A program made the translations under genes and the position numbers. The notes under the pieces were generated by a model. It was not told the DNA's origin. It was given only the letters and a program-made list of their open reading frames with translations, and did no database searches. Shown here in pieces: positions 1 to 57,574 of a stretch of 57,574 nt of DNA (the stretch's first letter is position 1; every line of letters begins with the position of its first letter). Source of the stretch: Duncaniella sp. (GTDB taxonomy: Bacteria; Bacteroidota; Bacteroidia; Bacteroidales; Muribaculaceae); NCBI GenBank assembly GCA_023664955.1, contig JAMPEV010000001.1, forward strand, positions 398,277 to 455,850. Reading direction: 5' to 3'.

Positions 1-185
1 AGACTCGGTGATTTGCCTATGAAATAATAAATTTTTCGACACATGCACGGATTTTAAAAGAAAGAGCCGTGTATAATATCTATAAGATTTATATACATAT
101 ATGAATCATACTCCCCCACCCATCTAAAAATTAACTAAGCAAAAAAATATTTCATTTTATGATTCGCCCTATCAAATTAAATTAT

Positions 186-193
186 TACTTTTG
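186..193 (+). promoter_or_regulatory. -7 promoter box for gdhA
   Basis: TACTTTTG matches the Bacteroidota -7 consensus TAnnTTTG and lies about 50 nt before the gdhA start. No good TTTG -33 element is visible at the usual spacing, so the promoter is only partly supported. Confidence 0.5.
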
Positions 194-243
194 CACCGTT
201 AACTTAAAATCTATTTAATACCAATTCTAATTTTCTTTTTATC

Positions 244-1581
244 ATGAATATTAATACTATTCTGAGCAACCTGGAAGCTAAGCACCCGGGTGAAAAGGAA
301 TACCTTCAGGCCGTGAAGGAAGTCCTCATCTGCGTAGAGGATGTCTACAATCAGCACCCTGAATTTGAAAAAGCAAAAATCATCGAACGCATGGTTGAAC
401 CTGACCGCATCGTGACCTTCCGCGTTACTTGGATAGACGATAAGGGCGAGGTTCAGAACAACATCGGCTACCGCGTTCAATTCAACAACGCCATTGGCCC
501 GTACAAAGGCGGTATCCGTTTCCACGCATCGGTTAACCTCTCAATTTTGAAATTCCTCGGCTTCGAGCAGACTTTCAAAAATGCACTTACCACTCTTCCT
601 ATGGGTGGCGCAAAAGGTGGTAGCGACTTTTCACCCCGCGGCAAGAGCGACGCTGAAATCATGCGTTTCTGCCAGGCATTCATCCTCTGCTTGTGGAAGA
701 ACCTCGGTCCCGACCGCGACGTTCCCGCTGGTGATATAGGTGTTGGTGGCCGTGAAGTTGGTTATATGTACGGTATGTACAAGAAGCTCGTAAATGAGTG
801 CACTGGTACATTCACTGGCAAGGGCCTTGATTTCGGTGGCTCACTAATCCGTCCTGAGGCTACAGGCTTCGGCGCTCTCTACTTCGTACAGAGCATGCTC
901 GCTGAAAAGGGTGATAGCATCCAGGGTAAGACTGTAGCAGTTTCTGGTTTCGGAAATGTGGCTTGGGGTGCTACTCTTAAGGCAACTGAACTCGGTGCTA
1001 AGGTTGTTACTATCTCTGGTCCCGACGGTTACATCTACGATCCCGATGGTATCTCAGGTGAAAAGATTGACTATATGCTCTATCTCCGCGCTACCGGCGA
1101 GGACATCGTTGCTCCCTACGCTGAGAAATACCCCAATGCTAAGTTCTTCGCTGGCAAGAAGCCTTGGGAACAGAAGGTTGACATCGCTCTTCCTTGCGCT
1201 ACTCAGAACGAAGTTGATGGCGAAGACGCTAAGAAACTCGTTGCTAACGGCGTAGAACTTGTTGCTGAAGTTTCCAACATGGGTTGTACCCCCGAAGCTA
1301 TCGACACATTCCTCGCAAGCAAGACTACATACGCTCCCGGTAAGGCCGTAAACGCTGGTGGTGTTGCTACTTCAGGTCTCGAAATGAGCCAGAACGCCGA
1401 GCACCTACAGTGGAGCGCAGAGGAAGTTGACGATCGTCTACACGCCATCATGAAGAACATCCACACTCAGTGCGTTAAGCATGGCACTGAAGCTGATGGC
1501 TATATCAACTACATGAAGGGTGCTAACATCGCCGGCTTCATGAAAGTTGCTAACGCTATGATGGGTCAGGGTATCATCTAA
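244..1581 (+). CDS. gdhA: NADP-type glutamate dehydrogenase
   Basis: This 445-residue protein is the full length of hexameric glutamate dehydrogenases, which interconvert 2-oxoglutarate plus ammonium and glutamate in the cytoplasm. The glutamate-binding GPYKGGIRFH segment is at residues 85-94 and the catalytic lysine is K124 in GGAKGGSDF. The substrate loop PAGDIGVGGREVGYMYG begins at residue 161. A Rossmann nucleotide site, GFGNVA, lies at 235-240. NADP preference is inferred from similarity to the small bacterial GdhA subfamily, not read from a single residue. The gene stands alone, with its own promoter box upstream and a strong hairpin downstream, so it is probably a monocistronic ammonium-assimilation gene. 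Confidence 0.97.
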   Translation: MNINTILSNLEAKHPGEKEYLQAVKEVLICVEDVYNQHPEFEKAKIIERMVEPDRIVTFRVTWIDDKGEVQNNIGYRVQFNNAIGPYKGGIRFHASVNLSILKFLGFEQTFKNALTTLPMGGAKGGSDFSPRGKSDAEIMRFCQAFILCLWKNLGPDRDVPAGDIGVGGREVGYMYGMYKKLVNECTGTFTGKGLDFGGSLIRPEATGFGALYFVQSMLAEKGDSIQGKTVAVSGFGNVAWGATLKATELGAKVVTISGPDGYIYDPDGISGEKIDYMLYLRATGEDIVAPYAEKYPNAKFFAGKKPWEQKVDIALPCATQNEVDGEDAKKLVANGVELVAEVSNMGCTPEAIDTFLASKTTYAPGKAVNAGGVATSGLEMSQNAEHLQWSAEEVDDRLHAIMKNIHTQCVKHGTEADGYINYMKGANIAGFMKVANAMMGQGII

Positions 1582-1606
1582 TAACAACCCTCATTACCAA
1601 TAATCT

Positions 1607-1641
1607 AATAAGGGAGAGCTTTGCAGCCCTCCCTTATTTTA
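1607..1641 (+). terminator. Rho-independent terminator of gdhA
   Basis: A 10-bp stem pairs AATAAGGGAG (1607-1616) with CTCCCTTATT (1629-1638), with a further GCT/AGC pair inside, and is followed by TTTT. It lies 25 nt after the gdhA stop. Confidence 0.85.
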
Positions 1642-1729
1642 TCTTGTAATCTTCAAAAGAAAAAGGGATTTTATGGCAACTAACAACCGGCTAAATCCTT
1701 CTAATAGGTATTATTTATGATGCCACTTT

Positions 1730-2347
1730 TCATTCTCCCATATTCCCATACTCGGCAAGATAAGCCTCACAAGCCTCACACAGCTCCATATACCATTCCT
1801 CGCCAAAATAATCAGTCAACGGTCCTTTTAGGAACTGATATAACCTTATACCAAGTTCCTTTCCTTTCTGCTCAGCTGATTTGCATATCTTCCAATGGTG
1901 ATAGTTGACCGCAGTAAAAGTGGGATATTTAGTCAATCTCACTGGATACAGCGCGCATGACGACGGCTTTCGGAATTTTCCCGTTTTACCTTCATTGAAA
2001 GCACATTCAATAGCACACTGGCATATTCCACCCGGAGCATAGCACGTATAAATGCAGTTTCGTCCATCCACTATCTGAGTCACAAGGTCACCGTCAGGAT
2101 CATAATAGCTCGTTCCTTCCTCGGCAATCCTCGCCTTGGCCGATGGGAGCAATTTATCCTCAAAGGCAGGAAGCAGGCGGTCGATTTCCTCACGCTCCTG
2201 TTCAGTGAGCGGAGCGCCAGCATCACCCTCTATACAGCACTCACCTAAACACTTGGTCACATCGCAGCAGAAAAATTTCTCCGCCAAGTCCAGTGAAACT
2301 AACGTATCTTTTATCTGAAGCATATATTCCTCACTTGTAGTTTGCAT
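1730..2347 (-). CDS. DUF3109 family cysteine-rich protein
   Basis: This 205-residue cytoplasmic protein has the look of the DUF3109 family found throughout Bacteroidota, whose function is unknown. It contains clustered cysteines near the N-terminus (CCDVTKCLGECC, about residues 23-34) and more in the middle (CIYTCYAPGGICQC, from about residue 98). This arrangement resembles the YkgJ/CxxCxxCC proteins thought to bind zinc or an iron-sulfur cluster. There is no signal peptide or membrane segment. It lies 10 nt downstream of the T9SS plug protein gene on the same strand, so the two may share a transcript. The family assignment is from memory of sequence patterns; metal binding is inference. Confidence 0.8.
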   Translation of the reverse strand: MQTTSEEYMLQIKDTLVSLDLAEKFFCCDVTKCLGECCIEGDAGAPLTEQEREEIDRLLPAFEDKLLPSAKARIAEEGTSYYDPDGDLVTQIVDGRNCIYTCYAPGGICQCAIECAFNEGKTGKFRKPSSCALYPVRLTKYPTFTAVNYHHWKICKSAEQKGKELGIRLYQFLKGPLTDYFGEEWYMELCEACEAYLAEYGNMGE

Positions 2348-2357
2348 ATTTTTAATT

Positions 2358-3629
2358 CTATTCAGTAGTCACTTCTTGGAATCCTACCAAGCAGTCAAAT
2401 CTACCACCTTGAGGTCGATGATACACCCTCACGTCGTATCTATTGTTCGTCTGATAGAAATCCCCCTCTATATTACCGGTATATCCTTCGGTGTTATCCC
2501 GAAGCACTGTGAGATATTGATAATTATATGACCCTTGCTTAAGAAGCATATCCTTTTCATATCTACCACTCACTCGGTTATACTCCATAGTAGATTCAGG
2601 ATTCATACGGCGTCTCAAAAAATCGCCATCAATCACCACATCCATTTCTCTCAATTCGGGCATCTCTAGTGAGAATTTCACAGTCACATAGTCAGCCTGA
2701 ACATCAGAATCCAGTGCTGACTCTTCCCTGACGATAAATCCTCCGTGCTGAGTCTGGTCATAAACGTATGGAGACCATTTTCGAGGCCGGTCAGTGTCTA
2801 GGATGAATTCATATCCATCAGCTCCGTAGGCAATTTCATTTACGCCAATTCCGGTATATGTCGTGGCGACAGTTTCAAACCTCCGATATTCATTACCGGC
2901 ATCAAAAATCAATTTTGGCAAATGTTCGTATATCAGCGTGCTACCCTCGACGCGCTGAGGAGAGGTCAGAGTCACCTGATTGTCAAGCCTGCCATTTTGA
3001 GTGACAACCACCTTTAAGTCACCAAACGGATTATCAATTTTCAGATTCCTCGTATCGATTGCAATTGAAACCTGTTGATGAGACTTATTTACATCTATAT
3101 CTGTCCGACTTGATACATCCATTCTAATGGAAGTCTGTGGATCAACTACCATAAAGCGTACCTGCAAAATAATATCGTCAGGTTCATCCTCGTCACACAC
3201 TTTCAGCAGATAATTACCGGGCTGAGTGATACGCATCTGCTCATCAGGAAAAGTTATTTTATAGTGTACATAGTGTACTAGTGTAGCTTCCGAGAAGGAA
3301 TAATCCTCTATAATACCTTCATTGAAACCGTTGAGATACTCAGAATCCACAAGTCCATCCGGCTTCCAGTCAGCCCCGCAATGAGTGAGGGAATATCTCA
3401 AGTAGCGATGGGTGTCAGAGAGCTCATCAAATGATATTTCCAATCTTGCAGCCGTATCGCCAATAGTCACTATCGGAGTGGCAAAACAGTCTCCATTCAC
3501 CGATAAGCTGAGTGTCTTGAAATCTGGATGGAAAATGCCCTGCTTCGTGTCGCCCCCGTAAACGGCCAGACAGCCACAAAGCATCAAAAAGCACCATACC
3601 AAACTCCTTATCAGCATTATATCAAACAC
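2358..3629 (-). CDS. Type IX secretion plug-type protein (DUF5103)
   Basis: The 423-residue protein begins with a hydrophobic signal segment (about residues 5-22) and is otherwise beta-rich. Features typical of the DUF5103 / T9SS plug family include IGDTAARLEISFDEL near residue 56, the phrase YRYSLTHCGADW-like at about residue 80, and a C-terminal part with a tandem beta-sandwich ending in YDVRVYHRP. The related Flavobacterium protein plugs the SprA translocon from the periplasmic side. Whether this organism has a full type IX system cannot be judged here. It may be co-transcribed with the DUF3109 gene downstream. The upstream neighbour ung is 24 nt away on the same strand. Confidence 0.75.
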   Translation of the reverse strand: MFDIMLIRSLVWCFLMLCGCLAVYGGDTKQGIFHPDFKTLSLSVNGDCFATPIVTIGDTAARLEISFDELSDTHRYLRYSLTHCGADWKPDGLVDSEYLNGFNEGIIEDYSFSEATLVHYVHYKITFPDEQMRITQPGNYLLKVCDEDEPDDIILQVRFMVVDPQTSIRMDVSSRTDIDVNKSHQQVSIAIDTRNLKIDNPFGDLKVVVTQNGRLDNQVTLTSPQRVEGSTLIYEHLPKLIFDAGNEYRRFETVATTYTGIGVNEIAYGADGYEFILDTDRPRKWSPYVYDQTQHGGFIVREESALDSDVQADYVTVKFSLEMPELREMDVVIDGDFLRRRMNPESTMEYNRVSGRYEKDMLLKQGSYNYQYLTVLRDNTEGYTGNIEGDFYQTNNRYDVRVYHRPQGGRFDCLVGFQEVTTE

Positions 3630-3653
3630 GTTAGTGAGCAGAATTAACTATTT

Positions 3654-4322
3654 CTAATCACACCAATTAATAGGCACCTCCCCATGAGCCACCAAATACT
3701 CATTAGCCCTTGAAAATGGACGACTTCCGAAAAAACCTCTCGATGCACTCAGAGGCGAAGGGTGAGCAGAAGTTATAACACAATTCTCAGAACGATCAAT
3801 AAACTCGCCTTTCTTCTGTGCGTAGGCGCCCCAAAGTATGTACACAATTCCACGTCTCCTTGAAGCTAAAGCCATAATGGCGGCATCGGTAAACTGCTCC
3901 CAACCGTGATTCTGATGCGAGGCCGGGGATCCCGCGTTGACTGTCAAAGTGGCATTCAACATAAGCACCCCTTGTCGAGCCCAACGGCTCAAATCTCCGT
4001 CGGCAGGAGGCGTGCACTGCAAATCAGTGGACATCTCCTTATAAATATTTCGCAATGAACGCGGCAAATCTACCCCTGAATTCACGGAAAAGCACAGTCC
4101 GTTGGCCTGACCGGCTCCGGGATAGGGATCTTGTCCAAGTATGACCACTTTCACCTTATCAAACGGGCATGAGTCGAATGCCGCAAAGATTTGCGACGCT
4201 GGCGGATACACTATCCTCGTGGCATACTGCGACCTGACAAATTCGGTAAGATTCCTGAAATAATCCTTATCCCACTCAGCAGCAAGCGCCTCTTTCCATG
4301 AAGGATCAATACGCACATTCAT
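3654..4322 (-). CDS. ung: Uracil-DNA glycosylase
   Basis: Family 1 uracil-DNA glycosylase, 222 residues, the normal bacterial length. It removes uracil from DNA to start base excision repair. The catalytic water-activating motif GQDPYPG is at residues 63-69, with D65 the general base. The uracil-pocket motif LNATLTV is at about 122-128, and the leucine/histidine loop HPSPLSASRGFFG begins at H187. All catalytic residues are present. It is the first gene of a leftward cluster (ung, T9SS plug, DUF3109) with short spacing, so the three may form one transcript even though their functions are unrelated. Confidence 0.96.
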   Translation of the reverse strand: MNVRIDPSWKEALAAEWDKDYFRNLTEFVRSQYATRIVYPPASQIFAAFDSCPFDKVKVVILGQDPYPGAGQANGLCFSVNSGVDLPRSLRNIYKEMSTDLQCTPPADGDLSRWARQGVLMLNATLTVNAGSPASHQNHGWEQFTDAAIMALASRRRGIVYILWGAYAQKKGEFIDRSENCVITSAHPSPLSASRGFFGSRPFSRANEYLVAHGEVPINWCD

Positions 4323-4372
4323 ATCTTATTTCTTTAAAAGGATGTTCATCTTGATGGGCACACAATTATTTT

Positions 4373-4404
4373 TTTGCAAAAATACGAAAAATTGCCTAAA
4401 TTTG
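4373..4404 (+). promoter_or_regulatory. Promoter of tRNA-Arg
   Basis: TTTG (4373-4376), a 20-nt spacer and TAAATTTG (4397-4404) match the Bacteroidota -33/-7 promoter exactly. It points rightward at the tRNA-Arg gene 56 nt downstream and overlaps no coding region. Confidence 0.75.
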
Positions 4405-4460
4405 CACTCTCATCCTCACCAAGGGTAATATTTAACACCCCAAGCCATCATTTCCTCAAT

Positions 4461-4532
4461 GTTCCCGTAGTTCAATGGATAGAATATCGGATTCCGGTTC
4501 CGACGATTAGGGTTCGACTCCCTACGGGAATA
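4461..4532 (+). tRNA. tRNA-Arg (anticodon CCG)
   Basis: A complete 72-nt cloverleaf can be drawn. The acceptor stem pairs GTTCCCG with CGGGAAT, the anticodon stem pairs TCGGA with TCCGA around loop TTCCGGT, and the T stem pairs TAGGG with CCCTA around TTCGACT. The anticodon CCG at 4494-4496 reads CGG arginine codons. The discriminator base is A and CCA is not encoded. The first acceptor pair is G-U. A small membrane-protein ORF begins 20 nt later with no terminator between, so both may share a transcript. Confidence 0.93.
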
Positions 4533-4552
4533 CTAAATTTACTCAATCCATC

Positions 4553-4768
4553 ATGACAGTCAGAAATTGGCTTCTAACAGCATTATTTGCAATAGGCTTT
4601 ATTGTGAAGGTTATACAATTATTCCGGAAAGAGAAAATCAATACTGAGAAAGACCCGGAACTCGCAAAGAAATACATAGCCCTTAACCGTAGACACAATG
4701 TCATATTGGCTTGGCTATTCGTTGTTCTAATCATATTGGAAATAGATCCTCTCTTTAATCCGGATTAG
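4553..4768 (+). CDS. Small membrane protein, unknown function
   Basis: This 71-residue ORF has two clear hydrophobic helices (about residues 6-23 and 48-64) separated by a charged loop rich in Lys and Glu (FRKEKINTEKDPELAKK). It could form a small two-pass inner-membrane protein. I recognise no family. It begins 20 nt after tRNA-Arg and nothing else occupies the space, which together with the helical pattern supports it as a real gene rather than chance. The start at ATG 4553 is the first in the frame and is followed at once by the hydrophobic stretch. A shadow of noncoding sequence remains possible. Confidence 0.6.
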   Translation: MTVRNWLLTALFAIGFIVKVIQLFRKEKINTEKDPELAKKYIALNRRHNVILAWLFVVLIILEIDPLFNPD

Positions 4769-4825
4769 TTTTCCTTCGGCATAAGTTTGAGCCATAGTGA
4801 AGAAACGCAATATGTTTCATCGGCA

Positions 4826-4857
4826 TTTGGAGATTTAATAAAAAAGATTTAACTTTG
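4826..4857 (+). promoter_or_regulatory. Promoter of tRNA-Leu
   Basis: TTTG (4826-4829), a 20-nt spacer and TAACTTTG (4850-4857) form a full Bacteroidota promoter 38 nt before tRNA-Leu. Confidence 0.75.
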
Positions 4858-4895
4858 CACCGTAAATCCAATCCGCTTATACAGCACAAAAGGAT

Positions 4896-4979
4896 GCTCG
4901 AATGGTGGAATGGTAGACACGAAGGACTTAAAATCCTTTGGTCATTGCGACTGTGCGGGTTCGAGTCCCGCTTCGAGCA
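4896..4979 (+). tRNA. tRNA-Leu (anticodon TAA)
   Basis: An 84-nt type II tRNA with a long variable arm. The acceptor stem pairs GCTCGAA with TTCGAGC, the discriminator is A, and the T arm carries GTTCGAGTC. The anticodon loop is CTTAAAA, giving anticodon TAA for UUA leucine codons. The long variable arm (about GGTCATTGCGACT) and A73 fit leucine identity. CCA is not encoded. Confidence 0.95.
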
Positions 4980-4987
4980 CTCTTTAT

Positions 4988-5024
4988 AATCGCAGATGGT
5001 CTAAATAGACCATCTGCGATTTTT
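4988..5024 (+). terminator. Terminator after tRNA-Leu
   Basis: A perfect 14-bp stem joins ATCGCAGATGGTCT (4989-5002) to AGACCATCTGCGAT (5007-5020) across loop AAAT and runs into TTTT. It starts 10 nt beyond the tRNA. Confidence 0.93.
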
Positions 5025-5154
5025 CGTCCCACCATCCTTAAAATTGGTAACTCAAATTCAATCCGCCTAAACGAAATAATTTTTTCAATGCCCCCGAAAA
5101 AACACTCCAAAAAGGCTATAAACCGGCCGTTAATTCACATTGTTAATGTTTTAA

Positions 5155-5185
5155 TTGCTTAATAAATAAAAATATTGTACTTTTG
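5155..5185 (+). promoter_or_regulatory. Promoter of the lpx operon
   Basis: TTG (5155-5157), a 20-nt spacer and TACTTTTG (5178-5185) match the Bacteroidota promoter and lie 64 nt before lpxD. Confidence 0.7.
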
Positions 5186-5249
5186 TGACGAACTTGGTAA
5201 ATACCACGGCATTCACAGTTAAAATAAGATATTAGTATCACTTACTTAT

Positions 5250-6269
5250 ATGGAACTTACAGCTTCGCAACTCGCCGCCCTTGTCAACGGCAAAGTAGAG
5301 GGAGACGAGAATGTCAAAGTAAATACTTTTGCAAAAATTGAAGAAGGTCACCCCGGTGCCCTTTCGTTTCTTGCAAATCCAAAATATACCCATTTCATTT
5401 ACTCAACCGACTCTTCAGTGGTGCTCGTGCGCAGAGATTTTGTCGCTGAGAGCCCTATTAAAGCGACCTTAATACGCGTTGACGACCCATACGCCACCGT
5501 GGCTCATCTCCTGGAGATGGTGTCCAACATGAACAGGGTTGAGAAACGAGGCATCGAATCCCCGTCGTTCGTAGCCGAAGGCGTGGCAATCCCCGACGAT
5601 GCATATGTAGGAGCGTTCGCTTATATCGGTTCCGGCTCGAAAATTGCCCCTGGCGCTAAAATTTACCCCCAAGCTTACGTGGGCGCCGGTTGCGAAATCG
5701 GTGAAGGGACAATCCTTTATCCCGGTGTCAAAGTGTATGACGGATGCAAGATCGGCAAGCGCTGCATCATCCATTCGGGTGCTGTAATCGGTGCTGACGG
5801 CTTCGGTTTCGCGCCAGTCGACGGCCACTATGAGAAGATTCCTCAAACAGGCAACGTAGTAATAGATGATGACGTTGAAATTGGCGCTAACACCACTATC
5901 GACCGTGCAATGATGGGTTCTACCCACATCGGCGAAGGAGTGAAACTCGACAACCTCATCCAGGTTGCACACAATTGCTACGTTGGGCCCAACACCGTAA
6001 TGGCCGCACAAGTAGGCATTGCCGGTTCAGCTAAAATCGGCGCGCAATGTATGATTGGTGGACAAGTTGGCATCGTCGGTCATATTTCAATCGCCAACGG
6101 CACTCAGATTGGCGCCCAGAGCGGAGTCAACAAGGGTACCAAGCCGGGCGACCGTGTGATGGGTGCTCCGGCTGTAGAGATGGGCGAATATGCCCGCGGC
6201 CTTGTTTACATGAAGAAATTGGGTTCGCTTTACGACCGCGTAAAGAATCTTGAAAAGAAAGTAAAATAA
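5250..6269 (+). CDS. lpxD: UDP-3-O-acylglucosamine N-acyltransferase LpxD
   Basis: The 339-residue protein has the LpxD layout. An N-terminal uridine-binding domain (about 1-100, including [20 protein letters not shown]) is followed by a left-handed beta helix of hexapeptide repeats (about 105-320, for example [20 protein letters not shown] and [10 protein letters not shown]). A short C-terminal helix carries [12 protein letters not shown]. The catalytic histidine is expected in the segment [11 protein letters not shown] near residue 238. It adds the second hydroxyacyl chain in lipid A assembly, using acyl-ACP in the cytoplasm. It is the first gene of the operon lpxD, lpxC-fabZ, lpxA, and the next ORF starts 6 nt later. 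Confidence 0.97.
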
Positions 6270-6275
6270 TATCAT

Positions 6276-7658
6276 ATGTACCAGAAAACATTAGGAGGAG
6301 AATTTACCCTCGTAGGTAAAGGACTTCACACCGGATTGGAAATCACAGCCCGCTTCCTTCCGGCTCCGATTAACCATGGATATAAATTCAAGCGTGTCGA
6401 CCTCGACGGACAGCCCGTAATCGACGCTCTTGCTGAAAACGTTGTCGACACAAACCGCGGCACTGTTATCGCAAAAGGTGATGCACGCGTTTCAACAATC
6501 GAACACTCAATGGCAGCCCTTTATGCTGCCGGAATCGACAACGCGCTCATTGAAGTAAACGCCCCTGAGATGCCAATCCTCGACGGAAGCGCTCGTTTAT
6601 ACTGTGAGGAAATAGAGAAGGTAGGCACAGTAGAACAAAATGCCGACAAGGATTTCTACTACATCAAATCAAGAGTTGAAGTGCGCGACGATACCACCGG
6701 CTCCTCTATCCTCGTCCTCCCCGATGATGATTTCTCAGTGGACGTGAAGATTGATTTCGACTCCGTGGTCCTTAACAACCAGTTCGCATCGCTCGAGCAT
6801 CTCGAAGAATTCAAGGATAACATCGCCTCAAGCCGCACCTTCGTATTCGTCCGTGAAATTGAGCCTCTTGTGAAGAACAATCTCATCAAGGGCGGCGACC
6901 TCGAAAATGCCATTGTGATATACGACAAACCTATGGAACAAAGCGAGCTTGACCGTCTTGCCGACCTCATGAAGGTGCCTCACAAGAACGTACAGGAATT
7001 TGGCTATATAAATGACACCCCCCTCACATCCGAGAACGAACCGGCACGCCACAAGCTTCTCGATGTATTAGGCGACCTCGCTCTTATCGGCCGGCCGCTA
7101 AAGGGTCGCATAATTGCCACACGTCCCGGTCACTCCATCAACACCACATTCGCCAAGAAAATACGCCGCGAAATAAAACATCAGGAAGTCCAAGCTCCGG
7201 TTTACAATCCCAATAAGGAGCCGCTGATGGACAACAACCGCATACGCACCCTTCTCCCCCACCGCTATCCATTCCTCTTAGTTGACAAAATCATCGAAAA
7301 AGGTACTAATTATATAGTAGGTGTAAAGAACATCACCGCCAATGAACCATTCTTCGTGGGCCACTTCCCACAGGAGCCCGTGCTCCCCGGTGTACTGCAA
7401 ATCGAAGCTATGGCTCAGACCGGAGGTTTGCTCGTGCTTAGCGGACTCGATGATCCCGAACGCTATTCAACCTATTTCATGAAGATTGACAACGTGAAGT
7501 TCCGCCAAAAGGTGGTTCCGGGTGACACCCTGATCTTCCATGTGTCATACATGACCGAGCTGCGTCGCGGATGCGCCATGATGAAAGGCTATGCCTTTGT
7601 GGGCGAGAAGATTGTTACCGAATGTGAATTCATGGCTCAGATCATTAAGAACAAGTAA
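6276..7658 (+). CDS. lpxC-fabZ: Bifunctional LpxC-FabZ (deacetylase / hydroxyacyl-ACP dehydratase)
   Basis: A natural fusion typical of Bacteroidota, 460 residues long. Residues 1 to about 310 are LpxC, the zinc deacetylase that commits UDP-acyl-GlcNAc to lipid A. Its zinc ligands are visible as TIEHSMAAL and the HKLLD motif, and the later catalytic His is in RPGHSINTTF. From about residue 318 begins FabZ, the 3-hydroxyacyl-ACP dehydratase, with PHRYPFLLVDK, the catalytic His in FFVGHFP and the catalytic Glu in PGVLQIEAMAQ. Fusing the two activities ties lipid A synthesis to fatty-acid elongation, which compete for hydroxyacyl-ACP. All key residues are present. The neighbours lpxD and lpxA belong to the same pathway. 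Confidence 0.98.
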   Translation: MYQKTLGGEFTLVGKGLHTGLEITARFLPAPINHGYKFKRVDLDGQPVIDALAENVVDTNRGTVIAKGDARVSTIEHSMAALYAAGIDNALIEVNAPEMPILDGSARLYCEEIEKVGTVEQNADKDFYYIKSRVEVRDDTTGSSILVLPDDDFSVDVKIDFDSVVLNNQFASLEHLEEFKDNIASSRTFVFVREIEPLVKNNLIKGGDLENAIVIYDKPMEQSELDRLADLMKVPHKNVQEFGYINDTPLTSENEPARHKLLDVLGDLALIGRPLKGRIIATRPGHSINTTFAKKIRREIKHQEVQAPVYNPNKEPLMDNNRIRTLLPHRYPFLLVDKIIEKGTNYIVGVKNITANEPFFVGHFPQEPVLPGVLQIEAMAQTGGLLVLSGLDDPERYSTYFMKIDNVKFRQKVVPGDTLIFHVSYMTELRRGCAMMKGYAFVGEKIVTECEFMAQIIKNK

Positions 7659-7663
7659 TCGTA

Positions 7664-7703
7664 GTAAACTTCAAAAAAAGCGACTCTATTTTTTGAAGTT
7701 TAC
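7664..7703 (+). promoter_or_regulatory. Long hairpin inside the lpx operon
   Basis: A perfect 15-bp inverted repeat, GTAAACTTCAAAAAA (7664-7678) and TTTTTTGAAGTTTAC (7689-7703), fills most of the gap between lpxC-fabZ and lpxA. The 3' arm starts with a T run but none follows it. It could be a partial terminator, an RNA-processing site or a 3'-end stabiliser that sets lpxA level. No separate promoter for lpxA is obvious. Confidence 0.6.
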
Positions 7704-7729
7704 GTAACAAGACAAAATAACGATAACAG

Positions 7730-8506
7730 ATGAAACAACCATTAGCTTACGTTCATCCAGCCGCAAAGATACACCCCAGTGTAGTAATTGACCCGTTTGT
7801 TACCATCGACCAAAATGTTGAGATTGGCGAAGGTACTCGAATCGGCTCTAATGTCACTATTATGGAGGGAGCGCGCATTGGTAAAAATTGTACTATATAT
7901 CCCGGAGCTGTAATTTCCGGCCCCCCTCAGGACCTTAAATTCAAAGGCGAAGAGTCAGTTGCAATCATTGGTGACAACACCGTGATACGCGAATGCGTGA
8001 CTATTCACCGCGGCACCGCTTCTAAGGGCAAAACTGTAGTAGGTAGCAATTGCCTTATCATGGCTTACTGCCATGTGGCTCATGACTGCGTAGTGGGTAA
8101 TAATGTCATCATGTCAAACGCAGTTCAGTGTGCCGGCGAGGTGGTGATTGACGATTTTGCTGTGATTGGCGGCGGAGCCCTGATACACCAGTTCTGCCAC
8201 ATCGGACCTCATGTAATGCTCCAAGGCGGCGCGCTTGTCAACAAAGATATTCCACCATACGTCAAGGCAGCACGCGAACCTATCGCCTATGCAGGTATCA
8301 ACTCTATCGGTCTTCGCCGTCGCGGATTCACCAATGAAACAATACGTGACATCCAGGAAACATATCGTTACCTCTACCTATCAGGCTTGAACAATTCTGA
8401 CGCCGTAGAGCGTATCGAAGCCGAACTTCCTGCCACCAAGGAGCGCGATGAAATAATCCTATTCGTACGCAATTCCAAGCGCGGCATCATTCGTGGATAT
8501 GTTTAA
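7730..8506 (+). CDS. lpxA: UDP-N-acetylglucosamine acyltransferase LpxA
   Basis: The 258-residue protein starts with left-handed beta-helix hexapeptide repeats (about 1-185) and ends with the helical LpxA C-domain. The catalytic histidine is H118 in CHVAHDCVVGN, matching the family motif. TIHRGT at 91-96 and the GGGALIHQFCHIG segment line the substrate cleft. It catalyses the first step of lipid A synthesis, transferring a 3-hydroxyacyl group from ACP to UDP-GlcNAc. The gene lies 71 nt after lpxC-fabZ, beyond a long hairpin that may modulate its expression. Confidence 0.98.
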   Translation: MKQPLAYVHPAAKIHPSVVIDPFVTIDQNVEIGEGTRIGSNVTIMEGARIGKNCTIYPGAVISGPPQDLKFKGEESVAIIGDNTVIRECVTIHRGTASKGKTVVGSNCLIMAYCHVAHDCVVGNNVIMSNAVQCAGEVVIDDFAVIGGGALIHQFCHIGPHVMLQGGALVNKDIPPYVKAAREPIAYAGINSIGLRRRGFTNETIRDIQETYRYLYLSGLNNSDAVERIEAELPATKERDEIILFVRNSKRGIIRGYV

Positions 8507-8576
8507 TTGACAATCCACCTTCCTATCTTCTCCTCAGACTCTTTTTCCTATCTTCAATTATCTAAACAACAATCAT

Positions 8577-9551
8577 ATGCGAAGGGCTATTATTATCCTT
8601 CCACTAATCATAATGGGCATCTCCGCCTCCGTTCATGCGGTCGCGGAGGTGCCCTTTAACGGTAAATCGGGGCTTGCTCTGCGTAATGCGCTTTATGAAA
8701 TTTACCATGCGACAAGGCAGTGGGACATTGCGCAATTCGATGCGATTGTTTATGACACGTTCAACGGACGGACGTTAAAAGTTACCGCCGGAGTACTTCC
8801 CGGAGGGTACTGTTGGGGTAGCCTTGTGCAAGATGAATGGTGGGACTATGAACCTGAAATTCAAGCTCGGGTTAAGGCTGATTTCTACAATCATATACCT
8901 ATCGACATCGAGGTAAAAACATATCGGAAAGATCTTACCCCCGGTAAGGTCACGGAACCGGTTTTTGAAAATGAGTTTTGGAAAATGGGAAGAGGTCTGA
9001 TTTATGGGACGTTGACTGATCTATATTCGCCTCCTTTAGCGCTTCGTGGCAAGCTTGCAAGGACGTTCTTTTACATCGCTATCATGTATCCATCATCAGT
9101 TTGGACACCTCGCGGTTTTATGATGATGCACACCGGGAACTACCCTGTATTCAACGCATACGCCATCGGGTTACTGATGGAATGGCATAAGTCATACCCT
9201 GTGACAGATTCTGAGCGAGAGGGAAATGATATGGGAGAAAAATTGCAAGGCAACCGCAACCCTTTTATCGATTTTCCCGACCTGCCTGACTATCTATGGG
9301 GCGACAGAGCAGGAGATAGTTTTGTTGTAGCGGGCGAACCGGTGCCTCTGCGTGGCAGATATAAGATTTCTGATGAACGTATTGATTTGATGTCACCTCA
9401 TGTTCCGGCCGATGCAGTGTGGAAAATTGACGGCATACAAGCACAAAGCACTCAATATAAGCCATCCGACTTAGGCTGCGGGAAGCACGAATTACAGTTC
9501 CGTTCTACTTCCACCGGTGAACATGGTTATATTACAATCCTTATCGAATAG
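8577..9551 (+). CDS. Secreted endonuclease I-fold protein, probably catalytically inactive
   Basis: A 324-residue protein with a signal peptide (residues 1 to about 23, ending AVAEV). The body resembles the endonuclease I family. An N-terminal GKSGLALRNALYEIYH matches the family's opening helix. QGNRNPFIDFPDL at 224-236 is its most recognisable C-terminal motif, and MEWHKSYPVTDSEREGND matches the helix before it. The catalytic beta-beta-alpha metal site seems lost. Where active enzymes carry a DxHHLxP motif, this protein reads ADFYNHIPID (101-110), and no EHxxPxS motif precedes it. Residues from about 245 onward form an added beta-rich domain. It may act as a binding protein. The downstream lipoprotein starts 4 nt later, so the pair is probably co-expressed. 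Confidence 0.6.
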   Translation: MRRAIIILPLIIMGISASVHAVAEVPFNGKSGLALRNALYEIYHATRQWDIAQFDAIVYDTFNGRTLKVTAGVLPGGYCWGSLVQDEWWDYEPEIQARVKADFYNHIPIDIEVKTYRKDLTPGKVTEPVFENEFWKMGRGLIYGTLTDLYSPPLALRGKLARTFFYIAIMYPSSVWTPRGFMMMHTGNYPVFNAYAIGLLMEWHKSYPVTDSEREGNDMGEKLQGNRNPFIDFPDLPDYLWGDRAGDSFVVAGEPVPLRGRYKISDERIDLMSPHVPADAVWKIDGIQAQSTQYKPSDLGCGKHELQFRSTSTGEHGYITILIE

Positions 9552-9555
9552 TCCT

Positions 9556-10080
9556 ATGAAACATCTTTCCGCAACATTTTTAATTTTACTTTTTATACTA
9601 ATCTGCTCCACCGGATGCGACCGAGGGAGTGATTATCGACGTGACGACCCTGATAAACCGGGAAACGGCGGACGTGAAGAGCCGATTAAACCGCCCTTCA
9701 ATCCTGATTCCATCCAACGCCCGGGAGTGTGGGATGGTGGATATGACTTTTCGAAAGAGATGGCTGATGCAGAATGGCGATATGTAGGTTGTGAGACCAA
9801 TTTACGCTATGGAAATCCCGGAATTTTGTTTAAGATTAGACCTATCGATGATACAAAGAACATTGAAATAATCGACATCGATAGCAGTGAACGAGTAGAT
9901 CTAACTATAAGTGCTATAGGTAGCGACTCTATCGTCAAGTCCGCCACACTCAAAATCAACAGACAAGAGGTGAATCTGTCGAAAATAAAAATGAAAAAAG
10001 TCACCGGTCAATCCATCTGGTATCATATCGTCACGGAGAGCGGAGCGAACTCCGTCCTCGTTTTGCCCGGCGATTTTTAG
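9556..10080 (+). CDS. Lipoprotein of unknown function
   Basis: Starting at ATG 9556 gives a 174-residue protein opening MKHLSATFLILLFILICSTGC, a textbook lipoprotein signal with lipobox cysteine. An earlier ATG in frame at 9517 would overlap the upstream gene and spoil the signal, so I reject it. A linker rich in Asp, Gly and Pro follows the cysteine (about residues 22-55), and the rest is likely beta-sandwich. I recognise no family. It begins 4 nt after the endonuclease I-like gene, so the two products probably work together at the cell surface or in the periplasm. Confidence 0.75.
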   Translation: MKHLSATFLILLFILICSTGCDRGSDYRRDDPDKPGNGGREEPIKPPFNPDSIQRPGVWDGGYDFSKEMADAEWRYVGCETNLRYGNPGILFKIRPIDDTKNIEIIDIDSSERVDLTISAIGSDSIVKSATLKINRQEVNLSKIKMKKVTGQSIWYHIVTESGANSVLVLPGDF

Positions 10081-10121
10081 AGTGTGTCTAATAATAGATT
10101 TTAGCCATTAATTTAAGTGAC

Positions 10122-10574
10122 TTATTTCTCCATCATGCGGGCCATGGTGCGTTTATCTTCACGTTCCTTGATTGATTGACGTTTGTCAAATTCTTTTTTA
10201 CCTCGGGCCACACCGATGACGAGTTTTGCAAGTCCGCGATCATTAATAAAGAGCCGGAGGGGCACGATAGTGTAACCGGCTTCCTTTCCGCTCTTTTCCA
10301 ATTTAATTATTTCCTTGCGGTTGAGCAGTAATTTTCGGTCGCGGCGGGTAGCATGGTTGTTATATGTACCATACGAATACTCGGCAATATACATGTTTTT
10401 CACCCAAACTTCACCATTGTCAACGTAGCAAAAGGAGTCGGCAAGTGAAGCCTTTCCTTGACGCAATGCCTTTATTTCTGTTCCGGTAAGCACCAATCCG
10501 GCAGTGTAAGTATCGCCGATGGCATAGTCGAAAGTGGCTCTCTTGTTTTTTATGTTTATCTCTTTAGGGTTCAT
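10122..10574 (-). CDS. smpB: SsrA-binding protein SmpB
   Basis: The 150-residue SmpB binds tmRNA and rescues stalled ribosomes. Diagnostic segments are [10 protein letters not shown] near the N-terminus, [19 protein letters not shown] at about 26-44 and the [12 protein letters not shown] stretch at about 78-89. The basic tail [22 protein letters not shown] enters the empty mRNA channel. Its length is normal. Its start overlaps the stop of the upstream YIP1-like gene by 4 nt, so the two are translationally coupled. The ssrA gene is not seen in this window. Confidence 0.97.
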
Positions 10575-11134
10575 GTGTTTATTACAATATTAGTGAGAAA
10601 CGAAGAGAAAAGAAAAAATAAAATATACACCGGCAGAAGAACACCAAGTATAGCTATAATCATGAAAATACCGGCTCTCTGGGGTTTAACATCCATATAC
10701 ATGGTTGCTTTCCATTGCACAAGTGCTACGTAGAATGGCAGGAAGAATAGCATCATCGGAGTGATTGGCAGGCAGTTAATCACCAACGATATGAGTGCTA
10801 AGAGTCCGAGTGTATATAGTGTGAAGGTCTCACACTTGCGCTCGTTGTAAGCTCCTTTAATAGTAGATTCCACAAACACTGATAGGATGAAAGTGCCGAA
10901 GAAATACGAGATAAAATAAACAAGGAAAGTGATTAACATTCTAAGGAACATCACCAAAAATTCATGGTGATGATAGATTCCCTGTACAAATACACTTGCC
11001 GCGGTGATGGCAATAAGCGGGATATAACCATTCCGGAAAATATCGCGCGAATTCTCATTTGCGCCCTGAATATCCTCCCACCCATTGCCGGGTGAAAGTA
11101 TCAACTGGAACATGTTCATGAGATATCGCTTCAT
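10571..11134 (-). CDS. YIP1-family membrane protein
   Basis: A 187-residue integral membrane protein with about five hydrophobic helices (starting near residues 35, 60, 105, 122 and 155). An N-terminal soluble patch contains the phrase SPGNGWEDI, typical of bacterial Yip1/YIP1-domain proteins. Function in bacteria is unknown. It is first in a two-gene unit with smpB, the genes sharing a 4-nt overlap. The link to ribosome rescue is probably only genomic organisation. Confidence 0.7.
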
Positions 11135-11361
11135 AAGTCAGGGTGTTATAGTTTACAATCTTCGATTTCATTTTGACAACTACAAAATTACAACATTTTT
11201 GCCAACTCTGTGTTAGATTTGACCCAATATTTACCATAGTTTGATTATCTGTCATCTCATGTAAATGTGCTTTGCCGCACGTATTATTATCTTTGCACAT
11301 TTCAACCGTCAAACACACGTTTATTCAGTTAGTGAACTTCAAAAAATAATACTCCTAACAC

Positions 11362-12576
11362 ATGGCAACTTATAAAATTATCTTTCGCCCATCCACAGCA
11401 TTTGCGGATGAAGGCACTCTCTACATCCGAGTTATCCACAATCGCAAGACAAAGCAGATCCACACAGGTCACAGATTATCACGACATGAGTGGGATGCAC
11501 TGGCCCAGCGTCCTAAGATCCACGGCAATCCGGCAAGAGTCAAATTCCTTTCTAAAATCCATCAGGACCTTGACAAATCCGCCACCAAAATTTCTCTCGT
11601 AATCACCCGCTTGGAGAAAAAAGGCGATGCCTTCTCAGCAGCGGAAGTAGTGGAACAATACCTCTCAGCCGAGACCTACAGCGGCTTCATTTCCTTTGCC
11701 CGCGTTCTTATCGAAGAGTGTGATCGGCTGGGTAAGGCGAGCTGCGCCGAGCACTACACCACGACCTTGAACAGTTTTATCCGCTTCAATAGCGGTAAGG
11801 AAGTACCATTCAAGAATTTCAATTGCTCATTGATAAAGGACTATGAGCATTATCTCCGCATTTCAGGTCTGTGTCCCAATTCCTCATCTTACTATATGCG
11901 CAAATTGCGAGCCATCTATAATCAGGCCGTAGAGCGCAAGCTTACCACCCAGCGCCGTCCTTTCCGCAATGTCTACACCGGCATAGCCAGAACCAATAAA
12001 CGGGCAATTTCACTTGATATTATTCGGGCACTACGTTCCTTGGACTTATCCAAGAAGCCCCAAGCCGAATTTGCACGGGACATGTTTCTATTTAGCTTTT
12101 ACACCCGAGGAATGGCAATGGTGGATATGACATATTTAGAAAAGTCATCTCTGAAAAACGGCATACTCACCTATCGTCGTAAAAAGACAAATCAACACCT
12201 CTACATACGCTGGGAAAAGCCTATGAAGGATATTGTGAATCGATATAACGACCCCAAATCGAAGTACCTACTACCACTTATCGAAGAGGGCAACGGAGAC
12301 GAACGTCGTCAATACTTAAATGCATCACACAGAATAAATTCCGTGCTAAAGCAGCTCGGCAAGAATATAGGACTTGCCGAACCGCTCACCATGTATGTGG
12401 CACGCCATGCCTGGGCCAGCATTGCCCATAACAACAATGTGCCCATCTCCATCATCAGCCAGGGAATGGGACATGACTCGGAAAAGACTACGCGCATATA
12501 CCTCGCTTCGCTCAGCGGTAGCATAATCGATAATGCCAATAGTCAAATCCTAAAACTACTCACAAAATCAAAGTGA
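11362..12576 (+). CDS. Tyrosine-type site-specific recombinase
   Basis: A 404-residue integrase in the Bacteroidota three-domain form. An N-terminal arm-binding domain (about 1-90, starting TYKIIFRPS) is followed by a SAM-like core-binding domain (about 105-205) and a catalytic domain (about 215-400). The active-site set appears complete: Arg in SFYTRGMAMVDMTYL, Lys in YRRKKTNQ, the box-II YVARHAWAS, then GHDSEKTTRIYL with the nucleophilic tyrosine. It ends 168 nt before tRNA-Met, a common integration target. However, no other mobile genes are nearby, so it may be an orphan of a lost element or a chromosomal invertase. No flanking inverted repeats were evident by eye. Confidence 0.9.
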   Translation: MATYKIIFRPSTAFADEGTLYIRVIHNRKTKQIHTGHRLSRHEWDALAQRPKIHGNPARVKFLSKIHQDLDKSATKISLVITRLEKKGDAFSAAEVVEQYLSAETYSGFISFARVLIEECDRLGKASCAEHYTTTLNSFIRFNSGKEVPFKNFNCSLIKDYEHYLRISGLCPNSSSYYMRKLRAIYNQAVERKLTTQRRPFRNVYTGIARTNKRAISLDIIRALRSLDLSKKPQAEFARDMFLFSFYTRGMAMVDMTYLEKSSLKNGILTYRRKKTNQHLYIRWEKPMKDIVNRYNDPKSKYLLPLIEEGNGDERRQYLNASHRINSVLKQLGKNIGLAEPLTMYVARHAWASIAHNNNVPISIISQGMGHDSEKTTRIYLASLSGSIIDNANSQILKLLTKSK

Positions 12577-12654
12577 CGGTATTGTGGCTTCCTTTTTGTG
12601 TTATTCCTTTGTGGAAACTTATGTGAAACTTGTGAAAATAAGTAGGCAAAAAAT

Positions 12655-12685
12655 TTTGTCATATCAAAAATACTTCCTACCTTTG
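12655..12685 (+). promoter_or_regulatory. Promoter of tRNA-Met
   Basis: TTTG (12655-12658), a 19-nt spacer and TACCTTTG (12678-12685) match the Bacteroidota promoter, 59 nt before the tRNA. Confidence 0.7.
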
Positions 12686-12744
12686 CCCTCACAAAAGCAA
12701 AGGAATGGCGAGAATCTATAATTCCACCGTTTCGCAAAAAGGAT

Positions 12745-12818
12745 GGCGAGATAGCTCAGTTGGTTAGAGCGTCGGATTCATAACCCGGAGGTCCCGAGTT
12801 CAATTCTCGGTCTCGCTA
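12745..12818 (+). tRNA. tRNA-Met (anticodon CAT)
   Basis: A 74-nt cloverleaf. The acceptor stem pairs GGCGAGA with TCTCGCT (first pair G-U), the D arm contains GCTCAGTTGGTTAGAGC, and the anticodon loop TTCATAA gives CAT. The T loop is TTCAATT. The normal paired acceptor end and lack of an initiator-type GGG/CCC anticodon stem suggest the elongator form. An isoleucine tRNA with lysidine-modified CAT cannot be fully excluded by eye. Confidence 0.92.
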
Positions 12819-12853
12819 CAAAAGGCAATAATGTTAAAGCATTTAACAAGAGG

Positions 12854-12892
12854 ATTGGTCCGTCGTCGTGAGACGATGGACCAATAATTTTA
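12854..12892 (+). terminator. Terminator after tRNA-Met
   Basis: ATTGGTCC (12854-12861) pairs with GGACCAAT (12878-12885), and an inner GTCGTC/GACGAT stem closes a GTGA loop, for 14 paired bases in all. AATTTTAT follows. Confidence 0.88.
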
Positions 12893-13003
12893 TACCATTG
12901 GAAATTTGTGTAACTCTAAAAACAAGAATATGTCTAATAATCAATGTTAGCACGACTGCGGACGAGGGGCGAAATCCTTGCGCTATCCTACAAAAAATTT
13001 GAT

Positions 13004-13034
13004 TTTGGCAATCAACAGAAAAGTTGTAACTTTG
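13004..13034 (+). promoter_or_regulatory. Promoter of rex
   Basis: TTTG (13004-13007), a 19-nt spacer and TAACTTTG (13027-13034) match the Bacteroidota promoter, 80 nt before rex. I looked for a Rex operator palindrome of the TTGTGAA type nearby and did not see a convincing one. Confidence 0.7.
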
Positions 13035-13114
13035 CGAAGAGTATCATGGGCTATGTCGACACTATCAAGGTCGATTAATCAGCCCTTAAAAAAACATATC
13101 GCGACGACATTATC

Positions 13115-13747
13115 ATGGAAAATAACGCCCTTTATGTTCCAGAACCCGCAATCCGACGCCTGCCTTGGTATCTGGCATGCGTGTCGAGGCTTCGTGCCCA
13201 AGGGGTTGAGTATGTTTCTTCGACCGTCATTTCCAAGCAGATAAATGTTGATGCTTCACAGATCGCCAAAGACTTATCCTACCTTAATATAAAAGGTAAA
13301 ACCCGCATAGGTTATGAGGTAAGGGAGCTTGAAAAGGGGCTTCTCGATTTCCTCGGATTCCACCAAGTCCACAACGCAATCATGATGGGAGTCGGAAGCT
13401 TAGGCGCAGCTCTCATCGCTGACTCCGGCTTGTCACGCTACGGTCTTAACATCGTGGCAGGATTCGACGTAAACCATGATATAATAGGCACAGAAATAGG
13501 AGGAAAGCCGATATACAATCTTTCAGAGCTGTCGTGGCGACGCAAGGAACTAAAGGCCGAAATCGCCATCATCGCCGTGCCGGTAGAATGCGCTGCCGAA
13601 GTTGCCGACCTTTGTGTGGAAGCCGGGATAAAAGCACTTTGGAATTTCACCCCGTTCAGGATTAAAACAACCCCCGACATTACAATCCAGAACACTTCAA
13701 TCTACGCCCACCTCGCAGTGATGTATAATCGCATGAACACAAAATGA
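13115..13747 (+). CDS. rex: Redox-sensing transcriptional repressor Rex
   Basis: The 210-residue Rex senses the NADH/NAD+ ratio and represses fermentation and respiration genes when NADH is low. An N-terminal winged-helix domain (about 8-80) includes VSSTVISKQINVDASQIAKDL as the recognition region. The C-terminal Rossmann domain holds the nucleotide motif GVGSLG at residues 92-97. A final helix near NTSIYAHLAVMYNRM is the domain-swapped dimer helix. Length and order match the family. The start at 13115 gives the usual N-terminus; a longer overlapping frame upstream is a shadow. The stop overlaps the start of the next gene (ATGA), which implies coupled translation. Confidence 0.96.
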   Translation: MENNALYVPEPAIRRLPWYLACVSRLRAQGVEYVSSTVISKQINVDASQIAKDLSYLNIKGKTRIGYEVRELEKGLLDFLGFHQVHNAIMMGVGSLGAALIADSGLSRYGLNIVAGFDVNHDIIGTEIGGKPIYNLSELSWRRKELKAEIAIIAVPVECAAEVADLCVEAGIKALWNFTPFRIKTTPDITIQNTSIYAHLAVMYNRMNTK

Positions 13748-14280
13748 AGATAATCGAAGTCACTCCATCATCTCCACTCGACATAACAATCCATCCCGAC
13801 TCTTCAATATTGCAGTCCGGGAAAGTATATTTCCTACCCGAGGACGATGTTCCGGTGAAAGCGGCAGCTCATATTGCGTTCAGAATATGCCGCCTCGGTA
13901 AAAATATCTCAACAAAATTCGCCCCTCGCTACTACGATGCCGCGACAGTAGCATTCCGCACATTCCCGGCCAATGGCATACCAAAGGGGCAAGAGGGAAT
14001 CTATGCCGCCATGGATGCCTCAACATTAATAGGTGATTGGCAGGATATTTCTTTTACTAATGAGACAATTAAGGTCACGATTAACGGCAACGGAACCGAC
14101 ATTTCCCCAATGGCCGACATCGCAAACAGAGCAATTACTGAAATCAGCCGCAACGTGACATTCAAGATTGGCGACATCCTGATGCTACCGGCATTTGCCG
14201 AAACACCAATATTCACCCACCAATCTCATCTCCGCGCCACAATCAACGCCTCAGAAACTTTCACCCTCAAAATAGTATGA
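13744..14280 (+). CDS. Fumarylacetoacetate hydrolase-family protein lacking metal ligands
   Basis: A 178-residue protein whose pattern follows the Bacteroidales YcgM-type FAH proteins. The segment SILQSGKVYFLPEDD is followed by RICRLGKNIS and FAPRYYDAATVAF, then ASTLIGDW and a C-terminal FKIGDILMLPAF. Active relatives carry an acidic metal triad, an ExE in a YETELVVRI-like strand and an Asp in a DFTARDLQ-like segment. Here those positions read AAAHIAFRI and FRTFPANG, so metal binding looks lost. The protein is also about 25 residues shorter than usual. It overlaps rex by 4 nt, so it is coupled to the redox repressor. A ligand-binding or regulatory role is possible but unproven. Confidence 0.7.
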   Translation: MKIIEVTPSSPLDITIHPDSSILQSGKVYFLPEDDVPVKAAAHIAFRICRLGKNISTKFAPRYYDAATVAFRTFPANGIPKGQEGIYAAMDASTLIGDWQDISFTNETIKVTINGNGTDISPMADIANRAITEISRNVTFKIGDILMLPAFAETPIFTHQSHLRATINASETFTLKIV

Positions 14281-14344
14281 CTGATGCGAAGAGGAAACCA
14301 ACCTCAGGCAAGTAAAAATATGCAAAGGACACACGCCTAATTGT

Positions 14345-16471
14345 TCAGCCATTATCCTTATGTCGAAGGAGATAATCGGAAATTGCAAGAGCCACAGCGG
14401 GTAGACCTAACGGCATTTCCTGTGCGAGAATTTGGTACATCTCCTCCGGCTTGCTCTTTGCCACTTCCATCACACGCAGATATTGCCGGCGAGTTATTAT
14501 CGTTGAGAAGTCAGATAACTTATCCTCACGGATTAGTGATGCAATATGCTGGTAGACCGTCTGAATTTTGATATTCTTCGCTTCGGCAATCCCTTCAAGA
14601 TCATAGCCGGCATTAAGCAACAACAATGTCTCTTCGTGTGAAAGCCCCGAGCCCAACGGTTGCTTGATACCTTTGAACTTTCGGATTGCGGTGACGAACG
14701 GCTTCCAATATTTAATAGTCTTCTTTTCACCCACACCCTCCACTTTAGAGAACGCATCCATGTCAGCCGGCTCCATCCTCACCATTTCAAGTAGCGTCTT
14801 GTCGGAGAACACTATGTAGGGAGGCACTTGCTCTTTGCGAGCGAGTTTGAGACGTACCTCTTTGAGCTGCTCCAAAAGACGTTCGGCGGGTGACATCTGT
14901 GGATCTGCCGCCACTTTCGACTTTTGTTTCCTGCCTAGCTCGAATGGCACATATTTTGCAAGCATCACCGGAGTTCGTTCAGTGAGTATTTTAGAGCCGT
15001 AAGCAGTGACTTTCAAGTGATTTCCCTCATTATAGGCAATGTCTATAAGTCCCAACTGAATCATCTGCGATATATAGCTGTTCCACTCTGCGAATGAGAG
15101 GTCGCGGCCCACTCCGTAAGTCTTGATGAGGTGGTAGCCCTTTTGCATCAGCTCCTGACGGGCCGCTCCACGGAGTATATCAATAAGCATCGTTACACCG
15201 ACAGCGCCGTTGGTTCTTATGATTGCGCTCAATGCTTTGAGCACAAGTACGGTGCCATCCATCCTTTCCGGGGGATTGAGGCATATATCGCAATTACCGC
15301 AGTCGTGGTCCATTGCCTCGTTGAAATAGCTCAAAAGTATGCGGCGACGGCAGAGGGATGACTCGGCAAACTCCTTCATGCGGTTTAGCTTCTCCGTGTT
15401 GATTACCTGCTGGCCGCTCTCATCCACGAAGCTTTGGAGCGTTGCTATGTCGGCATAAGAATAGAACATCACAGCCTCGGCTTTCACTCCATCACGCCCG
15501 GCACGTCCTATTTCCTGATAATAGCTCTCAATGTTTCTTGGCATGTTGCTGTGGACCACCCAGCGTATATTGCTCTTGTCGATTCCCATACCGAAAGCAA
15601 CGGTAGCGCAAACGGCCTGCACTTCGCCGTTTATGAATTTGTCCTGAGCCCGATTTCGCTCCTCTGTTGAAAGTCCGGCATGGTACACTACCGACTTGTA
15701 TCCCTTTGCTTTGAGCTCATTGTTCATTGACTCGGCATTCTTGCGACTTAAGCAATAGACTATGCCGGAGTCGTTACGGTAACGGTCAATCAATGAACAG
15801 ATATAACTAACTTTGCGGTTCGTCCCGGGATTAGTCATTACTTTCAGTGAAATGTTTGGACGGTCAAACGAACCGATAAACAACCGGGGGTCACTGAGAC
15901 GAAGCTGCTTGGCGATATCCTCTCGCGTCAGGCGGTCGGCGGTGGCTGTCAGCGCCATGATTGGCACATTTGGATAGAGGTCCTTAATGTGGGAAAGACG
16001 AGTATAATCGGGACGAAAATCATGCCCCCATTGTGAGATGCAGTGTGCCTCGTCAATGGCTATTAAGGAAATATTAAGGTCACGCGACCAACGGTCAATC
16101 TCCATCAGCAGACGCTCAGGCGAGATATAGAGAATTTTGATGCGACCGGTGAACAGTTGCTGCATGATATGGTGGTTTTCCGCTTCCGATTGCATGGAAT
16201 TTACAGCTGCCGCCGGAATCCCATTGGATATCAATGCCGTAACTTGATCCTTCATCAATGCTATAAGGGGCGACACAACAATAACGACCCCATCGCCGAG
16301 CATTGCCGGGATTTGATAACATATTGATTTACCTCCTCCGGTAGGCATAAGCACCACGCAGTCACGGCGTTCCATGGCCGTGATGATAATATCGAGCTGG
16401 AGCGGACGGAATTGGGTATAACCGTAAAACCGTCGAAGCATAGCGATGGCGCGTTCTTGTATGTCAAGCAT
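14345..16471 (-). CDS. recQ: ATP-dependent DNA helicase RecQ
   Basis: A 708-residue superfamily 2 helicase that unwinds DNA 3' to 5' in recombination and replication repair. Motif I MPTGGGKSICYQ is near residue 40, motif II DEAHCISQWGHDFRPDY near 138 and motif VI QEIGRAGRDG near 322. The RecQ-Ct zinc cysteines appear as a CRRRILLSYFNEA stretch and CGNCDIC (about 375-400). A winged-helix domain follows, then an HRDC domain (about 530-600, with VEGVGEKKTIKYW). The C-terminal helix-turn-helix tail, LSHEETLLLLNAGYDL and beyond, is common in Bacteroidota RecQ. A 12-bp palindrome lies just 17 nt before its start. Confidence 0.97.
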   Translation of the reverse strand: MLDIQERAIAMLRRFYGYTQFRPLQLDIIITAMERRDCVVLMPTGGGKSICYQIPAMLGDGVVIVVSPLIALMKDQVTALISNGIPAAAVNSMQSEAENHHIMQQLFTGRIKILYISPERLLMEIDRWSRDLNISLIAIDEAHCISQWGHDFRPDYTRLSHIKDLYPNVPIMALTATADRLTREDIAKQLRLSDPRLFIGSFDRPNISLKVMTNPGTNRKVSYICSLIDRYRNDSGIVYCLSRKNAESMNNELKAKGYKSVVYHAGLSTEERNRAQDKFINGEVQAVCATVAFGMGIDKSNIRWVVHSNMPRNIESYYQEIGRAGRDGVKAEAVMFYSYADIATLQSFVDESGQQVINTEKLNRMKEFAESSLCRRRILLSYFNEAMDHDCGNCDICLNPPERMDGTVLVLKALSAIIRTNGAVGVTMLIDILRGAARQELMQKGYHLIKTYGVGRDLSFAEWNSYISQMIQLGLIDIAYNEGNHLKVTAYGSKILTERTPVMLAKYVPFELGRKQKSKVAADPQMSPAERLLEQLKEVRLKLARKEQVPPYIVFSDKTLLEMVRMEPADMDAFSKVEGVGEKKTIKYWKPFVTAIRKFKGIKQPLGSGLSHEETLLLLNAGYDLEGIAEAKNIKIQTVYQHIASLIREDKLSDFSTIITRRQYLRVMEVAKSKPEEMYQILAQEMPLGLPAVALAISDYLLRHKDNG

Positions 16472-16487
16472 ATCTTTTGAAACATTG

Positions 16488-16521
16488 CGAAGGGGTCACC
16501 CACACAAGTGTGACCCCTTCG
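16488..16521 (-). promoter_or_regulatory. 12-bp inverted repeat upstream of recQ
   Basis: CGAAGGGGTCAC (16488-16499) and GTGACCCCTTCG (16510-16521) are perfect inverted copies around a 10-nt loop. The repeat lies between the DUF349 gene and recQ and ends 17 nt before the recQ start. There is no T run after it in the direction of transcription, so an operator or leader hairpin is as likely as a terminator. Confidence 0.55.
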
Positions 16522-16563
16522 TATTTAGAGCGTGTCTAAAATAACTATAGATTCAGATGTCAC

Positions 16564-18426
16564 TTAAAGCTTCTCGTCAATTACTTTTATTTTCTTTTCG
16601 AGATCTACGAGATCATCTTTGATTCGCTGCATTCTGCGGTTCATGTCACGAAGCATAGAATCGCCGTTTTTTGACTTCGCGCTGAGGAATCCGAGGTTGT
16701 TTTCATAAGTCTGGAGCTCCCCTTTGCGCTGTTCATAGATGCGCATAAGGCGTTCACGTTCGCGATAGAGCTTGTTCTGGTCGTTACCGATCTCGTTGAT
16801 GGTATTCTCGAAGGAAGCCATGCGTGAACCGCGTTGCGACATATCGAGTTTCTCATATAGATGGTCACATATCTCCCGGTAGGAAGTATATACAGCATCT
16901 TTTTCACCGAACGGCACATGACCTACGCTCTGCCATTCAGCCTGGAGATCCTTCACCTTCTTAATTGCCTCGGCACGATCCTCAATTTTTATGTCGATTG
17001 CTTTGAGTTTATCAATGATTTCACGTTTCTGCTCAAGGTTGGCACGCTCGGTACGGCGGGTTCCCGAACTGTTTTTCTTCTTTTGATCGAAGAAATAGTC
17101 GCAAGCAGCGAGGAAGCGTTTCCACACTTGATCAGAATGTTTCTTAGCCACAGCTCCGATTGTTTTCCATTCCTTTTGGAGGGCTGCCAATTCGTCGGCA
17201 GTCTTACGCCATTCAGTGCTGTCCTTGAGGGCTTCGGCTCGTTCGCATAGTGCTATTTTACGTTCGAGATTTTGTGCGAGGACATCTTTCATGTGGCGGA
17301 AGAATTCGGCCTTTGCTGCGAAGAACTTATCGCAAGTTTCGCGGAAGCGGGCAAAAAGAGTGTTGTTAGACTTGCGCGACGCATACCCCACCTTCTTCCA
17401 TTCCTCCTGGGCAGCGATAATCTGCTTTGTCATCTCATCCCAAGCGGCATATGTGTTAAGCGAGTTGAAATCGAGAGCTTCAATACGCTCGCAGAGAGCT
17501 ATCTTGGCTTCTTCATTTTGGCGTTCCTGAGCCTTGCGTTCCTCGAAGAATGCCTGATATTTCTTATTTATTTCAGCGGATATATCTTTGAACTTACCCC
17601 AAATTTCTTCTCTAACTTCCTTAGGCACAGGACCAATCTGTCGCCACTGTTCATGGAGCGACTGGAGTTTGTGGAATGCAGTGATTACATCCTCCTCACC
17701 GCTCAGTTTCTCGGCTTCAGCGATGAGGGCTTCCTTTTCGGCGAGGTTCTTCTTGAAATCGTAGTCGCGAAGCTCTTTGTTAATCTTAAGTTGGTCGTAG
17801 AACTTCTCTACTGCATCCTGATAATTCTTCCAAAGCTCTGCAGCCACGGGAGCGGGGACTTCGCCGATTTCCTTGAACTCATTTTGCATTTCGCGTACTT
17901 GTGGGAACACACGGTTCACATTGTCAGCGTCAGCACTCATTTCCAGAAGTTTATCAACAATAGCCTTCTTGCGCACATAATTCTGCTGTTGTTCAGCTTC
18001 AATCGCCGCACGCTGTTCGGCTTTCTTCTCCTTAATGGTTGTAAGGACGTCCTTGAATTCGGTCTCCACCTCATCGGCGGCCGGCTCGTAAGCCTCCTCT
18101 GCATTGCCGGCTGCCACGAAAGCCTCACGTTCGTGACGCTGCTCTTCGTTACGAATCGCGTAGAATTTTTGCTTCAAGTGCGCAACTTCCTCTGCCGAAA
18201 TATCTGAAGCATCCTTTTGTGCCAATGCTTTTAGCTCGGCAAGGATTGATTCCTTCGTAGAGATTGTGGCGTCGGTGGTGGGAGCTTTTTCGACTTCCGA
18301 TTCAACAGTTGCAATTTCAGCTTCTGCTTGTGGCAAAATTTCGGTAGTTGTAGCTTCAACTTCCTGTTTCATGGTCTGGGTCTGAGCAGCCTCATTGGGT
18401 AGCATAGACGTGTCACGCGGTTCCAT
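16564..18426 (-). CDS. DUF349 domain coiled-coil protein
   Basis: A 620-residue, highly charged, mostly helical cytoplasmic protein. It holds about five tandem DUF349 units of roughly 70 residues, each marked by a W-x-x-I/V-G-x-V/A pattern such as QWRQIGPVPKEVREEIW, EWKKVGYASRKSNNTLF, EWKTIGAVAKKHSDQVW and EWQSVGHVPFGEKDAVY. An acidic N-terminal region (about 1-60) precedes them, and a C-terminal coiled coil (about 540-620) ends KKIKVIDEKL. The family is conserved in Bacteroidota with no established biochemical role. It stands alone, leftward, with its own upstream region. Confidence 0.9.
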   Translation of the reverse strand: MEPRDTSMLPNEAAQTQTMKQEVEATTTEILPQAEAEIATVESEVEKAPTTDATISTKESILAELKALAQKDASDISAEEVAHLKQKFYAIRNEEQRHEREAFVAAGNAEEAYEPAADEVETEFKDVLTTIKEKKAEQRAAIEAEQQQNYVRKKAIVDKLLEMSADADNVNRVFPQVREMQNEFKEIGEVPAPVAAELWKNYQDAVEKFYDQLKINKELRDYDFKKNLAEKEALIAEAEKLSGEEDVITAFHKLQSLHEQWRQIGPVPKEVREEIWGKFKDISAEINKKYQAFFEERKAQERQNEEAKIALCERIEALDFNSLNTYAAWDEMTKQIIAAQEEWKKVGYASRKSNNTLFARFRETCDKFFAAKAEFFRHMKDVLAQNLERKIALCERAEALKDSTEWRKTADELAALQKEWKTIGAVAKKHSDQVWKRFLAACDYFFDQKKKNSSGTRRTERANLEQKREIIDKLKAIDIKIEDRAEAIKKVKDLQAEWQSVGHVPFGEKDAVYTSYREICDHLYEKLDMSQRGSRMASFENTINEIGNDQNKLYRERERLMRIYEQRKGELQTYENNLGFLSAKSKNGDSMLRDMNRRMQRIKDDLVDLEKKIKVIDEKL

Positions 18427-18618
18427 AACAAATAATTAATGTGATAAATAATATTCCACCCCACAAAATGCCTGCGCAATTCAGGGTGTAGGGATCGGGT
18501 ATAGAGATTCAGTGTGCTAATTTAAGTATAATTTTCGGGAAAACAGTAATTTTCTCGAAAAATTTATATTATTAACATTTATTAATACTATATCAGGGGG
18601 GCTTATAGGCTAATCCAT

Positions 18619-18663
18619 TATATGACTTATATGATTTATATGACCTATAAGATTTATATGACT
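18619..18663. repeat. Five 9-bp tandem repeats
   Basis: Five consecutive 9-bp units of the form TATATGACT run from 18619 to 18663 with one or two differences each (TATATGACT, TATATGATT, TATATGACC, TATAAGATT, TATATGACT). They lie just beyond the 3' end of the esterase gene. Confidence 0.85.
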
Positions 18664-18689
18664 TGTAATTTAAAGGAACAAATGCCGGG

Positions 18690-19934
<1,245 letters not shown>

Positions 19935-19938
19935 TTAT

Positions 19939-19969
19939 TTTGTCATGTAAATAAAAAGACTTATTTTTG
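19939..19969 (+). promoter_or_regulatory. Promoter of the GH2 gene
   Basis: TTTG (19939-19942), a 19-nt spacer and TATTTTTG (19962-19969) form a good Bacteroidota promoter 36 nt before the GH2 start. Confidence 0.7.
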
Positions 19970-20005
19970 TGAAAATATTTACAAATAGCGATTTATCATA
20001 GTACC

Positions 20006-22456
20006 ATGAAACATTCTTGGATTTTAAGCCTGTTGATGGGATGCGGAATTCCTGCCGCAATGGCAGCGAATGAGAACGAGTCCGCATTAACCACAGTGTC
20101 AGCAACAGAAGTGAGGGAAGTTATCCCCATGAACTTCGGTTGGAAGTTCATCTACGGAGATTCATTGAAAGCTGATGGAGAAGAATGGATTGACGTAAAT
20201 CTCCCCCATGACTTCCAAATTCATCAACCCTGGGTAGAACCCGGACCTGACGAGAAGCCTGATGAAAACAACCCCATGGCCAATATTAGAAGCCGTCTGA
20301 GTGCACGCGCATTCAAAGAGATGGGCACCGGATGGTATCGCAAGACATTCACCCCCGACATTTCATGGGAAGGTAAACGCGTGCTCCTCGATTTTGAGGG
20401 AATTCTCCTGACGGGAGATGTATACCTCAACGGCGAGCATATCGGCGGGACTGATTACGGCTACTTGGGATTCGACACCGACATTTCCAAAAAGCTCAAA
20501 TATGGGCAGCCCAACGTGATAGAGGTGAAAGCTGACACAGGTGCGCCGGAGAATTCCCGCTGGTACACAGGAGCAGGTTTATATCGTGATGTGAACATTA
20601 TCGTCACTGACCCGGCTCATTATTTCACCCGACATCCATTGAAAATCACTACCCCTATCGCCACTCCCGAGAAATCAGTGGCAGTGATTGACGGTGAGAT
20701 TACCACACGCCTCAAATTAGATAGCATAACTGTGGGGATACGAATACTTGACAAGGATGGTAACGCCGTGTACGACAAAGTTAACCGAATATGGAACAAC
20801 CGCCGACAGCCTGTGCGTGAATTCCGTCTTGACAGTATCACTGTAGAGGGAGCAAATCTTTGGGACACAGAGAATCCCAATCTTTACACCGCCGAAGTAA
20901 CACTTTACCGTCCAGATGGCAGCGTGGCCGACCAGATAAGCGAGCGATTCGGATTCCGCACCGTGGAGTATTCACCTGATTTCGGATTTAAGCTTAACGG
21001 CAAAAAAGTGCTTCTGAAGGGCATCGCTAACCACCACACGCTAGGCGCTTTAGGAGCTGCCGCTTATCCACGCGCCATGGAGAAGCGGATTAAACTCCTC
21101 AAAGAGTTCGGATTCAACCACATCCGCACATCCCACAATCCTTACAGTGAGTCACTCTACGACCTCTGCGATAAGTATGGCATCCTCGTGTTGGATGAAA
21201 TTTACGACAAGTGGACAAAACAGTACTGCGGAGGTCGCACAGAATGGTCTGACCAGTGGCAAAAGACAGTGCCGGAATGGGTGCGCCGCGACCGCAACCA
21301 TCCGTCTGTTATCATGTGGAGTCTCGGGAATGAGCTTCAACTTATACCGGACTATCCGTTCAACGACTGGGGTGTGACACCTTATCATTTGCAAAAGACA
21401 GCATTGCAACGCTACGATGACACACGTCCCGTCACCGTGGCAATGCACCCTCGCGGGCGTAACGAGAAGACTGACAGCCTCCCTGCCCCGCTTGTAATGG
21501 AAACCGACATCGCCGCCTACAATTACCGTTATATGTATTTCCCGGGCGATAGCCGCCGCTTCCCCTGGATGATTTTCTACCAGTCGGAAGCCAATACCTC
21601 AAACATGGGACCCAACTTCTTCGAAATGGACCTTGACAAGGTGGTAGGATTGGCTTACTGGGGTATGATTGACTATCTGGGCGAATCACACGGCTGGCCC
21701 CTTAAAGGATGGAAAGAAGGTGTGTTCGATATTTCACTCGAGCCCAAGCCGAGTGCATATTTCATAAAAAGTTACTTCTTGCCCGATGAGCCAATGGTAC
21801 ATATCGCGGTCAACGATGGGGAGAACAGCACACTTTGGAATGATGTGATAGTGGGAGGAAAAACCCAGTCGTCACATTGGAACCGCAAAGATGGTAGCAC
21901 AGTGTCGCTATACACCTATACTAATGCCGATGAAGTAGAGCTCATCCTAAATGGCAAGAGCTTAGGTAGCCGTCAAAATAATCGTGCCGACTCCAAAGAA
22001 CGCAACCGTATCCTTTGGGAAAACATCCCTTATCAAAAGGGCTACATCGAGGCGATTGCATATAACAATGGGCAGAAATCCCCCGTGAGCCGTCACCGTT
22101 TGGAGACTGCAGGGAAGGCAACCAAACTCGTTGCAGAAAGCGACAATGACTCATGGAAAGCCGATGGAATGGACCTACAACACATCCGTGTATCAGCACT
22201 TGACAGCAAGAATCGCCGCGACTATGGCGCACACGAAAGCCTGAAGTTTGAGGTAGAGGGTCCGGCTGAGATCGTAGGCGTAATCAATGGCGATCAGACG
22301 AGCGAAGAACTTACCGTAGGCGACACTCGCCGTCTCTACAACGGCACAGCAGTGGTAATCCTCCGCTCCTCACAACAACCCGGACAAGTGAAACTCAAAA
22401 TCATCCCCACCGGCAACATCAAGCCCATCACCACCACACTCCAGACAAAAAACTGA
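20006..22456 (+). CDS. Glycoside hydrolase family 2 (beta-galactosidase-type)
   Basis: An 816-residue secreted glycosidase with signal peptide MKHSWILSLLMGCGIPAAMA. The order is an N-terminal jelly-roll sugar-binding domain (about 35-215), an Ig-like domain (about 220-320), then the TIM barrel (about 325-600) with KGIANHHTLGALGAAAY and FNHIRTSHNPYSE. The acid/base Glu is E443 in WSLGNE, and the nucleophile is probably E528 in YQSEAN. A DUF4982-like beta domain (about 600-690) and a further C-terminal sandwich (about 700-815) follow. Members cleave terminal beta-galactosides or beta-glucuronides; which sugar is not readable here. It is divergent from a secreted esterase that probably serves the same substrate. 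Confidence 0.93.
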   Translation: MKHSWILSLLMGCGIPAAMAANENESALTTVSATEVREVIPMNFGWKFIYGDSLKADGEEWIDVNLPHDFQIHQPWVEPGPDEKPDENNPMANIRSRLSARAFKEMGTGWYRKTFTPDISWEGKRVLLDFEGILLTGDVYLNGEHIGGTDYGYLGFDTDISKKLKYGQPNVIEVKADTGAPENSRWYTGAGLYRDVNIIVTDPAHYFTRHPLKITTPIATPEKSVAVIDGEITTRLKLDSITVGIRILDKDGNAVYDKVNRIWNNRRQPVREFRLDSITVEGANLWDTENPNLYTAEVTLYRPDGSVADQISERFGFRTVEYSPDFGFKLNGKKVLLKGIANHHTLGALGAAAYPRAMEKRIKLLKEFGFNHIRTSHNPYSESLYDLCDKYGILVLDEIYDKWTKQYCGGRTEWSDQWQKTVPEWVRRDRNHPSVIMWSLGNELQLIPDYPFNDWGVTPYHLQKTALQRYDDTRPVTVAMHPRGRNEKTDSLPAPLVMETDIAAYNYRYMYFPGDSRRFPWMIFYQSEANTSNMGPNFFEMDLDKVVGLAYWGMIDYLGESHGWPLKGWKEGVFDISLEPKPSAYFIKSYFLPDEPMVHIAVNDGENSTLWNDVIVGGKTQSSHWNRKDGSTVSLYTYTNADEVELILNGKSLGSRQNNRADSKERNRILWENIPYQKGYIEAIAYNNGQKSPVSRHRLETAGKATKLVAESDNDSWKADGMDLQHIRVSALDSKNRRDYGAHESLKFEVEGPAEIVGVINGDQTSEELTVGDTRRLYNGTAVVILRSSQQPGQVKLKIIPTGNIKPITTTLQTKN

Positions 22457-22524
22457 CCTCTCATTTCCACATGTCCGGCAACAAAATGCAGAGGTAATAT
22501 AACGAGAAATCTAAAAATCCACAT

Positions 22525-22565
22525 AACCAACAAATGCACCTCCAAGGGGTGCATTTGTTGGTTTA
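22525..22565 (+). terminator. Terminator between the GH2 and HNH genes
   Basis: A perfect 16-bp stem pairs AACCAACAAATGCACC (22525-22540) with GGTGCATTTGTTGGTT (22548-22563) over a 7-nt loop. It lies between two convergent genes and could stop transcription both ways. Confidence 0.85.
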
Positions 22566-22633
22566 GGTGGGATTTATAATGAGCGTGAAAGATAGGAGGT
22601 TTCTGAAACACTTCAACCTTGCAGTCTGAAAAC

Positions 22634-23386
22634 CTAATTTATAAAACAAGCATCACGATGATATGACAAATAAGCTTGATGTTCAGCTGTGAGAGATTGT
22701 CTTAAAATCAATCGATTACTTATTCCAATTGCCTCATAATCATCACTATGTAACAAGCGTGAAATTATAATCCTACCGTCGTCACGGAATGATATATATC
22801 CAAGGTCAAACAACTTATCAAGATTTGGGAGTAGCAATAGCCCATTGTGTAAATCCAATCGTTCAAAATTAGTAGAGACACTCCAAGGCTTTATATGTGA
22901 TGCTACTAAAAGTTCCGTCATCTCACATCCAGTTACAGCACAGCCGCCCCAATATTTAATAAGATTCGCGCGAAAATCACCTTGTCCAATCCTTGACTTA
23001 ACAAGCTGGGCACGCTCTGTAGGACTAAAATCCGTTGAATTTTCTATCTTATGCACCTCATTCAGTTCCGACAAATGTCTTTTCTCATTAAAATCAGACT
23101 GAGTAAATTCCAGAAATTTTTTCAGCCCGGCGCTAAAATCGGATATCGACTTCCGAGAACTATAAATGTCCCGTTCCGTTCGCTTGCTATCTTCCAAGGT
23201 TAGAATCCTGTCTAACTTCTCCTGTGAAAAGTTTTCATTAAGCTCATAGTATCGAGCCAGAAATTTTAGTCTGGAAATATAGTCAGAAGCGGTCTTTTTT
23301 GCCAACTTACCATCGGAAATCAAAAAATGATAGAAATCAGACTGATAGTTGAAAAAGCTCATCATGTTTTGATTAGTAGCATCCAT
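22634..23386 (-). CDS. HNH endonuclease with recombinase-like N-terminal domain
   Basis: A start at ATG 23386 gives 250 residues. The open frame runs further upstream, but a -7-like TATATTTG on the minus strand at about 23420-23427 implies transcription begins just before this codon. The C-terminal part is an HNH nuclease: CAVTGC, then LLVASHIKPWS with the catalytic His, and ERLDLHNGLLLLPNLDKLFD. The N-terminal ~100 residues (FLISDGKLAKKTASDYISRLKFLARYY) resemble the SAM-like core-binding domain of tyrosine recombinases. Solitary HNH proteins of this kind often act in restriction or mobile-element defence. No methylase or partner lies beside it. Role unproven. Confidence 0.75.
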   Translation of the reverse strand: MDATNQNMMSFFNYQSDFYHFLISDGKLAKKTASDYISRLKFLARYYELNENFSQEKLDRILTLEDSKRTERDIYSSRKSISDFSAGLKKFLEFTQSDFNEKRHLSELNEVHKIENSTDFSPTERAQLVKSRIGQGDFRANLIKYWGGCAVTGCEMTELLVASHIKPWSVSTNFERLDLHNGLLLLPNLDKLFDLGYISFRDDGRIIISRLLHSDDYEAIGISNRLILRQSLTAEHQAYLSYHRDACFIN

Positions 23387-23556
23387 ATATCTACTTATAA
23401 AATGGTGGTTGAATCTCATGCAAATATACAAACTATTGCCGGAAAAGAAACAATCCAATCTCAACAATATGCCATAAAATCGGGCTGTGTAAATGATAAT
23501 GTGAAAATCGAGCCAAAACATTATTTGGCAAAATTTGTTAAAAGAATTGTCGGATG

Positions 23557-23588
23557 TTTGTGAATGTGAAAATTTGTGGTTAACTTTG
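23557..23588 (+). promoter_or_regulatory. Promoter of greA
   Basis: TTTG (23557-23560), exactly 20 nt, then TAACTTTG (23581-23588). It leaves a leader of about 130 nt before the greA start. Confidence 0.78.
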
Positions 23589-23622
23589 CAATCAGAAAAA
23601 AGACATATCTCACCAGACGCAT

Positions 23623-23672
23623 AGAATCGGTAGGGGTCTCGTAGCCACAAGCATCGGGATTCTTTCTTTTTT
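23623..23672 (+). promoter_or_regulatory. Terminator-like hairpin in the greA leader
   Basis: AGAATC (23623-23628) pairs with GATTCT (23658-23663) and the 3' arm runs straight into TTCTTTTTT. The stem is short but the long inner loop holds further pairing. It sits between the promoter and the start codon, so it could attenuate greA. Escherichia coli greA also has a leader terminator (GraL), so a parallel is plausible; this is inference. Confidence 0.4.
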
Positions 23673-23728
23673 ACGTTTGGTGCTTATTAATATTAATTCA
23701 AATCACTAAAACTCAATAGATTACTACC

Positions 23729-24199
23729 ATGGCTATTACTTACATGACCAAGGAAGGTTACAAGAAAAAGATGGAAGAAATCGCTTATCTGGAATCAGTT
23801 GAGCGTCCACGTATATCAGCTGCCATTGCCGAAGCCCGCGACAAGGGCGACCTCTCAGAAAACTCAGAGTACGATGCGGCAAAAGAGGCTCAGGGAATGC
23901 TGGAAATGAAAATTTCCCAGCTTAAAGACCTTGTAGCCAACTCACGCATCATCGACGAGAGCAACCTCAACCACGAGGAAGTGCAGATCCTTAACCGCGT
24001 AAAAATCAAAAACACGGCCAACGGCATGACAATGGAATATACCATCGTCGCCGACTCGGAGGCCAATCTCAAGGAGAAAAAAATCGGCTCAAGCACTCCC
24101 ATAGCGCAAGGTCTCTTAGGTCACAAGCTCGGTGAAGTTGTGGAAATCAAAGTTCCCGCCGGTCTTATGAAATTTGAGATTGTGGAAATTAATTTCTAA
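23729..24199 (+). CDS. greA: Transcription elongation factor GreA
   Basis: A 156-residue GreA, which enters the RNA polymerase secondary channel and stimulates cleavage of backtracked transcripts. The N-terminal coiled coil (about 8-75) carries the acidic tip RDKGDLSENSEYDAAKE at about residues 34-50, with the catalytic Asp and Glu. The C-terminal FKBP-like domain (about 80-156) ends LGHKLGEVVEIKVP. Its length is normal. The HIT-family gene follows 36 nt later and probably shares the transcript. Confidence 0.96.
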   Translation: MAITYMTKEGYKKKMEEIAYLESVERPRISAAIAEARDKGDLSENSEYDAAKEAQGMLEMKISQLKDLVANSRIIDESNLNHEEVQILNRVKIKNTANGMTMEYTIVADSEANLKEKKIGSSTPIAQGLLGHKLGEVVEIKVPAGLMKFEIVEINF

Positions 24200-24235
24200 A
24201 AATCCACAAAGCAGCAATCGTAAAACTGATTTGAT

Positions 24236-24643
24236 ATGGCATCAATATTCAGCAAAATCGCAGCCGGAGAGATCCCTTCGTATAAAGTGGCATCCGACGA
24301 CAAGCACTACGCCTTTCTTGACATCAATCCCGTAGCTCCGGGTCATGTACTCGTGATTCCCCGCAAGGAGACTGACTATATATTCGACATCGAGGACAAA
24401 GAATACCAGGATTTTATGTTATTTGCCAAGCGTGTTGCGACAGCTTTGAAAGAAGCTATGCCCTGCAAGCGCATCGGAGTGGCAGTGATGGGGCTTGAAG
24501 TACCTCATGCACATATCCACCTGATTCCCATGAACTCAGAAGCCGACATGGATTTCAAGACAAAGCAGACACTTCCCGCCGCTGAAATGGAAGCTATCGC
24601 TAAAGCGATCGCCAAAAAATACGACGAGTTATACCAGGCTTAA
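24236..24643 (+). CDS. HIT family nucleotide hydrolase
   Basis: A 135-residue HIT protein of the Hint/HinT type. It opens with SIFSKIAAGEIPSYKVASDD and carries the histidine triad VPHAHIHLIPM near residues 97-107, whose central His attacks the nucleotide alpha-phosphate. Such enzymes hydrolyse AMP-linked amines and lysyl-AMP in the cytoplasm. The cellular role in Bacteroidota is not established. It follows greA closely and ends at a very strong hairpin. Confidence 0.93.
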   Translation: MASIFSKIAAGEIPSYKVASDDKHYAFLDINPVAPGHVLVIPRKETDYIFDIEDKEYQDFMLFAKRVATALKEAMPCKRIGVAVMGLEVPHAHIHLIPMNSEADMDFKTKQTLPAAEMEAIAKAIAKKYDELYQA

Positions 24644-24662
24644 TAAGCCCGTCACTCCGCAT

Positions 24663-24708
24663 ATATAACCGCCGCCGCAGCTCCGAGGAGCTACGGCGGC
24701 GGTTATAT
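24663..24708 (+). terminator. Strong inverted repeat after the HIT gene
   Basis: ATATAACCGCCGCCG and AGCTCC pair with GGAGCT and CGGCGGCGGTTATAT, giving about 21 bp with a single mismatch and a 2-nt gap at the tip. The outer arms are symmetrical (24663-24670 with 24701-24708), so it can act from either side. Confidence 0.88.
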
Positions 24709-24790
24709 TATCAAGCCCCTTAATTAATGAACCTACTGAAATTGAGCGGTAGATTGTACGACACTGATGGGATGTGAGAGATTTATTTTG

Positions 24791-24798
24791 TACTTTTG
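24791..24798 (+). promoter_or_regulatory. -7 promoter box for menA
   Basis: TACTTTTG fits TAnnTTTG and lies 20 nt before the menA start. No TTTG is present at the right spacing. Confidence 0.5.
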
Positions 24799-24818
24799 CC
24801 ACAAAATAGAAGATACAT

Positions 24819-25691
24819 ATGAAAAAGATAGGTTGCTGGATTGAAGCAATGCGGCTTCGCACTCTCCCGGTGTCATTGGCAGGTGTATTTTACGCAGCGG
24901 GCTTAGGGTTAAGCACATGGCATTTCCATCTTGGACCGCTGTTGCTATGTTTTGTGTTCGCACTACTTGCCCAGATTGCGTCAAATTTCGCAAACGAATA
25001 TTATGATTACAAAGGAGGACTGGACAAAGTCGGCCGTGAGGGTCCACGCCGTGGCGTCACAGAGGGAGATATTACTCCGGAGGCTATGAAAATGGCTACT
25101 TTCATCACACTTGGCATTGCCTGCGTGTTGGGATGCGTTTTGGTGTGGATGTATGGCGAATGGTGGATGTATCTCTTCGGCATTCTAACAGCTTTAGGAG
25201 TTGTAGCGTATAGTTCAGGTCCTTACCCCTTGTCACATCACGGCCTTGGCGAGGTTGCTGTGATATGTTTTTTCGGGATTATACCGGTGTGTCTCACGTA
25301 TTACCTGCAAGCGGGAATGCTCCCATGGTGGATTTTTCTTGCCTCGTTAGGAATTGGAGCAATGGGGGCTAATGTGCTTATTGTTAATAATTATCGTGAC
25401 TATGACGATGACCGCACCGTGGGGAAAAGAACGCTCGCCGTGATACTTGGACGTCGCGCCATGTTATGGATTTACCTGATTAACGGCTTCATAGGCGCAC
25501 TTCTGACACTACCGGAATGGATGGCAGCGTTGAAGCTATGGTGGGTTGCCCCCGGAATCTATCTGATTCTCCACATCGCCATTCTAATCTGGATGTCACA
25601 GCTTAAGGGTCGCGCCCTGACTCCAATCCTCGGCATTACCGCAACACTAATGCTTCTCTACTCGCTTACTTTTTTCTTGGTGAATATTTGA
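24819..25691 (+). CDS. menA: 1,4-dihydroxy-2-naphthoate polyprenyltransferase
   Basis: A 290-residue UbiA-superfamily membrane enzyme with about eight to nine hydrophobic helices. The opening AMRLRTLPVSLAGVFYAAGL is typical of MenA. The first prenyl-diphosphate Asp motif is in NFANEYYDYKGGLDKVGREGPRR (about 48-70), and the second in NNYRDYDDDRTVGKRTL (about 190-206). It attaches the isoprenoid tail to dihydroxynaphthoate, the first membrane step of menaquinone synthesis, which serves anaerobic electron transport. It stands alone between terminators, and no other men gene is in this window. Confidence 0.92.
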   Translation: MKKIGCWIEAMRLRTLPVSLAGVFYAAGLGLSTWHFHLGPLLLCFVFALLAQIASNFANEYYDYKGGLDKVGREGPRRGVTEGDITPEAMKMATFITLGIACVLGCVLVWMYGEWWMYLFGILTALGVVAYSSGPYPLSHHGLGEVAVICFFGIIPVCLTYYLQAGMLPWWIFLASLGIGAMGANVLIVNNYRDYDDDRTVGKRTLAVILGRRAMLWIYLINGFIGALLTLPEWMAALKLWWVAPGIYLILHIAILIWMSQLKGRALTPILGITATLMLLYSLTFFLVNI

Positions 25692-25709
25692 ATCAGGGCT
25701 TATCAAAAT

Positions 25710-26924
25710 TTAGAATCTCATTCCCACGATGGCAGAGAAATTATTGAGGGTGTTGAAGTGTGTGAAGTTGGAGTTGTAGTATAGGAAACCGTTGAATTTC
25801 ACTACAGCACCGGCAAATAGCGCCCGATGATTGTAGACGAGACCAAGTGTGAGTTTATAATTATTAGCCACGAGGTTACGCTTACCATCAGTAGAATCTT
25901 CGTAGGATTTCTTATACCCGACTGCACCCATTGCCGTCACGTTAAAAAGCCACCGGCGAGGTTTCAGCACCCAGTTATAACCGTAGCCGCCAAGAATTGC
26001 ATAGTCCATATGGTGGAAAGTGTAATATGGTGATTCGAGGGGAAGATATTCAAGCATCTTGGCCGGCAGGGATGTAAAGTCCATTTCAATGTTTTGTTCT
26101 GTGAAATTGAAGCCCACAATCGCAGTACCTGCACTTTTAAGTTGGTATTTGGAATAGCTGTAAGCTGCAGCATTGGAATATTTCTTATTGTTAAAGAAGT
26201 AATAGACATCGGCATAGACTGTACTGATGCTAATATCGTCAAACTTGTAATTAAAATGCTTACCATTATTGAAATCGCCCAACTTGGTGAGGTGCATACC
26301 TCCATCCGACAAGGTTGACTGTACATTAATGGTGAATCGCGAACAAGTGAAGTCGAAATTGAAGGTGTGACGCTTGTTGGAATTATGGAAAAGGTTATTT
26401 ACATTCCACATATACCCCACGCTAACGGCCATAAAACTGATATGACCTCCGGCGTCGGCAAAGAGGTTGGAGTGCATATTTAGTGTGGAATTGCCGGGAA
26501 AGAACATTGAAGATGTCTCAAACCAGTTATAATTTTTCCCTTGAAGTTTCCAATTTTTTCCAGTTCCCACCACATATGTAGTATCGTAGGAATTAAATGT
26601 TTTGTCACCCCAATTGTAGACCTTGAGGGCAAATCGCGGTAATCTTGGATAATAAATATCAGGATCGTTGATTCTGAATCCATTCTGGATTATCTGCTTA
26701 ACCCAAAGAGTGGACGAATGTGTGTGATTAACCGTATCGTAGGCTATTTCTTCACTCAGCTTCTGATGAAATTCCTCTCTTCTTTGGTCAAGCCTCGATT
26801 TAACCTTCTGGATTACAGAGTCGGGATCCACTCCCTCTGGAACAGACATGGCGAAACAGTGCGATGACATCAACGCTATCGCTAAAGGAATGAAATTAAT
26901 TAGTAACCTTACAAATTTTATCAC
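25710..26924 (-). CDS. DUF4421 family outer-membrane-type protein
   Basis: The 404-residue frame opens at a GTG (26924) with signal segment MIKFVRLLINFIPLAIALMS followed by CFAMS. No upstream ATG is available in frame, and the next ATGs would cut the signal. Residues about 110-404 show alternating beta-strand patterns with many aromatic girdle residues (KGKNYNWFETSSMFF, HTFNFDFTCSRFTINV and an aromatic C-terminal strand ending in F). This agrees with a beta-barrel of the DUF4421 family. Function is unknown. It is leftward, convergent with menA. Confidence 0.75.
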   Translation of the reverse strand: MIKFVRLLINFIPLAIALMSSHCFAMSVPEGVDPDSVIQKVKSRLDQRREEFHQKLSEEIAYDTVNHTHSSTLWVKQIIQNGFRINDPDIYYPRLPRFALKVYNWGDKTFNSYDTTYVVGTGKNWKLQGKNYNWFETSSMFFPGNSTLNMHSNLFADAGGHISFMAVSVGYMWNVNNLFHNSNKRHTFNFDFTCSRFTINVQSTLSDGGMHLTKLGDFNNGKHFNYKFDDISISTVYADVYYFFNNKKYSNAAAYSYSKYQLKSAGTAIVGFNFTEQNIEMDFTSLPAKMLEYLPLESPYYTFHHMDYAILGGYGYNWVLKPRRWLFNVTAMGAVGYKKSYEDSTDGKRNLVANNYKLTLGLVYNHRALFAGAVVKFNGFLYYNSNFTHFNTLNNFSAIVGMRF

Positions 26925-27407
26925 AATCTTGGCTCGCTTTTTCTATTCTCGTCAATACGTAAATCACGCAACCTCACGTTAAAGAGAAGTTTGTAGAACG
27001 TGAGCATCACACAACCAATTCTCCGACAAAATTACGCATTTTCCCTCATATTGCAACACCTTGCGGAGAAGAATTTCCAAACCTTATATGAACGCTGGCT
27101 TTCAACCTCCTTCTATCACTTTATTTTCACACATCACCAACGTAAAATTTCACATAATTTTTATAAAATTATTAACATATTATAAATTTGTTGCGTTAAG
27201 CACCACAAAACTGCTGCAAAATTGCAAAATCGCTCATTGAAAATGAAAAAATGTGATGTTTGCTTAAAGAAAAATGCTGACATTTGTGTTAAGATAGTTA
27301 TAGAAGCTTCGATTAGAAGCCCAAATCCATAAAAGATTCTTCAAAAGAAACTGGAGATTATATACAAAAAAACATTAAAAATAATCATCATTTCAACAAC
27401 TATATTT
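26925..27407. other. AT-rich intergenic region
   Basis: This 483-nt gap separates the leftward DUF4421 gene from the rightward ompA-type gene. The only promoter-like box I see is TAAATTTG at 27183-27190, without a clear -33 partner, which would give a leader of about 210 nt to the porin gene. A short inverted pair, AACGTGAGC and CACGTTAAAG-like sequence near 26975-27005, is too weak to call. No gene or RNA is convincing. Confidence 0.5.
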
Positions 27408-28535
27408 ATGAAAAGGATTAATAAAACTTTAGCAGTTGCGTTAACACTTGCTGCATCAGCATTTGCAGCCAACGCACAGGAAGCAGCCGTCGTCACTGAC
27501 GTAGCAGTTGCTGATGAATTAGAGTTCAATCCACATTGGTTTATGCAGCTCCAAGCTGGTGGCGGCTACACAATCGGTGAGGCCGATTTCAAAGATCTCA
27601 TCTCTCCGGCTGCAGCCATCAATGTAGGCTACAAGTTCAACCCGCTGTTCGGCTTGAGAGTAGGCGCAAGCGGTTGGCAAGGCCGTGGCGGATGGGTTAA
27701 CCCTAAGACCCACTACAAATGGGACTACCTCCAGGGTAATATCGATGCAATGCTATCACTCACTAATCTCTTCTGCGGCTACAATCCCACCCGCGTTATC
27801 GACCTTTACGCATTCGTAGGCGCAGCCGGCGCAGTTGGTTTCCACAACAATGATGCAGTAGAAATGGATAAGGCCGGTTATGATTTCCAAAAGCTCTGGA
27901 CTGGCAAACGTTTCTTCATGGTGGGCCGTGCTGGTCTTGGCATTGATTTCAATGTAAGCAACCATGTGGCAATCAACCTCGAAGCCAACGCCAACCTTAT
28001 GCCTGACCGATTCAACTCTAAGCTTGGAAAGAACAGCGACTGGCAGTTCAACGGCCTCGTAGGTGTCACCATCAACTTCGGTGGCAGAAACAAAGCTAAA
28101 CCCGTAGCCATGGTTGAAGAAGTTGTAGTGGTTGAAGAACCTGCTCCCGCCCCCGAACCTGCTCCCGCTCCGGCTCCGGCACCAGAGCCTAAGAAGGTAG
28201 TTGAAAAGAAGCCAGTCACTCTCACTGAGGACATTTTCTTCACAATCAACTCTTCCAAGATTTCAGCAGCTGAAATGGTAAAGGTTAACGACCTCATTGC
28301 ATTCATGAAGGCTAATCCTGACACCAAGGTGACTATCACCGGTTATGCAGACAAGGATACCGGTACATCTCCTTACAACATGAAGCTTTCCAAGTTCCGT
28401 TCAGAGGCTGTAGCTGACGCACTCCGTAAGGGTGGCATCGATACCCAGCGCATCACAGTTGATGCTGACGGTGATACTGTACAACCATTTGCTGAGAACA
28501 ACAAGAACCGTGTGGCTATCGCTATCGCAAAGTAA
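27408..28535 (+). CDS. OmpA-family outer membrane protein
   Basis: A 375-residue protein with signal peptide MKRINKTLAVALTLAASAFAANAQ. Residues about 35-235 form an N-terminal eight-stranded barrel (WFMQLQAGGGYTIGEADF and later GLVGVTINFGG). A Pro/Ala-rich linker (EPAPAPEPAPAPAPAPEPKK, about 248-268) leads into an OmpA C-terminal domain (about 275-375). The peptidoglycan-binding segment reads ITGYADKDTGTSPYNMKLSKFRS. This design anchors the outer membrane to the cell wall and forms small pores. Similar proteins are very abundant in Bacteroidales. It ends at a strong terminator. Confidence 0.93.
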   Translation: MKRINKTLAVALTLAASAFAANAQEAAVVTDVAVADELEFNPHWFMQLQAGGGYTIGEADFKDLISPAAAINVGYKFNPLFGLRVGASGWQGRGGWVNPKTHYKWDYLQGNIDAMLSLTNLFCGYNPTRVIDLYAFVGAAGAVGFHNNDAVEMDKAGYDFQKLWTGKRFFMVGRAGLGIDFNVSNHVAINLEANANLMPDRFNSKLGKNSDWQFNGLVGVTINFGGRNKAKPVAMVEEVVVVEEPAPAPEPAPAPAPAPEPKKVVEKKPVTLTEDIFFTINSSKISAAEMVKVNDLIAFMKANPDTKVTITGYADKDTGTSPYNMKLSKFRSEAVADALRKGGIDTQRITVDADGDTVQPFAENNKNRVAIAIAK

Positions 28536-28640
28536 GTGAAACATGATAATATGACAATTTAGTTGCTACATGGATGACGACTTATCATATATGCTTCCTT
28601 ATCCACCGAACAAATAGCATCTAAATTCAATCCTCCCACA

Positions 28641-28682
28641 GGCGGCGTGCCGGCACCAACCGACACGCCGCCAATATTTTAT
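28641..28682 (+). terminator. Terminator of the OmpA-family gene
   Basis: GGCGGCGTG (28641-28649) pairs with CACGCCGCC (28664-28672), with an inner CGG/CCG pairing and a C-A mismatch. AATATTTTAT follows. It begins 105 nt after the stop codon, so the mRNA has a longer 3' tail than usual. Confidence 0.87.
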
Positions 28683-28788
28683 CATGCCAGCCGGATTTAT
28701 ATTAATGATATAAAGCTTATAAGCTATATATCTTGCATTCGCGAAAATATTTTCATTTCCAATTAGCTATAGATTGGAAAATTGTTTG

Positions 28789-28796
28789 TATCTTTG
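28789..28796 (+). promoter_or_regulatory. -7 promoter box for rpsA
   Basis: TATCTTTG matches TAnnTTTG and leaves a leader of about 90 nt before rpsA. That leader contains a GC-rich stretch (CACCGCTTTGGTGTC) able to fold, which might be a feedback site for S1. This is a guess. Confidence 0.5.
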
Positions 28797-28894
28797 CACC
28801 GCTTTGGTGTCGGAGTGCAGAAAGTCTTCAGCGATTGTCGCGCTTTAGAACCCGGGCAACTATAATTAACCTTATTTATTAACCCAATTTATTA

Positions 28895-30694
28895 ATGACT
28901 GAAGAAGTAAAAAACTCCCCTATCGAGGATTTCGACTGGGAAGCGTATGCAAACGGTGAGACCAAGGGTGAAAAGACCCGCGAAGAGCTCACCAAAACCT
29001 ATGATGAATCGCTCAACACCGTGCGTGACAAAGACGTAATCGAAGGTACCATCATCTCGCTCAACAAGCGTGAAGCAGTGGTTAACATCGGCTACAAGAG
29101 CGACGGCATCATCCCCGTTAGCGAATTCCGCTACAACCCCGACATCAAGGTGGGCGACACCGTAGAGGTTTTCATCGAGAACCAGGAAGACAAGAAGGGC
29201 CAGCTCATCCTTTCTCACCGCAAAGCTCGCGCAGCTCGTTCATGGGATCGCATCAACGAAGCTCTCGAGAAGGACGAAGTAATAAAGGGATTCATCAAGT
29301 GCCGCACAAAGGGTGGTATGATTGTCGATGTATTCGGCATCGAAGCTTTCCTCCCAGGCTCACAAATCGATGTTAAGCCCATCCGCGACTATGACGTATT
29401 CGTTGGCAAGACAATGGAATTCAAAGTCGTTAAAATCAATCAAGAATTTAAGAACGTTGTTGTCAGCCACAAGGCACTCATCGAGGCTGAGCTCGAGCAG
29501 CAGAAGCGCGAAATCATCGCTAAGCTCGAAAAGGGCCAGGTGCTCGAAGGTTCTGTCAAGAATATCACTTCCTACGGTGTGTTCATCGACCTCGGCGGCG
29601 TAGACGGTCTTATCCACATCACTGACCTCTCTTGGGGACGCGTAAGCCATCCCGAAGAAGTGGTACAGCTCGACCAGAAGCTCAACGTGGTTATCCTCGA
29701 TTTCGATGACGAGAAGAAGCGTATCGCCCTCGGTCTCAAGCAGCTCCAGCCCCATCCATGGGATGCCCTAGACGCTAACCTCAAAGTTGGTGACAAGGTT
29801 AAGGGTAAAGTTGTGGTTATGGCTGACTATGGCGCATTCGTTGAAATCGCACCCGGCGTAGAAGGCCTCATCCACGTTAGCGAAATGTCATGGAGCCAGC
29901 ACCTCCGCTCTGCTCAGGACTTCATGAAGGTTGGCGACGAGATCGAAGCCGTTATCCTCACCCTCGACCGCGAGGACCGCAAGATGTCACTCGGCATCAA
30001 GCAGCTCAAGAACGATCCTTGGGAAAATATCGAAACCAAATACCCCGTTGGCAGCAAGCACACTGCTAAAGTACGCAACTTCACTAACTTCGGTGTATTC
30101 GTTGAAATCGAAGAGGGTGTAGACGGTCTTATCCACATCAGCGACCTCTCTTGGACCAAGAAGGTTAAACACCCGTCTGAATTCACTCAGATTGGTGCCG
30201 ACATCGATGTCCAGGTTCTCGAAATCGACAAGGACAACCGTCGTCTGTCACTCGGCCACAAGCAGCTCGAGGAGAATCCTTGGGATGTATTTGAGACAGT
30301 GTTCACCGTTGGTTCAATCCACGAAGGCACTATCATCGAAATGGTAGAGAAGGGCGCAGTTATCGCACTCCCCTACGGCGTGGAAGGCTTCGCTACTCCC
30401 AAGCACCTCGTTAAGGAAGACGGCACTCGCGCACAGGTTGACGAAAAGCTCAACTTCAAGGTTATCGAATTCAACAAGGATAGCAAGCGTATCATCCTTT
30501 CTCACAGCCGCATCTTCGAAGATGAGCAGAAGGGCGAACGCGCTGAAGCAGCTAAGAAGCCGGCTAACAACCGTCGCAACAACAATAACCGTCGCGCTGA
30601 AGAAGCTCCCGCACTCAACGCTCCCCTCGAAAAGACCACTCTCGGTGACCTCGAGGCACTCGCTGAACTCAAGCAGAAACTTTCAGCTAAATAA
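28895..30694 (+). CDS. rpsA: 30S ribosomal protein S1
   Basis: A 599-residue S1, which recruits and unfolds mRNA on the small subunit. It contains six S1/OB RNA-binding repeats of about 70 residues. Repeated cores include NIGYKSDGIIPVSEF, TSYGVFIDLGGVDGLIHITDLSW, DYGAFVEIAPGVEGLIHVSEMSW, NFGVFVEIEEGVDGLIHISDLSW and KGAVIALPYGVEGFATP. An acidic N-terminal stretch (about 1-45) and a basic, Asn/Arg-rich tail (ANNRRNNNNRRAEEAP, about 555-570) frame them. Codon use is strongly biased, as expected for a highly expressed gene. Confidence 0.97.
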   Translation: MTEEVKNSPIEDFDWEAYANGETKGEKTREELTKTYDESLNTVRDKDVIEGTIISLNKREAVVNIGYKSDGIIPVSEFRYNPDIKVGDTVEVFIENQEDKKGQLILSHRKARAARSWDRINEALEKDEVIKGFIKCRTKGGMIVDVFGIEAFLPGSQIDVKPIRDYDVFVGKTMEFKVVKINQEFKNVVVSHKALIEAELEQQKREIIAKLEKGQVLEGSVKNITSYGVFIDLGGVDGLIHITDLSWGRVSHPEEVVQLDQKLNVVILDFDDEKKRIALGLKQLQPHPWDALDANLKVGDKVKGKVVVMADYGAFVEIAPGVEGLIHVSEMSWSQHLRSAQDFMKVGDEIEAVILTLDREDRKMSLGIKQLKNDPWENIETKYPVGSKHTAKVRNFTNFGVFVEIEEGVDGLIHISDLSWTKKVKHPSEFTQIGADIDVQVLEIDKDNRRLSLGHKQLEENPWDVFETVFTVGSIHEGTIIEMVEKGAVIALPYGVEGFATPKHLVKEDGTRAQVDEKLNFKVIEFNKDSKRIILSHSRIFEDEQKGERAEAAKKPANNRRNNNNRRAEEAPALNAPLEKTTLGDLEALAELKQKLSAK

Positions 30695-30745
30695 AAATTA
30701 TGCGTGAAACGTGATGCTCCGCGCATCCGCCCATCATAATCATTG

Positions 30746-30787
30746 ACGTCCGGAACGGAATAAAATCCGTATCCGGACGTTTTTTTA
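30746..30787 (+). terminator. Terminator of rpsA
   Basis: ACGTCCGGA (30746-30754) pairs with TCCGGACGT (30772-30780), an inner ACGGA/TCCGT stem extends it, and a run of seven T follows. It is a classic intrinsic terminator 51 nt past the stop. Confidence 0.95.
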
Positions 30788-30885
30788 TCACACACCATCA
30801 CCCTCCATCCACTCTCTACTTGCTAATCAATCATCCAGACTTCGCATTCTATAATGAATTAATTTTTGAGAGGCTGGAATATTAA

Positions 30886-31450
30886 ATGAAGTTACATATC
30901 AAAGAGTCTAAATGGTGTACTTTCGTCTGCGCATAGGAATCAAAATCACTTCGTGGTGCTATACAGGATTGACCGCAACGGGATGCGGTTTTTGATTTCC
31001 GACCCTGCCAAAGGAAAGTACAAACTCTCCCTCAAAGAGTTCTCATCCCATTGGATCACAACAACTTCCAATGGCGAGGAGAAGGGGATTGCCATGTTCT
31101 TTGAGAAGACGGAAGAGTTTGACCGTTTGGACATTCACAGCCAGGGGCAGAAACAGCGGATACTCATAGCCCGGACGGTGTACAAGAATCCCGATTTCAT
31201 ATTCCTCGACGAGGCCACCAATTCGCTCGACGCGAAGAACGAGCGAGCCATCGTGGACAATCTCGCCCAATTCTACCGAGGTCGCACTGTAGTCGTTGTG
31301 GCTCATCGCCTCTCCACCGTCAAAAACGCCGACCAGATCATCGTGGTAGATAGCGGTCGGATAGTGGAAACCGGGACTCACGCATCCCTCATCGACCGCC
31401 GCGGCGCATATTACACCCTCGTCAAAAACCAACTCGAATTAGGTAACTGA
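30886..31450 (+). pseudogene. Remnant of a peptidase-containing ABC transporter
   Basis: The last 165 codons, open from a GTG at 30953, read as two distant pieces of a PCAT joined in frame. The first piece is the end of a C39 peptidase domain: an HFVVLY segment with the catalytic His partly upstream of the GTG, then LISDPAKGK with the catalytic Asp and GIAMFF. The second piece, from residue 63, is the end of the ATPase (QGQKQRILIAR, FIFLDEATNSLD, VVAHRLSTV). About 480 codons carrying the membrane domain and Walker A are missing. Upstream of the GTG the homologous frame continues to about 30930 and then breaks. A separate ATG at 30886 leads only to a 16-codon peptide. The GC content matches the host chromosome rather than the AT-rich cassette that follows. 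Confidence 0.85.
31139..31450 (+). repeat. Left copy of a 312-bp direct repeat
   Basis: Bases 31139-31450 align without gaps to 37181-37492, with 16 differences by manual count. The repeat encodes the last 103 residues of an ABC ATPase. Together the two copies bracket the AT-rich peptide cassette. Confidence 0.93.
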
Positions 31451-31517
31451 CACCGAAATGCATACATAGGAATTAAAATTTAACAATGATAATTAAGCTT
31501 ATTTAACATAAAATTCG

Positions 31518-31547
31518 TTTGACCTTACCTACAAATCTTTAAATTTG
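31518..31547 (+). promoter_or_regulatory. Promoter of the peptide cassette
   Basis: TTTG (31518-31521), an 18-nt spacer and TAAATTTG (31540-31547) form a Bacteroidota promoter. Transcription would begin about 40 nt before the precursor ATG at 31590. Confidence 0.7.
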
Positions 31548-31589
31548 CATCTTCTAACAACACATAACCAACCTAAAATAACATTTACT

Positions 31590-31809
31590 ATGACAAATCT
31601 TTTTTTTGAATCCCATTGGGAAAGAGAATGAGCTTCCAGTTTCCGCATTGGAGCTTCTAATAGCTGGAGATGGAACAGACACACCAATTATTTTTTGTGA
31701 GAAAAACGTATGTCCAGACAATACAGCATCATGCACTGACAACGTTTGCGAACAACATCATGGCGGCGGTTGTGGTGTTAATCGTTGCAAAATTCACATC
31801 AAATTGTAA
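31590..31809 (+). CDS. Cys-rich RiPP precursor peptide (frame broken at T8, or TTG start)
   Basis: A small peptide gene just before a radical SAM enzyme. From TTG 31606 the open frame gives 67 residues beginning NPIGKENELPVSALELL. The better-placed ATG at 31590 reads MTNLFFESHWERE and stops, because a run of eight T (31600-31607) puts it out of frame. With seven T the product would open MTNLFLNPIGKENEL and run to the same end. The leader-like part ends near LLIAGDG. The core holds six cysteines arranged as three CxxNxC motifs: CEKNVC, CTDNVC and CGVNRC, with a HHGGG spacer. Such repeats suit thioether formation by the neighbouring enzyme. I know no named family for it. Whether it is expressed from TTG, by slippage, or is broken is open. 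Confidence 0.65.
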
Positions 31810-31830
31810 AAGTACAAACTAAAATCCACT

Positions 31831-31876
31831 ATCAAGTTAATAGCACCTAACTTCAAGTGCTATTAACTTGATTTAA
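31831..31876 (+). terminator. Perfect 16-bp hairpin between precursor and radical SAM gene
   Basis: ATCAAGTTAATAGCAC (31831-31846) pairs perfectly with GTGCTATTAACTTGAT (31857-31872) across a 10-nt loop, and TTAAAT follows. It starts 22 nt after the precursor stop and ends just before the radical SAM start. A partial terminator here would give far more precursor than enzyme, as in many RiPP operons. Confidence 0.75.
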
Positions 31877-31887
31877 ATATAAATTAT

Positions 31888-33207
31888 ATGTATCAGATCT
31901 CTCGATATACATTCATCTTTAATCGAGACAAACACAATTTCATATATAATTCTCGAATAAATAACTTCTACGAGATTCCTGACGCTGCTTTGTGCCTTTT
32001 AGATCAACTATCCAATCTCAAACTCTCAGAATGCACAAATGAAGAAATAGAATTTTTGGAGTCGCTTATTCGAAATAAAATCATTGTGGAAAAAGATGAG
32101 GATGATTTATATTTTGATGAACTAAATGTGCTTTACAACATTCAAGCAAACTCTACTTCCACATTAAATTTCACAATTGTTCCTACGGTATCATGCAATT
32201 TACGCTGCCCCTATTGTTTTGAAGAATCCAAACCGAAAGGTTTTATGTCAGATGAAGTAATAAATAACATTGTTGACTTTATTAAACATAAACATTGGAC
32301 AAACAAATATAGCATATCGTGGTTTGGAGGCGAACCATTGCTTGCAATCAGTCAGATAGAAAAAACATTGGAGTTATTGCACAGAGAAAAAGATTTGGAA
32401 CTCACGCATCATTCAATAATCACTAACGGCACCCTTTTAGGACGTAAAGCAATTGAGGTCTTTGAAAAATACCCATTAGACTCTATCCAGATAACACTGG
32501 ATGGTTTTAAGGAATCACATGATAGAAAACGGCATGATGAGAGAAATCAAGGGACTTTTGATAAGATAATAAATAATGTGAAAAATTTCATAAAATGCTC
32601 TCCGAATACTTTTGTGTCTTTTAGAATAAATGTTGATAATTCCAACTATAGAGAATACGTAACAACGCATAAATATTTGACAGAGATGTTCAAGAACGAC
32701 AATGTTGGTATATATGCCGGTATACTTAGAGCTAATAAAGGTTGTGAGTCAGACACTTTTTTCACTTCGAGAGATCACTTAAAGTTCAATGATTATCTGC
32801 TTGAGAATAAAATCCCATTACAAAATTTTCCGCAAAAATGTTCAAAGGGCTGCACTGCTACACAAATTGCAAGCTTCGTAGTTGGACCAAGAGGAGAATT
32901 ATATATGTGTTGGGAGCATGTAGGTAAAGAAGATAAGATTATTGGGTACATAGACAATAAGAGAATTGGTAATTTCTGCGGATTGAGCAATTATATGCTA
33001 TATGGGCACTGTTATAGCGATTCAAAATGTAAAAAATGTGGGTTTGTGCCGATTTGTTCAGGCGGATGTCCTGATAAGAGAATTGAAAATAAGTCTAATG
33101 GGGGAAAGTACGATTTATGTTCAATCTATCACGAAGAAGATGGGCAAGCTTTGAATGATTTACTTTATAAATTTTATCAATCACAACAAGAAGAATTAAA
33201 AAAATAA
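31888..33207 (+). CDS. Radical SAM/SPASM peptide maturase
   Basis: A 439-residue radical SAM enzyme. The cluster-binding CNLRCPYC gives Cys103, Cys107 and Cys110 in the CxxxCxxC form. WFGGEPLL (about 152-159) is the GGEP SAM-binding motif, and IQITLDG is the following core strand. An N-terminal region of about 95 residues (YTFIFNRDKHNFIYNS) looks like a peptide-recognition module. The C-terminal SPASM region (about 313-415) has many cysteines, including CSKGC, MCWEH, CKKCGFVPICSGGC and DLC, for auxiliary iron-sulfur clusters. It probably installs carbon-sulfur or related crosslinks in the Cys-rich peptide encoded 78 nt upstream. Base composition is far more AT-rich than flanking housekeeping genes, which suggests transfer. 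Confidence 0.9.
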   Translation: MYQISRYTFIFNRDKHNFIYNSRINNFYEIPDAALCLLDQLSNLKLSECTNEEIEFLESLIRNKIIVEKDEDDLYFDELNVLYNIQANSTSTLNFTIVPTVSCNLRCPYCFEESKPKGFMSDEVINNIVDFIKHKHWTNKYSISWFGGEPLLAISQIEKTLELLHREKDLELTHHSIITNGTLLGRKAIEVFEKYPLDSIQITLDGFKESHDRKRHDERNQGTFDKIINNVKNFIKCSPNTFVSFRINVDNSNYREYVTTHKYLTEMFKNDNVGIYAGILRANKGCESDTFFTSRDHLKFNDYLLENKIPLQNFPQKCSKGCTATQIASFVVGPRGELYMCWEHVGKEDKIIGYIDNKRIGNFCGLSNYMLYGHCYSDSKCKKCGFVPICSGGCPDKRIENKSNGGKYDLCSIYHEEDGQALNDLLYKFYQSQQEELKK

Positions 33208-33219
33208 CGACCACTAATC

Positions 33220-35300
33220 ATGAGGAATTGGAGTCTTGTTTCTGTTATTATCGTATTACTTTCTATGTGCACGATGCCATGTTTTTCAAGCACACCAACC
33301 GACACTCTTTCCCTCTCTCATTTTAATCTGGGCGAGGTGATAGTAACGGCTCGTAATTACGCAGTTCTATCTGATGGTATTTCAGTAATTCCAACCTCAC
33401 GAGAAAAGAATTCCTCGACATCAGGTTACTCTTTGATAGAACGTATGCAAATACCAATTTTAGTAATTAATCCGATTGAAAATAAGATAACACTAAATAC
33501 TGGAGAAGAAGTCACATATTTCATCAACGGTGTTCAATCAACTATAACAGAAGTAAAGTCAATTGTGCCGAAAGAAATAAAAAGAGTTGAGATTTTACGA
33601 CGACCAATTGATCCAAAATATGAAGGCGCATCAGCCGTTATAAACTTCATAGTGCATAATTCAACATATGGAGGATATGTGACGGCGGATGCTAATCAAT
33701 CTTTTCCCTATCTTACAGGTGACTATTCAGTCTATAGTAAATATTCTACCAGCCGTTGGACAATCCAGGCCATTGGCGGCATAAATTACACTAATTCATC
33801 GGGCGATTCCACTATCCAAATCTCAAAATACTCATTTCCCGACATTTCACCAATAATAATGGAGGATGTGTCAATAGAGAAAAACTTTAAAAAACGACAA
33901 GCATACGGAGCATTGGAGGCAGTGAGACGCTCTACAAGCGGAAGCACTTTAGCAATAAAGACAGGGGTGCGTTATTTCAATAACCCAGAACTTTCGACAT
34001 GCAACAATACAGTATATAATGGTGATGTCAGCCTAAACAATCGTTTAAATGAAATGCGTCGTAGTGTGCCATTTGTTACCGCATCTTATCTATGGACGCT
34101 TACATCCTCTTCACAATTTTTTATGAAAGGAGGACTGTCCGGGGTGTCAAGTAAATCAAAAAACATATATTCTTCTAATGAAAAAAAATTTCTAACAATA
34201 TCCGAGAGAATGTTATTACACCCGAACTGAAGTTTTCGTACATGAAAAACTTTTCAAGCGACAATGAATTATCAGTATCTTTTAATAGCAAAATTTCAAG
34301 GTACATCACTAATTATAGCGGCTCAATTATCTCACATCAAAAGTTACTATATCAAGATTATGCAATGTCGGCACAGTGGCGATATATGTTCCAAAATAAT
34401 TGGATGATGCAATTAATGGCTAATCTGCCGATGTCTTTAACACGAGTCAATAATAATCGGACCATTCATGATATTTACCCTGGATTTTCCGGCTATTTTA
34501 CTGGAAATTTTAGTATAAAAAATTCTATTACACTCTTCATCAACCATGCAAGAGATTCTAAAATACTTACTTCATATAATAATTTGGAAAGAATTGACAC
34601 AGAATACGAGGGCGTAGAAGGGAATGTCAACCTTAAGCCATCGAGTAGATATAATGTATCTACATCTTATACATGGCTACATTCAAACAAATTTCAGCTT
34701 AGTTTTGCAATGAACTACGAGAGAGTGGCTAATGATTGTGTGGAAAATTATGAATATAAGGATAACGTTATTTATAATAAATTGGTCAACAGTGGGAATT
34801 TAAATTCCTTAGAGACAAGTCTATCATCGACAATAAAGCTTTTTTCTGGAAAATTTAATATTTCGCCAAGGATTTCCATAACGAAAACTCATCATTCGGG
34901 GATTTATAAGGTAAATTATTGGCAACCTTACGCGTCTCTATCACTAACATATATTCCATCCAACTCATTCTATTTAACTGGGTTTGTTTCTACTCCTGCA
35001 GGAAAAATATATTATAATTCAAGCGGAGGTTATGAAGAGTCACATAATGCATATCTAAAACTTCAAGGTGGCTATATAAAGAAAAATTTTAGTCTATCAT
35101 TGTCAATAACACCATTGTACGATTCTGACTATGGTGTATATTATAAACAAAGTAGAATTGTGGAGTTTAAAAGGCACTCATGGCGTAAAATTGGTGAAAG
35201 GAGATTTACATTATCTTTAAAATATACAATTGATTATGGCAAACCAGTCTCAAAAAATAAATTGTATATCGAGAACATGAATACAACATCCGTTAGATGA
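33220..35300 (+). pseudogene. TonB-receptor-like outer membrane barrel, split by a frameshift at A8
   Basis: Two frames together encode one barrel of about 690 residues. The first part (33220-34230) has a signal peptide (MRNWSLVSVIIVLLSMC and on), then a plug-like domain (LGEVIVTARNYAVL, TYFINGVQSTITEVKSI, IKRVEILRRP) and early strands. It ends prematurely after LTISERMLLHPN. Restoring one base in the eight-A run at 34181-34188 makes the first part continue as ISNNIRENVITPELKFSYM into the second part (34242-35300), which carries the remaining strands. Similar barrels accompany peptide-export operons in Bacteroidota and may serve as the outer-membrane exit or receptor. The stop overlaps the exporter start by 4 nt. 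Phase variation, true decay or a sequencing error could explain the break. Confidence 0.8.
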
Positions 35301-37492
35301 AGACTAAATTCCAATTTATTCGACAATATGACTCTATGCAGTGCGGAGCTGCTTCACTAACCATGGTATGTGACATTTTTGGGAAGAAAATATCAATGGC
35401 TGAAGCAGAATCATTATGTGGCGCGGGGAAGAATGGAGTTTCAATGCTGGCACTTAAAAATGCCTCCAATTCTCTTGGTCTGGAGAATGTTGTAATGACG
35501 ACAACAACTGATGAGTTAAAATCAAGTCCACTCCCAGCCATCCTTTTTTGGGAAAATAAGCACTTTGTAGTGCTGTATCAAATCTCTTTGAAAAAAAACA
35601 TATTTTACATAGCAGACCCTGCAAAAGGTCTTGTGAAATACTCCAAAGAAGAATTTGAAAGAAGGTGGATAAATGATGAGTCACCAACTGGACACAAAGG
35701 AATTGCCATGTTCTTTAACCCTACAAACGATTTTATTCGTTCAACAAACAAAAAAGACACTAAAAAAAGATCCTTGAAATTTCTCTATGATTATTTTATA
35801 GAGTATCATAAATATTTTGCCATCATTGCCCTTGGATTAATTGTCGGCAGTCTCCTTCAGTTAATAATGCCTTTTTTGACTCAGGCAATAGTCGACATTG
35901 GAATAAAGCATAACAACCTTGGACTCATTTGGTTAATTCTCATTGGAGAGCTAATGATAGTAATTGGACGAACATCTACAGATTTTATTCGACGATGGCT
36001 TATCCTTCACATATCTATGAGAATTAATGTTTCGTTAGTAAGCGATTTCATCATTAAGCTATTGAAGCTTCCCATGTCCTTTTTCGAATCTAAGAAAACG
36101 GGGGATTTGCTTCAGAGGATGGGTGACCATAATCGAGTCCAAATGTTTCTAACTAATCAGACTCTTAGCGTCGCCTTTACCTTCGTTAATTTTTTTATAT
36201 TTGGAATTGTACTTTTCATGTACAATATCATTGTATTTCTCATATATTTTATTGGAAGCATAATATATTGTGTTTGGATAATAACATTCTTAAATAAAAG
36301 GAAGATAATTGATTATGAATTATTTGACCAACAAGCTCGTAATAATAATAAGACATACCAGCTAATAACATGTATGCAGGAGATTAAGCTTCAGAATTGT
36401 GAACAGCGTAGGCGCTGGGAATGGGAAAATGTTCAAGCTGATACCTTTGTTATTCAGATGAAAAATTTGAAAATGCAACAGACACAAGAAGCAGGCTCCA
36501 TATTTATTAACGAGATAAAAAATATCTTGATAACTGTTTTTGCCGCTGCCGCAGTAATCGAGGGGAATATGACTCTTGGAGCCATGTTAGCTGTTCAATT
36601 TATCGTAGGACAATTAAATTCACCACTTGAACAACTCATGATTTTTATATATTCTATTCAGGACACTTTGTTATCACTGGAGAGGATTAAAAATATACAT
36701 GAGATTGAAAATGAGGATGTTCCCAATAAACAGAAGAATATTTTAGACGGCAACAAAAGTATAAAAATAATAAATGTTTCATTTAAATATAATACTCATG
36801 CTATTAATAATACCTTGGAGAACATCAGCATAGACATCCCCGCAGGAACTTTTACTGCGATTGTTGGTACTTCAGGTAGTGGTAAATCCACTCTGATTAA
36901 ATTGCTGCTTGGATATTACAAGGTTTCACAAGGTAAAATCCTCATAGGAGATGAAGACATAAATAGTTACAATTTAAAATGGTGGCGTACTCAGTGTGGC
37001 GTAGTAATGCAAGATGGTGTTATATTCTCTGAATCAATTGCGCAGAATATAGCCGTTTCTGATGGAGACATAAATTTACAACAAGTAGAAAATGCTGCAA
37101 AGGCTGTGAATATACATGATTTCATAATGACATTACCTCTAAAATACAATACTATAATAGGATCTGAAGGCGTGGGGTTGAGCCAGGGGCAGAAACAGCG
37201 CATACTCATAGCCCGGGCGGTGTACAAGAATCCCGATTTCATATTCCTCGACGAGGCCACCAATTCGCTCGACGCAAAGAACGAGCGAGCCATTGTGGAC
37301 AATCTCGCCCAGTTCTACCAAGGTCGCACCGTGGTCGTGGTGGCTCATCGCCTCTCCACCGTCAAAAACGCCGACCAGATCATAGTGGTAGATGGCGGAC
37401 GGATAGTGGAAACCGGGACTCACGCTTCCCTCATCGACCGTCGAGGCGCATATTACACCCTCGTCAAAAACCAACTCGAATTAGGCAACTGA
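35297..37492 (+). CDS. Peptidase-containing ABC exporter (PCAT) with hybrid 3' end
   Basis: A 731-residue exporter that cuts the leader from a peptide and pumps it across the inner membrane. The C39 peptidase domain (1 to about 140) has Gln10, catalytic Cys16 in SMQCGAAS, His89 in NKHFVVLY and Asp107 in ADPAKG. Six membrane helices span about 165-460. The ATPase has Walker A GTSGSGKST at 524-532, a signature LSQGQKQR, Walker B FIFLDEATNSLD and the H-loop His in VVAHRLSTV. All active residues are present. Codons up to about 628 are AT-rich like the cassette, while the last 103 are GC-rich and near-identical to the remnant at 31139-31450. The gene is therefore a recombinant. Its ATG overlaps the barrel gene's stop. 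Confidence 0.94.
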   Translation: MKTKFQFIRQYDSMQCGAASLTMVCDIFGKKISMAEAESLCGAGKNGVSMLALKNASNSLGLENVVMTTTTDELKSSPLPAILFWENKHFVVLYQISLKKNIFYIADPAKGLVKYSKEEFERRWINDESPTGHKGIAMFFNPTNDFIRSTNKKDTKKRSLKFLYDYFIEYHKYFAIIALGLIVGSLLQLIMPFLTQAIVDIGIKHNNLGLIWLILIGELMIVIGRTSTDFIRRWLILHISMRINVSLVSDFIIKLLKLPMSFFESKKTGDLLQRMGDHNRVQMFLTNQTLSVAFTFVNFFIFGIVLFMYNIIVFLIYFIGSIIYCVWIITFLNKRKIIDYELFDQQARNNNKTYQLITCMQEIKLQNCEQRRRWEWENVQADTFVIQMKNLKMQQTQEAGSIFINEIKNILITVFAAAAVIEGNMTLGAMLAVQFIVGQLNSPLEQLMIFIYSIQDTLLSLERIKNIHEIENEDVPNKQKNILDGNKSIKIINVSFKYNTHAINNTLENISIDIPAGTFTAIVGTSGSGKSTLIKLLLGYYKVSQGKILIGDEDINSYNLKWWRTQCGVVMQDGVIFSESIAQNIAVSDGDINLQQVENAAKAVNIHDFIMTLPLKYNTIIGSEGVGLSQGQKQRILIARAVYKNPDFIFLDEATNSLDAKNERAIVDNLAQFYQGRTVVVVAHRLSTVKNADQIIVVDGGRIVETGTHASLIDRRGAYYTLVKNQLELGN
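37181..37492 (+). repeat. Right copy of the 312-bp direct repeat
   Basis: It encodes the PCAT residues from about 629 to the stop and matches 31139-31450 without gaps (16 differences). The switch from AT-rich to GC-rich sequence falls at its left edge. Confidence 0.93.
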
Positions 37493-37599
37493 TTAACAAC
37501 AGAATAAGAGGACTTTGAAAACTATCTTTAGAACTCACAGAACTCTGAGAGCTCTGAAAATCCGCAATTCCGGCATAGCCTGTTCCCATCGGACGCGCC

Positions 37600-37735
37600 A
37601 GTGGCACGTCCCTACGACTAAAAACAATGGCACGTCCGAACTAAGAACCTGTGGCACGTCCACGACTAAAACTCAGTGGCACGTCCGAACTAAGAACCAG
37701 TGGTGCGTCCACGACTAAAAACCAGTGGCATGTCC
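37600..37735. repeat. Six ~25-bp tandem repeats
   Basis: Six units built on AGTGGCACGTCC followed by an alternating CGAACTAAGAACC or ACGACTAAAA tail start at 37600, 37625, 37650, 37675, 37699 and 37724. A frame through them is low complexity and not a believable gene. They lie between the exporter and the small HlyD-like gene. Confidence 0.85.
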
Positions 37736-37768
37736 CACTCCTATTTTCACTCCTAAATTATCCCGAAA

Positions 37769-37957
37769 ATGAATCATGACAAAATAGAACTTCGTTCAGA
37801 AAAAGTGCGGCAACTCATCGGCGAAATCCCGCCTTCATTAGTGAGGTGGGGCATAGCCATAATCGCCACAGTGTTCCTGGCCCTCCTCGCCGACGTAATC
37901 TTCATCCCCTACCCCTACTCTGAAGGCGAATCAATCCTTCAGCATCTGTTGAGCTAA
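37769..37957 (+). CDS. Short single-pass protein like an HlyD-family N-terminus
   Basis: A 62-residue ORF. The start MNHDKIELRSEKVRQLIGEI followed by PPSLVRWGIAIIATVFLALLADVIF closely recalls the N-terminal segment and membrane anchor of Bacteroidota HlyD-type membrane fusion proteins that work with PCATs. Here the frame stops just after the helix. It may be a truncated fusion protein or a separate small membrane protein of the same export system. The position downstream of the exporter supports a link. Its base composition is host-like, so it probably belonged to the resident transporter locus rather than the AT-rich cassette. Confidence 0.6.
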   Translation: MNHDKIELRSEKVRQLIGEIPPSLVRWGIAIIATVFLALLADVIFIPYPYSEGESILQHLLS

Positions 37958-38271
37958 GACTCATGGTGTCGGTAGGAACATTTTGAGAATTTCCTTCACA
38001 AGCCATTTTCTCAAAACATTTAATAATCCTATAAATACCGATTAATTAAAATTCAGTTAAAAATGATGGTTTATGTTTGATATGGCTAAAAATTTGTTAA
38101 CTTTGCAAGTGATTTTGTGGACAATTGAAAGTGAGCTGCCACGACAGATTAAATGGCAACACGTATCCTTTCATAGATATTCATTATTAACACACACAAA
38201 GTCAGTAAATTCCTCACGTTTAGAACCATTAATCCGCTCACTATTGAGAATTCTGAAGTAGACTATTAAAT
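37958..38271. other. Intergenic region with maeB promoter
   Basis: This 314-nt gap holds the maeB promoter listed separately and a leader of about 165 nt. I see no terminator for the small HlyD-like gene and no RNA gene. Confidence 0.5.
38076..38105 (+). promoter_or_regulatory. Promoter of maeB
   Basis: TTTG (38076-38079), an 18-nt spacer and TAACTTTG (38098-38105). Confidence 0.65.
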
Positions 38272-40548
38272 ATGGCAAAAGTAACGAAAAAAATGGCGTT
38301 GGACTACCACCAGTATCCGCGTCCCGGCAAAACAGAAGTAATACCAACCAAACCATACGCCACTCAGGCCGATCTCGCTTTGGCATACTCGCCGGGCGTT
38401 GCTTATCCGTGTCTTGAAATACAGGAACATCCCGAAGATGCCTACAAGTACACTGACAAGGGCAATCTCGTTGCCGTAATCTCTAACGGCACCGCTGTGC
38501 TCGGTCTCGGTAACATCGGCGCACTTGCAGGCAAGCCGGTTATGGAAGGTAAAGCCTTGCTTTTCAAGATATTCGCAGGTCTTGACTGCTTTGACATTGA
38601 GGTTAACGAAAAAGACCCTGAAAAATTCATCCAAATCGTCAAAGCTCTGACACCCACATTCGGAGGAATCAACCTTGAGGACATCAAGGCCCCGGAATGT
38701 TTTGAAATCGAGCAGCGTCTGAAAGCTGAATGCGACATTCCAGTGATGCACGATGACCAGCATGGCACCGCCATAATCTCGGCCGCCGCAATGCTAAACG
38801 CCATCGAAATCCAGGGGAAAAAGATTGAAGATGTGCGCTTAGTGGTCAACGGAGCAGGAGCTGCAGCAGTGTCATGCACAAAGCTTTACATCGCCCTCGG
38901 CATTAAGAAAGAGAACGTGGTAATGTGTGATAGCAAGGGCGTAATCACCACCCGTCGCACCGACCTCAACCCACAGAAGGCACAATTCGCCACCTCACGC
39001 GACATCACCACACTTGCTGAGGCGATGAAGGATGCCGATGTGTTCCTCGGTCTATCAGTGAAGGATGTTGTGACACCTGAGATGGTGAAGTCAATGGCTC
39101 CGCGTCCCATCGTGTTCGCCCTCGCCAACCCCGACCCTGAAATCACTTACGAAAAGGCAAAAGCTGCCCGTCCTGACCTCATCATGGGTACAGGTCGTTC
39201 CGACTATCCCAACCAGATTAACAACGTCTTAGGATTCCCTTACATCTTCCGCGGTGCTCTTGACTGTGGTGCGACAGAAATAAACGAGACAATGAAAATC
39301 TACGCGGTACGCGCCATTGCAGAAATCGCCAAGAAACCCGTCCCTCCTGTAGTAAACGCCGCTTATAACCGTACAAATCTTAAATTCGGTCCTGAATATA
39401 TCATTCCTACCCCATTTGACCCCCGCTTGCTCACCGCCGTTTCACCCGCAGTGGCCAAGGGTGCAATGGACAGTGGAGTGGCCCGCCGCCCCATTGAGGA
39501 TTGGGACGCTTACGCTGAAAAGCTGCGCCAACTCAAGGGCAACGACCGCAAGTTCACCCGTCGCCTAAACGAGGCCGCGCGCACCAACCCGAAGCGCGTA
39601 GTATTCGCCGAAGCCAATACCGACAATATGCTTCGAGCTGCCGCACTCGCCGCTGCCGATGGTCTTTGCACACCTATACTCCTCGGCAACGAAGAGATGA
39701 TAGCAAAGCGTGCTATGCGGTTAGGTATAAACATTGACGGCATCGAAATCGTCAATCTCCGCCACGACCGCGAAGCCGCACGCCGCGAACGCTATGCCTA
39801 CATGCTCACCACCAAGCGTCAGCGCCAAGGCGAGAACTTCGAAAGCGCACTTGACAAGATGTTTGACCGCAACTACTTCGGTATGATGATGGTAGAAACT
39901 GGTGATGCTGACGCATTTATCGCAGGAACACGTGCTGCCAATAATCCAACCGGTGAAATTGCGCGTGAAGTTATCGGCATAAAAGATGGATACAACCACT
40001 TTGCCACCATGCACGTCATGGAGACCACCAAAGGCACTTACTTCCTCGCCGACACTATGATTAATGGTAATGCCGATGAAGAAACGCTCCTCGACGTGGC
40101 TCGTCTATCGGCCGACGCTGTGAAATTTTTCGCTCACGATCCCGTTATGGCATTGGTGTCATACTCAAATTTCGGCTCCAACAAAGAGGAAGAGTGCGTG
40201 AAAGTCCACAACGTTGTCGAAAAGATGCACCAGATGTATCCTGACCTCCCAGTAGATGGCGAAATGCAGATGAACTATGCCCTTAACCGTCCTGTGCGCG
40301 ACAAAGTTTATCCTTTCACACGTCTCTATGGCAAGGATGTAAACACCATCGTGTTCCCTAACCTCAGCGCAGCTAACGCATCTTACCGTCTGATGCTTGA
40401 GATGGGTGTTGGCGAGACTATAGGTCCAATCCAGATGGGATTGAAGAAACCTATCCACTTCATCAACGTTGATGCAGAAGTGCGTGACATCCTCAACCTC
40501 GTAGCAATTGCCGTAATCGACGCTGCTGTGATGGATAATAAAAAGTAA
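38272..40548 (+). CDS. maeB: NADP-dependent malic enzyme with phosphotransacetylase-like domain
   Basis: A 758-residue two-domain malic enzyme. The N-terminal part (about 1-430) is the catalytic malic domain, with the opening YHQYPRPGKTEV, the substrate/metal region MHDDQHGTAIISAAAMLNA and a Rossmann motif VNGAGAAAVSC. The C-terminal half (about 430-758) resembles phosphotransacetylase (FAEANTDNMLRAAALAAADG, VANPTGEIA-like NNPTGEIA) and is thought to sense acetyl-CoA rather than catalyse. It decarboxylates malate to pyruvate with NADPH formation. Length and order match MaeB. It ends at a good terminator. Confidence 0.96.
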   Translation: MAKVTKKMALDYHQYPRPGKTEVIPTKPYATQADLALAYSPGVAYPCLEIQEHPEDAYKYTDKGNLVAVISNGTAVLGLGNIGALAGKPVMEGKALLFKIFAGLDCFDIEVNEKDPEKFIQIVKALTPTFGGINLEDIKAPECFEIEQRLKAECDIPVMHDDQHGTAIISAAAMLNAIEIQGKKIEDVRLVVNGAGAAAVSCTKLYIALGIKKENVVMCDSKGVITTRRTDLNPQKAQFATSRDITTLAEAMKDADVFLGLSVKDVVTPEMVKSMAPRPIVFALANPDPEITYEKAKAARPDLIMGTGRSDYPNQINNVLGFPYIFRGALDCGATEINETMKIYAVRAIAEIAKKPVPPVVNAAYNRTNLKFGPEYIIPTPFDPRLLTAVSPAVAKGAMDSGVARRPIEDWDAYAEKLRQLKGNDRKFTRRLNEAARTNPKRVVFAEANTDNMLRAAALAAADGLCTPILLGNEEMIAKRAMRLGINIDGIEIVNLRHDREAARRERYAYMLTTKRQRQGENFESALDKMFDRNYFGMMMVETGDADAFIAGTRAANNPTGEIAREVIGIKDGYNHFATMHVMETTKGTYFLADTMINGNADEETLLDVARLSADAVKFFAHDPVMALVSYSNFGSNKEEECVKVHNVVEKMHQMYPDLPVDGEMQMNYALNRPVRDKVYPFTRLYGKDVNTIVFPNLSAANASYRLMLEMGVGETIGPIQMGLKKPIHFINVDAEVRDILNLVAIAVIDAAVMDNKK

Positions 40549-40576
40549 ACTCATATATTACATAATTTGTTATCGT

Positions 40577-40612
40577 GTCGGTTGTCGGGTAATATCCGGC
40601 AGCCGACTTTTT
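40577..40612 (+). terminator. Terminator of maeB
   Basis: GTCGGTTGTCGG (40577-40588) pairs with CCGGCAGCCGAC (40596-40607), with mismatches at two positions, and TTTTTCG follows. Confidence 0.9.
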
Positions 40613-40739
40613 CGTTTTAACCCATTTACTTTCCTGAAATATTCAGTGATTTTTTACATAGACAAGATTATTGATGCGAACCTATGTGCTTTTTATTTGG
40701 TTATAATTAGAGGTTGTGAATTTTTAAAGAAATTTTGCG

Positions 40740-40747
40740 TAATTTTG
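40740..40747 (+). promoter_or_regulatory. -7 promoter box for the first DUF1573 gene
   Basis: TAATTTTG fits TAnnTTTG. It is so close to the first ATG (40754) that the expected transcript would start at or next to it, which argues for the ATG at 40766 as the true start. Confidence 0.6.
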
Positions 40748-40765
40748 TAGCGTATGTATATGCTT

Positions 40766-41149
40766 ATGAAAAAGATATTAATAGTATTCGCACTTCTTGT
40801 GGCCGTGTGTGGCATCGTATATGCTGCCGGAAAAGCTGAAATTAAGTTTGAAACTACCAATCATGACTTTGGCACCATCCATGAAAAGGATGGTCCGGTG
40901 TCGGCGGTCTACACCTTTACCAACACCGGCGACTCACCGCTGACTATCGTTGCAGTGTCAAACGGAGGTTGCGGCTGCACCAAACCACAATTCACAATGG
41001 AACCCATAGCTCCAGGCAAGTCCGGCGTGATTAAAATTACATTTGACCCCACAGGCAGAAAAGGGGAATTCAACCGCACTGTGAAAGTCAGGACTAATGC
41101 CGGAAACAGCCGAAGCAAATTGACATTTTCAGGCGTGATAGTTAAGTAG
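40766..41149 (+). CDS. DUF1573 protein, secreted
   Basis: Starting at ATG 40766 gives 127 residues opening with a signal peptide, MKKILIVFALLVAVCGIVYA. Earlier ATGs at 40754 and 40760 are possible but lie almost on the predicted transcription start. The rest is one DUF1573 beta-sandwich: FETTNHDFGTIHEKDGPV, then FTNTGDSPLTIVAVSNGGCGCTKP, with the conserved CGCTxP, and APGKSGVIKITFDPTGR. The family occurs in the periplasm of Bacteroidota and resembles Ig/MSP folds; function is unknown. A second DUF1573 gene follows 49 nt later, and the two are likely one operon. Confidence 0.85.
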   Translation: MKKILIVFALLVAVCGIVYAAGKAEIKFETTNHDFGTIHEKDGPVSAVYTFTNTGDSPLTIVAVSNGGCGCTKPQFTMEPIAPGKSGVIKITFDPTGRKGEFNRTVKVRTNAGNSRSKLTFSGVIVK

Positions 41150-41198
41150 GCTAAACAATAACAGTCAGTCTACCTTGATTGCTAATCTACATAACACA

Positions 41199-42284
41199 AT
41201 GAACATATTCCACAAATTATTCACTGTCACAACACTATCCCTCGTCACATTTTCAGCGGTAGCCGGGGGGAAGGGTGTGTGGCTTGATACAAAGCATAAT
41301 TTCGGTGCATTTGACGAGAACGTCGGCACGGTTTACTGCGATTTCAAATTGGTTAACGTTGGCGATGAACCACTAGCAATCATCTCCGCACGAGCCAATT
41401 GCGGTTGCACTCGCCCGGAATACTCCATCGACCCGGTAGCACCCGGCGACACAACAGTGATTCGCGTTGGCTTTGACCCCAAAGGTCGTCCGGGAAGATT
41501 TGTGAAATATATCAATGTAGACCTCGACTGCGACCCGCTTCGTTCAAGTCTGAGCATTCAGGGCACTGTGATTGGGGCATCCAACACGCTAAAGACACGG
41601 TTCCCTTACTCTCTTGGCAGTATGAAATTGCGGTCACTAACCATTCCATACGGTGGAGTGGACAAAGGTCACACCCCCGGGCAGTATCTTGAAGGATACA
41701 ATGCCTCAGCCGATACTTTGCATCCGGTGGTGAAAAATGTGCCAACTTACATCAAAGCAATCGTGCAACCGGCAGACGTGCCACCAGGTGAACAGTTTGT
41801 GGTATCGACTATTTTCGAGTCCGACAAATGCGACAAGTGGGGTGTTGTAACTGACTCATTTGAACTCCTACCATCGGCCAACGCAACAGAAGCGGCTAAG
41901 ATTGAGATCGTTGCGATACTCAGCGAGGATTTCTCAAAACTCACCCCTGATCAGCTTCGTGACGCTCCGATAATCGAAACAAGCACCACTGCTATTGACC
42001 TCGAAAAAATTCCTCGTACCGACAGCCCTATATATCGCAAATTCACCATCGAGAATCTAGGCAAAAGTCCATTGATAATCAGGGCAATCTCGTGTCCCGA
42101 CAAAGCTGTGACCGTCAAAATGAAAAACGACACGATTAAACCGGGAAAGAAAGAGACCGTGGAGGTGACAGTGGTTTCCTCGCTTGTCGGAAAGTCCAAT
42201 CTTCTTAACGCCCGCATTAATATAGTGGCTAATGACCCCAACCATCCCACCTCGATGGTAAGGGTAGTGGCCGAAGTAAAATAA
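41199..42284 (+). CDS. DUF1573 protein, longer paralogue
   Basis: A start at ATG 41199 gives 361 residues with signal peptide MNIFHKLFTVTTLSLVTFSAVAG. An in-frame TTG at 41175 is less likely. The N-terminal DUF1573 domain (about 25-120) repeats the small neighbour's pattern: DTKHNFGAFDENVG, LAIISARANCGCTRP and APGDTTVIRVGFDPKGRPG. A second, diverged sandwich of similar type (about 245-361) has YRKFTIENLGKSPLIIRAI but lacks the CGC motif. A duplication within the gene or with its neighbour explains the arrangement. Periplasmic or surface location is expected. Confidence 0.85.
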   Translation: MNIFHKLFTVTTLSLVTFSAVAGGKGVWLDTKHNFGAFDENVGTVYCDFKLVNVGDEPLAIISARANCGCTRPEYSIDPVAPGDTTVIRVGFDPKGRPGRFVKYINVDLDCDPLRSSLSIQGTVIGASNTLKTRFPYSLGSMKLRSLTIPYGGVDKGHTPGQYLEGYNASADTLHPVVKNVPTYIKAIVQPADVPPGEQFVVSTIFESDKCDKWGVVTDSFELLPSANATEAAKIEIVAILSEDFSKLTPDQLRDAPIIETSTTAIDLEKIPRTDSPIYRKFTIENLGKSPLIIRAISCPDKAVTVKMKNDTIKPGKKETVEVTVVSSLVGKSNLLNARINIVANDPNHPTSMVRVVAEVK

Positions 42285-42311
42285 TATCACACAATAAACT
42301 GATTTATAGCC

Positions 42312-43412
42312 ATGGATCACATAGAGAATGATGATAAGTACAACGGATTGACAGTAAACAGCGGAGTGGCCCAGCCCCCTGTTGTTAATCCTTATATGCA
42401 ACGCAGAAAGCGCCGTCCGCTCCCCACCGTCAACGAGATGGTTGAGGGCATACTGAAAGGAGACGTGACAATGCTATCCCGTGCCGTCACATTAGTTGAA
42501 AGTCTTTCACCTGAGCATCAAGCTCTCGCACAGGAAGTGATAGAACGGTGTCTCCCCTACTCCGGAAATTCTCACCGCATAGGAATCACCGGCGTGCCGG
42601 GCGCCGGGAAAAGCACTTCGATTGACGTTTTCGGTCTCCATGTGTTGAAAAGAGGCGGCAAATTGGCGGTATTGGCCATCGACCCCTCGAGCGAGCGCAC
42701 AAAGGGAAGTATCCTCGGCGATAAGACCCGTATGGAAAAACTCGCAGTCCACCCCTCAGCATTCATCCGCCCCAGTCCTTCGGCCGGGTCTCTTGGAGGT
42801 GTCGCTCGTAAGACCCGCGAGACTATAGTGCTTTGCGAGGCTGCAGGTTACAACAACATTTTCGTTGAAACCGTCGGTGTTGGGCAAAGTGAGACCGCCG
42901 TACACTCAATGGTCGATTTCTTCCTTCTGATCCAACTTGCCGGGACAGGCGACGAACTTCAGGGAATTAAGCGAGGCATCATGGAAATGGCTGACGGCAT
43001 AGTGATAAACAAGGCCGACGGAGACAATATCGGACCGGCACAATTGGCTCAGGCCCAATTCCGCAGCGCTCTCCACCTTTTTCCGCCTACTACCTCCGGA
43101 TGGATGCCGGAAGTCATCACCTATTCAGGATATTATGAGCTTGGCATTGAGGAAGTATGGGCTATGATTGACCGCTATTTCGACTTTGTGGAAGCAAACG
43201 GATACTTCGAACGCAAACGCCGTGAGCAAGCCCGCTACTGGATGTACGAATCAATCAACGAGCAGCTTAGGGCTCATTTCTATAATAATCCACAGGTTGA
43301 AATGCTACTTGGTGAGAAAGAAGCCCGTGTGCTTGCTAATCGCCAAAGCTCGTTCACAGCTGCACGCGATGTACTCGACTACTATTTTTCAGCAATGAAA
43401 GAACAGAAATAA
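42312..43412 (+). CDS. meaB: Methylmalonyl-CoA mutase-associated GTPase MeaB
   Basis: A 366-residue G3E-family P-loop GTPase, also called ArgK. It protects and reloads the B12-dependent methylmalonyl-CoA mutase. The Walker A is GITGVPGAGKSTSID near residue 93-107. The G2/G3 region reads AIDPSSERTKGSILGDKTRM and FVETVGVGQSE, and NKAD near residue 235 fixes guanine. A C-terminal dimerisation helix follows (about 300-366). The mutase genes are not in this window, but Bacteroidales use this enzyme to make propionate from succinate. It sits 27 nt before the antiporter gene. Confidence 0.94.
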   Translation: MDHIENDDKYNGLTVNSGVAQPPVVNPYMQRRKRRPLPTVNEMVEGILKGDVTMLSRAVTLVESLSPEHQALAQEVIERCLPYSGNSHRIGITGVPGAGKSTSIDVFGLHVLKRGGKLAVLAIDPSSERTKGSILGDKTRMEKLAVHPSAFIRPSPSAGSLGGVARKTRETIVLCEAAGYNNIFVETVGVGQSETAVHSMVDFFLLIQLAGTGDELQGIKRGIMEMADGIVINKADGDNIGPAQLAQAQFRSALHLFPPTTSGWMPEVITYSGYYELGIEEVWAMIDRYFDFVEANGYFERKRREQARYWMYESINEQLRAHFYNNPQVEMLLGEKEARVLANRQSSFTAARDVLDYYFSAMKEQK

Positions 43413-43439
43413 TTGAATTTCGATTGAACACACATTGGC

Positions 43440-44441
43440 ATGTTATTGAATATCATTATATTAATAAGTGGCGCAATTCTTATATTGGGAGGAGCCAACT
43501 TCCTTACCGACGGAGCCTCCTCACTTGCTAAGAAGTGGGGAGTGACCGACCTCGTAATAGGTCTGACGATTGTGGCCTTCGGCACTTCGGCTCCGGAGTT
43601 GGTTATCAGCGTAATGTCGGCAGTGAAAGGTAATGCAGGCCTCGCTATAGGCAATATAGTGGGCAGCAACATATTCAATATTTTTGTCATTGTAGGATGC
43701 GTAGCTTTAGTGTCACCCATAAAAGTGAAAAAGAGCTACATGACCAACGAAATACCCCTGGTAATCCTCTCATCGCTCGTGCTTTTGATATGTGCCAACG
43801 GTGTGATTCTTGATGGTGACAGTGTAAATCAATTGAGCCGAGTCGACGGTCTGTTGATGCTGCTCTTTTTTGCCATATTCATGCGTTACACAATCTCCAT
43901 AGCCACTGACAAAGAGTCCACGCTTCCTACCACTGAAGCTGCCCGGGAAGCAGTGGGAGTCGAGGCAACGGATGAAGTGAAACTTCTACCGCTTTGGAAA
44001 TCCATAATTTACGTTGCAGGCGGCCTTGCAGCACTAATGTATGGTGGCAATCTTTTTGTGGAGGGAGCTTCGGGAATTGCCCGAGGGCTTAATGTCAGTG
44101 AATCTGTGATTGGTTTGACTATCGTAGCAGCCGGAACATCCCTACCGGACCTTGCCGCATCAGTGGCCGCCGCTCTCAAAAACAAACCGGGATTGGCCAT
44201 CGGGAATATCATAGGCAGCAACATTTTCAACATATTCTTCGTGCTTGGTGTCGCTTCAACCGTTTCTCCACTGCCTATGGGCGGCATTACCAACCTTGAC
44301 TTTTTAGTTCTATTGGGAGCCTGTCTGCTTTTCTGGCTATTCGGATGGATTATCAAAAAGCGCATCATCACCCGACTTGAAGGGGCGATTTTAATGGCAA
44401 GCTTTGTTGCTTACACTACTTATCTCGTGATAAATGCATAG
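43440..44441 (+). CDS. Calcium/sodium antiporter (CaCA family)
   Basis: A 333-residue YrbG-type exchanger with ten hydrophobic helices in two inverted halves. The duplicated ion-binding motifs are visible in the first half as FGTSAPELVISVMSAVKGN and GNIVGSNIFNIF, and in the second half as AGTSLPDLAASVAAALKN and GNIIGSNIFNIFF. The conserved acids Glu (first half) and Asp (second half) bind cation. It probably expels calcium using the sodium gradient. The central loop (about 150-175) is charged. It follows meaB closely. Confidence 0.95.
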   Translation: MLLNIIILISGAILILGGANFLTDGASSLAKKWGVTDLVIGLTIVAFGTSAPELVISVMSAVKGNAGLAIGNIVGSNIFNIFVIVGCVALVSPIKVKKSYMTNEIPLVILSSLVLLICANGVILDGDSVNQLSRVDGLLMLLFFAIFMRYTISIATDKESTLPTTEAAREAVGVEATDEVKLLPLWKSIIYVAGGLAALMYGGNLFVEGASGIARGLNVSESVIGLTIVAAGTSLPDLAASVAAALKNKPGLAIGNIIGSNIFNIFFVLGVASTVSPLPMGGITNLDFLVLLGACLLFWLFGWIIKKRIITRLEGAILMASFVAYTTYLVINA

Positions 44442-44567
44442 TGAAAATCACCAAAAATCCATTTTAACACTAAATTTTAACATTGTTAAAGGACAAAAAG
44501 AGAACGTCGAGATGATGATTTTATGTTAAAGAACATATTTTTATAGCATATTTTAGAAAATTAGCTC

Positions 44568-44575
44568 TAACTTTG
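44568..44575 (+). promoter_or_regulatory. -7 promoter box before the twin hairpins
   Basis: TAACTTTG fits TAnnTTTG. A clear -33 TTTG is absent. A start near 44582 would put both hairpins at the head of the transcript. Confidence 0.5.
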
Positions 44576-44605
44576 CAACGGATTTAGATGTTATATTTTT
44601 GAATC

Positions 44606-44659
44606 GACACTGAAGAGTCGGTGTCACAATCAAGGCTGATACTGAAGAGTCAGCATCAG
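44606..44659 (+). promoter_or_regulatory. Twin hairpins with identical AGAG loops
   Basis: The first hairpin pairs GACACTGA with TCGGTGTC (44606-44625, one U-G). The second pairs CTGATACTGA with TCAGCATCAG (44636-44659, one mismatch). Both share the loop AGAG and the closing CTGA side, while the outer stem bases differ yet still pair. This pattern suggests a duplicated RNA structure kept by selection, possibly a protein-binding or cis-regulatory leader. Confidence 0.6.
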
Positions 44660-44696
44660 AAAAGGATTTTTTAGGTTTAATTAAATTATCACGACT

Positions 44697-44822
44697 ATGA
44701 CCAGGATGTTTAAAGTATTTAGGGCAGAAGTCAACAGTTTTTTCCACACCATCGGTGAGAGCGACACATTTCGCACCACAGGTGACTGTAGCATACGTGA
44801 AATCAAAGTAGACTTCAAGTAG
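44697..44822 (+). CDS. Possible 41-residue peptide
   Basis: The frame opens MTRMFKVFRAEVNSFFHT and ends REIKVDFK. It lies 37 nt after the twin hairpins and has no recognisable family. The N-terminus shares an MFK-V core with the second small ORF 77 nt downstream. Basic, with one Cys. Support is limited to position, a plausible leader and the paired arrangement. Confidence 0.4.
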   Translation: MTRMFKVFRAEVNSFFHTIGESDTFRTTGDCSIREIKVDFK

Positions 44823-44899
44823 TCAAAAAACTGTCCACTGCATTAAATTCCGAGAGCGGAATGAGTTAACACACTTCAACTTTTTAAATTAAACACATT

Positions 44900-44986
44900 A
44901 TGAAAGTAAAACAGATGTTTAAGAAAGTACTTGAATGGTACTGCGAATCAGCAGCTATGGTGTATGGTGAAAATACCCACGAATAA
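44900..44986 (+). CDS. Possible 28-residue peptide
   Basis: The frame reads MKVKQMFKKVLEWYCESAAM followed by VYGENTHE and stops. An A/T-rich leader precedes it, as is usual for translated Bacteroidota genes. Like the ORF just upstream it has an MFK(K)V core. It could be a peptide or chance. No family is recognised. Confidence 0.35.
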   Translation: MKVKQMFKKVLEWYCESAAMVYGENTHE

Positions 44987-45127
44987 TCATTCATCAGCGA
45001 ATGATTAAGCATCAATAGCGGGGACATAGAATGTGTCCGACATATAGCACATTCACACTCGTCCCATTTTTAAGAAACACAAGTTAATTTCCACCCCGGG
45101 AGATTATCTAACGGATAAATAATTAGC

Positions 45128-45156
45128 AATCGCGAGCTTCGGCCCGCGATTTTTAT
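45128..45156 (+). terminator. Terminator with TTCG tetraloop
   Basis: AATCGCG (45128-45134) pairs with CGCGATT (45145-45151), with an inner GC/GC pair closing a C-TTCG-G tetraloop, and TTTTATTT follows. It terminates the small-ORF transcript and supports the idea that this region is a real transcription unit. Confidence 0.9.
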
Positions 45157-45233
45157 TTATCTACTTTCACGGACATCCACACCGACTTTTAACATTTTAA
45201 ACATTCAAAAGATGATATGTCGGGGAAAGTTAG

Positions 45234-45241
45234 TAATTTTG
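45234..45241 (+). promoter_or_regulatory. -7 promoter box for the DedA-rpe-queA cluster
   Basis: TAATTTTG fits TAnnTTTG and lies 80 nt before the DedA gene. Confidence 0.5.
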
Positions 45242-45321
45242 CAGAGTGAACATAATGAGCCGATTTAAGCGTTTTAGTAATTGTAAAATATTAATTCAGT
45301 TCAGAAACAACGATTTGAAAA

Positions 45322-46008
45322 ATGATTGAGACACTTCCGCTATTAGCGATATTCGACCCCGCCGGCATTATGGCAAAGTTTCTCGTAGCCGATCCGACGA
45401 CAGTTTACCTGTTGGTGTTGGGATTTATGATAATAGAAAGTTCGTTCATCCCTTTCCCTTCGGAGGTGATAGTCCCTCCGGCAGCCTATCTGGCCTGTAC
45501 AAAGGGGGATGTCAGCATAGTGATGGTAGTTATCCTCGCCACTGTCGGAGCTATTGTCGGGGCATTGATAAATTACTATCTGTCAGTGTGGATAGGAAGG
45601 CCGATTGTGTATAAATTTGCCAATAGCCGCTTCGGGCATGCCTGCTTGATAGACGAAGCCAAGGTGCGCCACGCTGAGGAGTATTTCGACAAACACGGAG
45701 CCGCCTCAACCTTCTTTGGCAGACTTATCCCCGCCGTACGCCAACTCATTTCTATTCCGGCAGGACTAGCCAGGATGAATATCGGAAAATTCATATTGTT
45801 CACCGGCCTCGGAGCATTGACATGGAATATAGTGCTCGGAGCGCTTGGCTACTGGCTCGGCACAATGGTGCCTCAGGAGCAGTTGTTTGCCAAAGTCGAA
45901 GAGTATAACGATTATCTCACCTATGCAGGGCTGGGTATCGGCGTGATATGTGTGGGCGTGATACTTTGGAACGCCTTCAAACCCCGCAGCTCGAACCCCT
46001 CGTATTAA
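45322..46008 (+). CDS. DedA family membrane protein
   Basis: A 228-residue VTT/DedA-domain protein with about five hydrophobic helices. The conserved segments are FIPFPSEVIVPPAAYLA near the N-terminus and a central FFGRLIPAVRQLISIPAGLARM with the two arginines of the family. DedA proteins move undecaprenyl phosphate or phospholipids across the inner membrane; which activity applies here is unknown. The next gene, rpe, begins 41 nt later, so they may be co-transcribed. Confidence 0.9.
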   Translation: MIETLPLLAIFDPAGIMAKFLVADPTTVYLLVLGFMIIESSFIPFPSEVIVPPAAYLACTKGDVSIVMVVILATVGAIVGALINYYLSVWIGRPIVYKFANSRFGHACLIDEAKVRHAEEYFDKHGAASTFFGRLIPAVRQLISIPAGLARMNIGKFILFTGLGALTWNIVLGALGYWLGTMVPQEQLFAKVEEYNDYLTYAGLGIGVICVGVILWNAFKPRSSNPSY

Positions 46009-46049
46009 CATATATAAGGCACACTCTAAAACAGATATTTCATAAATTC

Positions 46050-46709
46050 ATGATACAAGTAGCCCCTTCACTTCTCGCGGCGGACTTCGCGCATCTCGCT
46101 GACGCCGTTGACATTGTAAATCATAGCGAGGCATCGTTAGTACACATCGATGTGATGGATGGCATGTTCGTGCCCAACATCACCATCGGTTTCCCCATCA
46201 TAAGCTCAATCAGCCGCATAGCTGAAAAGCCCCTCGATGTCCACATGATGGTCATGGATCCTGGGCGCTTTGTGGGGCAGGTACGCGACTGTGGCGCCGC
46301 GATTATGAATGTGCATTGGGAAGCGTGTACTCACCTTAACAGGGTGATTCACATCATAAAAGATGCCGGTATGCGTGCGGCGGTCACACTCAACCCCTCC
46401 ACCCCGGTAATGCTATTGCAGGATGTGATTGAAGAAGTTGATATGGTGTTACTAATGAGCGTTAATCCCGGGTTCGGAGGGCAAAAATTCATCAAAAGAA
46501 CCGTCAATAAAGTAAGGGAACTTAGGGCGTTGATTGACAATTCATCATCCGAAGCCACCATTGAAATTGACGGTGGTGTGGACTTGAACACTGCCCCTGC
46601 GTTAATCGAAGCCGGGGCAGACATTCTCGTGGCCGGGAGTTACGTGTTCAGAGCGCCTGACCCAATCAAAGCAATATCTGAATTAAAGGCATTGGACCAC
46701 CTACGTTAA
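46050..46709 (+). CDS. rpe: Ribulose-phosphate 3-epimerase
   Basis: A start at ATG 46050 gives 219 residues opening MIQVAPSLLAADFAHLADAV, the family's normal beginning; the longer frame overlaps the DedA gene. The TIM barrel shows VHIDVMDGMFVPNITIG with metal-binding His and Asp, LDVHMMV with the next His, MSVNPGFGGQKFI and the final IEIDGGVDL. It interconverts ribulose- and xylulose-5-phosphate in the pentose phosphate pathway. All catalytic residues are present. queA follows 36 nt later on the same strand. Confidence 0.97.
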   Translation: MIQVAPSLLAADFAHLADAVDIVNHSEASLVHIDVMDGMFVPNITIGFPIISSISRIAEKPLDVHMMVMDPGRFVGQVRDCGAAIMNVHWEACTHLNRVIHIIKDAGMRAAVTLNPSTPVMLLQDVIEEVDMVLLMSVNPGFGGQKFIKRTVNKVRELRALIDNSSSEATIEIDGGVDLNTAPALIEAGADILVAGSYVFRAPDPIKAISELKALDHLR

Positions 46710-46745
46710 CTTGCCGACTCCAAATTAGAGGTTGTATAATCATTG

Positions 46746-48026
46746 ATGAACATTCAAGAAATAAAAATAGACGAATTTGACTATCCGCTTCCCTACGAGC
46801 GCATAGCAAAACACCCTCTCTCACAGCGTGACGAGTGCCTATTGTTGTTCAAGGACGAGAATGGCGGCATTTCAACCCATCGGTTCAAAGAGCTGCCACA
46901 GTTGCTCCCTTCCGACTCAATGCTTATCTACAACAATACGAGGGTGATAAATGCCCGTCTGCGCTTCCGCAAAGGTGACGATGGCACAGGTGCGCTTATT
47001 GAGGTGTTCTGTCTCGAACCTTACGCCCCGGCGGATTATGCCGTAAGCTTTGCATCGACCTCGCGCTGCTCGTGGACATGCTTTGTGGGAAACTCCAAAC
47101 GCTGGAAGAGCGGCGTATTAACAATGCCATTGGAAATCGATGGTGAGAAATTCACGCTTTCGGCCACCCGCGTGGCACGAGAAGGTAACACTTCGGTTGT
47201 GGAGTTCAGCTGGAATGCTCCCGGTGTGACTCTTAGTCGCATAATTTCAGCCGTTGGCGAGATCCCCATTCCACCCTACCTCAACCGCAGTACTGAAGAT
47301 AGCGACAGTAGTGATTATCAGACTGTTTTTAGTCATATTGAAGGCTCGGTTGCAGCACCGACAGCGGGACTACATTTCACCCCCGAGGTATTAGCTGAGA
47401 TTGACCGTAGGGGTATACCACGTCGGGAATTGACGCTACATGTGGGCGCAGGGACATTCCAACCGGTGAAAAGCGACACTATCGGCGAGCATGAAATGCA
47501 CAGCGAATTTATCGCCGTACCAAAGTCTCTTATTGAGGAACTTGCCAATATCAAAGAGCCTAACACATCTGTAGACATCCATGTAGAGAATGCACCAAAG
47601 CAGGTTATTGCCGTGGGCACCACATCCGTGCGAACCCTCGAAAGCCTATATCACCTGGGATGCCGTCTGTATCAGGGACTCTCGGCAGAGACGCTACCTC
47701 AATGGTATCCTTATTCCGACGAACACCCTAACTTGCCTGTCAGATTAGCCATGGGGGCCATTCTACACCACCTCAATCACACCGGCGAGGATACTTTCAT
47801 TGCCTCGACACGGCTCATGATTGCACCCGGTTATCAGTATAGAGTGGTAAGCGGGATGGTGACCAACTTTCATCAACCGCGCTCTACCCTCCTTCTGCTT
47901 GTATCGGCATTCCTAACTCAAAACCCGGAGAACCAGACTTCATGGCGTGAGCTCTATGATTTCGCACTCGCTGATAAAGAATACCGATTTCTATCCTACG
48001 GTGACGCATGTCTTCTGATCAATTGA
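46746..48026 (+). CDS. queA: S-adenosylmethionine:tRNA ribosyltransferase-isomerase QueA
   Basis: A start at ATG 46746 gives 426 residues, preferred over an adjacent in-frame TTG. QueA transfers and rearranges the ribosyl group of SAM to form epoxyqueuosine at tRNA position 34. Diagnostic segments are FDYPLPYERIAKHPLSQRD, SMLIYNNTRVINARLRF, PIPPYLNRSTEDSDSSDYQTVF, GSVAAPTAGLHFTPEVL and THVGAGTFQPVK-like LHVGAGTFQPVKSD. The C-terminal NFHQPRSTLLLLVSAFL is also typical. Length is slightly above the usual ~350 residues because of insertions around 85-110 and 300-330. It ends near a hairpin. Confidence 0.95.
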   Translation: MNIQEIKIDEFDYPLPYERIAKHPLSQRDECLLLFKDENGGISTHRFKELPQLLPSDSMLIYNNTRVINARLRFRKGDDGTGALIEVFCLEPYAPADYAVSFASTSRCSWTCFVGNSKRWKSGVLTMPLEIDGEKFTLSATRVAREGNTSVVEFSWNAPGVTLSRIISAVGEIPIPPYLNRSTEDSDSSDYQTVFSHIEGSVAAPTAGLHFTPEVLAEIDRRGIPRRELTLHVGAGTFQPVKSDTIGEHEMHSEFIAVPKSLIEELANIKEPNTSVDIHVENAPKQVIAVGTTSVRTLESLYHLGCRLYQGLSAETLPQWYPYSDEHPNLPVRLAMGAILHHLNHTGEDTFIASTRLMIAPGYQYRVVSGMVTNFHQPRSTLLLLVSAFLTQNPENQTSWRELYDFALADKEYRFLSYGDACLLIN

Positions 48027-48059
48027 CAATTGTAAATTATTTCGGTTTGACATTTATAC

Positions 48060-48098
48060 ATTGCCCACTGACTAAATTGTCAATGGGCAATTGTCATT
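48060..48098 (+). terminator. Hairpin after queA with alternative pairing
   Basis: ATTGCCCA (48060-48067) pairs with TGGGCAAT (48084-48091), and TTTTTG follows a few bases on. A second possible pairing joins TGACAATTG (48024-48032) to CAATTGTCA (48088-48096) and competes for the same 3' arm, so two exclusive structures can form. Confidence 0.65.
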
Positions 48099-48198
48099 TT
48101 TGTAGTGGATAATACGTTAAAAATCATATATAAAATTGCAAATACAGTTTTAATTTCATACTTTTTTGCCAACAAAATTTATTTTTTTAATTTTTATA

Positions 48199-48230
48199 TT
48201 TGGAACTTGAAAAAATATGGTTTAAATTTG
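48199..48230 (+). promoter_or_regulatory. Promoter of the first C10 peptidase locus
   Basis: TTTG (48199-48202), exactly 20 nt, then TAAATTTG (48223-48230). The start codon of the broken gene is 58 nt downstream. Confidence 0.75.
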
Positions 48231-48288
48231 CACACATCGAAAAAATTTGATAAACATCAATATTTCAAACTGTACCAATCATAGAACC

Positions 48289-49525
48289 ATGAAAAATTTC
48301 TCTCATCACTATTACCATGTATTGTATTGTTTTCATGTCAGGAAGATGTTGTTTTAGAGGACATTAACGAAAATACTAAAGAATCGACGTCAACATCCCA
48401 TGTAATCACTATTGAACAGGCTTTAGCCTCTCTAAACAGTTACTTTTCTTCCGGTGAAAACATGGTAAAATCACGAAACGCAGAATCCCCTCTGATTACT
48501 GAAATTTACCCAGTTAAAGCAAATGAACAAATTTCGAGTCGCTCAGCTGATGCTGAAAATGGGGATATAGTCTATGTAGCTAATTTTGCGAATGAACAGG
48601 GATATGCAATCCTGGCAGCTGATGACCGTATATCAGAGAAAGTCATTGCTGTTACAGAGTCTGGCAATATGAATCCGCAAATAATGCGTTCATCCGGCAA
48701 TGATAGGGAGGAAGATGAGGATATCCGCCATATATTTGACAATTATCCTACCACGGAACCGGGATTTTTCACTATTGATGGTTGTGGCGATGAACTATTC
48801 ATGAATCCTAATACCGTCTCATTGTACGACGAAAACGAAGATGACACACTTATTGGAGATTTCGATGAAGATGATGACACTGGGGCAGAGGATGAAAATG
48901 GCAATCCAATATTGACAAATCAATCAGATAAATCCCTCATGGAGTATATTGCCGGTTTATGTATCGACTATGCCATAAATGAAATAAATGGAGATGGGAA
49001 TGGAAGCGATGATGGTGGCACATCTGATGAAGATGACGACGACCCGAATGGTGGCGATCCACAAGTTCCCGGAAGCGGAGATACCGGTAATTTTATGCAG
49101 GCACTTTTACTTTCCCAAATAAAGTAACTTCATATATGCGTCGTATCGGTATAAGTAATTCTCATAGCAAAGGTTATAAATTCACATTGGTGACCGATAT
49201 GCTTGATAAAAATAGCCCTCTTATCATATACTCTGTCCCAGGGATTAATATTTTCAAAGCTCATGCATGGAATCTTGATGGCTATAAGGTTCGTACAAGA
49301 GAGGTTACGGTGAAAAAATACAAGGACAATGCTCTATTCGAAACCATCATAAAGCAAGAAAATTCCGAAATGGTACATTGTGACTTTGGCTGGGGCGGAT
49401 CTGGTAACGGCTATTATGTATCCGGCGTTTTTAAGGTGAATAAGGGTGAGTTAGATGGCACAAAGGCCGACCATAGTACAAATTATAACCATTTGTTGAA
49501 AGTAATCACCTACGATAAACTATAG
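48289..49525 (+). pseudogene. Degenerate C10 (streptopain-type) peptidase
   Basis: From ATG 48289 the frame shifts almost at once: with one extra A in the run at 48292-48296 the gene would open MKKFLSSLLPCIVLFSCQED, a lipoprotein signal. The body frame then encodes a propeptide-like Spi region (YVANFANEQGYAILAADDRI) and an unusual acidic, Gly-rich stretch (about 48800-49080), ending LLLSQIK with a stop. A second frame, 49136-49525, resumes with the C-terminal peptidase part: the histidine loop KAHAWNLDGYKVRTRE and MVHCDFGWGGSGNGYYV. The segment with the catalytic cysteine is absent, so the protein cannot be an active protease. At least two lesions are present. Confidence 0.8.
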
Positions 49526-49551
49526 TTATAAACTATATAGTCTAAGATATT

Positions 49552-49917
49552 ATGAAAATAATTTTAACAACATTACTTTTGCTTTTTAGCATGGGTCTTG
49601 TTTCCTGTGGAGGGGATAATGGAGGCTTCCCTAACTCAGTTAATTTCCCTAAGGAGGGTGGAAGAATGACTGTGACTGGCGACATTACTATTATCGGAAT
49701 TGATATTCTAAATTATAATGGTGATGGAAGCACCGGGTATCCAATAGAGTCGGATTCAATAGTCGTTACAACGGAATGGCTCACTGCAAAGTCCACGAAT
49801 CGGAGTAGTAAAATAGAACTGATAGCTCAACCCAACAACAAATCAAAAAATAGGAAATTGTACGTTTACGGTTATAGTGGCGATTCGGAGTGCGACATTA
49901 AAGTGACCCAGGACTAA
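49552..49917 (+). CDS. Small BACON-like lipoprotein
   Basis: A 121-residue lipoprotein. The signal MKIILTTLLLLFSMGLVSCG ends at the lipobox cysteine. The rest looks like a single beta-sandwich: VNFPKEGGRMTVTGD, then TTEWLTAKSTNRSSKIELIA, NNKSKNRKLYVYGYSG and CDIKVTQD. The WLTA core and the terminal VTQD are reminiscent of BACON domains. It directly follows the broken C10 peptidase (27 nt gap). Small lipoproteins next to C10 proteases in Bacteroides have been proposed as their inhibitors, so that is one possible role. Confidence 0.7.
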   Translation: MKIILTTLLLLFSMGLVSCGGDNGGFPNSVNFPKEGGRMTVTGDITIIGIDILNYNGDGSTGYPIESDSIVVTTEWLTAKSTNRSSKIELIAQPNNKSKNRKLYVYGYSGDSECDIKVTQD

Positions 49918-49920
49918 GTT

Positions 49921-50535
49921 ATGACAGTGCATATTGAAAGATTACTTTGCTTCACCACAATTTTACTTGCTATTGTCGGGACTGCTTTTGGCCAAAGCGA
50001 CTGTGGTTATAGTCTTTTTGGTCAATTCCTTGGCAATGCCACCGGGATAGGCGTAGGGTTAGACAGGCGGTTCAAGACCGGGAGCAGTTTCGGATATTCT
50101 ATTGGGTTAGCTTACACGGATATGTCCTGGGATAATGGCGACGGATATGATTTAGGTAGTTCATATTGGGATGTTGATAGCAAAGGTGTCAGTATACCAT
50201 TTGAAATTAATGCTATACTTGGTGAACGTGCCAGCAAATTTGAGATTGGACTGGGAGCAACTGTATATCTGATACACCGAAGTGAAACACGTCGTAAGTC
50301 CATAGATATTCCAACCGAAGAAACGTCCGTGTCTAATTATTATTCTTACCACAAGAAAGGAATTCGTCCGAATATAATAGGCTCTTTAAATATTGGGTAT
50401 CGCCTGCAACGGAGGAATGGCTTCTTTATGAAGATAGGCCTGTCATTTCTTGCGGGAGACTTCGATGTCTCACCAATCGATTACGCCATCATAATCCCCA
50501 ATTTATGCCTTGGATACACATTTCCTCGCTATTAG
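49921..50535 (+). CDS. Small outer-membrane beta-barrel protein
   Basis: A 204-residue protein with signal segment about residues 8-24 (LLCFTTILLAIVGTAFGQ). The remaining ~180 residues show amphipathic strands typical of eight-stranded barrels (YSIGLAYTDMSW, FEIGLGATVYLIH, IIGSLNIGYRLQ and a final LCLGYTFPRY). It starts 3 nt after the lipoprotein stop, so both are probably translated from one message with the peptidase remnant. Function is unknown. Confidence 0.7.
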   Translation: MTVHIERLLCFTTILLAIVGTAFGQSDCGYSLFGQFLGNATGIGVGLDRRFKTGSSFGYSIGLAYTDMSWDNGDGYDLGSSYWDVDSKGVSIPFEINAILGERASKFEIGLGATVYLIHRSETRRKSIDIPTEETSVSNYYSYHKKGIRPNIIGSLNIGYRLQRRNGFFMKIGLSFLAGDFDVSPIDYAIIIPNLCLGYTFPRY

Positions 50536-50775
50536 ATATAAATCAGCTCCTACCAATAGAAAAATGGCAAATGTGAGAAACACTTAGACTACACTGTAAT
50601 AATACTATCTGCATCTCAATTCAGGGACGCATTTCTCAGACAAAACTGAGTAAGTATATCATCTTAACATTGTCCTTACCGCGAATGGGAGTGTCCTAAT
50701 GTTCGTTTGAGAACAAGCAGATTGTCCCAAGAAATTTATTTGAAGTTTATTAAATTGTTAAAAATGCACATAACA

Positions 50776-50807
50776 ATTGTGAATTCAGTTTTATATTCAT
50801 ACTTTTG
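50776..50807 (+). promoter_or_regulatory. Promoter of the SusC/SusD operon
   Basis: TTG (50777-50779), a 20-nt spacer and TACTTTTG (50800-50807). The leader to the SusC start is about 240 nt, unusually long. Confidence 0.7.
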
Positions 50808-50897
50808 CGCTAATATTACTTAAAAATTTTAAATTTTGCTATATTATCAAGTAATCTACAAAAATAACTTGGTAAAGTATACTCATCTTTTCGGTTA

Positions 50898-50955
50898 TTT
50901 TTGTATCAACTTTTAGCCACATAGCTCGCTATGCTCCTGCAAGTTGAAACAAAAA
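50898..50955 (+). promoter_or_regulatory. Large stem-loop in the SusC leader
   Basis: TTTTTGT-A-TCAACTT (50898-50912) pairs with AAGTTGA-A-ACAAAAA (50941-50955), 14 bp with one A-A mismatch. Inside is a second hairpin, CATAGC-TC-GCTATG. It lies between the promoter and the susC start and could regulate expression of the operon or be a mobile repeat. Confidence 0.7.
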
Positions 50956-51050
50956 ATTCCTCGAAAATCTTTCGCAAACCTTTTACTAACCTATTTTTTA
51001 ACGATTACTTAGTTGTACCAATCAATTCAAATCATAAATAATTTTAAAGT

Positions 51051-54000
51051 ATGAAGTTACCAGTTTTTCCTCTACCACTGGTCCTGATGTTTCTTGCATC
51101 CTCATTAACTGTACATTCTGTTCCCCGAGATGAATCGGCAATGAATGCAGCGACTACCACATCACATGCTGACGTAAACACAACGGTCAAGGGCACAGTA
51201 GTTAACCAAGAAGGAGAGCCTCTACCCGGTGCCACCGTCACTATCAAAGGAATGCCCGGAGGAGTTGTCGCAGACATCGATGGCAATTTTTCAATTAAAG
51301 TGAATGGACAAAAGCCGAGCCTTGTTGTGACATACGTGGGTATGAATACCTACGAAATGACCCTTGATGCCAATAACACAGCATCACCTCTGCACATCGT
51401 GATGCAACCAAACTCATCAATGATGGACGAAGTTGTGGTTACCGGCTACCAAAACATCAAACGCGAAAACGCCACAGGTGCATTCCAGTCTATCACCGCC
51501 AAGGAGCTCGACACACGTTCCGTGGCCTCCCTCACATCCAATTTGGAAGGCAAAGTAGCAGGTATGGTCGTTTATAATGACCAAATACAGATTCGCGGTG
51601 TGGGAACCCTTAATGCCAACTCATCACCACTCGTAGTCGTTGACGGACTCCCCATTGAAGGCTCCCTCGACGACATCAACCCCTACGAAGTCGAGAAAAT
51701 ATACGTTCTCAAAGATGCCGCAGCCGCAGCTATATATGGCGCGCGTGCTTCAAACGGCGTGATTGTAATAACTACCAAAAAAGGCGTGTCAGAGAATCTT
51801 CAGGTTGAATTCAACGCCGACTTCACAACATTCAACAAAGCCGACTACGGTGAACTAAACCTCACCAACGCTTCAGAACTGCTCTATCTTGAAGAGAGCA
51901 ATTTTAACTGGATGATGAACGATGCTGACGCCAAGAAATACCTCACCGACCAATACGGCATCCGCGGGACTCTTTGGAATCCCATGAACCGCATCATGAT
52001 GGAACACTCTCTCGGAAATATATCAGATGCTGAATACAACAATCAGATATCACAATGGAGCCGCAACAGTTATTCCGGTGACTGGGAAGATTTCATGACC
52101 CACAATCGCTTCCAACAACGTTACAACCTGGCCGTGCGCACTAAGGGTAAAGTACTGAGCAACAACATTGCCGTAAATTGGACCGGCGATGACACATACC
52201 AGACTGAATCATATAACAATAAACTGTCACTCAACTACGTGGGAGACCTCAACCTCACAAAGTGGCTCACAGCCACTGTTGGTCTTCAGGTGGACAATCT
52301 CAGACAGAAGAGCCACTATATTGGCAAAGCTGACCCTTCAGGTCGCACATCATTCCCCGAGTACCTGTCCTTCTACAATCCTGACGGCACTCCGGCACGT
52401 CTCCAAGCCTATGTATACCTAAACGAACCAAGCCTCAGCGACGCCTCTCTTGGCTTGAAAGATGAAGGATACACTCCTACTGAAGAACTCAATCGCAACT
52501 ACTCAACATTCCGTTCCACCTATACACGAGGATACGTGCACCTGAACGTATTCCCCATACCCGAGTTAAAAATCACCGGTATGTTCCAATATGAAGATCT
52601 GTCAGGCAAGCGCAGCAACACCGTAGTAGGCGACTCTTATTCAGCGCGCCACCTGTATAATCTATATACTGCCAGCGCTTCTTCCCACCTATTACCGGAG
52701 GGTGGATTGTTTGATGAAACAAATACGACCGACAACTCATACACATTCCGTCTGCAGGGTACATACGACAAGACAATTGAGGAGAAACATTCAATCAATG
52801 CAGTTGCCGGTTTTGAATTCCGTCACCTGAAAAACAGTGCGAAGTCATATATGCTCACAGGATATGACGAAAACACACTTACCCACATGACCGGACTCAC
52901 CAACTTCAACGACATTGTCAATGCAAAATCCTCGGCATTAGGTACTCTCTACAGTCCTCAGTACATGTTCATGGCAAGTGACTTCGGTTCAATTTATGAA
53001 ATCGAGCACAAATTTCTGTCATACTACGCTACTGCTAATTACACCTTCGATCACCGTTACACCGCATCCGGTAGCTTCCGTATTGATCAAGCCGATCTCT
53101 TCGGTGCTGATAAGAAATTCACCCGCCGTCCGTTATGGTCGTTCGGTGCAAGCTGGAATGCCCACAACGAGTCGTTCATGCGCGACATCATTTGGATAAG
53201 CCTATTGAAGCCACGATTCAGTTATGGTGTGACAGGCAACATCAACACCAACTATTCGTCATATCTCACAGCTAAAATTACCACTAACAGTGTCATAGCC
53301 AGCAAACGCGCTCTTCTCAACACCCCCCCTAACGACCAATTGCGTTGGGAAAAAACTAAGACTTTTGACATCGGTGTCGACTTCGCATTCTTCAACTATC
53401 GTATTAACGGATCAATTGACTACTATAACAAACAAGGATCCGACATATTGAGCCTCGTTGACCTTGACCCCACAACAGGTTGGGAATCATCATATATCAA
53501 CAATGCCGACACACGCAATCGCGGATTTGAGCTTCAACTCAATGGCGAAATACTCCGTGCCAATTCCCCTCGCCAAGTTGGCATAAACCTCGCACTCAAC
53601 CTCGCCTATAATAATAACAAGGTAACAAAAATATCCCATATTGCCACAAAAGGTTGGGAGGCACTTCAAACTTCCGACTATAAGGAAGGTCGTCCCGTCA
53701 ATGCGCTATATTCCTACAAATACGGCGGAGTGGAATATGACGAAAGCGGTTACCAACAGATATTGTGGGTTGCAGCCGATGGTACTAAGCATGACACAAA
53801 CATTCAGCAGGTTAGCTTTACACCGGATGATGTAATATTCAGCGGAGGACTCGATCCCAAGTGGAGCGGGTCAATCACCCCTACCATAACGTACCAGAAT
53901 TTCACTCTGAGCGCAATGGCAGCCTTCTACCTTGGGCACTACTTCCGTCCCAATTACAACAAGTGGACATATTCCACCTCAACGTCTTACGGTTCGGCAG

Positions 54001-54362
54001 CCCCGCGTGAATACCTTGCCTACTGGCAAGCATCGCCGGAAGAGCGTGAGAATCTGATAGGCAACGGCTACATGATGAGCGATTGTTCCCTCATGCCGGC
54101 CAACGTATATCTGGCAGATCAGAATATCGACCACGCTGATTACCTGAAACTACGTAACATAGTGCTGACCTATTCATTCCCGGCCAAAATTTGCAACAAG
54201 ATAGGAATGACATCGCTGCGTCTGCGCGCTCAAGCTAATAACGTGTGCACATGGGTGCGTAATAAGGAGGGAATAGACCCCGAACGCGTCACAGCGACAA
54301 CGGGAGCCTGGACCGTGAGCACTCCTCGCAGCTTCACTTTCAGCATTAACGCTAATTTCTAA
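51051..54362 (+). CDS. SusC/RagA-family TonB-linked outer membrane transporter
   Basis: A 1103-residue transporter. After a signal peptide (about 1-24) comes a carboxypeptidase-like regulatory domain (about 45-125: VKGTVVNQEGEPLPGATVTI and VADIDGNFSI). The plug follows with MDEVVVTGYQNIKRENATGA, IQIRGVGTLNANSSPLVVVDG and YGARASNGVIVITTKKG. A 22-strand barrel fills the rest, ending in FTFSINANF with terminal Phe. It forms the TonB-driven pore that works with the SusD lipoprotein immediately downstream (18 nt). The substrate is not readable. The nearby C10 peptidases hint at peptides, as in RagAB, rather than glycans. Confidence 0.95.
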   Translation: MKLPVFPLPLVLMFLASSLTVHSVPRDESAMNAATTTSHADVNTTVKGTVVNQEGEPLPGATVTIKGMPGGVVADIDGNFSIKVNGQKPSLVVTYVGMNTYEMTLDANNTASPLHIVMQPNSSMMDEVVVTGYQNIKRENATGAFQSITAKELDTRSVASLTSNLEGKVAGMVVYNDQIQIRGVGTLNANSSPLVVVDGLPIEGSLDDINPYEVEKIYVLKDAAAAAIYGARASNGVIVITTKKGVSENLQVEFNADFTTFNKADYGELNLTNASELLYLEESNFNWMMNDADAKKYLTDQYGIRGTLWNPMNRIMMEHSLGNISDAEYNNQISQWSRNSYSGDWEDFMTHNRFQQRYNLAVRTKGKVLSNNIAVNWTGDDTYQTESYNNKLSLNYVGDLNLTKWLTATVGLQVDNLRQKSHYIGKADPSGRTSFPEYLSFYNPDGTPARLQAYVYLNEPSLSDASLGLKDEGYTPTEELNRNYSTFRSTYTRGYVHLNVFPIPELKITGMFQYEDLSGKRSNTVVGDSYSARHLYNLYTASASSHLLPEGGLFDETNTTDNSYTFRLQGTYDKTIEEKHSINAVAGFEFRHLKNSAKSYMLTGYDENTLTHMTGLTNFNDIVNAKSSALGTLYSPQYMFMASDFGSIYEIEHKFLSYYATANYTFDHRYTASGSFRIDQADLFGADKKFTRRPLWSFGASWNAHNESFMRDIIWISLLKPRFSYGVTGNINTNYSSYLTAKITTNSVIASKRALLNTPPNDQLRWEKTKTFDIGVDFAFFNYRINGSIDYYNKQGSDILSLVDLDPTTGWESSYINNADTRNRGFELQLNGEILRANSPRQVGINLALNLAYNNNKVTKISHIATKGWEALQTSDYKEGRPVNALYSYKYGGVEYDESGYQQILWVAADGTKHDTNIQQVSFTPDDVIFSGGLDPKWSGSITPTITYQNFTLSAMAAFYLGHYFRPNYNKWTYSTSTSYGSAAPREYLAYWQASPEERENLIGNGYMMSDCSLMPANVYLADQNIDHADYLKLRNIVLTYSFPAKICNKIGMTSLRLRAQANNVCTWVRNKEGIDPERVTATTGAWTVSTPRSFTFSINANF

Positions 54363-54380
54363 TTCAAAAATGACTATCCT

Positions 54381-55802
54381 ATGAAATCAAAGATATTAAC
54401 TGCCGTAACCATTTCGGGACTCTTTTTGCTCAATTCATGCGACATTGAAATGGTGCCCAAAGGTGCTACAACACTCGACACCACAACCGACCTTGAATAC
54501 CTTATAAATACGGCTAATTTCACCCAGGCTTTTCCTTATCAGACTGACATATCCATTGTGGTAAACGAAAGTTATGGCAACACTTACGCTGCGAATGTGA
54601 AAACTCAGATCGAGAGAAGAAACACTGTCAATGCGGCATATCTTTCGTATGACGAAAGTATTGACCGTGCCACGCTCACTACAAACGACAAAAGGTATAC
54701 CGACCTTTACAAGCTCATCAACGGCTTGAATATCATCATCGGAAAGGTTGACGACACTGACGGCACCCCCGAACATAAACGCTCACTTAAGGCCGAAGCC
54801 AAAATCGAACGCGCCTACTATCACTTCCTGACTGCCGGAATGTATGCGGCCCAGTATGATGAAGCCACAGCTTCCACTACGGGCGGCATAGCCTACGTAA
54901 CTGATTACAACAATGATAATCAGAAAAAGCAGCTCATGCTCGACAAAGTATACGAGATGATGCTTCAGGATCTTGATGACTCTGATATAGAGTGTCTTCC
55001 GGAATATGCCAACGTAGTGCGCCTGTCAAAGTACTCAGGATACGCCATCAAAGCTCGCATTCTGTTCCAGATGAAAAACTACACCGAAGCTTTGAAATAT
55101 GCCAATAAAGCTCTTGAGGGTGATTATACTATCGAAGATCGCTCATACATCGCTGAAACTCATCGTTGGATTCTAAACGCTAAATCTACCAACAATTTAT
55201 GGTATATCTCATCGCAATCTACCAGTTCGGCGGCAAACTACGAGCAGCTATCTCTCGAGACAATCGAATTGTTCGAGCCCGGTGACTTGACTAAGGAATA
55301 TGCTTACGCTCGCGGCAAAGTCGCCCCCGGCAACGAGGCATATAATTATTCTTATGGGCAGAGCGATAGCGGTATAGCAGGATGTTGCGAGCTTGCCACT
55401 TACGATGTGTTCACCAATTGCTGGGGACTCACCAAAGAACGAATCATGTACCTCGCCGCTGAGTGCTACATACGCAACGGTGAACCTCAAAAAGGGCTTG
55501 ACCTTGTCAATGAAGTGCGGAAGTATCGCATACACCCCGACGTATATGCTCCATTCACAGCCAATAATGAGAAGGACGCCATGGAGCTGTATCAACGTGC
55601 CCGCTTCATCGAGAATCTCGCCACATTCGAGAACTATTTTGACCGTAAACGCTGGAACACTGAGGCAAATTACAAGAAAAGCATCACTCGCGACATTCCC
55701 GGCGTTGGCACCTTCACAATATCGCCTGAAAGTCCCCTATGGATATGCCCCTTCCCGGCAAATGTGATGCTGTATAATAGCTCTTTCACACAGAATTTCT
55801 GA
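54381..55802 (+). CDS. SusD/RagB-family nutrient-binding lipoprotein
   Basis: A 473-residue surface lipoprotein partner of SusC. The signal MKSKILTAVTISGLFLLNSC has its lipobox cysteine at residue 20. The helical tetratricopeptide-like core includes AKIERAYYHFLTAGMYAAQYDE and KARILFQMKNYTEALKYANKALEG. It is shorter than many carbohydrate SusDs (often above 500 residues), which is more like the RagB/peptide branch. The C-terminal portion ends DRKRWNTEANYKK, a common SusD pattern. Together with SusC it forms the lid-and-pore import complex. A hairpin terminator follows. Confidence 0.93.
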   Translation: MKSKILTAVTISGLFLLNSCDIEMVPKGATTLDTTTDLEYLINTANFTQAFPYQTDISIVVNESYGNTYAANVKTQIERRNTVNAAYLSYDESIDRATLTTNDKRYTDLYKLINGLNIIIGKVDDTDGTPEHKRSLKAEAKIERAYYHFLTAGMYAAQYDEATASTTGGIAYVTDYNNDNQKKQLMLDKVYEMMLQDLDDSDIECLPEYANVVRLSKYSGYAIKARILFQMKNYTEALKYANKALEGDYTIEDRSYIAETHRWILNAKSTNNLWYISSQSTSSAANYEQLSLETIELFEPGDLTKEYAYARGKVAPGNEAYNYSYGQSDSGIAGCCELATYDVFTNCWGLTKERIMYLAAECYIRNGEPQKGLDLVNEVRKYRIHPDVYAPFTANNEKDAMELYQRARFIENLATFENYFDRKRWNTEANYKKSITRDIPGVGTFTISPESPLWICPFPANVMLYNSSFTQNF

Positions 55803-55850
55803 CAATTACCTTTCAGCAATCCTAGCTGAGACTACCTTTTTATCAGTAAA

Positions 55851-55904
55851 AAAGCGTTTTGCCCCGATACCATGTTTTGTCTTGGTATTGGAGCGAGACG
55901 CTTT
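55851..55904 (+). terminator. Long stem-loop after susD
   Basis: AAAGCGT (55851-55857) pairs with ACGCTTT (55898-55904), and an inner ATACCA/TGGTAT stem lies between. It is 49 nt past the susD stop. There is no strong T run after it. Confidence 0.6.
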
Positions 55905-56016
55905 CATTATAGGCTACTTCTAATGCGTCTATATTTTCGCACTTCTATAACCAGACAAAAATGCGATTGGCGTGATTGGCGTAATGTCGTAATATTTACA
56001 TTTTCTTACAAAATGC

Positions 56017-56047
56017 TTTGTTTTTGTAAGAAAATTAATTATATTTG
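56017..56047 (+). promoter_or_regulatory. Promoter of the second C10 peptidase gene
   Basis: TTTG (56017-56020), a 19-nt spacer and TATATTTG (56040-56047). It leaves a leader of about 105 nt to the ATG at 56161. Confidence 0.7.
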
Positions 56048-56160
56048 CGGAAAATTAAGATTGTATGCTCGCCTTTATTGGTTTTTGAAATCACTTCTTG
56101 TTTTCTATGGTAACTACCACGATAATAGATGCCTTTACATCACATAATCAAATATTTTTC

Positions 56161-57524
56161 ATGAAAAACTTGTTTAGAAAAGTGCAACTTATGTTGATTG
56201 TCGCAATTGTGGCAATGACCAACTCTTCATGCACACAAGTTGAGGAGCCGAGCCTCCAGACTGAGGACAAAACGGTTGTCTCAAAATTCGAGAACCAGCT
56301 CCGCAACTATCTCATGTTAAATTCACAATCGGTCAAGTCAAGAAACTTTTCAAAATCCCTACCTTGACTCCTTACATTTATGAGGGAGACACGGTCATGT
56401 ACATCGTACAATCACCGGAGGGATGGGAACTCATTGCATCTGACAAAAGAGTCCCAATGTCAATAATGAAGGGAGAGGAAAAGTCTTTTGACATGAATAC
56501 ACTTAATCTCAATATGAAGGATTACATTCTTTCGATAGCTAAACAGATTCATGAGGTTAAGTCGGAAAATTTAGATATTCCGGAGGACGCTTCTTGGAGC
56601 TGGATGTCTATGCAGGAGGATGAGGGAATAATGCCGTTAAGCGAGATTCCTGATTACGAGCATGGAGAATGAGTTCTAATCGAAATTATAGATCACGGAA
56701 TTACCGTTGACGATAAACCTCATATAATCAAGACCGAATGGGGGCAAGATTGGCCATGGAACATATACATGCCATATATTGATGGTTCAAATAACCAATG
56801 GCCGGCTGGATGTGTTACAGTCGCAGTAGGTCAATTCGCTTACTTCCTTCACTATAGAGATGGACTGCCAATGTATGCTAAAACTGAAGCGACATACAAC
56901 CCAAGCACAAATAAATTTTCATTTTCAAACCCAAGCGCAACCGCCTGGGATAAGATGGCAAAGAATCTGTATGAATTAGGCGATATTGTTACTGCTGCCT
57001 ATCTTGGAGATTTGGCATCTTCATTAAGCCCTTCCTATAATATAAAATTTGGAACAGGCATTGAATTAAATGACGCAGTTGAAAAATATCTCAATAATGA
57101 AGCAGCATCAAAATATAAACTCGTTAATTACGACAACTCTACAACATCATTTATACTTAATCAACTAAAGTCAAATGAACCGGTAGTTGTTAGGGGCGCC
57201 CGATATGATGATGAGTCAGGAAAAAATATAGGACATGCATTCATCATTGACTCATACAGAACTGAAACCACAAATAAAGAGTATGTTTATGGATGGGAAG
57301 GTCCGACTATGAGTGGCGCTGATCCTAATACGTATAATGAAGATGGAACCATTGACGAGTATGGAATACAAAATCGCGTCAAACGAAGTTCTACAGATAC
57401 GTATTTCCGTATGAATTGGGGATATTCAGGTGCAAATAATAGCAATTTGTGTCAAGCTAATTACTGGAATATTAGCTCTGACAGACAGTATAACATAAAT
57501 CGTCAAATAGTAGTTAAAAAATAA
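56161..57524 (+). pseudogene. C10 (streptopain-type) cysteine peptidase, two lesions
   Basis: From ATG 56161 the protein starts as a lipoprotein (MKNLFRKVQLMLIVAIVAMT then NSSCTQ). After about 65 codons it runs out of frame; one extra A in the four-A run at 56352-56355 would join it as NFSKIPTLTPYIYEGDTVMY to the next frame. That frame has a TGA at 56670-56672 where HGE-stop-VLIEI suggests a former Trp codon. Beyond it the catalytic domain is open to 57524 and keeps the active residues: PAGCVTVAVGQFAYF with the cysteine, GHAFIIDSYRTE with the histidine and YFRMNWGYSGANN. The decay looks recent, or the stops are sequencing errors. When intact it would be a surface or periplasmic protease beside the SusC/D pair. 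Confidence 0.82.
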
Positions 57525-57574
57525 TGAAGTGATTTAAACTAATTTCTAAAAGTTAAAAGAAGTGTCAAGATATT

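Follow-up and report, generated by a model that had tools for sequence, protein, structure and literature searches.

Organization of the locus

The stretch of DNA analysed here, referred to as the window, comprises 57,574 nt from Duncaniella sp. (Muribaculaceae; assembly GCA_023664955.1, contig JAMPEV010000001.1, forward strand 398,277-455,850). Within it, all on the plus strand, lie in order a promoter-like site, a Cys-rich peptide, a hairpin, a radical SAM (rSAM)/SPASM enzyme, a plug-and-barrel outer-membrane protein and a C39-peptidase ABC exporter (PCAT) (Table 1). A set composed of a short precursor, an rSAM/SPASM enzyme, an outer-membrane protein, a PCAT and a one-helix membrane protein recurs in relatives, and the probable product of this small gene cassette of a gut bacterium is an exported peptide whose cysteines are crosslinked. 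The tight or overlapping gene borders described in the original prediction were borne out, with 12 bp separating the rSAM and barrel genes and a 4-bp overlap between the barrel and PCAT genes; that listing of the neighbourhood was nevertheless incomplete, having left out a degenerate PCAT upstream and a 62-aa gene downstream.

Table 1. Features of the cassette and its borders (window positions)
Feature	Position	Strand	Basis
Degenerate PCAT remnant, middle missing	30953-31450	+	Pfam C39 and ABC_tran pieces
312-bp direct repeat, left copy (PCAT 3' end)	31139-31450	+	296/312 identical to right copy
Promoter-like site, Bacteroidota-type, TTTG-N18-TAAATTTG (TTTG-N18-TAnnTTTG)	31518-31547	+	Motif match
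T8 run, frame change in precursor leader	31600-31607	+	Sequence
Readable part of precursor, leader end plus core (67 codons, then stop)	31606-31809	+	Four intact homologous precursors
Perfect 16-bp hairpin, 3' of precursor gene	31831-31846/31857-31872	+	
Radical SAM/SPASM peptide maturase, 439 aa	31888-33207	+	Pfam Radical_SAM 76.9 bits
N-terminal part of outer-membrane protein, with signal-like start and a plug-like domain seen by eye	33220-34230	+	Homologous to relatives' intact proteins
A8 run, barrel gene frame change at or near	34181-34188	+	Open frames and tblastn with intact homologues switch
Outer-membrane protein, barrel part	34242-35300	+	Pfam OMP_b-brl_3 37.2 bits, cut-off 27
Mosaic C39-peptidase ABC exporter (PCAT) of 731 aa, frame intact	35297-37492	+	Pfam C39, ABC_membrane, ABC_tran above cut-offs
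312-bp direct repeat, right copy (PCAT 3' end)	37181-37492	+	
62-aa single-helix membrane protein, HlyD-type N-terminal anchor-like	37769-37957	+	Profile matches, L157 similarity

The predicted promoter fits the Bacteroidota consensus, and 12 such sites were observed in the window against 1.3 expected from shuffles. Equally sound was the claim of a 16-bp hairpin, which folds with a z of -5.9 (equally good folds in 0/200 shuffles) and is likely a transcript stabiliser or partial terminator. By raw count, inverted repeats lie 3' of the precursor in four of five homologous loci examined. At locus L072 the repeat is still 3' of the precursor, although that precursor lies after the rSAM gene.

The precursor peptide and its frame

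The Cys-rich peptide predicted from the window, with units CEKNVC, CTDNVC and CGVNRC, was confirmed as an open reading frame. Its core begins at 31696 and contains six cysteines, in CEKN, CPDN, CTDN, CEQH, CGVN and CKIH. The upstream ATG, at 31590, lies in a different frame, the break falling at the T8 run. Intact GG-leader peptides are found in four relatives, the enzymes of which are 41-43% identical, and all three CxxNxC units align, such that ten columns are invariant among the five precursors (C31, N34, C36, C43, N46, C48, G54, C56, N59 and C61). The window leader ends in AG, while those of the four homologues end in GG.

That the peptide is broken at its T8 run was foreseen, but it is not the only broken gene, as the barrel gene is also split, at or near an A8 run. 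The window holds three A/T runs of eight, two of which are these, and each break reflects either sequencing error or recent decay. It is possible, if doubtful, that both frames are lost in the window genome and that nothing is made; the two breaks, the AG leader and the PCAT remnant at the same site fit such decay. Against it, both breaks occur at or near 8-base runs, which are prone to indel errors; the frames of enzyme and PCAT remain open; and the copies of the 312-bp repeat at the PCAT 3' end differ chiefly at third codon positions (13 of 16 differences). Decay here would moreover not count against the system of the relatives, which carry intact copies.

A mosaic exporter and its short companion

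The exporter gene was correctly identified in the original prediction and is mosaic: its GC content is 0.347, then 0.554 across the last 312 bp. In the upstream remnant the end of a C39 domain runs directly into the final 103 codons of an ATP-binding domain and its stop; it matches Pfam C39 over profile positions 91-122 (20.6 bits, cut-off 22) and ABC_tran over positions 110-137, and shares 97% identity with the C-terminal end of the PCAT encoded downstream. This mosaic structure, together with the degenerate PCAT upstream, suggests that the AT-rich cassette arrived through recombination within the 3' end of a PCAT gene already present.

The gene for the 62-aa protein follows the PCAT after 276 bp in the window and after a few bases, or with overlap, in most relatives. 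No match of its own was found for this protein in Pfam or NCBIfam; its profile finds a counterpart behind 22 of 23 distinct PCATs of the related group, or 14 of 15 once the PCATs that went into the profile are set aside. Twelve distant ABC transporters left 1.3 kb or more of sequence behind them, and none of these gave a hit. In L157 a longer ORF of HlyD type (TIGR01843, E 2e-8), truncated where the record stops, begins with a segment sharing 43% identity with the protein. A complete HlyD-type fusion protein was considered and rejected, as the protein ends at 62 aa and has no periplasmic biotinyl-lipoyl/coiled-coil part.

With regard to the outer-membrane protein, the N-terminal part matches Pfam Plug at E 0.03, under the cut-off, and for the intact proteins of L072-L075, L042, L044 and L047 Pfam yields nothing at E<=0.01.

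The maturase and its relatives

As predicted, the maturase carries C103/C107/C110, and these residues are invariant in five aligned enzymes, as are seven SPASM cysteines (C322, C341, C381, C384, C390, C394 and C411). The best solved relative is 5wgg, which we take to be the ranthipeptide synthase CteB, and which is nearer than SkfB among solved structures. The original prediction proposed a check against RiPP family models, and its view of an unassigned system held: no NCBIfam model reaches its cut-off with the precursors, and the enzyme and its relatives fall far under the cut-offs of the best 25 of 70 matched models. The top three for the window maturase are TIGR04463 (187 bits, cut-off 525), Clo7bot (180, cut-off 600) and CefB (168, cut-off 600).

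Homologous enzymes (E<=1e-50) occur in 28 of 397 family genomes, and the window maturase belongs to a clade of seven enzymes with 100/100 support, the other six of which score 181-213 bits against TIGR04463 and likewise miss its cut-off of 525. The expectation that homologous loci would carry CxxNxC peptides holds for five of the seven clade enzymes, beside which lie precursors with three to four such units, but not for L076 and L099, nor for the wider enzyme family, which has other Cys cores. Where loci were read with longer flanks, a PCAT is present in the stretch at 14 of 20 (at L039 only as a 326-aa piece) and was not seen at six. In two of these six, L040 and L050, the locus runs up to the end of the contig; in L034 and L035 a PCAT is present elsewhere in the genome.

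A residue bias three positions after cysteine

Asn stands at +3 in all three C-x4-C pairs of the window precursor, a result matched by 11 of 20,000 shuffles, and in 17 of 19 such pairs across the clade, D and F each occupying one of the others. The initial reading of CxxNxC as the modified unit is right insofar as the unit recurs at homologous loci; the rule that emerges is instead the residue at i+3 of each Cys. This residue is N, H, D, F or Y at 40 of 44 cysteines in the five clade precursors (permutation maximum 23) and at 6/6 in the window precursor (1/4,000 permutations). In the wider set the proportion is 100/162 (0/4,000 permutations) before, and 127/222 (0/3,000 shuffles) after, 12 dropped peptides were restored to give peptides from 34 other relatives. 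Composition at +3, taken without a chosen residue set, gives z 17.5 and 21.3 and is the strongest offset tested in both sets. Among 291 mechanically collected Cys-rich ORFs, including the window precursor, no excess is seen at +3 (298 vs 300.9), though these controls carry a bias of their own (+1 composition z 14.3; set excess at +5, 6/1,000). Several relatives depart from the rule (L124 0/6, L014 1/6, L127 0/3, L105 5/16, L157 3/7), and the wider set also holds 19 G and 12 L at +3; such a mixture of N, H, D, F and Y, with G and L, does not resemble a single kind of acceptor. As most cysteines have a partner-like residue at i+3, the bias points to a bonding rule open to testing.

Were only three links formed, one Cys-Asn thioether per CxxNxC unit with the other cysteines free or in disulfides, the Asn count in clade pairs and the invariant Asn columns would be accounted for. 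This reading is unlikely, however, in that the second Cys of each unit likewise has N, H, F or D at +3 (window CPDN, CEQH, CKIH; L002 CQEH, CRVH, CDVH; L008 CGSF, CVTF, CQTD), and the bias is kept at other Cys spacings, as in L099 (mostly every sixth residue) and L106 (every fifth). A metallophore, in which Cys and N/H/D at i+3 bind metal, the rSAM enzyme makes one other change and a TonB-type barrel re-imports the loaded peptide, is improbable: His and Asp do occupy 9 of 44 clade +3 positions and the outer-membrane protein has, by eye, a plug-and-barrel look, but the poor metal ligands N, F and Y occupy 31 of 44, and inspection by eye of the ORFs flanked by rpsA and the malic-enzyme gene showed none resembling a metal-uptake system. 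We also give little credence to a sactipeptide-type product, with Cys sulfur joined to alpha carbons, possibly in nested hairpins instead of i to i+3. Related SPASM enzymes do form S-C-alpha links, and the account in PMC8172795 includes Cys-Asn alpha links in thurincin H and ruminococcin C; the window enzyme is nevertheless nearer 5wgg than SkfB, and a local i+3 rule fits short local rings rather than long hairpins.

Comparison with known systems

Clo7bot and CefA peptides were not used to find the i+3 rule, and the same residue set was applied to them. In a Paraclostridium cluster of nine tandem precursors (seven annotated Clo7bot, TIGR04334, and two hypothetical peptides), the set is found at 40 of 59 cysteines (31/45 without near-copies; 0/4,000), with a further excess at +7 (28/46; 1/4,000). 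That cluster differs from the window cassette in lacking a double-Gly leader, in an ABC transporter without a C39 label and in its Firmicutes host, and its annotated Clo7bot enzyme, L155, scores 727 bits against the Clo7bot model. CefA of Methylomagnum has the set at 16 of 28 cysteines (0/4,000), though strict CefA repeats are biased at most offsets. CefA resembles the window precursor in its CxxN/DxC units but its cysteines recur at every fifth position with no six-residue spacers, and the CefA model NF038108 (cut-off 30) is matched by neither the window precursor nor the four clade precursors; for the enzyme, the CefB model is NF038107. The claim that no named class has a CxxNxC core was not supported, as the distant relative L106 has CGGNAC units and passes NF038108 at 53 bits, with N, D or Y at +3 of 9/12 cysteines. 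No description of the chemistry of Clo7bot, CefA or TIGR04463-type genes was found in the open-licence literature searched; NCBI models label all three as RiPP genes.

Like the ranthipeptides (PapA/PapB freyrasin, CteA/CteB thermocellin and streptococcal Cys-Asn peptides), which are made by rSAM maturases acting on Cys motifs, the window system places a repeated-Cys precursor beside an rSAM/SPASM enzyme. The streptococcal peptides have Asn before Cys and so differ in spacing from the window precursor. PapA has C-x3-D (i+4) where the window has C-x2-X (i+3), and the maturase scores 129 bits against the PapB family model NF047865 (cut-off 340). S-C-beta links of the Cys-Asp and Cys-Asn kinds are known from ranthipeptides (PMC9413430, PMC8172795, PMC11002830), including Cys-Asp links made by PapB (PMC9413430) and Cys-Asn links in streptococcal peptides (PMC11002830).

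The pairing of a PCAT with a neighbouring outer-membrane protein gene, part of the system put forward as undescribed, proved to have precedents. As described in PMC10352776, BGC6-9 combine a PCAT and an outer-membrane protein with no membrane fusion protein (MFP) identified and with precursors mostly bearing a GG motif; BGC6-8 pair rSAM with YcaO, and BGC9 has LanM in place of rSAM. The Itf cluster, from the corresponding account in PMC11002830, has an rSAM enzyme, a C39 ABC transporter and a TonB-dependent transporter, and its product bears a Trp-Ile C-C link and an amidine. Clusters of rSAM, PCAT and outer-membrane protein are already published, and the RiPP-type cassette matches this kind: it has precursor, rSAM enzyme, PCAT and outer-membrane protein, no full MFP gene within the cluster, and a leader with AG, not GG. 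It differs from BGC6-9 and Itf in its Cys-rich core, its short fusion-protein-like anchor after the PCAT and the lack of any further enzyme gene seen in ORFs between rpsA and the malic-enzyme gene.

Proposed pathway and implications

The explanation we favour, and consider somewhat probable, is a RiPP cassette with leader-guided i+3 thioethers, export by PCAT and anchor, and outer-membrane passage. The N-terminal ~95 residues of the enzyme would bind the leader, and a 5'-deoxyadenosyl radical would take hydrogen from residue i+3 (N, H, D, F or Y) after each Cys, the sulfur of which would then bond to the i+3 carbon, most likely C-beta. It follows from such a bond that each CxxX unit would form one thioether ring (-2 Da), giving up to six rings, not three. 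The short protein, serving as the anchor of a fusion protein that lacks its head, would assist the PCAT, which would cut after the Gly pair and export the core to the periplasm, from which the outer-membrane protein would pass it out, or else take up a cargo complex. The most likely targets of the peptide are neighbouring bacteria, though it may instead have a metal or signalling role.

More tentatively, the rSAM/SPASM enzymes of the clade, the wider Bacteroidales, Clo7bot and CefB might share one chemistry, joining Cys to any i+3 residue to form chains of four-residue thioether rings, with Bacteroidales export by a PCAT whose fusion protein is cut to an anchor. For Clo7bot, CefA and TIGR04463-type genes, the positional rule predicts, in a way open to testing, how large the rings are and how many form, and His, Tyr or Phe acceptors, if true, would widen known thioether chemistry. 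PMC10352776 raises two possibilities for Bacteroidales clusters that have a PCAT and an outer-membrane protein but no MFP: either transport proceeds by a different mechanism, or an MFP escaped notice. The short protein, a conserved companion of this PCAT type, may answer that puzzle, for which it provides a concrete candidate. Finally, the mosaic PCAT suggests a route by which such cassettes move among gut Bacteroidales.

The enzyme clade

In a tree of 42 enzymes, the radical SAM/SPASM enzyme of the window falls within a clade of seven with a support of 100/100; excluded from this tree were the partial sequences at loci L006, L112 and L115, loci L107 and L108 (no enzyme passing the filter) and L029 (wrong ORF), while at the clade-like locus L120 (genome G857) the stretch starts inside the enzyme gene and no precursor was seen. 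The seven SPASM cysteines and the CxxxCxxC motif are invariant among five aligned enzymes. Of 397 genomes in the family, 28 encode a homologue (E<=1e-50), and a five-row profile detected one in 18 of 393 genomes of the order (E<=1e-60); a single-protein query against genome contigs returned no relative. The five nearest named relatives are encoded by MAGs labelled Muribaculum, Muribaculaceae, Porphyromonadaceae and Prevotella, and a PCAT lies within the stretch at 14 of the 20 loci read with longer flanks.

Among the best 25 of 70 matched NCBIfam models, none scored above its own cut-off (TIGR04463, 187 bits vs. 525; Clo7bot, 180 vs. 600; CefB, 168 vs. 600), and identity of the system as Clo7bot, CefA/B, TIGR04463 or PapA/B was therefore rejected. 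In the six remaining enzymes of the clade, TIGR04463 scores range from 181 to 213 bits; an annotated Clo7bot enzyme reaches 727 bits with its own model. NF038108 gave one weak match in 395 genomes of the class (locus L154), while NF038107 matched nothing in 99 genomes of the order, where no control matched either, and nothing above its cut-off in 60 family genomes of genome G727. The nearest solved structures are 5wgg, which we take to be CteB, and anaerobic sulfatase maturases.

Relatives of the enzyme also occur on virus-collection and plasmid records. Two virus-collection contigs, IMGVR_UViG_3300028591_004768 (L122) and IMGVR_UViG_3300037249_000985 (L123), carry radical SAM relatives of 34% and 31% identity, respectively, next to several small CxxC/CxxCP proteins and to ORFs that by eye resemble GIY-YIG endonucleases. 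Small plasmids of 3.3-11.5 kb (L157, L158, L160) carry further relatives: L157 (NZ_OY725789.1), plasmid 44 of Parabacteroides distasonis, encodes a double-Gly Cys-rich peptide together with an HlyD-type ORF; on the two Sarcina sp. JB2 plasmids, L158 and L160, a transporter gene adjoins the radical SAM gene.

The residue three positions after each cysteine

Three to four CxxNxC units per peptide, with a period of approximately 12 residues, are found in five of the seven clade members, while the remaining two (L076 and L099) possess other Cys cores; conservation of this motif across homologous loci, as envisaged in the original prediction, thus extends to most of the clade and not to all of it. 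The invariant core columns are C31, N34, C36, C43, N46, C48, G54, C56, N59 and C61, and Asn stands at +3 in 17 of 19 C-x4-C pairs (shuffling mean 2.7, maximum 9 in 20,000). When offsets were listed, however, it was the position +3 from each Cys that stood out, rather than the spacing of pairs, and CxxNxC itself was consequently abandoned as the core motif. Specifically, the +3 units of the window precursor read CEKN, CPDN, CTDN, CEQH, CGVN and CKIH, and the residue at +3 is N, D, H, F, Y or W for 40 of the clade's 44 Cys and for 100 of 162 in 22 other precursors. In the relative L073 (genome G055), whose intact precursor and enzyme genes lie at 1337-1600 and 1743-3089, a fitting residue stands at +3 of 9 of the 10 Cys of the precursor.

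Because this residue set was picked after the peptides had been seen, the test was run anew on relative entropy, free of any set, and +3 was the highest offset in both the clade (z 17.5) and the wider set (z 21.3); peptides outside the discovery set served as a further check. The first count of the wider set omits loci without a four-Cys ORF near the enzyme in the scan (among them L005, L015, L023, L028 and L102), as well as L021 (a near copy of L020), L100, L105 (four peptides), L107 (three), L127, the second L019 peptide and L157, with L106 tallied separately. Once twelve of the omitted peptides were returned in a second count, 127 of 222 Cys carried the set at +3 (0 of 3,000 permutations, which count related peptides as independent).

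In addition, nine peptides (seven annotated, two hypothetical) of a Clo7bot cluster on a Paraclostridium plasmid give 40 of 59 at +3, or 31 of 45 without near-copies (each 0 of 4,000), and display a second excess at +7. CefA of Methylomagnum gives 16 of 28 (0 of 4,000). This 679-aa protein, encoded on a Methylomagnum ishizawai plasmid (L156:247-2286), has by eye a long N-terminal part with repeats, after which D, N or E stands at +3 of 17 of its 28 Cys.

No excess at +3 was found in the Parabacteroides plasmid peptide (L157, 3 of 7) or in 291 mechanically chosen Cys-rich control ORFs, whose composition is biased at +1 and in which the set is in excess at +5; these ORFs were filtered against GG-leader precursors, and the window precursor that was retained, with possible others, can only raise the control. 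Exceptions to the rule occur at loci L124 (0/6), L127 (0/3), L014 (1/6) and L105 (5/16). As a positive control, CX3D peptides were sought beside Paenibacillus relatives and none was convincing, so the offset method stands without a control peptide of known structure.

Cassette layout and gene condition

The source genome (2.18 Mb, 82.7% complete) carries the window on its contig C11. Between rpsA and a malic-enzyme gene, the + strand encodes in order the precursor, the radical SAM/SPASM enzyme, an outer-membrane protein, the PCAT and a short membrane protein, preceded by a Bacteroidota-type promoter-like site. A 16-bp hairpin lies 3' of the precursor gene, and inverted repeats follow the precursor gene at four of five homologous loci examined. 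Since these repeats track the precursor gene even at the one locus where it lies downstream of the enzyme gene, they would fit a role in stabilising the precursor message or in partly terminating it; an Rfam scan returned tRNAs only.

Features in and around the cassette
Feature	Position	Remark
rpsA	28895-30694	named by eye
Degenerate PCAT	30953-31450	contains one 312-bp copy
T8 run	31600-31607	break in precursor
A8 run	34181-34188	barrel gene split at or near it
PCAT	35297-37492	contains the other 312-bp copy
Repeat array	37598-37735	~25/49-bp repeats, GTGGCACGTCC-like units, between PCAT and short gene
62-aa protein	37769-37957	after PCAT; one helix (by eye)
Malic-enzyme gene	38272-40548	named by eye
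Peptidase C10 (streptopain-type)	48327-49525	Spi inhibitor I69 domain; split over two ORFs in different frames
Peptidase C10 (streptopain-type)	56769-57524	

While the enzyme and PCAT frames are open, the upstream ATG of the precursor is out of frame and the barrel gene is split, the breaks falling at or near two of the window's three A/T runs of eight. Sequencing error, slippage or decay would each account for them; intact copies of the broken genes are present in relatives.

The PCAT gene is a mosaic, with a GC content of 34.7% up to the ABC signature and 55.4% in its last 312 bp. That this step is a usual PCAT feature was rejected, as none comparable exists in 13 other PCATs (window +0.207 vs. 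-0.074 to +0.075). The last 312 bp share 95% identity with the end of the degenerate PCAT. Most differences between the two copies fall at third codon positions, so selection probably acted on both until recent times. The short downstream gene has a GC content of 49%, and rpsA and the malic-enzyme gene 51%. Most likely, an AT-rich cassette was imported through recombination within a resident PCAT. The two copies form a direct repeat flanking the AT-rich cassette. A sampled PCAT of the genus was rejected as source of the 312-bp block, the best match outside this genome being 75%.

A conserved RiPP site upstream of the malic-enzyme gene in the genus was likewise rejected: in 20 genus stretches (L143, L144 and L146 shorter than 2.7 kb), tblastn at 1e-5 gave no radical SAM match, and its hits were a single distant ABC match in L141 (28%) and a single distant outer-membrane protein in L128. 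The latter (L128:6270-8813, genome G002) is of the same kind as that of the window, lies just upstream of the malic-enzyme gene and is 32% identical to the N-terminal part of the window's outer-membrane protein; its stretch holds neither a radical SAM gene nor a PCAT.

A short membrane protein after the PCAT

The 62-aa protein, whose gene lies 276 bp downstream of the PCAT beyond the array of short repeats, matched no Pfam or NCBIfam model. A profile built from eight such proteins matches directly after 22 of 23 distinct related PCATs (>=46% identity), including 14 of 15 not used in building it, and after none of 12 distant ABC transporters that have 1.3 kb or more of sequence behind them; at the sole exception, L047, a short hydrophobic ORF occupies the same place. 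Another match of the profile is the start of the longer L157 ORF, which across the anchor has 43% identity with the window protein. This ORF, cut by the record end, resembles HlyD-type adaptors (TIGR01843, below cut-off at E 2e-8); the 62-aa protein thus resembles a membrane fusion protein of which only the anchor is left. Excerpts of one paper describe a PCAT and an outer-membrane protein with no membrane fusion protein identified in BGC6-9, and ask why (PMC10352776).

Proposed mechanism and relation to known systems

PCATs remove leaders, and outer-membrane proteins of this kind provide passage; from this family knowledge, the window PCAT would remove the leader and the product would pass through the outer-membrane protein, export and uptake both being possible. 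The barrel part of the latter reaches OMP_b-brl_3, with plug-like positions visible by eye in the alignment, while the Pfam Plug model was not reached and seven intact homologues matched no Pfam family. In the simplest reading, one thioether ring per Cys would link Cys i to residue i+3, giving up to six in the window peptide. PapB, which forms Cys-Asp links at C-x3-D (PMC9413430, in excerpt), and the Cys-Asn S-C-beta links of streptococci (PMC11002830, in excerpt) are precedents in which Asn or Asp is the acceptor; a link to His, Tyr or Phe at +3 would be less familiar, and these residues might instead bind the enzyme without reacting.

Given that the excerpted sources describe Bacteroidales clusters with a PCAT and an outer-membrane protein and no membrane fusion protein (PMC10352776), and the Itf cluster with a radical SAM enzyme, YcaO, a C39 exporter and a TonB-dependent transporter (PMC11002830), the cassette architecture is already known, and thioether classes have been described (PMC8172795, PMC9413430, in excerpt). 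The precursor family and the enzyme clade, together with the i+3 rule, were not found described in the open-licence PMC literature; within the same literature, no paper was found for CxxNxC with radical SAM, 'Cys-every-fifth' or 'Clo7bot'. Relative to the original prediction, the analysis yields a sharper rule (i+3) and one more gene, that of the short membrane protein, and the system is judged a real variant of the radical SAM thioether-type RiPPs, broken in this assembly.
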